Positions 1 to 38,577 of a stretch of 38,577 nt of DNA are shown in pieces. How positions within the stretch are numbered: position 1 is the first letter of the stretch; the number at the start of each line of letters is the position of its first letter. This DNA is from Rhodoferax sp. (lineage in GTDB: Bacteria > Pseudomonadota > Gammaproteobacteria > Burkholderiales > Burkholderiaceae_C), in the NCBI GenBank assembly GCA_021738345.1, contig JAIPCE010000011.1, positions 1 to 38,577 on the forward strand, in the 5' to 3' direction. Under the pieces are notes generated by a model that saw only the letters and a program-made list of their open reading frames with translations, did not search any database and had not been told where the DNA came from. Made by a program: the position numbers and the translations under genes.

Positions 1-253
1 CAAGGGCTTTGAGGTCAATATCTGGCAAGGTCTTTATGCGCCCAAGGGAACGCCTGCAGATGTGCTTGTCAAACTGAATACGGCATTGCGCGCAGCCTTG
101 AAGGACCCCGACTTCATTCGTAAACAGGAGGGATTGGGTGCGGTGGTGACGACCGACGCGCGACTGGAACCTAGCGCGCACAAAAAATTTGTGGCTGCCG
201 AAATCGCACGCTGGAGCCCGGTCATCAAGGCCGCAGGCGTGTACGCGGATTAG
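1..253 (+). CDS. Bug/TTT-family periplasmic solute-binding protein, C-terminal end (partial)
   Basis: Only the last 83 codons are inside the window; the frame is open from base 2. The stretch WQGLYAPKGTP followed by LNTALRAALKDP is the typical C-terminal lobe signature of Bug proteins, the very abundant extracytoplasmic binding proteins of tripartite tricarboxylate transporters in Burkholderiales. They bind small carboxylates or related anions in the periplasm. The ligand cannot be judged from this fragment. The family call rests on this motif and the family-typical ending; the signal peptide and N-terminal lobe lie outside the window. Confidence 0.8.
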   Translation, partial: KGFEVNIWQGLYAPKGTPADVLVKLNTALRAALKDPDFIRKQEGLGAVVTTDARLEPSAHKKFVAAEIARWSPVIKAAGVYAD

Positions 254-259
254 CCCGTT

Positions 260-592
260 TCAAACCCCCCAGACCAGGTCCTGATCTTCGGCGATGCAGC
301 GTTTCAGCATGTCGATGAACGGGGTAGCGCGCTGACGCAGCGAAATACGTTCGGGCGGCTCCAGGGTTTCACCTCGGTCCAGCGCTTCCTGCCTCGCTTT
401 CGTGAGTTGCGCTTCTTCGGCGTCGACCGCCGCGTGCAACGCGACGATCACCGCTGGCATCTCCGGTGGGCGGATGATGCCCTGGGCCAAAGATTGCTTA
501 TCATGCCGGCCGATGATCTTGAGAATCTGGCGCCCATTGGGCTCTAGCATGATCAGGTCGCCAGTCGCTTGGGATTTGAATTTATAGAGCAT
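260..592 (-). CDS. DUF1840 domain-containing protein
   Basis: A 110-residue soluble protein beginning MLYKFKSQATGDLIMLEPNG, which matches the start of the DUF1840 family, small proteins typical of betaproteobacteria with no known biochemical role. I placed the start at the ATG at 592 because homology begins there; the frame stays open upstream to 667, but those residues do not look family-like. The ribosome binding site is weak. No signal peptide or membrane segment is visible. It is divergent from the PHA-granule region gene, sharing about 66 bp of upstream DNA. Charged residues dominate the middle (DAEEAQLTKARQEALDRGET), suggesting a helix. Function unknown. Confidence 0.75.
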   Translation of the reverse strand: MLYKFKSQATGDLIMLEPNGRQILKIIGRHDKQSLAQGIIRPPEMPAVIVALHAAVDAEEAQLTKARQEALDRGETLEPPERISLRQRATPFIDMLKRCIAEDQDLVWGV

Positions 593-658
593 GGGTAGTA
601 ACTGCTTGGGTCCTGGTGTGCAGAGCTGAGTGGATATCAACGAGTTGAAAAGGTTTTT

Positions 659-994
659 ATGGCGCATTTACAGATTCAGCGCGACCACCATCTGGGCATG
701 AAGGCGGCGCGCAAAGTGGCATTTACCTGGGCTGAGCAGGTGGAGACCGACTTTGGCATGGAATGCACCTATGAGGAAGGCGACACCGCCGACCTTGTCA
801 CGTTCGTGCGCTCGGGGGTCCAGGGAACGCTGCGTGTGACCGCGGAGCAGTTTCAACTCGATGCCAAGCTCGGGTTTTTATTGGGTGCTTTCAAAGACCG
901 CATCGAGTCCGAGATCGTCAAAAACCTCGACACCTTATTGGCCCCGAAAGCTCCCGCCAAAAAGTCGGCAGCGAAGAAAAAAGTAGCCAAATAA
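659..994 (+). CDS. Polyhydroxyalkanoic acid system protein (PHA_gran_rgn family)
   Basis: A 111-residue protein resembling the PHA_gran_rgn family, small proteins encoded near PHA granule genes. Visible family features are an early HHLGMKAARKVAFTWAEQ helix, a central GDTADLVTFVRSGVQGTLRV strand region and LGFLLGAFKDRIESEI near the end. The final 20 residues form a Lys/Ala/Pro tail (APKAPAKKSAAKKKVAK), which is basic like the DNA-binding tail of PhaF phasins. Role in granule formation or segregation is inferred from family context, not demonstrated. It is divergent from the DUF1840 gene and convergent with the acyl-CoA-binding protein gene, with only 5 bp between the two stop codons. Confidence 0.75.
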   Translation: MAHLQIQRDHHLGMKAARKVAFTWAEQVETDFGMECTYEEGDTADLVTFVRSGVQGTLRVTAEQFQLDAKLGFLLGAFKDRIESEIVKNLDTLLAPKAPAKKSAAKKKVAK

Positions 995-999
995 CCAAG

Positions 1000-1254
1000 T
1001 TAGCTCAGCGACTCGATCAGGCTCACATACTGTTTCATCGCATCGTCGGCTGAAACACCTTTGAGTCCATTCCAGGCATCCCACTTGGCGCGGCCCACCA
1101 TATCGACAAAACCTGGCTTCTTTTCGGTGTTATCGCCTGCAGTGGCCTGCTTGTACAGAGCATAAATCTTTAGCAGGGTGGCGTTGTCGGGACGTTCGGT
1201 CAGACTTTTTGAATTGGCAACTGCGGCTTCAAATTTAGTTTTGAGATTGGCCAT
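1000..1254 (-). CDS. Acyl-CoA-binding protein (ACBP)
   Basis: An 84-residue protein covering the whole ACBP fold. It shows the hallmark LLKIYALYKQATAGDN segment and the later KWDAWNGLKGVSADDAMKQY helix, which in ACBPs form the acyl-CoA pocket. ACBPs bind long-chain acyl-CoA esters in the cytoplasm and buffer or deliver them to enzymes. The start was set at the ATG at 1254 rather than 1266 because a GGAG lies six bases upstream of it and actually spans the first ATG. It is divergent from the wax ester synthase/DGAT gene, an acyl-CoA-consuming enzyme, which fits a role in supplying that substrate. Confidence 0.9.
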   Translation of the reverse strand: MANLKTKFEAAVANSKSLTERPDNATLLKIYALYKQATAGDNTEKKPGFVDMVGRAKWDAWNGLKGVSADDAMKQYVSLIESLS

Positions 1255-1346
1255 GGGATTCTCCATTGAGGGTTGAACCTGTATCTTACGTTGCGTTTTG
1301 ACTGCAGAATAGCGTTTTTCCAGCGAGCTTGCCCCGGAGCGTCCCC

Positions 1347-2954
1347 ATGGTCACGAAAGTAGTTGCCAAAAATGTTGCACACCCGCCCAAAACCGCGCCT
1401 GCTGTGGGCGTGTCCGACGGGGTGTCTGTGGTCGCCACCGTCCGCAAGCGCGCCCGCCGGGCCGCCCAGGCGGTGCAGAAAAATGTCACGGACGCGGTCG
1501 TCGGTAGCCTGGGTCTGCAGGGTGAGCGCATGTCCAAGGTCGATACCGCCTGGCTGCGCATGGACTCTGAATCCAACCTCATGATGATTGTGGGTGTCTG
1601 GGTGATCCAACCCGGCATTCGCTACGAAGACCTCAGTCAGCGCATAACAGAGCGCTTGCTCAAGTACCCGCGCTTTGTCCAGCGGGCAGTCGAAGACAGT
1701 GCCGGTGCCACCTGGATCAACGACGTGGGTTTTGACATCGCGCACCATCTGGTGCGTGAAAAGCTCGAAAAGTACAAAAAGGGCCGAGAGCAGCAGGCGC
1801 TGCAAAGCCGTCTGGCCGAGTTGTCGATGCGTCCGCTCGATCGCACGCGTCCGTTGTGGCAATTTCACCTCGTGGAGCACTTCAAGGGCGGTTCGGCCCT
1901 ACTGGTGCGGATTCACCATTGCATCGCCGACGGCATCGCGCTCATGTCGGTCACACAATCGCTGGTCGACGGCGGCGCGCCACCCCCTCAGCGCACGCCC
2001 CGCGCAACGCATCTGGACGGTATCGACGCGGCGGAAGAATGGATCGCCGATACCCTGCTCAAACCCCTGACCAACATGACCGTAAAAGCCTTGGCGGCGG
2101 CTGGCGATGGCGCAGTGCGGTCCCTGGGTTTGCTCAGCGACCCCCAAAAAGGGATGGAACAAAGCTTGCATGGATCGGTCGATATGGCCCGCCTGGCCTA
2201 CCAGGCTGCGACCGATCTAGCCGCGCTCGCGCTCATGCCGGACGACTCCGCCACCCGGCTCAAGGGAACGCCTGGCCGCAGCAAGCGCGTGGCCTGGTGC
2301 CAGCCCTTGCCCCTGGCTGAAGTCAAGGCGGTGGGCAAGGCGCTCAATTGTTCGATCAACGATGTGTTGCTGAGCTGCGTTGCGGGAGCCATCGGTGCGT
2401 ACCTCAGGGCGTATGGTGATGCCATCGCGGGCCAGGAAATTCGCGCCATGGTGCCGGTCAACTTGCGCGCGCCCGACAAGGCCCACCAATTGGGCAACCA
2501 GTTTGGCCTGGCCCCGCTGCTGCTGCCCATTGGGCTTGACAACCCGGTGGAGCGGGTCTATGAGGTGCGCCGGCGCATGTCGGGGCTCAAGGGCAGCATG
2601 CAACCCTTGCTGGCCTTTGGTTTGCTGGCCGTGGCGGGTTTGATGGTGAAACCGGTGCAAGATGCCATGCTGGGCCTGTTCTCCAAGAAAACGACCGCCG
2701 TCATGACCAATGTGCCTGGCCCGCGCGAAAAACTCAAACTGTGTGGCTCGGTGATCGAGGAAACCTTGTTTTGGGTGCCGCAGAGTGGCACCGTTGGGCT
2801 GGGGGTGTCGATTTTGAGCTACGGCGGTGGCGTGCAGTTTGGCATCGTGTCAGACGCCACCTTGTGCCCCGAGCCGCAGAAAATCATCGACCAGTTTGAG
2901 CCCGAGTTCGCCAAGCTCGCGCTAGTGACCTTGATGTTGCCCTGGGGCGACTGA
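1347..2954 (+). CDS. Wax ester synthase/diacylglycerol acyltransferase (WS/DGAT)
   Basis: A 535-residue bifunctional-type O-acyltransferase of the WS/DGAT family, which esterifies acyl-CoA with fatty alcohols or diacylglycerol to make wax esters or triacylglycerol. The catalytic HHxxxDG motif is at residues 190-196 (HHCIADG). The C-terminal domain has the conserved NDVLLSCVAGAI, MVPVNLR and TNVPGPREKLKLCG segments. The first 50 residues are a basic, Ala-rich extension (KKRARRAAQAVQK-like composition) ahead of the conserved core, which begins near MSKVDTAWLRMDSESNLM. I chose ATG 1347 over the upstream TTG 1329 because GGAG sits 7 bases before it. It faces the ACBP gene across 92 bp. Substrate preference cannot be told from sequence. 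Confidence 0.92.
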   Translation: MVTKVVAKNVAHPPKTAPAVGVSDGVSVVATVRKRARRAAQAVQKNVTDAVVGSLGLQGERMSKVDTAWLRMDSESNLMMIVGVWVIQPGIRYEDLSQRITERLLKYPRFVQRAVEDSAGATWINDVGFDIAHHLVREKLEKYKKGREQQALQSRLAELSMRPLDRTRPLWQFHLVEHFKGGSALLVRIHHCIADGIALMSVTQSLVDGGAPPPQRTPRATHLDGIDAAEEWIADTLLKPLTNMTVKALAAAGDGAVRSLGLLSDPQKGMEQSLHGSVDMARLAYQAATDLAALALMPDDSATRLKGTPGRSKRVAWCQPLPLAEVKAVGKALNCSINDVLLSCVAGAIGAYLRAYGDAIAGQEIRAMVPVNLRAPDKAHQLGNQFGLAPLLLPIGLDNPVERVYEVRRRMSGLKGSMQPLLAFGLLAVAGLMVKPVQDAMLGLFSKKTTAVMTNVPGPREKLKLCGSVIEETLFWVPQSGTVGLGVSILSYGGGVQFGIVSDATLCPEPQKIIDQFEPEFAKLALVTLMLPWGD

Positions 2955-3004
2955 CTACGGTTCGATCAGGGTAGCCCAAGCCAGGGCTGTTTGCAGACTG
3001 CCCC

Positions 3005-3778
3005 TCACTCCGCCAACTCGGCGCGTGCCAGCGCAATGTCCAGGTGTTGCATGGCGTCTTGGGGCTTGCTGGCGGCGGCTTGCTGATAGAGCTGGGTGGC
3101 CTCTGTCATGCGCTTGTCACCTTCGAGCATGACGAGGGCATTGGCGAATTCGATTTTTGCGATCGGTGACTTGGGTGTCAGTGCCTGCGCCTGCGCAAAC
3201 AACTTAAGACTGACTTCTTTCTTGGCACCATAGGTCATGTTGCCTATCAGCGAGCCCACCTTGTCGATTACCTCGGCGTGGAACGTGCCCAAAGCAATGT
3301 GGGCATCTGCGTGCAGCGGTTGCAGGCGGATCGCGGTCTCCAAAGCGCACTTGACCTTGCTACCGATCCCGCGCGCCAGGGCCTTGGCCACGCTGATTCC
3401 CTGGCTGTAGCGGCCCAGTGCATAGGCTTGCCAATAAAAGGCGTTGGCGTTGCCGGGGTCGGATTCGGCCTGCTCGGCCGCGCGCTGCGCCACCTGCATG
3501 AAAAGCTCCAGACGCGTCTTTTCGCGCGGCTCCAGATGGCTGGCATAAATGCAAGTGGCCTTGTTCGCGACAGTTGTGCCCTCTTTGCCAATTTTCAGTC
3601 CGGCCTCTGCGGCCGCTTCAAACTCGCCGCTGTGAAACAGCACCCAGGCGGCCAGCACCCTGGCGTCCTTGGGCAAGGGCTCCTGATCACCGCTGTGCAG
3701 GCGCTTCCAGTTCCGCTTGAGCCTTGTAGTATCGAACGGGTAATCGCCTATGTGTTCAAAGGCATTCCAAAGCGCCAT
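3005..3778 (-). CDS. TPR-like repeat protein, function unknown
   Basis: A 257-residue protein with no signal peptide and no membrane segment. It is built of helical pairs with the spacing of tetratricopeptide repeats: DARVLAAWVLFHSGEFEAAAEAG, NANAFYWQAYALGRYSQG, HADAHIALGTFHAEVIDKVG and SPIAKIEFANALVML. Repeats of this kind usually mediate protein-protein contacts. GGAG lies about 9 bases before the ATG. It is the last gene of a minus-strand run after the TetR regulator, 74 bp away, and is convergent with WS/DGAT. I do not recognise a specific function; a role as partner for the lipid-storage proteins around it is only a contextual guess. Confidence 0.7.
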   Translation of the reverse strand: MALWNAFEHIGDYPFDTTRLKRNWKRLHSGDQEPLPKDARVLAAWVLFHSGEFEAAAEAGLKIGKEGTTVANKATCIYASHLEPREKTRLELFMQVAQRAAEQAESDPGNANAFYWQAYALGRYSQGISVAKALARGIGSKVKCALETAIRLQPLHADAHIALGTFHAEVIDKVGSLIGNMTYGAKKEVSLKLFAQAQALTPKSPIAKIEFANALVMLEGDKRMTEATQLYQQAAASKPQDAMQHLDIALARAELAE

Positions 3779-3852
3779 GCTGTGAGTCTCCTTGGGGTTC
3801 CGTGGCTGCCATGTGCGCCGTGGGTCGGCATCTAGCTGCTGGATTATGGCGC

Positions 3853-4518
3853 CTATGGCCCGACCGGCGAACGGTAAGCGCCCGCCAGCGAGAGCAGATG
3901 CGCGCGCTGACCAGGCTCCAGGTAGGGCATGAGCACATTGAGCACATGGTGGGCACCGCGCAGCAGGGCCGCTTGGGCACTGGCCGGTTCCAAAGCGTTG
4001 CGCGGGTCACGTACATATTCAAAGCTGAGCCAATAGGTCAGCAAGACCACCATGCTGGTGGCGGTGGGCTCGACCTCGCGTGAATCCATGCTGACGGCGC
4101 TGGCGCGTCCCATGCTATCGAGCAGGGTCTTGACTGAGCGTGTCTTGTGCTTGAGCACCGATTGGAAATGGGTTTCCAGGCGGCGGTTTTTGCTGAGCAG
4201 ATCATTCAGGTCACGGTATAAAAAACGGTATTGCCAGATCAGCTCAAACAAGGTGTGCATGAAAAACCAGGCGTCCTCCACATCGCGCACCCCATCGCTG
4301 GCATTGAGCAGCTCGTTGAGCGACTTTTCGTAGCGGTCAAACAGCGAATTGATCAGTTCGTCCTTGGCCGGGTAGTGGTAGTACAGGTTGCCCGGACTAA
4401 TGCCGAGTTCGGCTGAAATCAGTGTGGTTGACACATTGGGCTCACCAAACCGGTTAAACAGTTCCAGCGTGACCTCCAGAATACGTTCAGCGGTGCGGCG
4501 CGGGGCTTTTTTAACCAT
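3853..4518 (-). CDS. TetR/AcrR-family transcriptional regulator
   Basis: A 221-residue regulator. Residues about 8-57 form the TetR DNA-binding domain: AERILEVTLELFNRFGEPNVSTT, then the recognition helix segment ISPGNLYYHYPAKDEL, which is the classical TetR ending of the helix-turn-helix. The remaining all-helical part would be the ligand-binding and dimerisation domain; its ligand is unknown. It starts 11 bp after the patatin phospholipase stop, so the two are almost certainly co-transcribed. That arrangement suggests a regulator of fatty acyl or lipid metabolism that responds to an acyl compound, as many TetR proteins do, but no operator was identified with confidence. Confidence 0.88.
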   Translation of the reverse strand: MVKKAPRRTAERILEVTLELFNRFGEPNVSTTLISAELGISPGNLYYHYPAKDELINSLFDRYEKSLNELLNASDGVRDVEDAWFFMHTLFELIWQYRFLYRDLNDLLSKNRRLETHFQSVLKHKTRSVKTLLDSMGRASAVSMDSREVEPTATSMVVLLTYWLSFEYVRDPRNALEPASAQAALLRGAHHVLNVLMPYLEPGQRAHLLSLAGAYRSPVGP

Positions 4519-4529
4519 GGTGATTTCCC

Positions 4530-5780
4530 TTAATGTGCGATTTGCCGACGCGCCGTTGCGACGGTCTCTGCCAGCCCATCGAGTGTTTCTTGCAAGGAGC
4601 CAATCGCACGCCCGAGCCGGGTGGGTGCCCGGGCAGGGGCCGACAGATGGCGCTTGTGGTCATTGAGTGCCTCGTGGTTCAGACTGATTCCATGGCGCGC
4701 CAGTGTGGTCGACAGCCCTGTCTTGCGCGTGCGCAGCATCTGACGCGTTTGCTGGTAGGCGTGCTCCGCAAGGTGGCGGCGTTGCGCATAGCTGAAGGTG
4801 TTGGCCAGATACAGCTCGGGGTCACGGTGGTCGGGCTCGATCAGCACAATGTCGGTGCTCGGGTAGGCGTGCGTATATTGCTTCATTCCCAGCTCCATGC
4901 GGGAATGGATCATGGAGCGAAAGGTCTGGCTCAATATGGCGGGCAGTCCGCCTTGCACTATGCGCGGAATTTCGCGCTTGCCCGGTGGCAATCCACCCTG
5001 CATGACCCTGGCCGCCTGGGGTGCAGTAGCGTCAAACGGGACCAGCGGGTTCAGGCAAATCAGCAAATCCACATCGTGGTCTTCCAGCGCTACCGAGGCG
5101 TGCATGGTCTTTTTGAGTGCGCCATCGACATAATACTGACCATCGATTTCCACCGGTGGGAACAATCCTGGCAGCGCCGAACTGGCCTGCACGGCCTGCG
5201 AAATAGGCACATGGTCCCAACCCGGGCGTCCAAACGGTGCGGCCTCTGCGCTGTCTAGGTTGGTGGCGACCAGGGTCAATTTGGTTTTTAGTTGGCGAAA
5301 GTCATTGGTACGCCCGTCGCGGCTGAAAAGTCGGGCCAATTGGGTGTGGACCGGCGTGTTGGAGAACACACCGGCAGGCAATGCCGGGCCTAGCCGCTCC
5401 AGGGCACTGAGCACCGACTTACGCCCGAAAGTGAAATGCCATAGCGCCGAAAGCAGCAGCCGCGGCAGCATGCGGCCGCGCCGTGCAAATTCGCCATAGG
5501 CGGGCTCCATCAACCAGGACGGGTCAAAAGTTTCCGAGGGTGTGCTGTCGTTTTCAATGAACGAGGCGCATAGCTCGCGCGGGGTCATGCCATTGGCCAG
5601 CGAGGCCACAATAAAGCCGCCTGCCGAAACACCGACATAGTGGTGCAGCTTGGTAAAGTCCAGGCCGTTGAGCGATTCTTCGAGGGCGCACAGGGCGCCA
5701 ATTTCGTAAATTGCGCCCAGTGGTCCGCCTCCGGCAAGCGCCAATGCGATTTTTGGAGCGGGATCGGTAGCTATGTTCAT
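4530..5780 (-). CDS. Patatin-like phospholipase
   Basis: A 416-residue serine hydrolase of the patatin family. The oxyanion-hole glycine loop is at residues 17-22 (GGGPLG), the nucleophile elbow GVSAG is at 50-54 with Ser52, and the Asp of the Ser-Asp dyad is D219 in a DGA motif. Patatins release fatty acids from phospholipids or other acyl esters. No signal peptide is evident, so a cytoplasmic or peripheral-membrane location is likely. I placed the start at 5780, just before the conserved APKIALALAGGGP segment; an in-frame ATG at 5822 would add 14 residues, and neither has a strong ribosome binding site. It lies between the phasin gene terminator and the TetR gene. Turnover of membrane or storage lipid is an inference. 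Confidence 0.87.
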   Translation of the reverse strand: MNIATDPAPKIALALAGGGPLGAIYEIGALCALEESLNGLDFTKLHHYVGVSAGGFIVASLANGMTPRELCASFIENDSTPSETFDPSWLMEPAYGEFARRGRMLPRLLLSALWHFTFGRKSVLSALERLGPALPAGVFSNTPVHTQLARLFSRDGRTNDFRQLKTKLTLVATNLDSAEAAPFGRPGWDHVPISQAVQASSALPGLFPPVEIDGQYYVDGALKKTMHASVALEDHDVDLLICLNPLVPFDATAPQAARVMQGGLPPGKREIPRIVQGGLPAILSQTFRSMIHSRMELGMKQYTHAYPSTDIVLIEPDHRDPELYLANTFSYAQRRHLAEHAYQQTRQMLRTRKTGLSTTLARHGISLNHEALNDHKRHLSAPARAPTRLGRAIGSLQETLDGLAETVATARRQIAH

Positions 5781-5843
5781 AGGGCAAAGTGTAGATGGCT
5801 CTTCACATTTCCATTGTTGCACTGCAGCAAGCAGCAGGTCGAC

Positions 5844-5867
5844 AAAAAAGGGCGCCGAGGCGCCCTT
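5844..5867 (-). terminator. Rho-independent terminator after the phasin gene
   Basis: A perfect stem, AAGGGCGCC against GGCGCCCTT, followed on the minus strand by a run of T (bases 5849-5844 read as A on the plus strand). It lies 25 bp beyond the phasin stop and about 64 bp ahead of the patatin start, so it should end phasin transcription before the patatin-TetR unit. Confidence 0.85.
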
Positions 5868-5891
5868 GCAATGGGTGCTGCACCGCGCGCA

Positions 5892-6482
5892 TCAGGCAGC
5901 GTCAGGCGTTTGTGTCGCAGCAGGCGTGGCCTCTGCGGGCTTTGTAGCGGCCGAGCGACGTTTGGGTGCGGCTTTTTTGGTGGCCGGCGCTGCAGCGCTT
6001 GTGGACTTGGCTGCTGCCACCTTGCTGCGTGGTGCAGCGGACTTTGCAGGCTCAGACGCAGCAGGGCTCTTGGCCGACAATTTCTGCACCGCGTTGTTCA
6101 GTTCATCAATGCGCTGAATCAGTACATTGACATCCTTGGCAGAGGGCACGCCAAGCTTGTTCAGCGCCTTTGCCACGCGGTCTTCAAAGATGGTCTCGAG
6201 CTTGTCCCACTGGCCTGTGGCCTTGGAAGTGATGTCCGTGGCCATCGTCGACATCTTGTTGGTGGCCTCGGAAATCCGCTCTTCCGCAGCGGCCTGGGTC
6301 TTGCGCTGGATGCTGGTGCCTTCCTTGACCAGCGCCTCGAATGCCTTGGTGCCCTCGGCCTGGGCACGGGTAAAGGCACCTAGCCCGGCCTGCCAGATTT
6401 GCTGTGCCGAGTCCTTGACCGAACCACTCAAGGGCGTGGCGCCCACATTTGAATCCTTACTTTTGTGCAATTTCTTGACCAT
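5892..6482 (-). CDS. PhaF/PhaI-type phasin (PHA granule-associated protein)
   Basis: A 196-residue phasin of the polyhydroxyalkanoate granule-associated family. The N-terminal half has the typical amphipathic stretch IWQAGLGAFTRAQAEGTKAFEALVKEG, which lies on the granule surface, then a coiled-coil-like segment ending IDELNNAVQKLSAK. The last 65 residues are an Ala/Lys/Pro/Ser tail (SKVAAAKSTSAAAPATKKAAPKR), the histone-H1-like tail by which PhaF-type phasins bind DNA and couple granules to the nucleoid. I chose the ATG at 6482 because AGG lies 9 bases upstream; the ATG at 6491 has no spacing to a ribosome binding site. A strong terminator follows the gene. Confidence 0.88.
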   Translation of the reverse strand: MVKKLHKSKDSNVGATPLSGSVKDSAQQIWQAGLGAFTRAQAEGTKAFEALVKEGTSIQRKTQAAAEERISEATNKMSTMATDITSKATGQWDKLETIFEDRVAKALNKLGVPSAKDVNVLIQRIDELNNAVQKLSAKSPAASEPAKSAAPRSKVAAAKSTSAAAPATKKAAPKRRSAATKPAEATPAATQTPDAA

Positions 6483-6629
6483 GGTTACCATCCTGAAGCG
6501 TAAATAGGGTTGCTGAGAGCTACTGTGCCTTGCCGCCCGGCAAAGCTTCTGGGGCAGGACTGTAAGTGCAGCACGGCGCTTTGTGTAGGTAAGGGGGTCT
6601 AAACGCCCGTCTGTCGAAATGCCCGATTG

Positions 6630-7508
6630 CTATCGCGTCTGCACCGCCGACAGTATCAATAAATCGTTTTTCGGTACATCGGCCATACCGCCGCTCACGC
6701 CAGTGGGCACTGCCGCAATGGCATCCACCACGCCCATGCCGTCGACCACCTTGCCAAACACTGCATAACCAGCCGAGGCGGCGCTGTAGTCAAGAAACGC
6801 GTTGTCCACCAGGTTGATGAAAAACTGTGAAGTTGCAGAATCCGCGGCTGTGGTGCGGGCCATGGCCAGGGTGGACCGCAGATTTTTTAGTCCGTTGTTG
6901 GACTCCAACTTGATGGACGCATAGGTCGGTGTCTTGGCGACCGGTCCTTTGGTAAAACCACCGCCCTGCACCATAAATCCCGAGATCACTCGGTGAAACA
7001 ACAGGTCATCATAAAAACGGTCGCGGGTGTACTTGAGAAAATTGTCCACCGACAGCGGCGCCTTGGCAGGGTTCAGCTCCAGCACAATCGTGCCCAGCGT
7101 GGTCACCATGGTCACCTGTGGGTCGGGCACTGCCAGCTCCACGCTCAGCAAGGTGCCTGCGCTGTTGGTGGCGACCACGGGCAAGCTGGTCGCGACCGCG
7201 ACCTGGCAGCTATAGGTCCGGCCGCTGGCGTTGGAGCCTGGATTTTCGGTGAGTGTGCTGCACCCTGGCGCGTTCAGCACCATCCCCTGGTCCAGGTTTT
7301 TCCCGGTCACCGAAATCTGGGCCTGCTTGCCATAACTCAGCGGAACCGCGCTGCTGATGGCAGTCACCGTGGCAGGGGCTTGCGTCGGACCGGTGGGTGA
7401 GGTCGGTCCCGTGGGTGAAGTTCCTGTGGTGTCACCGCTCGACCCCCCTCCACCACAGGCCATCAGAAGCGCCATTGGAAGTGCCACGAAAAAATGTGCT
7501 TGTTTCAT
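6630..7508 (-). CDS. Cyclophilin-type peptidyl-prolyl isomerase lipoprotein
   Basis: A 292-residue exported isomerase. Residues 1-18 are a lipoprotein signal peptide ending in the lipobox LMAC with Cys18, followed by a Gly/Ser/Thr/Pro-rich linker (residues 19-45). A beta-rich module follows that looks like an Ig-like or IPT/TIG domain ([20 protein letters not shown]). The C-terminal half is a cyclophilin domain: [45 protein letters not shown] and [17 protein letters not shown]. Cyclophilins accelerate cis-trans isomerisation of proline bonds. The start is at the MKQAHFF signal peptide; the frame is open upstream to 7712 but that part is not family-like. The substrate in the envelope is unknown. 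Confidence 0.9.
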
Positions 7509-7724
7509 AATGAACCCGTACCCTTTTGAATTTGCGACATGGCATTTTAGAGTTTCTTGACCCTTTGCCGTGCGAAGATGGATGTATTGCTCGACCGCTG
7601 CTTGTGCGGCAGGCAGTCCGGGGCGTTCAGCGCTCTGCCTTGAGGCGGGCAGCAAACAGTTCACCCACAGTAGCCAACCCGGATGCAGCCACTTGCCGAC
7701 GTATAGCGCCACCGGTGTGCTCGG

Positions 7725-9980
7725 CTAGCGCGTCAGCGCCATAAAGAGTTGCGGCAGCTTTTCGGGCAAACGCGCAACCTGGTCGATGACGGTGAAGTGG
7801 TGGCCGAAAATGTCGCGCACATAGCTGTCGGCCTGGGCATCGAGGCTGATGCAGTAGCTGGTGATGCCCTGGTTGCGCAGCTCGCGCACTGCCACCTTGG
7901 CATCCGCTATCAGCAGGCGCGGATCCTGCACGTCGATGTCGGCGGGTTGGCCGTCGGTCAGCACCAGCAGCAGTTTTTTGTCGGTCTTTTGCGCCTGCAG
8001 CGTGTGTGCGGCGTGGCGCAGCGCCGCGCCCATGCGGGTCGAATAACTGGCCTGCATGGCAGCGAGACGTGCCTTGACGGAGTCGCCCCAGTGTTCACCA
8101 AAACCCTTGAGGTGCAGGTAGCGCACATCGTGGCGTGTGTTGGAGTGAAAGCCGGCAATGGCCAGCGGGTCGCCCAGTTGATCGATCGCCCACGCCAGCA
8201 GCGCAACCGCTTCCTGGCTGAGCTGCAAAGCCGTTTGCTCCGAGCCCGGCGCTTTTTCACCGAGCGATTGCGACAGGTCAAGTAGCAGCGTGACCGCGAT
8301 GCTGCGGCCGTTGCTGGTGTGGTTCAGGTTGATGCGGGGGTCGGGCTGTGCGCCAACATACAGGTCGACCAGCGCCGCAATCGCCACATCCAGGTCGAGT
8401 TCGCTGCCGTCCTCTTGGTAGCGCACCCGCACTTTGTCTTGGGGTTTGAGCGCATCGAGCATGCGCTTGAGTCGCTTGGCCAAGGCGCTGTGCTTGGCCA
8501 GCAGGGCATCGATGTCACTCGCGTTGCCGCTGGGATGCAGCCGCTCATAGAGGCTGACCCAATCCGGGCGAAAGCTCTGGTGGCCATAGTCCCACTCGGG
8601 GTAATGGCGTGGCGGCAGGTGCAAGACTTCCTGATCCGGTGGAGGCGTGCGTGGGGTGTCAAACGACTCCTCGTCGTCACTGAGTTCGTGAAAGCGCCAA
8701 AGGTGCCGGTTGTCGTCGCGGTAATCAACCTCGGTGTCGGCAAACCAGGTGTCTGGCAATTGGTCGCTTTGCAGCCGGGTTTTGGCCAGGTAGCTCAGGG
8801 CCAGACCGGCCATCTCGGACGTGCTTGACACGCCGCTGGCCAGCAGCGCCTCAAAACGCTGGACCCAGGGCGTAAGCTGAGGTTTCTCGAACCGACCGGG
8901 CGCGAACAACAGGCTGCGCGACAGGCAGGTCAGGCGGTGGCGCAGACACGAATGGGTGGCCGCATTGCAGGCGGTCTCGACCGGGTCCGGATGCAAGGCC
9001 CGCACCATGGGGCGTAAACCAGGGTAGCTGAGCAGCACCAGGGTGTCGATGCGCGCGTCTTCAAAGCACTCGATCGCCAGGCGCTGCGCCGGGCTGTAGT
9101 TGTCGGCAAAAATGGGCGTGCTCCAACGCCGGTGGCCAGCCATGTGCGCCAGGGCGAGGCGGTAGCGGTCCAGGCCAGCGATGCCGTTGCGCGCGTCAAG
9201 CGCATCAGGCAGGCGCATGCCGTCCGCATCGAAGTAAGGCATGCTGGTGTGTGCCGACTCCAAACCGGTGGCGTATGGCACCATTGGCATTGACTCCTGC
9301 CAGAGCGCCCGCAGGGTCAGATCGAGCGAGCGCATGTGGTCCATCAGCAAGGTGCCACGGCGTTCGCGCTGCAGCACGGCACGGCTATCGCTCGATGCCA
9401 GGCTAAAGAATTCGCGCTGCTGATCGGGGTGGTGGTGGTAGTTGCGAATGCCGTAGTGCACCCAATGTGTCAGCCCCTCGATGCTCAGCACGCTGAGCAG
9501 TTGGGGTGCTTTTTCAAAGAAGATGGCGAGACTTGGGCTGGCATAGGTCTTATGGATGCCATGCACGGAGCCGCTGGTGCGATCGAGCAAGACCAGACTC
9601 AGGTCCAGATAGTGCTGCAACTGCGCCTGGGTTGGCAGGCGGCGCGCCACCGCCGCCAGGGTCTGCAAAAACGGCGCGATGGCTTTGCCGTTGGGCGAGC
9701 GGTTGATCAGGCGCACCGTCGCCATGACCGGAATCAGTGCCGCTTCACCGACCAGTGGCACCACCTGCGGCCACTCTTGCAAGAACACCAGCACGGGTTC
9801 CACGCCGCGGCCCATCTTGCCCAGAAAGCGCGCCTGGGCCAGAAACTCGTCTATTCCTTCGGCACTGAGCAGGCTGCTGGCCTGTGCCATACAGGCCTCA
9901 AAAACATCGTCAATCTGCGCAAAACCGCAGTCAAGCTGCTTGCGCCAGACCTCCAGTTGCGCGAGGGACGGGTTGGTCAT
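7725..9980 (-). CDS. cbbO: CbbO, von Willebrand factor A subunit of the RuBisCO activase
   Basis: A 751-residue CbbO/NorD-family protein. The C-terminal von Willebrand factor A domain carries the metal-ion-dependent adhesion motif DLSQS at residues 568-572 and a later VLTDGQPADID segment. In autotrophs CbbO is the adaptor that docks the AAA+ motor CbbQ onto RuBisCO to pull off inhibitory sugar phosphates. It is the third gene of cbbM-cbbQ-cbbO on the minus strand, its ATG overlapping the cbbQ stop by 4 bp (9977-9980), so translation is coupled. The acidic middle segment (SDDEESFDTPRTPPPDQE) looks like a flexible linker. NorD of nitric oxide reductase is a paralogue, but the RuBisCO gene upstream settles the assignment. 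Confidence 0.93.
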   Translation of the reverse strand: MTNPSLAQLEVWRKQLDCGFAQIDDVFEACMAQASSLLSAEGIDEFLAQARFLGKMGRGVEPVLVFLQEWPQVVPLVGEAALIPVMATVRLINRSPNGKAIAPFLQTLAAVARRLPTQAQLQHYLDLSLVLLDRTSGSVHGIHKTYASPSLAIFFEKAPQLLSVLSIEGLTHWVHYGIRNYHHHPDQQREFFSLASSDSRAVLQRERRGTLLMDHMRSLDLTLRALWQESMPMVPYATGLESAHTSMPYFDADGMRLPDALDARNGIAGLDRYRLALAHMAGHRRWSTPIFADNYSPAQRLAIECFEDARIDTLVLLSYPGLRPMVRALHPDPVETACNAATHSCLRHRLTCLSRSLLFAPGRFEKPQLTPWVQRFEALLASGVSSTSEMAGLALSYLAKTRLQSDQLPDTWFADTEVDYRDDNRHLWRFHELSDDEESFDTPRTPPPDQEVLHLPPRHYPEWDYGHQSFRPDWVSLYERLHPSGNASDIDALLAKHSALAKRLKRMLDALKPQDKVRVRYQEDGSELDLDVAIAALVDLYVGAQPDPRINLNHTSNGRSIAVTLLLDLSQSLGEKAPGSEQTALQLSQEAVALLAWAIDQLGDPLAIAGFHSNTRHDVRYLHLKGFGEHWGDSVKARLAAMQASYSTRMGAALRHAAHTLQAQKTDKKLLLVLTDGQPADIDVQDPRLLIADAKVAVRELRNQGITSYCISLDAQADSYVRDIFGHHFTVIDQVARLPEKLPQLFMALTR

Positions 9981-10810
9981 TGCCCAAACACGGCATCGAT
10001 CGCATGGTCGAGTGTGGCGCGGATGTCGGCGTCGTCGGTGATAGGACGCACCAAGGCCATGCGGCAGGCATCCAGCGGATCAATCTCGTCCTTGATCAGG
10101 GTTGCCGCGTAGACCAGCAGGCGGGTGGAAATACCCTCGGTGAGCCCGTGCCCCTTGAGTGCGCGCGCGGCGCTGGCCACCGACACCAGACGCACCGCGT
10201 CGGCCAACGGCAAACCGGTCTCCTGGGCGACGATGCCCGCTTCGAGTGCCGGAGCGGGATAGTCAAAGTCAAAGCCGACAAACCGCTGTTTGGTCGACTG
10301 CTTCAGGTCCTTCATGAGGCTTTGGTAGCCCGGGTTGTAGGAAATGACTAACTGAAAATCGGGGTGGGCCTGCACCAGCTCGCCCTTTTTGTCGAGCGGC
10401 AACTGGCGGCGGTGGTCGGTCAGGGGGTGGATCACCACCGTGGTGTCCTGGCGCGCCTCGACGATTTCGTCGAGATAACAGAGTGCCCCGATGCGTGCCG
10501 CCGTGGTCAGCGGACCGTCGAGCCAGCGGGTGCCGGTGGGCTCCAGCAGGTAGCGGCCCACCAGGTCGGAGGCGGTCATGTCTTCGTTGCAGGCCACGGT
10601 GACCAGTGGTTTGCCCAGTTTCCAGGCCATGTATTCGACAAAACGCGACTTGCCGCAGCCTGTCGGTCCCTTGAGCATGACCGGCAGGCGTGCCCGGTAG
10701 GCGGCCTCATACAGGCTGACTTCGCGGGCCTGCGGCTGGTAGAACGGCTCGCGCTGGACCAGGTACTGGTCGCGCAAGGCGGCGCTGTGCGCGCTATCGG
10801 TGTCCACCAT
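9977..10810 (-). CDS. cbbQ: CbbQ, AAA+ ATPase of the RuBisCO activase
   Basis: A 277-residue MoxR-type AAA+ ATPase. Walker A is GPTGCGKS, Walker B is CYLDEI, and the sensor region VISYNPGYQSLMKDLKQSTKQRF is diagnostic for the CbbQ/NorQ group. It assembles as a hexamer and, with CbbO, reactivates inhibited RuBisCO by ATP-driven remodelling. The start is uncertain: ATG 10810 has an AAGAAG-like ribosome binding site 5 bases upstream, while ATG 10831 adds seven residues but lacks one. The frame is open well beyond, into the cbbM gene, which is not meaningful. It lies 38 bp after cbbM and overlaps cbbO by 4 bp. Confidence 0.94.
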   Translation of the reverse strand: MVDTDSAHSAALRDQYLVQREPFYQPQAREVSLYEAAYRARLPVMLKGPTGCGKSRFVEYMAWKLGKPLVTVACNEDMTASDLVGRYLLEPTGTRWLDGPLTTAARIGALCYLDEIVEARQDTTVVIHPLTDHRRQLPLDKKGELVQAHPDFQLVISYNPGYQSLMKDLKQSTKQRFVGFDFDYPAPALEAGIVAQETGLPLADAVRLVSVASAARALKGHGLTEGISTRLLVYAATLIKDEIDPLDACRMALVRPITDDADIRATLDHAIDAVFGQ

Positions 10811-10848
10811 GCGATCTTCTTGCGGGGTCATGACTGGCACGGGTCGAC

Positions 10849-12228
10849 TTATTTGTGAACACCAAGTTTTTCGCGCCAGCCTGGGAACAGGGTGTCGGCA
10901 TCGCCCGGGAACGACGCAAAAGCGCGCGCAAACTCCTTGTGCTCTTTGGCAAACTCGATGGGGTCGGCACCCGACTTCCAGCATTCGTACGACTGGCGCA
11001 GCGAAATGGCACCTGCCGCGGGCGAGTCAATGTGGCCGTAGGAGCCGCCGCCCGAGGTATTGATGACATTGCCGTGGCCCAGGTTCTTGAAAAAACCGGG
11101 CAGGCGCAAGGCGTTCATGCCACCCGAAATAATCGGGGTGGTGGGCTTCATGCCATACCACTTCTGAAAATAGACCGGGCCCTGGCACTCGTCACGCTCG
11201 ATCATGTAGGCAATCTGGCGGTCGTCGTTTTCGCCTTCCATCTTGCCGTAGCCCATGGTCCCGACGTGAATACCGGACGCCCCTTGCAGACGCGATATCT
11301 TGGCCAGTACAAAAGCGGTGTAGCCGCGCTTGGCGCTGGGGCTGGTGATCATGCCGTGGCCGGCGCGGTGGTAGTGCAGGTACTGGTTGGGATACTGGCG
11401 CCGCGCAGTGGTGATCATGCCGGGGCCACCGACAAAACCATCGACCAAAAAAGCGACCTTATCGGCATCGGGACCAAAGGTCTCGAGGATGAAGTCGGCA
11501 CGGGCACACATCTCATAGTGGTCGTCAGCCGTGATATTGGCAGAAAACAGCTTGGGCTGGCCGGTCTCATCCTGCGCCCGCTTCATGGCATCAGCGACCA
11601 GGGGAATGGTCTTTTTCATGGGCGCAAAAACTTGGTTGCCTTGCGGCTCATCGTTCTTGATGAAGTCGCCGCCGAGCCAGAACTGGTAGGCCGCCGCCGC
11701 AAACGGCTCTGGGCGCAGGCCCAGCTTGGGCTTGATGATGGTGCCGGCAATATAGCCACCGTCCTTGATCGGACGGCCCAGAATGCGCCACATGTCCGAG
11801 ATGTCCTTGGCCGGACCGTCAAACAACTGAATCGCGCGCTCGGGCATGTAAAAGTCGTGAATCTTGGCGTGCTTGATATCGCCCATGCCCTGGTTGTTGC
11901 CAATCACCAGCGTCAGGAACGACACAATCATCATGCGTCCGTCGGTCAGGTTGCGGTCGAACAGGTCAATGGGGTAGGCGATCCGCATGTCTTCGGTCGC
12001 TTCGTCGATGTAGTACACCAGCGCATCGACACCCCGCGTGAAATCGTCGGTGGTGGAGACCTCGACATTGGTGCCGGTGGACGATTCAGCAGCAAAGTGC
12101 GCTGCCGCCTCCAGGTAGCCGTAACCGGGTTTGGGGGCCATCTTGTAGGCCACCAAGATATGCCTGCCACCAGCGATCAGATCAGATTCTTTGAGGCTCA
12201 GGTCAGCGTAACGGTTCGATTGGTCCAT
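10849..12228 (-). CDS. cbbM: Ribulose-1,5-bisphosphate carboxylase/oxygenase, form II (CbbM)
   Basis: A 459-residue form II RuBisCO, which fixes CO2 onto ribulose bisphosphate in the Calvin cycle. All catalytic residues fall at the numbers known from the Rhodospirillum rubrum enzyme: Lys166 in GTIIKPKLG, the carbamylated Lys191 with Asp193 and Glu194 in [11 protein letters not shown], His287 in HYHRAGH and loop-6 Lys329 in GYGKMEGE. Form II enzymes have low CO2/O2 specificity and suit high-CO2, low-oxygen conditions. The start at 12228 is preferred over 12234 because GGAG sits seven bases before it. No small subunit gene is present, as expected. It heads the cbbMQO unit; candidate operator palindromes lie upstream. 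Confidence 0.98.
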
Positions 12229-12234
12229 GTTCAT

Positions 12235-12345
12235 ACTCCGGGTGGAAGACAGCGTGTGCTGCGAATGGATCGAACTATAGAGATGCTAACTCATAATGAA
12301 AAGTCAAATTAAATTTTCATATCATCAGATTTTTATGATGAATAA
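12235..12345 (-). promoter_or_regulatory. cbbM upstream region with two palindromes (candidate LysR/CbbR operator)
   Basis: The DNA in front of cbbM turns abruptly AT-rich. It holds an inverted repeat ATGAAAA-N11-TTTTCAT at 12296-12320 and a second one, CATCA-N8-TGATG, at 12323-12340. LysR-type regulators such as CbbR bind AT-rich dyads of roughly this size (T-N11-A type) upstream of cbb operons, so these are candidate operators. I found no convincing sigma-70 boxes at standard spacing. No cbbR gene lies next to it. The second palindrome overlaps the stop of the orphan coding fragment at 12333. The role is an inference from position and symmetry. Confidence 0.45.
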
Positions 12346-12575
12346 ATCTCTCTGCGGTACGTGATCATGGTTCGACTGATCCTGCCAAATCGAACGATTG
12401 CGTAGCCTTCGCGTTCTTCGATCTGAAAGCCATTCATAGCCCTTGCGGAAATAATCCACAGGCTGTCTCTTGGCTTAAGGTGACTTACGAAATTTCGCCA
12501 GACACTGTTCAGAAATCCAAATGGGAGATCAGGGACGGCACCTAACCCATCCTTAACGTAAGACCACAGGAATCC
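12333..12575 (-). pseudogene. Orphan C-terminal coding fragment, unrecognised
   Basis: Reading the minus strand from about 12575 to the stop at 12333 gives roughly 80 uninterrupted codons with protein-like composition: KDGLGAVPDLPFGFLNS, then HLKPRDSLWIISARAMNGFQ, then EEREGYAIVRFGRISRTM. There is no plausible start codon upstream: the frame runs into the antisense of the adjacent reductase remnant at about 12575, so the 5-prime part seems to have been lost at a rearrangement junction. An internal ATG would give only about 32 residues. I do not recognise the family. It might instead be chance, but alternating hydrophobic and charged residues and the clean ending argue for a genuine remnant. 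Confidence 0.45.
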
Positions 12576-13119
12576 TGGGCGTGGAGGTGTTGCAGGGCTA
12601 CGGGTTGGAAGAACTGGGCATTCCCACCCACCGCACCGTGGACACCAACGACTACCTGCAAACCCTCTACCCCAATATCTAGCCGCAGGCGACGTGGCCG
12701 GGCCTTACCAGTTCACCCACACCCCGGCGCTCCAGGCTTGGTGTGCGACAGTGAATGCGCTATTTGGCGAGTGGAAGATGTTCAAGGCCGATTACTCAGT
12801 CATCCCTTGGGCCACCTTCATCGACCCCGAGGTGTCGCGTGTCGGCCTGAACGTGCAGGAAGCTAAAGCCCAAAACCTGCCGTTTGAAGTGACCAAGTAC
12901 GGCATTGACGACTTGGACCGCGCCATTGCCGACAGCGAAGCCCAGGGCTTTGTGAAGGTGCTGACCGTGCCCGGCAAAGACACCATTCTGAGCACCATTC
13001 ACACCTACCCCACGCTGTCCGAGGCCAACAAATTCGCGGCGGGCGAGTGGAAGCGCGCCCACGCCCCCGAGCAACTGCTGGCCTGGGTGAAGAAAAACCA
13101 CGACTGGAAGCGGCGCTGA
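12576..13119 (+). pseudogene. FAD/disulfide reductase (mercuric reductase-like), degenerate C-terminal remnant
   Basis: Translation shows the back half of a class I pyridine nucleotide-disulfide oxidoreductase. GYGLEELGIPTHRTVDTNDY and LQTLYPNI end at a TAG at about 12680; one base is missing, and shifting frame restores AAGDVAGPYQFTHTP, the FAD-binding GD motif. It continues through SVIPWATFIDPEVSRVGLN and the C-terminal dimerisation region to the stop at 13119. A second lesion lies near 12985-12995: the frame jumps from VPGKDTIL straight to STIHTYPTLSEANK, skipping about 30 residues normally present between two similar ILG segments. The N-terminal FAD domain and CxxxxC disulfide are absent. 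Clearly nonfunctional. Confidence 0.85.
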
Positions 13120-13480
13120 AAGGATTTCACACAATGCAACGCAGACACCTCATCAAGGCATCGTTGCCGCATCAAAATACCTATGTGCTGGCGCTGTTTT
13201 TGACCAACAAAACTCCTTGGACTGTTGAAACCACCATGCGTCGTACGAGGCTAGGGTTTGCCATTACCACGGCGCTGGCAACGGCACCGGTCGTGGTGGT
13301 ACGGCGCGACACAGATGCACGCCGACCAACTGCAAAGCAAGCCGGCCGATACCACTGTGGTCTACGTCGGCTTTTGTTGCATCAGGTGACCTTAACGGAT
13401 CGCCCTGATCTTCATTTTGACCCGACCCTCCTTGGTGATTGAACGACAATCCAACCATGACCCTACTCAGGAGCTGAGCC
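13120..13480. other. Low-coding stretch between remnant genes
   Basis: No intact gene is convincing here. At 13134 an ATG with AAGGA upstream opens MQRRHLIKAS, which looks like the first residues of a Tat or Sec signal peptide of a gene once downstream of the reductase. It continues open to 13442, but the composition after the first ten codons is not protein-like (many Arg and His, no domain), so it appears to be fused to unrelated DNA. I see no tRNA, terminator or repeat. Confidence 0.5.
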
Positions 13481-14041
13481 ATGGCATCTGCGCTAACCCA
13501 TCCGAACATGACAGTCAACAATTACTTGACCTGGGAGGCCGAGCAGACCGAGAAGCACGATTTTTTTCGCGGCGACGTTTTTGCCATGACCGGCGGCACC
13601 CTGCGGCACAACAAAGCAAGCCTTGCCAGTGCGATCGCGTTCAAGGCTCACCTGAAGGGCCAAGCGTGTGAGGTGTTTTCTGGCGATGTCATGGTGGCAG
13701 TCGATGTTGCCGAGCACATGTTCTACCCCGACGTGGTGGTGACCTGTAACGCAAACGACCTGAGCGACCTGAATGCGGCCCAGATCAGCGCACCGATGTT
13801 GGTGCTGGAGGTGTTGTCGCCCTCGACGGCAGCCTATGACCGAGGGCAAAAGTTCTTGAGCCTGCAAAAATTGTCCAGCCTGCAGGAGTACGCGCTGCTG
13901 GATGTACAAGCGCCGCGGCTGGAGGTGCATCGACGCAATGCAGCAGGACGGTTTGAGCTGTATGTTTTTGAAGGCGCGGACTGCGAAGCCGAGCTCGCCA
14001 GCATTGGCTGGCGCGGGCCAGTGGCTGCGTTGATCGATTGA
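13481..14041 (+). CDS. Uma2-family (DUF820) restriction-endonuclease-fold protein
   Basis: A 186-residue protein of the Uma2/DUF820 family, which has the PD-(D/E)XK nuclease fold. Visible signatures are the early MTVNNYLTWEAEQTEKHDFFRGDVFAMTG segment with the conserved E/D ahead of the fold core, YPDVVVTC, LVLEVLSPSTAAYDRGQK with the candidate catalytic Asp and Glu/Lys, and LQEYALLD near the end. These proteins are common in cyanobacteria and sporadic elsewhere; their cellular role is not established, although mobile or defence-linked roles are often suspected. The gene appears intact and sits between two decayed genes, consistent with a horizontally acquired segment. Confidence 0.85.
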   Translation: MASALTHPNMTVNNYLTWEAEQTEKHDFFRGDVFAMTGGTLRHNKASLASAIAFKAHLKGQACEVFSGDVMVAVDVAEHMFYPDVVVTCNANDLSDLNAAQISAPMLVLEVLSPSTAAYDRGQKFLSLQKLSSLQEYALLDVQAPRLEVHRRNAAGRFELYVFEGADCEAELASIGWRGPVAALID

Positions 14042-14211
14042 ATTTCAGGGCAAACCGCGGTTTGTACCCCAATTTTCCCAGTGTCGTCCAAGCCGTTCAT
14101 TTGGCTGATGAACGATACATTGTGTGGCTGATTGGGTGCGCATTGCCCGGTCTGGGTATCAAAAAAAGTCATTGGTTTTTGCGCTGTAAGCTGTTGTTTG
14201 TGGAGCAAGCT

Positions 14212-15142
14212 TCATACTCCCTTGTCGGCATCGGAGCGTTCACCCGTTTGCAGGCGCCATAGCGCTGCATAGCCCCCGTTGCGTGCCAGCAAGGTGTCGT
14301 GCGTACCACTTTCCACGATCCTTCCGCCCTCTAATAAATGGATGCAATCGGCCTGGCGCACCGTCGAGAGGCGGTGCGCAATCACGATGGTGGTGCGGTT
14401 GCGACTCCGGTAGGCGTTGCTGCCCTGCTCGATATGTTGTGCCTCAAAGGTCTCTGTGGCAAAGGCCTTGAAGGTGGCGAGTCCGAGCAGATTGTTGTTG
14501 AGCCGGGCACTGACATCGCCCGCCGCTTCGCGGACCTCGGTGTAGCGCGGCGCCAGGCGTTTCTGAAACCAGAAGGCACCCACCAGAATCGCCGGCACGG
14601 GCAAGAGTGCAATGACCGCAATACCCGGCTGAAGCGCAAAGAAAACCGCACTGACCATGACCGACGAGCACAGCACCTGAATGATGCTATTGGCACCGCC
14701 ATTCAAAAAGCGCTCAAGCTGGTTGATGTCGTCGTTCAGAATGGACATCAAATTACCGGTGCGCTGGGTCTCAAAATACGCCATATCCAGACGCTGCACC
14801 CGACCGTAGACATCCAGGCGCAGACCATGCTGAATATCCTGCGCCAGGCCGCGCCACTTGAGAGGTGGTACAGGTACTCAAACAGTGACTCCCCACCCCA
14901 GATCAGCACGTTGGCAACGCCCAGCACCAGCAGCTGCTGCCAGGTGTCGGTAATCCCCACCGACACGAGCACATGGCGCGCCAGGAAACTCTCTTCGCCC
15001 TTGACGACCACATCAACCGCGGCACCGATCAGGACCTCGGGCAGGATGTCAATAACTTGTTCAGGACCGAATACAGCGCCGCGAGCCGGAAGTCCCGGCG
15101 GTAGCGCACCGCGTAGCGGGTTAACTTTTGAAATGGATGCAT
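14212..15142 (-). pseudogene. ABC exporter (fused permease-ATPase), degenerate
   Basis: The minus strand from ATG 15142 gives MHPFQKLTRYAVRYRRDFR and LAALYSVLN, the start of a lipid/multidrug ABC exporter. One base is then lost near 15057 (frame restored at DILPEVLIGAAVDVV) and the frame slips again near 14860 (restored at [19 protein letters not shown]). The third part continues as [26 protein letters not shown], the normal transmembrane domain, until about 14396. There YRSRNR is joined directly to [13 protein letters not shown] of the nucleotide-binding domain. Walker A, the signature motif and Walker B are therefore deleted. A 195-codon chimera (14212-14799) remains open but cannot bind ATP normally. 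Confidence 0.88.
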
Positions 15143-15412
15143 GCGTTGGATGGTATACGGTGCGGCTGCGACCGTTCATATTGCACAGATCAAAGGCATT
15201 CGGATGCCTACAACCCAATGCTTTTGCCTGCTTCGACAAACCTCTCTGCTATTTCCACATCCCTGACCGATCCATCAATAAAATACAGCGCAAATCGCCA
15301 CTTCTGCGCACCATGCCGCATTTCAGGGATATTGCGCCAATCTTGCCTCCAAAGTAACCGCAAGGGAAGGGTTCGATTTTCCCTTCTGTGCTGAAATGAA
15401 AGAGAAATACGG
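15143..15412. promoter_or_regulatory. Intergenic region upstream of the rhodanese gene
   Basis: No gene is supported in these 270 bp. Near its end lies an inverted repeat, AAGGGAA-N10-TTCCCTT at 15362-15385, 27 bp before the rhodanese ATG. It has no following T run, so it is more likely an operator or mRNA leader hairpin than a terminator. Confidence 0.35.
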
Positions 15413-15877
15413 ATGAAACATTATGAAGAACTGGTGACCGAAGCATTAAGCCGCGTGAAAGAGCTAATGCCTTGGGATTTAGTCCATAAATTGGCCGCGG
15501 ACGAAAAGCCATTGTTGTTGGATGTACGAGAGCCAGCAGAGTTTGCCGCACTACACATTGATGGCGCCATGAATGTACCACGAGGTATCTTGGAGCAATC
15601 CTGTGAATGGGATTACGATGAAACTATTCCCGAGTTGGTCACCGGCCGCGACCGCGAGATTGTCGTGATCTGCCGCTCCGGCAAACGCTCAGTGCTGGCC
15701 GCTGACATGATGCTAAAAATGGGATTTACCAAAGTAATTTCACTTAAAACTGGCATGCGTGGCTGGAGCGACTATGAGCAGCCCATGACCAATGCGCGTG
15801 GTACTGAGTTGACAGCAGATGACGGAGATGTATTACTCGCATCACAAATAAAACCAGAGCAACGCAAACCGAAGTAA
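15413..15877 (+). CDS. Rhodanese-domain sulfurtransferase
   Basis: A 154-residue single-domain rhodanese. Residues about 35-125 carry LLLDVREPAEFAALHIDGAMNVP and the active-site loop CRSGKRS, whose Cys takes up a sulfane sulfur. The last 30 residues form a polar tail. It is probably cytoplasmic, with no signal peptide. Rhodaneses transfer sulfur to acceptors such as cyanide, thiols or carrier proteins. A/T-ending codons are noticeably more frequent than in neighbouring genes, suggesting a different origin. It stands alone between the broken ABC exporter and a convergent multicopper oxidase; a role in metal or sulfide stress is only suggested by that neighbour. Confidence 0.88.
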   Translation: MKHYEELVTEALSRVKELMPWDLVHKLAADEKPLLLDVREPAEFAALHIDGAMNVPRGILEQSCEWDYDETIPELVTGRDREIVVICRSGKRSVLAADMMLKMGFTKVISLKTGMRGWSDYEQPMTNARGTELTADDGDVLLASQIKPEQRKPK

Positions 15878-16009
15878 TACTTCAGTAGTCGGCCTAGCAA
15901 ACCCGGTACCCCGTTTTCCACATTCCTGAGCTTGATTTTTCGGTATCTTGCGGAATCGTCATGTAATTGGGCCGATAGTTATCTCACGAAGATTCAAAGC
16001 GACATCACT

Positions 16010-17551
16010 TCAGGCCAGCACATTGATGATTCCCATCATGCCTTGCGCTTCATGTTCCAGAATGTGACAGTGGAACATGCGACGACCCGGCGTTTCAATG
16101 CGTAGCCGAATCCTGATTTGTTCACCTGAAACCAGGTTAACCACGTCCATAAAGGCGTTCAGTCGGGGGTCGGAGGCAATATCGGCGCGATTCGATGCGA
16201 CCAATTGAAATGAAGTCCCGTGAATTTGCAGTGGATGGTCCATCATGCCCGCGTTTTGAATCAACCACTCTTCTGCAACACCCGCCTTCATGGTGATGTC
16301 GTCACGTCCCGGATCAAAAACCTTTCCGTTGATCGTGAATCTACCTTGTGAACTCCCGCCCATGCCCATAGCCATTCCCATGCCCATACCCATATCGGAA
16401 AGAACCACAGACTGCGTGACGGCAAGGCCTGCGGGGAGCGACACGGGCGACGCAAGCGCGTTAGGAAGGGCAACTGCGGGCACAGTGGTCGATGCATTTG
16501 TCGATAGCTCAAATAGTCTTACGGCGGGACTAACTGGAACCATGGCACCACGCGCATAGACAAGCGTGCGAAGGACCAGCTTCTGATTGCTTGATTGGGG
16601 AGCTCGAACGATGACGTCCGCCCTTTGCCCAGGCGCCAAAAGCAGTTCTGTCACGGTCCTCGGGCTCGCAAGTGTGCAGCCATCCAGTGCTACAACCAGC
16701 ATGGAAGAGCCATCGAGCGCCAGGCGCGTATACCGTGCGTTGGTTGCGTCAAATATGCGCCACCGCTCGGTGGTGCCAGGCGCCACGGTGTCCACGGGCT
16801 GGTATGAACCATTGACCAGAACTTGATTTCCTTCCCTTCCGTTCACCAAATCCTGTGCGGTGTTCGCAGCAATCTGTCCGCTCGCGTCCAGGCGGATGTC
16901 AGTGATAAATACCATCCGCTCCGGCAAATGCGCGAAAGGATCATTTCGCCCTCGCACGATGAACGCTCCTGCCAGACCACGGTAGATCTGCTCGGGCGTT
17001 GTGTCATGGGGATGGGGGTGGTACCAGTAAGATCCGGCGCTACCGACTGGCAGCGTAAAGGTGTAGTCCCGCTTTGCGCCGGCCGCAACCGGGTCCATCG
17101 GGTTGCCGTCCTGGCTCGCTGGAACAGGCAAGCCGTGCCAATGCACTGTTGAGTCCTGGCCGAGCTGGTTACGAAAGTTAATCTGTATCGAGTCTCCCTC
17201 ATAGGTGTCGATCACTGGACCCGGTGTGCCACCGTTGTACGCCAGAATCTGGGTGGCGACATTTGGAATAAAGTTCACAGTTGCGAGCGCGGCAGTCAAG
17301 GTTCCGACAAAGGATCCGGTAGCGGCGTTGTTCGTGAGCACAGCTAGAGTTGGCCATTTGCCTCCGCCTGTGGCAAGTACTTGCCCAGGGTCTGCTGCGG
17401 GAAGGACGCCAACAACTGTTGCGGTATGCATGCTGGAAGCGCCGCCGCCGCAGCTTGCTAGGCCTGCCGTTGCCAAACCAGCAAAGACAAGACGCCTTCT
17501 TATCTGATCGGGCTGTTCCTGGGCTGCTACTGGGTTGTCAAACGAAGACAT
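16010..17551 (-). CDS. Multicopper oxidase, exported
   Basis: A 513-residue multicopper oxidase. The four copper-binding clusters are visible: HWHG at 137-140, HPHPH at 178-182, HPLQIHG near the C terminus and finally HCHILEHEAQGMM, where Cys, His and Met place it with type 1 copper proteins having an axial Met. These enzymes oxidise metal ions or organics and reduce O2 to water. The N terminus has RRRLVFAGLATAGLASC: a Tat-like arginine run followed by a lipobox-like LASC at Cys34. A methionine-rich insert (MGMGMGMAMGMGG) before the third cluster resembles the Cu(I)-binding loop of CueO. The start was set at 17551, preceded by AAGGA. A copper-resistance role is likely but unproven. Confidence 0.9.
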   Translation of the reverse strand: MSSFDNPVAAQEQPDQIRRRLVFAGLATAGLASCGGGASSMHTATVVGVLPAADPGQVLATGGGKWPTLAVLTNNAATGSFVGTLTAALATVNFIPNVATQILAYNGGTPGPVIDTYEGDSIQINFRNQLGQDSTVHWHGLPVPASQDGNPMDPVAAGAKRDYTFTLPVGSAGSYWYHPHPHDTTPEQIYRGLAGAFIVRGRNDPFAHLPERMVFITDIRLDASGQIAANTAQDLVNGREGNQVLVNGSYQPVDTVAPGTTERWRIFDATNARYTRLALDGSSMLVVALDGCTLASPRTVTELLLAPGQRADVIVRAPQSSNQKLVLRTLVYARGAMVPVSPAVRLFELSTNASTTVPAVALPNALASPVSLPAGLAVTQSVVLSDMGMGMGMAMGMGGSSQGRFTINGKVFDPGRDDITMKAGVAEEWLIQNAGMMDHPLQIHGTSFQLVASNRADIASDPRLNAFMDVVNLVSGEQIRIRLRIETPGRRMFHCHILEHEAQGMMGIINVLA

Positions 17552-17666
17552 TTGCGATTTCCTTCCGATTGTGATTCCTGTGTGTACGCTCAAACCAATC
17601 AGACTCGGTGATGGACCTGTGGTGTTACCGCTAGGGTGATTGCGCAGGTACGGCTGGGTGTGCCCG

Positions 17667-18431
17667 CTACAGCACCCGAAAAAAGGCGTCGTAACTGGTT
17701 TTTAGAATCAAGGCACTAACCACCAGGATGAAGACTTGTCTGACAAAGCCGGCGCCGTGTTTGAGTGCTAGGTGGGTGCCAGCCCAACTGCCCAGCACAT
17801 TGCAGACCGCCATGGCCATGGCCACATGCCACCAAATGTGGCCCTTGAAGGCGAACAGCGCAATGGCGGCGAAATTGGTGGCGGTGTTGAGCAATTTGGC
17901 GGTGGCCGAGGCGTTAAGAAAGTCGTAGCCCAGCAGACGGACAAACAAAAAGACAAAAAAGCTGCCGGTGCCAGGGCCAAAAAAACCATCGTAAAACCCG
18001 ATCAGTGCGCCGATGGTGCTGGCGACCCAGGCCTCCCGAGCGCCAGAAAACAGCGGTGCATGGATGCGCCCCAACTCCTTCCTGGCCAGCGTATAGGCCA
18101 GCACGGCGGCCAGCACAAACGGCAGTACCTTGCGCAAAAAATCGGCCGAGATCAGGGTGACGGTCCAGGCCCCGGCAAAGGAGGCAACAAAGCCTGCTGC
18201 CGCAGCGGGCAACAGCACCGGCCAGCGCATGTCCACGCGGTGGCTGTATTGGTAGGTGGCGAGCGCAGTGCCCCAGATCGAGGCCCCCTTGTTGCTGCCA
18301 AACAAGGTGGCCGGCGCGGCACTGGGGTAGGCCGCAAACAGGGCGGGCACCAATATCAAACCACCACCACCCACGATGGCGTCGACACATCCCGCAAGCA
18401 GCGATGCCACCGATACAAAGACAAGTTCCAT
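17667..18431 (-). CDS. TauE/SafE-family (TSUP) membrane permease
   Basis: A 254-residue integral membrane protein with seven to eight hydrophobic segments. The N-terminal pattern LLAGCVDAIVGGGGLILVPAL and FGSNKGASIWGTALATYQYS, and the second repeat AWVASTIGALIGFYDGFFGPGTGSF, are the duplicated signature of the TSUP family. Members export sulfite, sulfonates or other organic anions across the inner membrane. The start at 18431 is chosen because the family N terminus begins there; the open frame upstream runs through the terminator hairpin. It stands alone behind that terminator, so it likely has its own promoter. The substrate is unknown. Confidence 0.88.
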   Translation of the reverse strand: MELVFVSVASLLAGCVDAIVGGGGLILVPALFAAYPSAAPATLFGSNKGASIWGTALATYQYSHRVDMRWPVLLPAAAAGFVASFAGAWTVTLISADFLRKVLPFVLAAVLAYTLARKELGRIHAPLFSGAREAWVASTIGALIGFYDGFFGPGTGSFFVFLFVRLLGYDFLNASATAKLLNTATNFAAIALFAFKGHIWWHVAMAMAVCNVLGSWAGTHLALKHGAGFVRQVFILVVSALILKTSYDAFFRVL

Positions 18432-18456
18432 GGCGGCATTGTCGCATTGCGAGCAT

Positions 18457-18485
18457 AAAAAAAGCACTGGAGCTACCAGTGCTTT
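18457..18485 (-). terminator. Rho-independent terminator after the GMC oxidoreductase gene
   Basis: Stem AAAGCACTGG / CCAGTGCTTT with a five-base loop, followed on the minus strand by seven T (18463-18457). It lies about 135 bp beyond the GMC oxidoreductase stop and 26 bp before the TauE start, separating the two units. Confidence 0.85.
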
Positions 18486-18619
18486 CTTGAACTGCACCAC
18501 TTGGCGGGTGCAGATGTTTTACTTCTGTTTTGCCTTCTCCTCGGCTCTTCTTCCAGACGCTCGCAGTTGCCAAATTTCCAACAGTCGCTGAATGTAGCGC
18601 AGGCATTTTGGAAAAGGTA

Positions 18620-20359
18620 TCAGGATTTACCCTTCATTCGGGCCTGCTCGTCCTCAAATATCCATTCGGCAGCCTTTTCCGCAATCATGAGCACCGGCGA
18701 GTTGGTGTTGCCGCTGGTAATCAGGGGCATGACACCGGCATCCACCACGCGCAGACCGCTGACACCGCGCACCTGCAGGCGGGCGTTGACCACGGCCATG
18801 GGGTCACCGAGTGGGCCATCGAAACAGCCCATCTTGGTACTGCCTACCGGGTGAAAGATGGTGGTCGCGATATCGCCCGCCAGCCGGGCCAGCTCGGCGT
18901 CGGTCTGGTATTGGGTGCCGGGTCTGAACTCCTCGGGCTGGAACTTTTGCAACGCGGGTTGGGCCATGATGTGGCGTGTGGTGCGCAGTGAGTCGGCTGC
19001 AATTCTGCGGTCTTGGTCGGTGCTGAGGTAATTGGGCGCTATCGCCGGGGCCTTTTCAAAGTCAGGCGATTGGATATGCACCGAACCCCGGCTGGTGGGG
19101 TTGAGGTTGCAGACGCTGGCGGTCATGGCGTTGAAGGTGTGCAGGGGCTGGCCAAACGCATCGAGGCTCAGCGGCTGTACGTGGTACTCGAGGTTGGGGT
19201 GGGGCTGTGTCGGGTCACTGCGGGTAAAGGCACCCAACTGACTCGGTGCCATGCTCATCGGGCCGCTGCGTTTGAGGGCGTACTCCAGGCCAATCTTGGC
19301 CTTGCCCCACAGGGAGTTGGCCTGCACGTTGAGCGTGGTGGTGTTTTGCACCTTGAACACGGCCCTGATCTGCAGGTGGTCTTGCAGGTTCTCGCCCACA
19401 CCCGGCAAGTCTTGCCGCACCTGGATTCCCAGGTGGTTCAGACGCTTGGCTTGTCCCAGTCCCGAAAGCTCCAGTATTTGCGGCGAGCCAATGCTGCCTG
19501 CAGACAAGATGACTTCGCGGTGCGCCGTGGCTTCTACCATGCCATGACCGTTCCAGACTTGCACCCCGGTACAGCGCAAGGGCGCGTCCCGACCCGTATT
19601 TGGTTCAAGCAGCAACTTTGCCACCTGGGCGCTGGTCCAGAGCTCAAAATTGGGGCGGGCGTAACAGGTGGGGCGTAAAAACGCTTTGGCGGTGTTCCAG
19701 CGCCAGCCGGTTTTCTGGTTGACTTCAAAGTAGCCCACGCCTTCGTTATTGCCCCGGTTGAAGTCGTCGGTGGCGGGTATGCCGGCTTGCACGGCGGCCT
19801 GGGCAAAGGCGTCGAGCACATCCCAGCGCAGGCGTTGTTTCTCGACCCGCCACTCGCCACCGGCCCGGTGGTGGCACAGCAGTTGGCGGTACAGGGAGCC
19901 ATCGCTTTGCATCAGGGCTGGTACAGTGCCGCGCGCCCCGTGCAGCGCGGTGGCACCTTTGTAGTGGTCTTCATGCAGCATGAAGTAAGGCAACGATTGC
20001 TCCCAGTTCCAGCGCGTGTCTCCGACCAACTGCGCCCAGCGGTCATAGTCGCGGGCCTGCCCGCGCATGTAGATCATGCCGTTGATGCTGCTGCAACCGC
20101 CCAAGGTCTTGCCACGCGGGTAGCGCAGCGAGCGGCCGTTCAGGCCGACATCTGGCTCGGTCTGGTAGAGCCAGTCGGTGCGCGGGTTGCCAATGCAATA
20201 GAGGTAACCCACCGGGATATGAATCCAGTGGTAGTCGTCCTTGCGGCCGGCCTCGATCAGCAACACGCGTTTGGAGGCATCGGCACTGAGCCGGTTGGCC
20301 AGCAGGGCACCGGCCGTGCCCGCGCCGACAATGATGTAGTCGAAGTGGGTGTCGCGCAT
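18620..20359 (-). CDS. GMC-family FAD-dependent oxidoreductase (choline/alcohol dehydrogenase-like)
   Basis: A 579-residue flavoprotein of the glucose-methanol-choline family. The FAD dinucleotide-binding motif GAGTAG is at residues 12-17; GMC signature 1 is in GKTLGGCSSINGMIYMRG, signature 2 in GSIGSPQILELSG, and the catalytic His is in FHPVGSTKMG with the final N in SGNTNSPVLMIAE. Such enzymes oxidise alcohols to aldehydes, often passing electrons to quinone or cytochrome. The start at 20359 is preceded by AAAGGTG at 8 bases. It follows the enoyl-CoA hydratase gene by 11 bp, so it is probably in one unit with it and the upstream histidine kinase. The substrate is not predictable; long-chain or medium-chain alcohol is a guess. 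Confidence 0.92.
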   Translation of the reverse strand: MRDTHFDYIIVGAGTAGALLANRLSADASKRVLLIEAGRKDDYHWIHIPVGYLYCIGNPRTDWLYQTEPDVGLNGRSLRYPRGKTLGGCSSINGMIYMRGQARDYDRWAQLVGDTRWNWEQSLPYFMLHEDHYKGATALHGARGTVPALMQSDGSLYRQLLCHHRAGGEWRVEKQRLRWDVLDAFAQAAVQAGIPATDDFNRGNNEGVGYFEVNQKTGWRWNTAKAFLRPTCYARPNFELWTSAQVAKLLLEPNTGRDAPLRCTGVQVWNGHGMVEATAHREVILSAGSIGSPQILELSGLGQAKRLNHLGIQVRQDLPGVGENLQDHLQIRAVFKVQNTTTLNVQANSLWGKAKIGLEYALKRSGPMSMAPSQLGAFTRSDPTQPHPNLEYHVQPLSLDAFGQPLHTFNAMTASVCNLNPTSRGSVHIQSPDFEKAPAIAPNYLSTDQDRRIAADSLRTTRHIMAQPALQKFQPEEFRPGTQYQTDAELARLAGDIATTIFHPVGSTKMGCFDGPLGDPMAVVNARLQVRGVSGLRVVDAGVMPLITSGNTNSPVLMIAEKAAEWIFEDEQARMKGKS

Positions 20360-20370
20360 GCTGGGCACCT

Positions 20371-21165
20371 TTATTGTCCGGTCCAGACCGGTTTGCGTTT
20401 TTCCTGAAACGCCTTTTGCCCTTCTCGCGCGTCTTCGGTCAGGGTAAACAGCGCGATTTGGCTCTCGGTGAACGACATGCTCTCCTCGAACGCCATGGTC
20501 TCGATTTTTTTCATGGTGTAGAGGCCACGGCGAATGGCGGCGGGCGATTTGTCGATCATGCGGCCAAGCAGCCACTGCAATTTGACGTCCACATCGTCGT
20601 CCACATGGTTCACCAGATTGAAGCCGAGCGCCTCTTGGGCGGTGAGAGGTTCGCCGGTGAGGCACATCTCGGCGAGTTTGCGGCGTGGAATGAGGTGTTG
20701 CAAGACACTAAGCACCTGTGCCGGAAACACTCCCACCTTGACCTCGGGCAGACCAAACACCGCATGGCTGGCCGCCACCGCCAGGTCGCACATGCTCATC
20801 AGTCCCATGCCGCCGGCCATGCAGGCGCCGTTGACCCGCGCCACCAGAGGCACCGTGCTGGACTTGGCCACCCGCAGCAGTCGGGCCAAATGGCCATGGG
20901 GTTCGGAATAATCGGTGGTGAAGGCCTGGGCCGACTGCAGGTCTGCGCCGGCACAAAACGCCTTGCTGCCGGCACCGGTAATAACAATCGCGCGGATGTC
21001 GCGCTTGCCCTGCGCGGCGGCGATGGCCTGTGCCATGCCCGCCAGCACCGCGTGGCTCATGGCATTGCGACGCTCCTCGCGCGTGATGGTGAGCCACAGC
21101 ACGGGGCCATGGACTTGTACCGAAAGTTCGGCGCTGGATTCAAAGGGGGTATCGGGCTGGTTCAT
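20371..21165 (-). CDS. Enoyl-CoA hydratase/isomerase family protein
   Basis: A 264-residue crotonase-fold enzyme. It shows the fold's CoA-binding segments: REERRNAMSHAVL, the oxyanion-hole stretch ITGAGSKAFCAGADLQ and NGACMAGGMGLMSMCDLAVA. The region aligned with catalytic Glu residues reads GLPEVKVGVFP, with Glu at the second site; the first catalytic Glu position seems to be Met/Gly in GGMGL, so hydratase activity is not certain and an isomerase or related reaction is possible. Its ATG overlaps the histidine kinase TGA as ATGA, so the two are translationally coupled. The GMC oxidoreductase follows closely, suggesting an acyl/alcohol degradation pathway. Confidence 0.88.
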   Translation of the reverse strand: MNQPDTPFESSAELSVQVHGPVLWLTITREERRNAMSHAVLAGMAQAIAAAQGKRDIRAIVITGAGSKAFCAGADLQSAQAFTTDYSEPHGHLARLLRVAKSSTVPLVARVNGACMAGGMGLMSMCDLAVAASHAVFGLPEVKVGVFPAQVLSVLQHLIPRRKLAEMCLTGEPLTAQEALGFNLVNHVDDDVDVKLQWLLGRMIDKSPAAIRRGLYTMKKIETMAFEESMSFTESQIALFTLTEDAREGQKAFQEKRKPVWTGQ

Positions 21166-23228
21166 GGGGACTCCTTGGCGTTATTTTGCATGGGTTTGGA
21201 GGGCGGCTCGGGCGATCCTGGTGTCGGCAGAAGAATGTGAAAGGTCGTCCCGGTCGTTGGGCGAATTTCGAGGCGGATTTGTCCGCCATGCTGTTGCACG
21301 ATCCGCTCCACGAGGTACAAGCCCAGGCCGGCACCCGGCAAATGCTGGGCATCTTTGCCGCGAATATATTTTTGAAACAACCGGGGGACGATTTCGGGGT
21401 CAACGCCAGCACCTCGGTCACGGACCTCCATGCACAGGCCCGTGGTCGGCAGAAATTCTGCAAATAGCTCGATCTCGGAAGCGCCGGGTGCGTGCCGGTC
21501 GGCGTTGGACAGCAGGTTTCGTATCGCGATCAACAACAGGTCGGGGTCGCAGAAAAAGCGATCAGGCAGCCCCCGCATGGTGAGCTTCACGCGCTGCATC
21601 GGCCACTCGCCGGCCGCCTGCTGCAACACCTGGGTCACATTGACCATGCGCCGATTGGCAGACCTGTCAACGCTCTGAAGCCGGTCCAGCGACAAATAGT
21701 TGTCCATGAGTGCCGTGATCCGGTCCACTGCCGCCTGCGCATTGCGAAAGCGGGCCTCGGTCTTGTGCGGTGCTGCATTCGGATTGTTTTGCAGTTGCTG
21801 CAAGGTGGTGTCGATGATGGTCAAGGGGGTTCTGAACTCGTGCGACGCCATGGCGGCGAAGATCATTTGTTCTTCGCGCATTTGTTGTTCCATTTCCAGT
21901 GACTTTCGCAAGTCTGACTCAAGCAGCTCGCGGCGCTGTATCTCATGGCTCAGCGCAGTGGTCCGTTCGGCCACACGTTGCTCGAGTGAGGTGTTGAGTG
22001 CGCGCGTTGCCTCCAGGGCTTCTTGCTGAGCAGTGGACTTTTCCAGCGTCATCTTTCGGTACCGGGTGCCAATGCCCAGGCTCACCACGCCCAAGTGCAT
22101 CAACAGTGCGATCTGGTAGCTGTTGTCCACCAGCGGGTCAGGGGCAACCAGACCCAGGTTGCGCAAGAATCGCACCCCCACGCCCAAATAAAAAATGCCG
22201 AAGGCCAGCGCCAGCAGACGGTCTGGCCGCTTGCCTTGCAGCGACAGCCACAGCGTGTCAATCGCCAGAAACACCAGCAACGCCACCGTGATGAGCTGAA
22301 TACTGCCCACACCCCAGCCGTACTGGTTCATGGCAATCAGCAGCGCGCAGACGCCAGAGCTGTACCATGCCACCCGCTCGACATACCAGGCGATGCGGGG
22401 CTGGTGGGTGCGAACCCCCAACTGGGTCAAGATGAACGGTGATGAAACGGCTGCACCCAGACAAATGGTCCAACCCAGCGCCACGTCAGACAGCGTGCCT
22501 GGTATTTCCAGGTAGTGTTGCGGCAGCCCGACCGTCAACAGCACGGGGCCGAGGTTGGCCAGGATGTAAACCAGGTAGTTACGGTCGGTGGCGTCTTTGG
22601 TATAGAGCCAAAACACGCACTGGAACAGCAGCAAGATCAGGTACATGCCAAAGTAGATGCCGTAGGTTTGCGCGTCGATACGGCTCATGCTGTGGAACGG
22701 TTCCGGTCGCCACAAAGAGACCGCACTGGTCAGTGAGTTACGCCCGCTGATCCGTATATACAGCGTCTGCCGGCCGCTAGGTATCTCCAGGTGAAAAGCG
22801 GGAAACCGTACCTCGACCGGCCATCGCGCTCGAGGCACATCATCGCCTGTCACCTGAGGTTTGGAAATGCCTTGGTCTGACACCTGGTAGAGCGTAACAA
22901 CGTCCAGCAAGGCGTTCTCAAACACCAGCATCCAGTCTGCCACAGCGTTGCTGGGCTGCAGGATGTCGATGCGCAACCAGATCGGATGGCGCGTAAAGCC
23001 GGCTTTCAGTTCTCCGGGCAGCGGCGCAAATTGCGTGGACTTTGCCGCCACGATGTCCTCAATAGTCAGCGCGTTGGAGGGGTCCTGGAGCCAGTACATC
23101 TTGCCTGTCAGCGCAATGGAGTCACCTTGCAGCGCAATGGGCTGCGGCATGTCGGCAGCCACTGCATTGCTGGCAAAAAGCAGCGCCAGAAGCAATTGGA
23201 GCAGCAGCAAAAAGGGCGCGCGCATCAT
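21162..23228 (-). CDS. Membrane sensor histidine kinase, 7TMR-DISM type
   Basis: A 688-residue sensor kinase. Residues 1-25 are a signal peptide (LLLLQLLLALLFASNAVAA). Residues about 35-175 resemble the extracellular 7TMR-DISMED2 beta-sandwich, thought to bind carbohydrate-like or other ligands, and 185-390 hold seven hydrophobic segments of 7TMR-DISM_7TM. A coiled linker (395-455) leads to HisKA with His463 in SHEFRTP, then the ATPase domain: N box IRNLLSNADRH, G1 DRGAGVD at 604-610 and G2 GAGLGLYL. The stop overlaps the enoyl-CoA hydratase start. The divergent response regulator at 23552 is the probable partner. The signal is unknown. Confidence 0.93.
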   Translation of the reverse strand: MMRAPFLLLLQLLLALLFASNAVAADMPQPIALQGDSIALTGKMYWLQDPSNALTIEDIVAAKSTQFAPLPGELKAGFTRHPIWLRIDILQPSNAVADWMLVFENALLDVVTLYQVSDQGISKPQVTGDDVPRARWPVEVRFPAFHLEIPSGRQTLYIRISGRNSLTSAVSLWRPEPFHSMSRIDAQTYGIYFGMYLILLLFQCVFWLYTKDATDRNYLVYILANLGPVLLTVGLPQHYLEIPGTLSDVALGWTICLGAAVSSPFILTQLGVRTHQPRIAWYVERVAWYSSGVCALLIAMNQYGWGVGSIQLITVALLVFLAIDTLWLSLQGKRPDRLLALAFGIFYLGVGVRFLRNLGLVAPDPLVDNSYQIALLMHLGVVSLGIGTRYRKMTLEKSTAQQEALEATRALNTSLEQRVAERTTALSHEIQRRELLESDLRKSLEMEQQMREEQMIFAAMASHEFRTPLTIIDTTLQQLQNNPNAAPHKTEARFRNAQAAVDRITALMDNYLSLDRLQSVDRSANRRMVNVTQVLQQAAGEWPMQRVKLTMRGLPDRFFCDPDLLLIAIRNLLSNADRHAPGASEIELFAEFLPTTGLCMEVRDRGAGVDPEIVPRLFQKYIRGKDAQHLPGAGLGLYLVERIVQQHGGQIRLEIRPTTGTTFHILLPTPGSPEPPSKPMQNNAKESP

Positions 23229-23408
23229 CCTAAATTCCTCAGTTGACCGCTTGCTAATGTTGGTAACTCTGCATGAACACTCACTTTATTGGTCTTGAAG
23301 GGTGTCACCTTGTGGGTGATCACGCTACCTGCCCGATGGAGGAATCTAGGATCATTGCCAACGAAGATAGCACAGCCACATGGTCTCCGCCATTTTTGCG
23401 TTGGCGGA

Positions 23409-23501
23409 GGGTGCGATTCAAAGTGGTGTGGCAATTCGGTTTTGCCCCCTCGCCCCAGCGGGGAGAGGGAATAAGATTCCACATCACTTTGATGTCGCAC
23501 C
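23409..23501. repeat. Long imperfect palindrome (possible REP/MITE-like element)
   Basis: The left arm GTGCGATTCAAAGTGGTGTGG (about 23411-23431) pairs with the right arm CCACATCACTTTGATGTCGCAC (about 23479-23500), with a few mismatches and one or two bulges. The interior holds GCCCCCTCGCCCC opposite GGGGAGAGGG, so nearly the whole 93 bp folds back. It lies in the 323-bp divergent region between kinase and response regulator, which otherwise holds no gene. Dispersed palindromes with a GC-rich core of this sort occur in many proteobacterial genomes; no second copy occurs in this window, so the repeat status is inferred. Confidence 0.55.
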
Positions 23502-23551
23502 GGTTGGCGGAAGTTCTGTGGCGCGGTGCGTTGCGACTAAACTTGCCAACC

Positions 23552-24226
23552 ATGGCCCGAATGATTCTTCTGGAAGACGAAAGTGTGTTGCGTGAAGAAC
23601 TCGCGGAGTACTTTGCGTCACATGGCCATTCGGTGGTGTGTGCGGGTTCCCTCGCCGAGTTTCAGCGTCTATGGGTGCCTGGCGCCTACCACCTCGCCTT
23701 GCTTGACCTAGGGCTGCCCGACGGTGACGGCATGGATCTGATTGCGCAATTGCGCAGGGAGGGCCATGACCTCGGGATCATCGTGTTCACTGCGCGCGCC
23801 AACAGCCGTGCCGAGGGGCTCAATATTGGTGCAGACCACTACATCACCAAGCCAGTGCGCCTTGCCGACCTGCTCGCCACGGTCAACGCCTTGGGGCGCC
23901 GCGTCGGTTTTGGCGCCGAGCTGTGGACCCTCGACCTGGCAAATCACCGTTTGCGGCCACCCAAAGGGGGCGATATTGCCCTGTCGGGTCACGACTTCTT
24001 CGTGCTGCGGGCGCTGTTGGCCTCCCAGGGCACGCCGGTGTCACGGCGCCAGATCATCTCGGCCATTGGCGAGGATTACCTGCACTTTGACCAGCGTCGC
24101 CTCGATACACAAATGAGTCGACTGAAAAAAAAGGTCCGAGACGCCTGCGACCTAGATTTACCGATCAAGTCGGTGCATGGCGTGGGCTATATTTTTTCTG
24201 GGCGGGCGATGGTGAAAGAGGGGTAA
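23552..24226 (+). CDS. OmpR/PhoB-family response regulator
   Basis: A 224-residue two-component regulator. The receiver domain (1-115) has acidic residues E8/D9/E10, phosphoacceptor Asp52 in LLDLGLPDGDG, Thr80 in FTARAN and Lys100 in ITKPV. The C-terminal winged helix (about 130-222) contains LSGHDFFVLRALLASQG, RRLDTQMSRLKKKV and the terminal VHGVGYIF hairpin. I place the start at 23552, where the family begins; an ATG three codons later is possible and the open frame extends upstream through the palindrome. It is head-to-head with the 7TMR-DISM kinase and 300 bp ahead of the hydrogenase small subunit; transcription of its own partner operon is the simplest role. Confidence 0.92.
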   Translation: MARMILLEDESVLREELAEYFASHGHSVVCAGSLAEFQRLWVPGAYHLALLDLGLPDGDGMDLIAQLRREGHDLGIIVFTARANSRAEGLNIGADHYITKPVRLADLLATVNALGRRVGFGAELWTLDLANHRLRPPKGGDIALSGHDFFVLRALLASQGTPVSRRQIISAIGEDYLHFDQRRLDTQMSRLKKKVRDACDLDLPIKSVHGVGYIFSGRAMVKEG

Positions 24227-24326
24227 TTGGGGCAGCCAACATCCGACGATCAGTTGGGGACAGCGCAAAGTTCGCTGCGTGTAAATTGCGACGACTGGTT
24301 TATGGAAAGTCAAGGGAGACTGCAGG

Positions 24327-24345
24327 GTGGAAAGATTCTTTCCAC
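24327..24345. promoter_or_regulatory. Perfect dyad GTGGAAAG-N3-CTTTCCAC, candidate activator-binding site
   Basis: Two perfect 8-bp arms separated by three bases, centred about 129 bp upstream of the start point predicted from the sigma-54 promoter. That is the usual distance for the enhancer site of an NtrC-type activator such as HoxA. It has no following T run. Whether HoxA binds it is an inference. Confidence 0.5.
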
Positions 24346-24404
24346 TTATGCAAGATAACTGGAAGAAATTAATCAATAACACCGTCGCTGATCTGGCGGA
24401 ATTA

Positions 24405-24420
24405 TTTCAAGTTGTTGAAA
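24405..24420. promoter_or_regulatory. Perfect dyad TTTCAA-N4-TTGAAA between enhancer candidate and promoter
   Basis: Six-base arms, four-base spacer, centred about 52 bp before the predicted start point in an AT-rich stretch. It could be a second activator half-site pair or part of a bend or IHF region between enhancer and promoter. I could not match a clean IHF consensus. Confidence 0.35.
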
Positions 24421-24438
24421 TCATTGAATATTTTTACC

Positions 24439-24453
24439 TGGCCTGGTTCTTGC
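24439..24453 (+). promoter_or_regulatory. Sigma-54 (-24/-12) promoter of the hydrogenase operon
   Basis: TGGCCTGGTTCTTGC fits the RpoN consensus TGGCAC-N5-TTGCA: GG at 24440-24441 and GC at 24452-24453 are exactly ten bases apart. Transcription should start near 24465, leaving a leader of about 60 bases before hybO, whose ribosome binding site is GAGGAGA. Hydrogenase structural genes are driven from such promoters by HoxA/HupR-type activators, and hoxA lies in this locus at 35092. No other DNA in the 300 bp gap looks coding. Confidence 0.85.
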
Positions 24454-24525
24454 GGAAATGCGTGTAAACCGATGAATGCCGGCGCCTGACACGCCGCTAC
24501 TCACGCATACCGAGGAGAAGACGTC

Positions 24526-25710
24526 ATGACCATGGAAAATCTGATTGCACTCGAGACCGATGCACGCCTGGATGCGGCGGCGAAACGCCTGTCCATGTCG
24601 CGGCGCGAACTGCTGCAGTTTTGCGCTTCGCTGGCGACCACGCTGGGCCTGGCCGAGGGTGCCGACGCGGCGATTGCGCAAGCAGTCGCCACCAAAAAAC
24701 GCCCCAGTGTGATCTGGCTGCACTTTCAGGAGTGCACCGGCTGCACCGAATCGCTGCTGCGCGCCGAGCACCCCACGCTCGACAAGCTGATTCTGGATGT
24801 CATATCTCTGGACTACCACGAAACCCTGTTTGCCGCAGCCGGCCACCAGGTCGAGGCCGCGAGAAAACAGGCCATGACCGACCACAAGGGCAAGTACATT
24901 CTGGTCGTCGAAGGTGCCATCCCCACCAAAGACGGCGGCATTTACTGCAAGATTGGCGGCAAGACTGCCATCGAACTGCTCAAGGAATGCGCCGCCGATG
25001 CAGCGGCGGTGATTGCCATCGGTTCTTGCGCATCGTGGGGCGGCATGCCTTCCACTGACCCCAATCCCACGGGCGCATCGAGCGTGGCGCAGGTGCTCGG
25101 CAAGCCGGTTGTCACCATCCCGGGTTGTCCGCCCAATCCGTACAACTTCCTTTCGACCGTCGTTCACTTTTTGACCTTTGGCAAACTGCCGGCGGTGGAC
25201 CAGTTAGGTCGCCCCAAATTCGCCTATTCGCGCCTGATTCATGAAAACTGTGAGCGCCGTGCCCACTTTGATGCTGGCCGCTTTGCGATGGAATTTGGTG
25301 ACGACGGCCACCGCCAGGGCTTTTGCCTGTACAAGCTGGGTTGCAAAGGTCCCGAGACTTACGCCAATTGTTCCGTCATTCTGTTTGGCGATGCGGGTGC
25401 AGGCACCTGGCCGGTCGCCTGCGGTCACCCCTGCATTGGCTGCACCGAAAAGGGCATCGGTTTCCAGAAGCCGATCCATGCGCTCGCCAAGCTGAAAAAC
25501 CTCGAGCCTGGAGCTTTCCTGCCACGCATCGTCGAGGAAAAAGGCGTCGGCGCCTCGCTCGGTGCGGCGGCCGTACTGGCAGCGGTGGTGGGCGTGGGTG
25601 TCGGTGCCGGCGCCAAGTTCACCAAGAATCTGGGACTTTCACACGCCGCCGAGGAAATGGAAAAGGCCCGGGCATCCACTCAGGCCACGCCCAAGTCGAC
25701 GGAGGTGTGA
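24526..25710 (+). CDS. hybO: [NiFe] hydrogenase small subunit, Hyd-2 (group 1c) type
   Basis: A 394-residue iron-sulfur subunit that carries electrons from the NiFe site. A long Tat signal has the twin arginines in MSRRELLQF (Arg26-Arg27). Proximal [4Fe-4S] ligands are C70, C73, C168 and C201; distal ligands H239, C242, C267, C273; medial ligands C282, C303, C306. The proximal motif ECTGCTES has Gly between the cysteines, so the extra cysteine of oxygen-tolerant enzymes is missing. A hydrophobic segment at 342-364 anchors the C terminus in the membrane with the protein facing the periplasm. First gene of the operon behind a sigma-54 promoter; a GGAGG near its stop serves hybA. Confidence 0.96.
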   Translation: MTMENLIALETDARLDAAAKRLSMSRRELLQFCASLATTLGLAEGADAAIAQAVATKKRPSVIWLHFQECTGCTESLLRAEHPTLDKLILDVISLDYHETLFAAAGHQVEAARKQAMTDHKGKYILVVEGAIPTKDGGIYCKIGGKTAIELLKECAADAAAVIAIGSCASWGGMPSTDPNPTGASSVAQVLGKPVVTIPGCPPNPYNFLSTVVHFLTFGKLPAVDQLGRPKFAYSRLIHENCERRAHFDAGRFAMEFGDDGHRQGFCLYKLGCKGPETYANCSVILFGDAGAGTWPVACGHPCIGCTEKGIGFQKPIHALAKLKNLEPGAFLPRIVEEKGVGASLGAAAVLAAVVGVGVGAGAKFTKNLGLSHAAEEMEKARASTQATPKSTEV

Positions 25711-25711
25711 A

Positions 25712-26731
25712 ATGGCCAACCGAAGAGATTTTCTGCGCGGCGTTCTCGCCAGCGCCGGCACGGTCGCGCTGGCACCAGAAACCGCCTGCGCGCGCGACAA
25801 CCTGCAGATACCCCCCGCTGGCCTAGGTCTGCTGTACGACTCGACGCTGTGCGTGGGCTGTCAGGCCTGTGTGGCAGCGTGCAAGCACGTCAACGAGAAC
25901 CCGGCAGAGTTCAGAACCATTGACCATCTGTGGGACTCCCCGATGGACACCACCGGTCACACCTTCAACGTGATCAAGGTCTATAGCAGCGGCAATGGCG
26001 AGACCAAAAACGCCGAAGAAAACGGCTTCGCGTTCATGAAGACTTCGTGCATGCATTGCGCTGATCCCTCATGCGTGTCGGCTTGCCCGGTGTCGGCAAT
26101 GCAAAAAGATCCCGTCACCGGCATCGTGACCTATGACGCCGATGCCTGCTTTGGCTGCCGATATTGCGTGGCCGCGTGTGCCTTTGGCATTCCCAAGTAC
26201 CAATACGATTCGCCCACCGGACGCATCGGGAAGTGCGAGTTGTGCCACCACCGCCACAAGGACGGACACTACTCCGCCTGCGCCGAGGTTTGCCCGACCG
26301 GGGCCACACTGTTCGGACGTACCTCCGATCTACTGGTCGAAGCCAAGCGGCGGCTCGCGCTCAAACCCGGCGAGTTCACCCATATCCCACGCGGACGTCT
26401 GCCCTACAGCGATGCTGCAGCCGAGAAGGCCAGCACCTGGCGCAAGGAGCCGGACCAGCGCTACGAGGCACAGATGGGCACCTATTTGCAGCACGTCTAT
26501 GGCGAAACCGAGTACGGCGGCACCCAGGTACTGAAACTCTCTTCGGTGAATTTCGAGAAACTCGGCATGCCCAAGCTGCCACCGCAATCTTCGGCCTCGA
26601 AGTCGGAGACGATTCAGCACACGATTTACCAGGGTATGGCCCTTCCCATCGCCATGCTGGTGGGGATGACCTATTTCGCCAAACGCAACACGGCCAAAGA
26701 TGAAGACCCGGCGCCAGGAGAGCAGCCATGA
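25712..26731 (+). CDS. hybA: Hydrogenase ferredoxin-like subunit HybA
   Basis: A 339-residue exported electron-transfer protein that links the hydrogenase to HybB. It begins with a Tat signal (NRRDFLRG). Four iron-sulfur binding groups follow: CVGCQACVAAC, CMHCADPSCVSAC, CFGCRYCVAAC and CELCHHRHKDGHYSACAEVC, each fitted for a [4Fe-4S] cluster as in the DmsB/HybA family. A hydrophobic C-terminal segment (IYQGMALPIAMLVGMTYFA) probably anchors it on the periplasmic face. The start at 25712 has GGAGG six bases upstream. It overlaps hybB as ATGA. Because HybO and HybA each have their own Tat leader, both are exported independently. Confidence 0.95.
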   Translation: MANRRDFLRGVLASAGTVALAPETACARDNLQIPPAGLGLLYDSTLCVGCQACVAACKHVNENPAEFRTIDHLWDSPMDTTGHTFNVIKVYSSGNGETKNAEENGFAFMKTSCMHCADPSCVSACPVSAMQKDPVTGIVTYDADACFGCRYCVAACAFGIPKYQYDSPTGRIGKCELCHHRHKDGHYSACAEVCPTGATLFGRTSDLLVEAKRRLALKPGEFTHIPRGRLPYSDAAAEKASTWRKEPDQRYEAQMGTYLQHVYGETEYGGTQVLKLSSVNFEKLGMPKLPPQSSASKSETIQHTIYQGMALPIAMLVGMTYFAKRNTAKDEDPAPGEQP

Positions 26732-27879
26732 GCACACAAGTACACGCAGCGCCCCTAGGCGGGCGGCTTCTTAACCCGGTCACTCTGGTGTGCGGTCTGC
26801 TGATCGCCGCCATGATGGCGGTCCTGATCGCCCGCTTTGTGTTTGGCCTGGGTGCGGTCACCAATCTCAATGACGGTTATCCCTGGGGGCTGTGGGTGGT
26901 GGTTGACGTGCTGATCGGTTCGGCCTTTGCCTGTGGCGGCTTTTCGGTGGCGATGCTGGTCTACATTTTCAACAAGGGCGAATACCATCCACTGGTCCGC
27001 CCGGCCTTGCTGACCAGCCTGTTTGGCTACACCTTGGCCGGGGTGGGCGTGTTGTTTGACCTGGGCCGCTACTGGAATTTCTGGCACATCTTGTGGCCCG
27101 GCTACGGCAATCTGAATTCGGCACTGTTCGAAACGGCGGCCTGCATTTCGGTTTACATCCTGGTGATGTGGATCGAGTTTTCGCCGGTGTTCATGGAAAA
27201 ATTCGGACTCAACGTGGCCAAGAAAAAACTCAGCAAAGTGCTGTTCATCTTTATCGCGCTCGGCACGGTCCTGCCGATGATGCACCAGTCTTCGATCGGC
27301 ACCTTGCTGGTTCTGATGGGAACCCAGGTCAATGCTTTGTGGCAAACGCCAGCGGTTCCGCTGCTGTACCTGCTTACCGCGATTACCATGGGCTATGGCG
27401 TGGTGCTGTTCGAGTCGTGCATTGCCTCATCGGCAGAGCGCCACAAGATCGAGGCACGCCTACTGCAACCGATGGCCAAAGTCATGCTTGGGCTGCTCGG
27501 TGCCTATCTGTTGGTGCGTGTGGCCGACTTGGTGCTGCGCGGGGCACTGGGCAACGCGTTTGAGCTCAGCTTGGTGGCGGTGTTTTTCTGGTTCGAGATG
27601 GTTCTGTTCGTGTTGCCATTTGTGCTGGTGGGTGCCGCCAAACAACGTCGCAACCCGGCACGTCTGTTCCTGGCAGGAGTTTCGATCATGCTCGGCGGTG
27701 CCGTGCTGCGACTCAATAGCTTCCTGATCGGTTACGACACCGGACCCGGCTGGAACTACTTTCCCTCCGTGGCCGAGTTTGTCGTCACGATTGGCATGTT
27801 TGCCATCGAGGTGCTTGGCTACATCATCATTACCCGTCGCTTCCCGGTACTGAACCAGGACGTGGCGTTGGCCCATTGA
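26728..27879 (+). CDS. hybB: Hydrogenase membrane subunit HybB (NrfD/PsrC family)
   Basis: A 383-residue polytopic membrane protein with about nine or ten hydrophobic segments, for example LVCGLLIAAMMAVLIARFVFGL, LWVVVDVLIGSAFACGGFSVAMLVY and ALLTSLFGYTLAGVGVLFDLGRYW. It has no heme-binding histidine pattern; members of this family pass electrons to the quinone pool without heme, and E. coli HybB can couple H2 oxidation to proton movement. HybB instead of a cytochrome b (HoxZ/HyaC) is what puts this enzyme in the Hyd-2 plan. The ATG overlaps the hybA stop by four bases, so translation is coupled. It is followed 23 bp on by the large subunit. Confidence 0.95.
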   Translation: MSTQVHAAPLGGRLLNPVTLVCGLLIAAMMAVLIARFVFGLGAVTNLNDGYPWGLWVVVDVLIGSAFACGGFSVAMLVYIFNKGEYHPLVRPALLTSLFGYTLAGVGVLFDLGRYWNFWHILWPGYGNLNSALFETAACISVYILVMWIEFSPVFMEKFGLNVAKKKLSKVLFIFIALGTVLPMMHQSSIGTLLVLMGTQVNALWQTPAVPLLYLLTAITMGYGVVLFESCIASSAERHKIEARLLQPMAKVMLGLLGAYLLVRVADLVLRGALGNAFELSLVAVFFWFEMVLFVLPFVLVGAAKQRRNPARLFLAGVSIMLGGAVLRLNSFLIGYDTGPGWNYFPSVAEFVVTIGMFAIEVLGYIIITRRFPVLNQDVALAH

Positions 27880-27902
27880 ATTCGAGACCCAAGGAGACAC
27901 AG

Positions 27903-29615
27903 ATGTCAAAACGTATCACCATTGATCCCGTGACCCGCATCGAGGGCCACCTGCGTGTGGACGTCGAGGTGGATGGCGGCCGAGTCAAAAAGGCCTGGGC
28001 CTCCGGGCAGATGTGGCGTGGCGTGGAAACCATTCTGCTCGGACGCGACCCGCGCGATGCCTGGGCCATCACGCAGCGCATTTGCGGAGTTTGCACCACC
28101 GTGCACGCGATGGCTTCGGTGCGGGCGGTCGAGAACGCCTTGCAACTCGAAATACCCGTCAACGCCCAGTACATCCGCAACATGATCATTCTGGCCCATG
28201 CCGTACATGACCACATCGTTCACTTTTATCATCTGTCGGCACTCGACTGGGTCGACGTGGTGTCAGCCCTGAAGGCCGATCCGGTCAAGACAGCCACCTT
28301 GGCGCAAAGCCTCTCCAACTGGAATGGCAACAGCGCGGCCGAGTTCACCAAGGTCAAAGAGCGGCTATCGGGTTTTGTCGGTACTGGCCAGTTGGGCATC
28401 TTCACCAACGGCTACTGGGGCCACCCGGCCATGAAGCTATCGCCCGAGGTCAACCTGCTCGCGGTCTCCCACTACCTGCAGGCGCTTGAAGTGCAGCGCT
28501 ATGCGAGCAAGATCGTCGCGGTACTGGGCTCCAAGTCACCGCACATCCAGAATGTAGCGGTGGGCGGTGTCGCCAACGCGCTGTCGCTGGACTCGCAGTC
28601 GGTGCTGACCATGGAGCGCCTGCTTGCGATCAAGGAATGGATGCTCAAACTCGACGACTTTGTGAAGAACGTCTATCTGATTGACGTCGCGGCCATTGGG
28701 GCCTTTTATGCCGACTGGACCAAGGTCGGGCGCGGTATCACCGAGTACCTGAGCGTTCCAGACATACCACTCGACGGCAAAGGTACCCAGTTTGCGCTGC
28801 CGGGCGGCTACATCGAGGGTGGCAAACTCGAGAGCTTCAAGCCCATCAAGTCGTTCAATGACCAGTATTTCATGGATGGCGTCTCCGAGGCCGTCAAACA
28901 CTCCTGGTACGACTACAAGGACGGCGACACCAAATCGCTGCATCCGTACCTGGGCGAGACCACCCCCAAATACACCGACTTCCAGGACGACGGCAAATAC
29001 TCCTGGCTCAAGTCGCCCACCTTCTACGGCAAACCGATGCAGGTCGGACCGCTGCCGCGGGTGCTCAATATGCTGGCGGCAGGCCACGAGCCGACCAAGA
29101 TGTACGCCACCAAGGCTCTGGACCTGGTTTCGACCATTGCCGGCACCAAGGTCGGACTCGATGCCATGCACTCCACTATTGGCCGCCACGCGGCCCGTGC
29201 CGTTAGCTGCGCAGTGCAGTGCGACGAGCTGGTCAAACAGTGGGACCTGTTGTTGGCCAACATGGCCAAAGGCGACCTCAAGACTTTCAATCGGCCGGAT
29301 TTCCCCAAGGGTGAGCAACGGGGCGTGGGATTCCACGAGGCGCCGCGTGGCGTGTTGTCACACTGGGTCGTCATCAAGGATGGCAAAATCGCCAATTACC
29401 AGTGCGTGGTACCCACCACCTGGAATGCCGCTCCGCGTAACGAGAAAGACCAGCCCGGCGCCTACGAGGCCTGTCTGGTCGATACGCCGGTGGCTGACCC
29501 CGAGAAACCGCTCGAGGTGCTGCGCACCGTGCACTCGTTTGACCCCTGTCTGGCCTGTGCGGTGCATGTGGTCGACCAGGAGAACCATCCAGTGGTCACG
29601 GTCACCGCGGTCTAG
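27903..29615 (+). CDS. hybC: [NiFe] hydrogenase large subunit
   Basis: A 570-residue catalytic subunit. The N-terminal motif RIEGHLRVD and the nickel ligands C61 and C64 in QRICGVCTTVH form one half of the active site; C549 and C552 in DPCLACAVH form the other. Ni(CN)2CO-Fe chemistry splits H2 into protons and electrons. A 15-residue tail (VVDQENHPVVTVTAV) after H555 is removed on maturation by the endopeptidase encoded next. It has no signal peptide and is exported with the small subunit by the Tat route. The start at 27903 is preceded by AAGGAGA; the open frame runs 9 codons further upstream. Confidence 0.97.
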   Translation: MSKRITIDPVTRIEGHLRVDVEVDGGRVKKAWASGQMWRGVETILLGRDPRDAWAITQRICGVCTTVHAMASVRAVENALQLEIPVNAQYIRNMIILAHAVHDHIVHFYHLSALDWVDVVSALKADPVKTATLAQSLSNWNGNSAAEFTKVKERLSGFVGTGQLGIFTNGYWGHPAMKLSPEVNLLAVSHYLQALEVQRYASKIVAVLGSKSPHIQNVAVGGVANALSLDSQSVLTMERLLAIKEWMLKLDDFVKNVYLIDVAAIGAFYADWTKVGRGITEYLSVPDIPLDGKGTQFALPGGYIEGGKLESFKPIKSFNDQYFMDGVSEAVKHSWYDYKDGDTKSLHPYLGETTPKYTDFQDDGKYSWLKSPTFYGKPMQVGPLPRVLNMLAAGHEPTKMYATKALDLVSTIAGTKVGLDAMHSTIGRHAARAVSCAVQCDELVKQWDLLLANMAKGDLKTFNRPDFPKGEQRGVGFHEAPRGVLSHWVVIKDGKIANYQCVVPTTWNAAPRNEKDQPGAYEACLVDTPVADPEKPLEVLRTVHSFDPCLACAVHVVDQENHPVVTVTAV

Positions 29616-29623
29616 GCGATTGC

Positions 29624-30100
29624 ATGCGTGTCGTTGTACTCGGTATCGGGAACATACTTCTATCGGATGAAGGTGTCGGAGTGCGCGTGATCGAACGTCT
29701 GGAGCAGAGGTATCGGCTGCCCCCTGAGCTTGAGGTCATAGACGGCGGCACCTGCGGCATGGAAATGCTCGAACAGCTCGAAGACCTCGACGCGCTGATC
29801 GTCGTCGACTGCGTGCGCTGCGGGCAGGCGCCTGCCACACCGGTGCTGCTCAAGGACGACGATGTGCCGGTGTTCTTCAAGACCAAGCTGTCACCGCACC
29901 AGGTGAGCCTGTCCGATGTGCTGGCCAGCCTGGAATTCACCCACCGCGCGCCCCGGCGCACCGTGATTGTCGGCATGCAGCCGGCCTCGATGGACCTGGG
30001 CATGGAGTTGACGCCGGCCGTGGCTGCGCGTCTGGATGAGTTGTTGAACATGTCCCTCGCCGAGTTGCGCGAGTTGGGTCTGCACCTGGAGCCCCGCTGA
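29624..30100 (+). CDS. hybD: Hydrogenase maturation endopeptidase (HybD/HupD, peptidase M52)
   Basis: A 158-residue nickel-dependent protease that trims the large-subunit C-terminal tail after Ni is inserted. GIGNILLSDEGVGV at the N terminus carries the metal-ligand Glu16; Asp62 in IVVDCVR and His92 in LSPHQVS complete the metal site known in HybD. The following HRAPRRTVIVGMQPASMDLGMELT is family-typical. It starts 8 bp after the large subunit stop, and its TGA shares one base with the hupF start (TGATG), so the genes are co-translated. It is expected to be specific for HybC of this operon; the regulatory HoxC normally has no tail to cut. Confidence 0.95.
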   Translation: MRVVVLGIGNILLSDEGVGVRVIERLEQRYRLPPELEVIDGGTCGMEMLEQLEDLDALIVVDCVRCGQAPATPVLLKDDDVPVFFKTKLSPHQVSLSDVLASLEFTHRAPRRTVIVGMQPASMDLGMELTPAVAARLDELLNMSLAELRELGLHLEPR

Positions 30101-30372
30101 TGTGTCTCTCGATCCCGATGTGCGTGGTGCAGTGCGAGGGCGACGGCGACTTTGCCTGGGTCGAGCGCGCAGGCAGGCGCGAGCGCATCAACATGATGTT
30201 GCTCGGACCACAGCCCATCGGCACCTGGGTCCTGACGCAGCTGGGGCTGGCACGCGAGGTCGTGGAACCGGAACAGCTCGCACTGATCGAGGAGGCACTG
30301 AGTGCCCTGGCCGCGTCGCTGGATGGCGACTTCGATCCCCAGCAGTATTTTCGCGACTTGCAGCGCGCATGA
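30100..30372 (+). CDS. hupF: HypC/HupF-type hydrogenase chaperone
   Basis: A 90-residue HypC-family protein beginning MCLSIPM, whose Cys2 coordinates the Fe(CN)2CO precursor in complexes with HypD and the large subunit. It differs from the second HypC-like gene (30996) by a longer C-terminal helical extension (ALIEEALSALAASLDGDFDPQQYF), a feature of HupF/HoxL proteins. These act with one hydrogenase and are thought to hold or protect its large subunit during aerobic maturation. It overlaps the preceding stop by one base and hybE by four (30369-30372). The assignment to HupF rather than HypC rests on length and position. Confidence 0.85.
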   Translation: MCLSIPMCVVQCEGDGDFAWVERAGRRERINMMLLGPQPIGTWVLTQLGLAREVVEPEQLALIEEALSALAASLDGDFDPQQYFRDLQRA

Positions 30373-30935
30373 CGGCACCGGGTCCGCGCCGCCCTGCCCT
30401 GGCGCCGCCGCCGTTGCGGATCGCCGAAGCACGCCCGGACAATCCGCAAGCTTTGCTCCAGCGGCACTACCAGCGGGTGTGGGAAACCCGCATGCAGGAC
30501 ATGCCGTTTGTCAACCCGTCGATCCGGGTCGAGGCGATGGATTTTGTGCGCCAGGGTGGCGACTGGCTCGGCGTGGTGGTAACACCTTGGTTTCTTTACC
30601 TGTTTTTGCTCAACGGCGGCGGCGCCCTCTGGAAAGACCTGTCGGCCGGGCAGCGCCAACTGGTGGCCCTGCCCTGCGGCGCGCTGCAATTCATTGCCGA
30701 CGATGACCCTGACCTGGGACTTTACCAATATTGCCCCCTGATTTCGGCGCTCGGCTCGCTGGCCGACCACGCCACGGCCCGTCAGGCGGCGCTGGATGCC
30801 ATGCATGCCGTACTGACTCCCGCCCTGCCCCCCAGCCCGATGGAGCCGGCGCCGGCGCTACCGTCTGCCACCCAGGTCGCAGCGCCTGCCGCTTCGCGAC
30901 GCGACTTTTTTCGAAAAATAGGCGGCCGGAGTTAG
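30369..30935 (+). CDS. hybE: HybE-family hydrogenase chaperone
   Basis: A 188-residue protein. The core (residues about 20-140) has the HybE/HupJ pattern: LLQRHYQRVWETRMQDMPFVNP, LGVVVTPWFLYLFLL, LPCGALQFIADDDPDLGLYQYCPLIS. HybE-type proteins bind the small subunit's Tat leader and delay export until folding and cluster insertion are complete. No rubredoxin domain is present, unlike some HupJ proteins. A Pro/Ala-rich linker (about 145-175) ends in a C-terminal twin-arginine motif, ASRRDFFRKIGG, very like the Tat motifs of HybO and HybA; see findings. It overlaps hupF by four bases and is followed by a 60-bp gap. Confidence 0.88.
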   Translation: MTAPGPRRPALAPPPLRIAEARPDNPQALLQRHYQRVWETRMQDMPFVNPSIRVEAMDFVRQGGDWLGVVVTPWFLYLFLLNGGGALWKDLSAGQRQLVALPCGALQFIADDDPDLGLYQYCPLISALGSLADHATARQAALDAMHAVLTPALPPSPMEPAPALPSATQVAAPAASRRDFFRKIGGRS

Positions 30936-30995
30936 TCCACGCCGGGTCGGTTTGCCGCAGAATGCAGCTTTATTTCGCTGTGAAGGAAAGTCAAC

Positions 30996-31223
30996 ATGTG
31001 CCTGGCCATTCCGGCTCAAGTGGTGGAACTGCTCGATAACGACAACGCGGTGGTGGATTTGGCCGGTGTGCGCAAGGAGATTTCGCTCGCGTTGGTCGAG
31101 GATGTCGCCCTGGGCGACTACGTCATTGTGCATGTCGGCTATGCGCTAAACAAACTCGACCCGCAGGAGGCAGCCAACACCTTGGCCTTGTTCGCACAAC
31201 TCGAATCGACTGCTCCCGTCTGA
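30996..31223 (+). CDS. hypC: HypC hydrogenase maturation chaperone
   Basis: A 75-residue HypC with N-terminal MCLAIPAQVVEL; Cys2 takes part in building the Fe(CN)2CO unit on HypCD and delivering it to large subunits. The middle GVRKEISLALVEDVALGDYVIVHVGYAL is the beta-barrel core and NTLALFAQLE the C-terminal helix. It is shorter than the HupF paralogue at 30100. GAAGGAAAG lies about 7 bases before the start. hypD follows after 11 bp, as in standard hypCDE groups. It may serve both the energy-linked hydrogenase and the regulatory HoxBC. Confidence 0.93.
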   Translation: MCLAIPAQVVELLDNDNAVVDLAGVRKEISLALVEDVALGDYVIVHVGYALNKLDPQEAANTLALFAQLESTAPV

Positions 31224-31234
31224 CGCCGCGCCCC

Positions 31235-32359
31235 ATGAAGTTCATTGACGAGTTTCGCGATGGTGATCTGGCACTCAGTATCGGTGGCACCATTCGCAAC
31301 GAGGCGCGGACTGACCGGCGCTACCACTTCATGGAGTTTTGTGGTGGCCACACCCATGCCATCTCGCGCTATGGCATTGCCGACCTGTTGCCTGACAACG
31401 TCAAAATGGTCCATGGACCCGGTTGCCCGGTGTGTGTGCTGCCCATTGGACGGGTCGATCAGGCGATCCGGCTGGCACTGGACCATGGCGTACTGCTCTG
31501 CACCTACGGCGACTGCCTGCGGGTACCGGCCTCGGACGGCCTCTCGCTGCTCAAGGCCCGCGCCCGCGGTGGGGACATCCGCATGGTCTACTCCAGTGCC
31601 GATGCGGTGGCGTTGGCACAAAAGTTTCCAGAACGGCAGGTCGTATTCTTTGCCATCGGGTTTGAAACCACGACGCCGCCGACCGCAGTGGCCATCAAGC
31701 AAGCGGCGGCGCTGGGCCTGACGAATTTTTCGGTCCTGTGCTGCCACGTGCTCACACCCTCAGCGATCTCGAGCATTCTCGAATCACCCGAGGTGCGGCA
31801 GTGGGGAACCGTGCCACTCGACGGTTTTATCGGGCCGGCCCATGTGTCGACCATTATTGGCAGCCGGCCATATGAATTTTTTGCCGAGGAATACCGCAAA
31901 CCCGTGGTCATTGCGGGCTTCGAGCCGCTGGACGTCATGCAGGCGATTCGCATGTTGGTGCGTCAGGTCAATGAAGGGCGCGCCGAAGTGGAAAACGAGT
32001 TCTCGCGTGCCGTCAGCCGCGACGGCAACCTCAAGGCGCAGGCGCTGGTGGCGGAGGTGTTTGAGCTGCGCAAGAGCTTCGAGTGGCGCGGCCTGCATGA
32101 GTTGCCGTATTCGGCGCTGCGCATCCGCCAGCAATTTGCTGCATTTGACGCCGAACACCGATTTACCGTTGCCTACCAGCCAGTGGCCGACCACAAGGCC
32201 TGCGAATGCGGCGCTATTTTGCGCGGCGTCAAACGCCCACAGGATTGCAAGCTGTTTGGCAATGTCTGCACCCCCGAGAACCCGGTCGGCTCGTGCATGG
32301 TGTCTTCCGAGGGTGCCTGCGCCGCCCACTATAGCTACGGACGCTACAAGGATGTCTGA
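31235..32359 (+). CDS. hypD: HypD, Fe-cofactor assembly protein
   Basis: A 374-residue scaffold for the Fe(CN)2CO cofactor. Conserved motifs are EFCGGHTHA, HGPGCPVC, GFETTTPPTA and a C-terminal cysteine-rich region (CECGAILRG, CTPENPVGSCMVSSEGACAAHY) which binds a [4Fe-4S] cluster. HypD with HypC receives cyanide from HypE and CO from HypX or another source. Its last 8 bases overlap the start of hypE, a typical coupling. The length is that of the family. No Tat or membrane segment is present; the protein acts in the cytoplasm. Confidence 0.96.
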   Translation: MKFIDEFRDGDLALSIGGTIRNEARTDRRYHFMEFCGGHTHAISRYGIADLLPDNVKMVHGPGCPVCVLPIGRVDQAIRLALDHGVLLCTYGDCLRVPASDGLSLLKARARGGDIRMVYSSADAVALAQKFPERQVVFFAIGFETTTPPTAVAIKQAAALGLTNFSVLCCHVLTPSAISSILESPEVRQWGTVPLDGFIGPAHVSTIIGSRPYEFFAEEYRKPVVIAGFEPLDVMQAIRMLVRQVNEGRAEVENEFSRAVSRDGNLKAQALVAEVFELRKSFEWRGLHELPYSALRIRQQFAAFDAEHRFTVAYQPVADHKACECGAILRGVKRPQDCKLFGNVCTPENPVGSCMVSSEGACAAHYSYGRYKDV

Positions 32360-33404
32360 AATCCGCAAGAACTACGTGCGCCCGCTTGACCTCAAGCGCG
32401 GCCAGATCGACATGGCGCATGGCTCCGGCGGTCGCGCCATGGCGCAATTGATCGAAGAGCTGTTTGCCCGCCACCTCGGCAACGAGTGGCTGGCGCAGGG
32501 CGACGATGGTGCCTTGCTCCCGGCGCCGGGCGCGGGTCGACTGGTGATGGCGACCGACAGCCATGTGGTGTCGCCGCTGTTTTTTCCGGGCGGCGATATC
32601 GGTTGCCTGGCGGTCCATGGCACGGTCAACGACGTGGCGGTGATGGGCGCCACGCCGCTGTGGCTGTCGGCGTCCTTCATCCTCGAAGAAGGCCTGCCGC
32701 TGGCCGACCTGGCGCGCATCGTCGAGAGCATGGCACGGGCAGCGCGCGACACAGGCGTCCCTGTCGTCACCGGCGACACCAAGGTCGTGCAGCGCGGCAA
32801 GGGCGACGGCGTCTTCATTACCACCACCGGAGTCGGTGTGGTGGCACCCGGTTGCGAACTGTCGGGGCGACAGGCCCAGGTCGGTGATGCCATTTTGGTC
32901 TCGGGTACGCTGGGTGACCATGGCATGGCGATCATGGCCGTGCGAGAAAGCCTGGGGTTTGTCTCGCCCATCGTCTCTGACACAGCGGCGCTGCACGGGC
33001 TGATCGCGGTCATGCGGGCCAGCGGTGCCGCGCTCCACGCGCTGCGTGACCCCACGCGCGGCGGTGTGGCGACCACGCTCAATGAGATCGCGCGGCAGTC
33101 AGGCGTGGGCATGATGCTGCAGGAGAAGTCCATTCCGGTCAAGCCCGCGGTGTCTGCGGCCTGCGAGTTTCTGGGACTCGACCCGCTCTACGTTGCCAAC
33201 GAGGGCAAGCTGGTGGCCTTTTGCCCTAGCGAAGACGCTCCTCGCCTGCTGGCGGCCATGCAATCCCATCCGCTGGGGCGCGACGCAGCGATCATCGGCA
33301 GCGTGCATGCCGACGCCCATCACTTTGTACAAATGACCACCAGCTTTGGCGGTCGGCGGATTGTCGACTGGCTGAGCGGTGAGCAGTTGCCGCGCATCTG
33401 TTAG
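32352..33404 (+). CDS. hypE: HypE, cyanide-ligand synthesis protein
   Basis: A 350-residue PurM-like ATPase. The N-terminal AHGSGGRAM and the GDDGALLPAP segment, the MATDSHVVSPLFFPGGDIG nucleotide region and the invariant C-terminal PRIC are typical; the last Cys (Cys350) is carbamoylated by HypF, then dehydrated with ATP to thiocyanate, donating CN to the Fe centre. I selected the ATG at 32352 because homology (MSEIRKNYVRPLDL, then GQIDMAHGSGG) begins there; the longer open frame is unrelated. Overlap with hypD is 8 bases. HypF, its carbamoyl donor partner, is not in this window. hypX starts 14 bp downstream. Confidence 0.96.
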   Translation: MSEIRKNYVRPLDLKRGQIDMAHGSGGRAMAQLIEELFARHLGNEWLAQGDDGALLPAPGAGRLVMATDSHVVSPLFFPGGDIGCLAVHGTVNDVAVMGATPLWLSASFILEEGLPLADLARIVESMARAARDTGVPVVTGDTKVVQRGKGDGVFITTTGVGVVAPGCELSGRQAQVGDAILVSGTLGDHGMAIMAVRESLGFVSPIVSDTAALHGLIAVMRASGAALHALRDPTRGGVATTLNEIARQSGVGMMLQEKSIPVKPAVSAACEFLGLDPLYVANEGKLVAFCPSEDAPRLLAAMQSHPLGRDAAIIGSVHADAHHFVQMTTSFGGRRIVDWLSGEQLPRIC

Positions 33405-33418
33405 GCCCCGGTTTTGCC

Positions 33419-35095
33419 ATGCGCATACTTCTGCTGACCCACAGTTTCAACAGCCTGACCCAGCGCTTGTTTACCGAGTTGCGGGCGCAAAAGCATACGG
33501 TGAGTGTCGAATTCGATATTTCGGACGCGGTCACCGAGGAGGCGGTCGCACTGTTTCGCCCGGATCTGGTGCTGGCGCCGTTTCTCAAGCGCGCCATCCC
33601 CGCGTCGGTCTGGAGCCGGCACCTCTGTCTGGTGGTGCATCCGGGTGTTGAAGGCGACCGTGGCCCCTCGGCGCTGGACTGGGCGCTGCAGCAGGGCCTG
33701 AGCCGCTGGGGTGTGACGGTGTTACAGGCGCAGGCCGAGATGGACGCCGGCCCGGTGTGGGCCAGCGAAAACTTTGATTTGCCCAGCGCGAGGAAGTCAT
33801 CGGTCTACCGGCGCGAAGTGACCGAGGCGGCGGTGCGCTGTGTCGCGCTTGCCGTGCAGCGTGTTCAGTCCGGTGACTTCACGCCACGCACTGTGCCGGG
33901 CCAGGCCCATGTGCCGATGGCACAAAACCACCGTCGCATCGACTGGCAGGCCGACCCGACGGCAGTCGTTCTGGCGAAACTGCGCGCGGCTGACGGTGTT
34001 CCCGGGGTGGCTGATACGCTGTTTGGCCAACCCTGTCATTTGTTCGACGCCTGGCCTGAGGCCGAGCTGCGCGGCACACCCGGCGATGTGCTGGTGCGGC
34101 GGGAGACGGCCATTTTGCGCGCCACCTGTGACGCGGCGGTGTGGATTGGCCATGTCAAACGCCCGGGGGGCTTCAAATTGCCCACCACGCTGGCGTTTCC
34201 CGAAGCCAGTGCCTTGCCGGAAAGCACCCTGACTCCCTGGCTGAAGGCTGGCTCGCCGACCTGGCAAGACATCGCCTATACCGAGAGCGACGGGGTCGGT
34301 TTTCTGGACTTCGAGTTTTACAACGGTGCCATGTCCACCGCCCAATGCCAGCGGCTGCAGCAGGCCGTGGTCTGGGCCGCGACCCAGCCCACAGGTGTCA
34401 TCGTATTGCGCGGCGGAGCCGACTTTTGGTCCAACGGCATTCACCTCAACACCATTGAAGCGGCAGCCAGTCCGTCGGACGAATCATGGGCCAACATTGT
34501 GGCCATGGACGACCTGACCGAGGCCATTTTGCGCTGCGAAACCCACTATACGGTGGCCGCACTGCGCGGTGGAGCCGGCGCCGGCGGATGTTTTCTGGCA
34601 CGTGCCGCCGACCTGGTGTGGGTGCGCGACGGCACGGTGCTGAACCCGCACTACAAGAACATGGGCAATCTGTATGGCTCGGAACTCTGGACCTACCTGC
34701 TACCGAAACGGGTTGGCACGGCCGGTGCCCACGCCATCATGCGCAATCGCCTGCCCATGACCGCCGCCGATGCGGTCCGCACCGGTCTGTATGACCGGTG
34801 TCTGCCGAGTGCCGGTTTTGACGCCGAAGTCATGCTGCGTGCGCAGGCGCTGGCCAAATCTTGCCAGCTTGCCAGCCTGCTGTCCGACAAGGCCGCCATG
34901 CGCCGCACCGATGAAGCGGCCAAGCCGCTGGCGAGCTACCGACACGAAGAGCTGAGGGAAATGCAGCGCAATTTTTACGGCTTTGACGCCTCCTACCATG
35001 TGGCGCGCCACCACTTCGTGCGCCGTTCGCCGCAATCTTGGACACCGCGCCACCTCGCGCTGCACCGTGAACTCGACTGGAAGATTCCCGCATGA
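33419..35095 (+). CDS. hypX: HypX/HoxX, CO-ligand synthesis enzyme
   Basis: A 558-residue two-domain protein. Residues 1 to about 265 resemble formyltetrahydrofolate-dependent transferases (VVHPGVEGDRGPSALDWALQQG is the conserved pocket); about 280-540 form a crotonase-like domain (GVIVLRGGADFWSNGIHLN, RGGAGAGGCFLARAADLVW, LNPHYKNMGNLYGSE). HypX makes the active-site CO from formyl-THF through formyl-CoA and is used under aerobic conditions. Its presence implies that the hydrogenase matures in air or low oxygen. Its TGA overlaps the hoxA start as ATGA. It lies 14 bp after hypE. Confidence 0.94.
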   Translation: MRILLLTHSFNSLTQRLFTELRAQKHTVSVEFDISDAVTEEAVALFRPDLVLAPFLKRAIPASVWSRHLCLVVHPGVEGDRGPSALDWALQQGLSRWGVTVLQAQAEMDAGPVWASENFDLPSARKSSVYRREVTEAAVRCVALAVQRVQSGDFTPRTVPGQAHVPMAQNHRRIDWQADPTAVVLAKLRAADGVPGVADTLFGQPCHLFDAWPEAELRGTPGDVLVRRETAILRATCDAAVWIGHVKRPGGFKLPTTLAFPEASALPESTLTPWLKAGSPTWQDIAYTESDGVGFLDFEFYNGAMSTAQCQRLQQAVVWAATQPTGVIVLRGGADFWSNGIHLNTIEAAASPSDESWANIVAMDDLTEAILRCETHYTVAALRGGAGAGGCFLARAADLVWVRDGTVLNPHYKNMGNLYGSELWTYLLPKRVGTAGAHAIMRNRLPMTAADAVRTGLYDRCLPSAGFDAEVMLRAQALAKSCQLASLLSDKAAMRRTDEAAKPLASYRHEELREMQRNFYGFDASYHVARHHFVRRSPQSWTPRHLALHRELDWKIPA

Positions 35096-36564
35096 GCGCA
35101 ATCGCGGTGCGCAAACTCCCGGCGGTTCTGGTGGTCGACGATGAAGTGCGCTCGCAGGAGGCCTTGCGGCGCACGCTGGAGGAAGATTTCGAGGTCTACT
35201 GTGCGGGTAGCGCTGCGGCGGGCATGGAAATTTTGGAACAGGAGCAGTCCGCCGCCACGATACGGGTGGTTCTGTGTGATCAGCGCATGCCGGGCACGAC
35301 AGGCGTTGCATTCCTGAAAGAGGTGCGCAACCGGTGGCCGGACGCCGTGCGCATCATCCTGTCCGGCCACACCGACGCCGAAGACATCATCAGCGGTGTC
35401 AACGAGGCAGGCATCTGGCAGTACCTGCTGAAACCCTGGCAGCCCGAGCAGATGCTGCTCACCCTCAAGCGCGCCTCCGAGGTCTGGCGCCTGCAACAGG
35501 ACAACCAGCGGCTGTCGCTGGACTTGCGCACTGCCGAGCCGGTGCTCAAGAGACGGGTCGAATCCAAATACGACAAATTGCGCCATGCCTATGGCGTGCG
35601 CGGCCTGACCCGGGGTCCCGCCAGCCCGCTGAACGCGGTGTGCGCCCTGGTGGAGCGTATCGCTGTGTTTGACCTTTCGGTTCTGGTCACCGGGGAATCC
35701 GGCACGGGCAAGGAAATGGTCGCCCGTGCCATCCACTTTGAGAGCCACCGCACCGACCGTCCATTCATTACCGAAAATTGCGGCGCCCTGCCCGATACCC
35801 TGCTCGAGTCCGAGCTTTTCGGCTACCGGCGCGGCGCATTTACCGGTGCCACCGAAGACCGCGTCGGGTTGTTCCAGCAAGCCGATGGCGGAACTTTGTT
35901 TCTCGATGAAATTGGCGACACCAGCCCGGCCTTTCAGGTCAAGCTGCTGCGCGTGCTGCAAGAAGGCGAGTTCCGGCCACTGGGCAGCAACCGCCCTGTG
36001 AATGTCGACGTGCGCGTGATCGCGGCCACCAACCGGGACCTGGAGGACGATGTTCGCACTGGCCGTTTCCGGCAGGACCTGTATTACCGCCTGGCAACCG
36101 TCTCGCTGCACGTGCCCCCGCTGCGCGAGCGCGCAATGGACCTCGCGTTGCTGGCGCAGCGCCTGCTCGAAAGCAGCAACCGTGCCTTGGGCAAGTCGGT
36201 GCAGGGGTTCAGCAGCGAAGCATTGGCGTGCCTGGCAGCCTACCCCTGGCCGGGCAATGTGCGGCAGTTGCAAAACGAGATTCTTCGCATGGTCGCTTTG
36301 ACCGATAGCCCCACCCTGGGCGCAGAACTGCTGTCGCCCCAGGTCATGCGCACGCCGGTAGGTGAAAGCCACAGCGAAGACCTGGTTCGACTGGCCAGTC
36401 TGTCGGGGGGATTGAAGGAGCGCATGGACTTGCTGGAAAACCAGGTGATTCGCGAGACCATGATTCGTAACCGCTGGAACAAGTCGGCCGCAGCGCGCGA
36501 ATTGGGGCTGTCGCGCGTGGGTTTGCGTGCCAAACTGGCGCGCGCCGGACTGGAGCCCCGCTGA
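35092..36564 (+). CDS. hoxA: HoxA/HupR, sigma-54-dependent response regulator of hydrogenase genes
   Basis: A 490-residue NtrC-family activator. The receiver domain has Asp16/Asp17, phosphoacceptor Asp63 in CDQRMPG and Lys114. The AAA+ domain holds Walker A GESGTGKE (201-208), the sigma-54-contact loop GAFTGA (248-253) and Walker B around [11 protein letters not shown]. The C-terminal Fis-type helix-turn-helix ends [21 protein letters not shown]. In the known HoxABCJ circuits HoxA activates the sigma-54 hydrogenase promoter and H2 sensing controls its phosphorylation. A sigma-54 promoter with exact GG-N10-GC spacing lies upstream of hybO. It overlaps hypX and hoxB. Confidence 0.95.
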
Positions 36565-37559
36565 TGCGCGTCCTTTGGCTGCAAAGTGGTGGCTGCGGGG
36601 GTTGCACCCAGTCCCTGCTTTGTTCCGAACCGCGCGCGCTGTTCGACGAGCTGCGCGATGCCGGAATCCGCTTCGTGTGGCATCCCGCACTGGCTCACGA
36701 GAGCGACAGCGAAGCCTTGCAAGTGTTGCAAAGCTGCGCCGACGGAAGCATCGCCTTCGATGTGCTGTGTGTAGAAGGTGCCATGCTGCGCGGCCCCAAC
36801 GGCACCGGAAAGTTTCACCTTATGGCCGGCAGTGGTGCGCCCATGACCGAGTGGGTGCAGCGTTTGGCGCTGCGCGCACGCTGGGTATTTGCGATCGGTT
36901 CGTGCAGTGCCTTCGGTGGACTCTCGGCCAGCACGCCAGGCAATCCGCTGCAAGCAACCGGCCTGCAGTACGAAACCAGCGACTTTGGGGGGTTACTGGG
37001 AGAGGAGTTCGTGTCGCAGGGAGGACTTCCCGTGGTCAACATTGCGGGCTGCCCGGTGCATCCTGGCTGGGTCGTCGATACCTTGGAAAAACTGGCGCTC
37101 GAAGGCCTGCAGCGCAGCGACCTGGACGAACTGGGGCGACCCTTGCTGTATGCCGACCAGTTGGTGCACCACGGTTGCCCGCGCAACGAATATTACGAAT
37201 TCAAGGCCAGCGCCAAAAAGCATTCTGACCAGGGCTGTCTCATGGAAAATCTGGGTTGCAAGGGCACACAGGCACATGCAGACTGCAATATCCGACCCTG
37301 GAACGGCAACGGCTCGTGTCTGCGCGGAGGCTTTGCGTGCATTACCTGCGTCGAGCCCGGATTTGAGGCGCCAGGGCACCCGTTCCAGGAGACGCGCAAG
37401 CTCGCTGGCATCCCGATTGGCTTGCCCGCCGACATGCCCAAGGCCTGGTTTGTCGCGCTGGCAGCGCTGTCCAAATCGGCCACCCCGAAACGGGTACGTG
37501 CCAACTCCATGGCCGACCATACGGTGGTGCGTCCGGCCGTCAGAAAGTCTGAGAAATGA
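36564..37559 (+). CDS. hoxB: Regulatory (H2-sensing) hydrogenase small subunit HoxB/HupU
   Basis: A 331-residue small subunit without any Tat leader, as expected of a cytoplasmic H2 sensor (group 2b). The proximal cluster motif is GGCGGCTQS (C11, C14); AIGSCSAFGG, IAGCPVHPG, HHGCPRNEYYEF, CLMENLGCKGTQ and CITCVEPGF supply the remaining ligands. With HoxC it binds H2 but turns it over slowly, and reports to the kinase HoxJ, which acts on HoxA. It starts on the last base of the hoxA stop (TGATG), and its own stop overlaps hoxC as ATGA. The C-terminal tail (KRVRANSMADHTVVRPAVRK) is basic and may contact the kinase. Confidence 0.95.
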   Translation: MRVLWLQSGGCGGCTQSLLCSEPRALFDELRDAGIRFVWHPALAHESDSEALQVLQSCADGSIAFDVLCVEGAMLRGPNGTGKFHLMAGSGAPMTEWVQRLALRARWVFAIGSCSAFGGLSASTPGNPLQATGLQYETSDFGGLLGEEFVSQGGLPVVNIAGCPVHPGWVVDTLEKLALEGLQRSDLDELGRPLLYADQLVHHGCPRNEYYEFKASAKKHSDQGCLMENLGCKGTQAHADCNIRPWNGNGSCLRGGFACITCVEPGFEAPGHPFQETRKLAGIPIGLPADMPKAWFVALAALSKSATPKRVRANSMADHTVVRPAVRKSEK

Positions 37560-38577
37560 CGCGCATCGTTCTGGGTCCCTTCAACCGGGTCGAAGGCGAC
37601 CTCGAGATCACGCTGGACGTGGAGGCGGGTTATGTCCGGTCGGCACGCGTGAGCTCGCCCCTTTTCAGGGGCTTTGAGCAACTGCTGGTCGGCCGCGCAC
37701 CGCAGGACGCCTTGGTCATCGTGCCGCGCATCTGTGGCATTTGCTCGGTGGCGCAGTCTGCCGCTGCGGCAGCCGCATTGGCCTCGCTCGGCGGTGCCGA
37801 GGTTCCACACAATGGCCGCCTGGCCAGCTACCTGATCCAGGCCACCGAAAATCTGGCCGACCATCTGACCCACTTTTACCTGTTCTTTATGCCCGACTTT
37901 GCCCGGGAGTCGTACACGAATCAGGGTTGGCACCCGCAGGTACGGGCGCGCTTTACTGCCTTGCAGGGCACGGCTGCGCCGGAAGTGCTGCGCGCACGAA
38001 GCCAGTTTTTTCAACTGATGGGATATCTTGCCGGTCGCTGGCCGCACTCGCTAGCGCTGCAGCCCGGCGGAAGCACCCGAGCCATGGCGTCAGCCGAGCG
38101 CGTGCGCGTTTTGGCCTTGCTGCGCGGCTTTCGGGACTTTCTTGAAACAACCCTGTTAGGCGACCGTCTGGAGCGTTTTGGCGAACTGCACACCGAGGCG
38201 CAGTTGCGCGACTGGAGCGCTGGCCGGGCGGGCGATTTCCCCTGGTTTTTGAGGCTCGCGTTCGACCTGCAGCTCGAGCAAGTCGGCAAATCCTGTGATC
38301 GCTTCCTGTCTTGCGGTGCCTACGGACTTTTTCAAGCGGGTGTCTGGCAAACCGGCCAGGCCACCGAGCCGCTCGATACCTCGCTGATTCTGGAGGACAC
38401 CCATTGCGGGTGGATGCTGGCAGGGCCACCACTGCCACCGGCAAAGGGTGAAACGGTAGTCGACGCCGACAAGGCACAGGCCTACACCTGGTGCAAGGCA
38501 CCGCGCTACGGCGGGCAGATTGCCGAAACTGGCGCTTTGGCGCGGCAACTGGTGGCCGGCCACCCCTTGTCGAGAGC
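37556..38577 (+). CDS. hoxC: Regulatory hydrogenase large subunit HoxC/HupV (partial)
   Basis: The first 340 residues of a hydrogenase large subunit are present, cut by the window end. The start FNRVEGDLEITLDVE and the Ni-binding motif VPRICGICSVAQS mark the HupV/HoxC group: RICGICSV in place of the RICGVC of the energy-linked enzyme. The second Ni-binding motif and the C terminus are outside, so absence of a cleavable tail cannot be checked. It overlaps hoxB by four bases. The sensor kinase hoxJ, and possibly hypA, hypB and hypF, would be expected beyond the end. Confidence 0.94.
   Translation, partial: MTRIVLGPFNRVEGDLEITLDVEAGYVRSARVSSPLFRGFEQLLVGRAPQDALVIVPRICGICSVAQSAAAAAALASLGGAEVPHNGRLASYLIQATENLADHLTHFYLFFMPDFARESYTNQGWHPQVRARFTALQGTAAPEVLRARSQFFQLMGYLAGRWPHSLALQPGGSTRAMASAERVRVLALLRGFRDFLETTLLGDRLERFGELHTEAQLRDWSAGRAGDFPWFLRLAFDLQLEQVGKSCDRFLSCGAYGLFQAGVWQTGQATEPLDTSLILEDTHCGWMLAGPPLPPAKGETVVDADKAQAYTWCKAPRYGGQIAETGALARQLVAGHPLSR

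Follow-up and report, generated by a model that had tools for sequence, protein, structure and literature searches.

The window that we analysed is a stretch of 38,577 nucleotides from a draft genome of Rhodoferax sp. (contig JAIPCE010000011.1). Open reading frames and family profiles give the gene order hybOABCD-hypC(HupF-like)-hybE-hypCDE-hypX-hoxABC at positions 24526-38577, with a promoter-like site just upstream:

24439..24454, + strand: sigma-54-type -24/-12 promoter-like site TGGCCTGGTTCTTGCG, 87 bases 5' of hybO (ad hoc score 13/16; aligns with Dechloromonas/Azonexus-type loci)
24526..25710, + strand: hybO, small subunit with a Tat-type signal and a 4-Cys proximal cluster (profile, residue alignment)
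25712..26731, + strand: hybA, ferredoxin-type Fe-S subunit (NF008134, above cut-off)
26728..27879, + strand: hybB, NrfD-like membrane subunit (NF008133, above cut-off)
27903..29615, + strand: hybC, group 1c large subunit; the open reading frame opens with TTG at 27876 (profile, tree)
29624..30100, + strand: hybD, maturation endopeptidase (family profile)
30100..30372, + strand: HypC paralogue with a HupF-like C-terminal extension (profile, comparison)
30369..30935, + strand: hybE/hoxT-family chaperone (profile, comparison)
30996..31223, + strand: hypC (65% identity to C. necator HypC1)
31235..32359, + strand: hypD, the sole copy found in the genome (profile)
32352..33404, + strand: hypE (profile)
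33419..35095, + strand: hypX, catalytic residues retained, no second copy found in the genome (profile, alignment)
35092..36564, + strand: hoxA, sigma-54-dependent response regulator (profile, comparison)
36564..37559, + strand: hoxB, H2-sensor small subunit (65% identity to C. necator HoxB)
37556..38577, + strand: hoxC, H2-sensor large subunit, truncated by the contig end (profile, comparison)

Gene content of the locus

A preliminary description of this DNA had recognised a hybOABC plan with a ferredoxin subunit and an NrfD-like HybB, and indeed both HybA and HybB exceed the curated cut-offs for E. coli Hyd-2. Among the cluster's genes, profile searches found no cytochrome b subunit, none of the HoxO/Q/R/V accessories, and, as had been noted before, no rubredoxin gene (HupI/HoxR). 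The genome's single match to PF00301 is a 58-amino-acid protein on a contig away from the hydrogenase genes (C120), with 40% identity to HoxR across the core. Upstream, the hydrogenase proteins of C. necator and E. coli had zero matches in positions 1-24600 of the window. Neither terminator-like sites (11, versus 13.3 in shuffled sequences) nor sigma-70-like sites (2 versus 2.7) are in excess.

The HoxA, HoxB, and HoxC families that had been reported beside the hydrogenase genes were all found, with hoxC running into the contig edge; hypX, hoxA, and hoxB are open frames. A HoxC C-terminus opens another contig (C254), and hoxJ comes next; judged from a relative, the gap between the two contigs is about 60 bases. 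This HoxC piece ends in CTVH, without an extension, but an in-frame stop interrupts it roughly 25 bases in from the edge of the contig. Because of this stop, an intact hoxC is not proven, and the H2 sensor might be broken. HoxC has I62 and F110, where the catalytic enzymes that we compared have V and L, and HoxJ carries a GTGLGLS motif; we take the two HoxC residues to be a probable sign of an RH-type gas channel.

Class of the hydrogenase

The preliminary description had read HybO as ECTGCTES, without the extra proximal cysteine. We see the same motif, and both supernumerary positions (64 and 165 of the HyaA precursor) are glycine in HybO, while 20 of 20 HoxK/HyaA sequences have C/C. In oxygen-tolerant enzymes, these positions hold the supernumerary cysteines; the group names used for hydrogenases are 1c, 1d, 1e, 2b, and 3d. 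A phylogeny of HybC had been proposed as a check. In a tree of 105 large subunits, built by a quick method and with E. coli HybC on a long branch, HybC falls within a Hyb (group 1c) clade of 82 sequences (support 98), separate from 1d (100) and 1e (97), which rules out HybC as a group 1d enzyme. Pairwise identity is 58% to E. coli HybC and 45% to C. necator HoxG.

The best profile matches of both subunits are the E. coli Hyd-2 models, yet the scores are below the curated cut-offs (501.6 versus 659 bits for HybO and 870.1 versus 969 bits for HybC). These models represent a narrow E. coli-type family, and HybO exceeds the cut-off of the general model TIGR00391. The low scores lower our confidence in orthologous identity with Hyd-2, rather than in the class assignment. 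From sequence comparison, a group 1c enzyme with a conventional proximal cluster is supported.

The genome encodes other hydrogenases: a group 1e enzyme on contigs C22/C223 and a group 3d enzyme on C346. A search for hoxJ, hypABF, and a second hydrogenase had been suggested, and all were found elsewhere in the genome, with hypABF on contig C345. In this draft, which is 90.8% complete, searches with PF00374 and TIGR00391 found no six-cysteine (1d) enzyme, and to that extent we reject the presence of a 1d neighbour.

Known systems and relatives

The arrangement is real, but it had already been published, and the mismatch between a Hyd-2-type enzyme and HypX/HoxABC is common, so the earlier view of this pairing as unusual is not supported. 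According to PMC2907700 (2009), the hydrogenase-2 cluster of Dechloromonas aromatica RCB (VIMSS581373-581386 and following) has the same hybOABCD-HupF/HypC-hybE-hypCDE-hypX-hoxABC order, followed by a HupT kinase. In D. aromatica, a 1d-type cluster (hoxKGZMLOQRTV-hypABF) lies immediately upstream; our searches of the present genome found no 1d enzyme and placed hypABF on a separate contig. The membrane-bound hydrogenase locus on pHG1 of Cupriavidus necator H16 shares the hypCDEX-hoxABCJ order (by annotation and position), with identities of 57% for HypX, 57% for HoxA, and 65% for HoxB, but its structural module is a 1d hoxKGZ with hoxMLOQRTV instead of hybOABC. Conversely, hybOABCDEFG (Hyd-2) of E. 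coli K-12 shares the hybOABCDE order (58% identity for HybC and 57% for HybO), but the annotation of 14 kb around the hyb operon of E. coli lists neither hypX nor hoxABCJ.

We also compared 40 relatives. Culturable relatives include the laboratory strains Azospira sp. I13 and Dechloromonas hankyongensis XY25, the second of which has a 1d enzyme as well. For their large subunits, 17 full-length matches that were not HybC-like were fetched and the other 40 were taken as HybC by score, one per genome; the list reached down to about 62 bits, and partial matches in G029 (C78, C45) and G008 (C83) were left out of the class counts. Among the matches listed, 13 of the 40 relatives have an identified 1d enzyme, and 25 have neither 1d nor 1e identified. 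Of these 25, 22 have HypX and 21 have HoxB, so retention without 1d is common. A second HoxB-like protein (38-44% identity) occurs in 8 of 41 genomes, and three of the 25 (G001, G009, and G018) are among them.

These counts bear on the idea that the locus is a remnant: HypX and HoxABCJ would once have served a 1d enzyme beside them, in a composite of the Dechloromonas type, and the present locus would descend from that composite without having kept its 1d part. Besides the example of D. aromatica, six relatives (G002, G003, G004, G005, G007, and G015) encode the 1d large subunit on the hybC contig, at a distance of 11-17 kb from hybC. Also, HypX here is 68-71% identical to HypX from five genomes of one genus in another family (g82, f21), while the two HypX proteins found among 11 other genomes of its own family are at 57% and 51%; these identities suggest horizontal transfer. 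On the other hand, hypX, hoxA, and hoxB have open frames, the catalytic residues of HypX are retained, and HypX and HoxB are each kept in most relatives with neither 1d nor 1e identified. We consider a remnant very unlikely.

A sigma-54-type site upstream of hybO

We scored sites against the sigma-54 consensus with an ad hoc score (maximum 16). The 13 reached by the hybO site is modest: 957 of 20,000 random windows score at least 13, and 11 matches elsewhere in the window score 14. So it is position and conservation, not the score, that support the hybO site, which can be aligned with its counterparts in ten loci of the Dechloromonas type. Where hyb is linked to hypX or hoxA, 15 of 22 loci have a sigma-54-type site and 7 lack one; where it is unlinked, 5 of 23 have one (p = 0.0027, with related loci treated as independent).

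Could the genome's other hydrogenases (3d HoxFUYH and 1e) be the main users of HypX and HoxABC, with hyb as a passenger? Both enzymes are encoded in the genome, and a HoxH match is present in 40 of 41 genomes, with at least 65% identity in 39. Upstream of hynS, the 1e small-subunit gene, there is a match with a score of 13 (L013, near 1547), though it is inside a gene. PMC2974642 describes HypX as making the soluble (3d) enzyme of C. necator insensitive to oxygen. However, in contrast to hybO with its aligned site, matches reach at most 11 in the 600 bases searched upstream of hoxF and at most 12 in a 1000-base stretch around the hupK start. Furthermore, hyb shares a locus with hypX or hoxA in 23 of 80 loci, despite a view of just 10 kb. 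We think that it is unlikely that hyb is a passenger.

The role of HypX

As the preliminary description had it, HypX is present beside Hyd-2-type genes. It has the formyl-transferase and enoyl-CoA-hydratase domains, aligns to HypX from A. aeolicus with 566 bits, and retains His74, Asp80, Asp109, Tyr416, and Glu426 (alignment to 6j0p, counted by eye), which are catalytic residues of the formyl-THF decarbonylase as given for A. aeolicus HypX in PMC6802093. A review (PMC12134894) states that HypX makes the CO ligand during oxic growth and presents it chiefly as a factor for maturing oxygen-tolerant hydrogenases. HypX, HypD, and full-length HypF are each single-copy in this genome, and 1e and 3d enzymes are present, so these maturation proteins must be shared. 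The earlier proposal that HypX and HoxABC serve the four-cysteine enzyme is favoured by their co-location and by the aligned sigma-54-type site, but exclusive service to Hyb is unsupported.

Another explanation is that HypX is retained mainly for the H2 sensor: HoxBC would need to be matured in air before H2 can be sensed, so that HypX would follow the sensor rather than the enzyme that it controls. Among 86 sampled genomes of the order with a group-1 small subunit, HoxB is found in 19 of 26 genomes with HypX and 16 of 60 others (p = 9e-5, treating related genomes as independent). The 1d class shows no such link (15 of 26 versus 31 of 60, p = 0.64, with the class split from other small subunits at a 495-bit line of our own choosing; 29 of the best 30 loci by small-subunit score show CTCC(S/T)ES and one is outside this pattern). 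In genomes without 1d, HoxB occurs in 7 of 11 with HypX and 1 of 29 others (p = 1.3e-4), and in a set of 41 genomes it occurs in 35 of 36 with HypX and 2 of 5 without. Also, according to PMC9100943, the C. necator sensor made aerobically in E. coli was more active when HypX and HoxN were supplied. Nevertheless, the link is weaker inside the 1d class (12 of 15 versus 15 of 31, p = 0.058), and HoxB found no match in 15 of the 34 genomes with HypX, so HypX cannot be for the sensor only. We are doubtful, although less so than for a passenger or a remnant, that the sensor is the main reason for keeping HypX.

Proposed working of the system

Given the gene content, clade, residues, and aligned promoter-like site that we observed, we think it probable that the locus encodes an H2-inducible, periplasm-facing, quinone-reducing group 1c uptake hydrogenase within a maturation and regulation chassis of the C. 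necator type. The enzyme's location, its electron acceptor, the binding of HoxA, the need for HypX, and the response to O2 are predicted from homologues. HoxBC would bind H2, upon which HoxJ would control HoxA, and HoxA would drive RNA polymerase-sigma-54 at the -24/-12 site upstream of hybO. HypCDE, together with HypABF encoded elsewhere, would build the NiFe(CN)2CO cofactor, with HypX providing CO from formyl-THF in the presence of O2. Oxic or micro-oxic conditions would then permit the assembly of Hyb despite its conventional proximal cluster, and its catalysis would probably be best at low O2. Besides Hyb, HypX probably serves the H2 sensor as well as the genome's 3d and 1e hydrogenases.

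More broadly, there is a reasonable chance, though we would not bet on it, that HypX marks mainly hydrogenases under the control of an H2 sensor, and not six-cysteine ones. A widespread betaproteobacterial class would then assemble a conventional 1c enzyme with O2 present, under the control of H2, HoxA, and sigma-54, and so be ready for low oxygen. If it is true that conventional 1c enzymes need HypX in air, then assembling the cofactor under oxic conditions and running the enzyme under oxic conditions would be separate traits, and this would bear on who counts as an aerobic H2 oxidiser in metagenomes.

A group 1c hydrogenase in one run with hypX and the hydrogen sensor genes

The window is one contig of a 4.87-Mb draft genome (346 contigs, 90.8% complete). 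From open reading frames and family matches, its final part carries:

24526 onward, + strand: hybO-hybA-hybB-hybC-hybD-HypC paralogue-hybE-hypC-hypD-hypE-hypX-hoxA-hoxB-start of hoxC

The preliminary description had reported this hyb cluster with HypX and HoxABC, and we confirm it. Because adjacent genes overlap or are separated by no more than about 60 bases, the run is likely to be one long operon. The end of the contig interrupts hoxC. Another contig (C254) opens with an extension-free C-terminus of HoxC (last residues CTVH), and a gene for a HoxJ-type PAS kinase comes next. The two contig ends share no overlap, and comparison with the Azoarcus taiwanensis HoxC (L050) puts the gap between them at about 20 residues. 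An in-frame stop lies in the C-terminal piece (bases 1-343 of C254, locus L010), some 25 bases in from the contig edge; this may be an assembly-edge error, or hoxC may be broken.

HybC shares 58% identity with E. coli HybC, versus 48% with Methylovirgula HynL, 45% with C. necator HoxG, and 44% with E. coli HyaB. Its closest solved structures are those of Hyd-2 (768 bits), followed by A. vinosum 3myr (583 bits). HybA and HybB score above the cut-offs of the curated E. coli-type models, and HybO and HybC score below them. The proposed phylogeny, of 105 large subunits and made by a quick method with some long branches, places HybC within the Hyb clade (support 98), apart from the oxygen-tolerant group 1d (100) and from group 1e (97). 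HybO does lack the extra proximal cysteine, as had been claimed: in the small-subunit alignment, all 69 HybO rows, the window's included, have Gly at both supernumerary positions, apart from a gap in one row at one of the two. The 4/4 HynS rows have Gly there too, and the 20/20 HoxK/HyaA rows have Cys.

As for the accessory proteins, residues 1-554 of HypX align with A. aeolicus HypX and keep the five putative catalytic residues named in PMC6802093. HoxC bears the I and F that distinguish the C. necator sensor from the catalytic enzymes compared. HoxJ has the motif GTGLGLS, whereas C. necator strain H16 has GTGLSLS. The HypC paralogue, extended at its C-terminus, most resembles HypC of Methylovirgula and HupF of R. 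leguminosarum. HybE (30369-30935), a Tat-related chaperone, ends in SRRDFFRKIGGRS, which resembles a Tat motif.

A published and recurrent arrangement

The pairing of a Hyb enzyme with HypX and HoxABC had been presented as odd, but it is already published and it recurs. The hydrogenase section of the Dechloromonas aromatica RCB genome paper describes identical genes in identical order, coming after a hoxKGZ-type cluster with rubredoxin and hypABF, and does not discuss oxygen (PMC2907700). Gene content and order here match that strain, except that we found no 1d enzyme in this draft genome and that hypABF lie on another contig. In the papers searched, no title or abstract dealt with HypX adjoining a Hyb enzyme.

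From at least 586 loci holding a HybC relative we took the best 80, all named. Of these, 23 have hypX or hoxA inside the locus and 8 have the entire run from hybC to hoxABC; flanks were at most 10 kb, which hides further linkages. We also searched 40 relatives' genomes whole. Among large-subunit matches down to about 62 bits, a 1d enzyme was identified in 13 of these genomes and a 1e enzyme in 3, one genome having both; neither was identified in the other 25, of which 22 have HypX and 21 have HoxB. With this genome included, HypX is in 36 of 41 and HoxB in 37. HoxH matches are in 40 of the 41, so almost all of these genomes have a 3d partner as well. A second HoxB-like small subunit (38-44% identity) occurs in eight genomes (G001, G003, G005, G009, G012, G013, G018, and G026), and in G012 and G013 it adjoins a 1d cluster that has genes like hoxC and hoxJ.

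Across 399 genomes of the order, the counts are 34 with HypX, 37 with HoxB, and 86 with a group-1 small subunit (cut-offs of 1e-100, 1e-90, and 1e-60). Within those 86, HypX tracks HoxB (19/26 with HypX versus 16/60 without; p=9e-5) and shows no association with the 1d class (15/26 versus 31/60; p=0.64). HoxB accompanies HypX in genomes lacking 1d (7/11 versus 1/29 without HypX; p=1.3e-4) and, more weakly, in those with 1d (12/15 versus 15/31; p=0.058). Of the 34 HypX genomes, 8 lack a group-1 small subunit and 15 lack HoxB.

This genome belongs to family f1, yet among the 399 genomes its closest HypX and HoxB are from genus g82 of family f21 (68-71% and 75-80% identity in five genomes). Its own family supplied 11 other genomes: HypX occurs in two of them (57% and 51%) and HoxB in one (65%). 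These identities suggest horizontal transfer; from the HypX scores, g82 would be Dechloromonas-like. In the nearest relative (L014, genome G001), HybC is about 95% identical, but identity is 74% for HypX and 76% for HoxH, and the genes thus seem to differ in how fast they evolve or travel.

Shared maturation and predicted control

The second hydrogenases that had been raised as a possibility do exist, though neither is a 1d enzyme: our searches of the draft found none. C223 encodes a 1e-type large subunit, behind an Isp2-like CCG protein; 3myr is its best solved relative, at 920 bits. The small-subunit counterpart, with CTGCTES, is on C22, as is a HupK-like protein. C346 encodes a 3d HoxFUYH enzyme. 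The hydrogenase match on C254 is the end of the sensor. HoxJ (C254) and hypABF (C345) were located as proposed, and the hyb cluster indeed has no rubredoxin gene, the sole match being on C120, distant from hydrogenase genes. Since HypX, HypD, and full-length HypF were each found once, HypX and the Hyp proteins are common to up to four enzymes, including the sensor.

We scanned for sites matching the sigma-54 consensus.

24439-24454: sigma-54-type site TGGCCTGGTTCTTGCG, upstream of hybO

This site aligns with the equivalent stretch in 10/10 Dechloromonas/Azonexus-type loci included in the alignment, with the GG altered in one (L020). Its score of 13 is weak alone (957 of 20000 random windows attain it), and 11 matches elsewhere in the window score 14. 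Of the 80 loci, 66 had readable sequence upstream of hybO. A site with a score of 13 or more lies between -140 and -40 in 15 of 22 hypX- or hoxA-linked loci, leaving 7 without, versus 5 of 23 unlinked loci seen for at least 9 kb on both sides (p=0.0027) or 12 of 44 if all unlinked loci are counted (p=0.003); these tests take related loci as independent. The aligned site makes the predicted wiring of HoxA and sigma-54 to hyb somewhat better supported than before. Directly upstream of hybO, 21162-24226 encodes a 7TMR-DISM histidine kinase on the - strand and, on the + strand, a response regulator bearing a Trans_reg_C domain.

Alternatively, HypX and HoxABC could act mainly for the 3d and 1e enzymes, with hyb as a passenger. 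A match scoring 13 upstream of hynS, within a gene, favors this idea; no match scored above 11 before hoxF or above 12 around the hupK start. We think the passenger idea is rather unlikely. We consider it reasonably probable that this is an H2-inducible 1c hydrogenase under HoxABCJ control whose maturation is aided by HypX when O2 is present, and the hynS match and the score-14 matches keep us from putting either estimate more strongly.

According to a review, the CO ligand comes from HypX during oxic growth (PMC12134894). In the E. coli experiments described in PMC9100943, sensor made aerobically was more active with C. necator HypX, but sensor made under O2 limitation was not. About 12 kb upstream of hyb (7725-12234), the window encodes the large subunit of RuBisCO (461 aa) together with CbbQ and a VWA protein, the last probably CbbO; from its length and neighbors, we read this RuBisCO as form II. 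RuBisCO genes this near hyb would be consistent with CO2 fixation driven by H2 at low O2.
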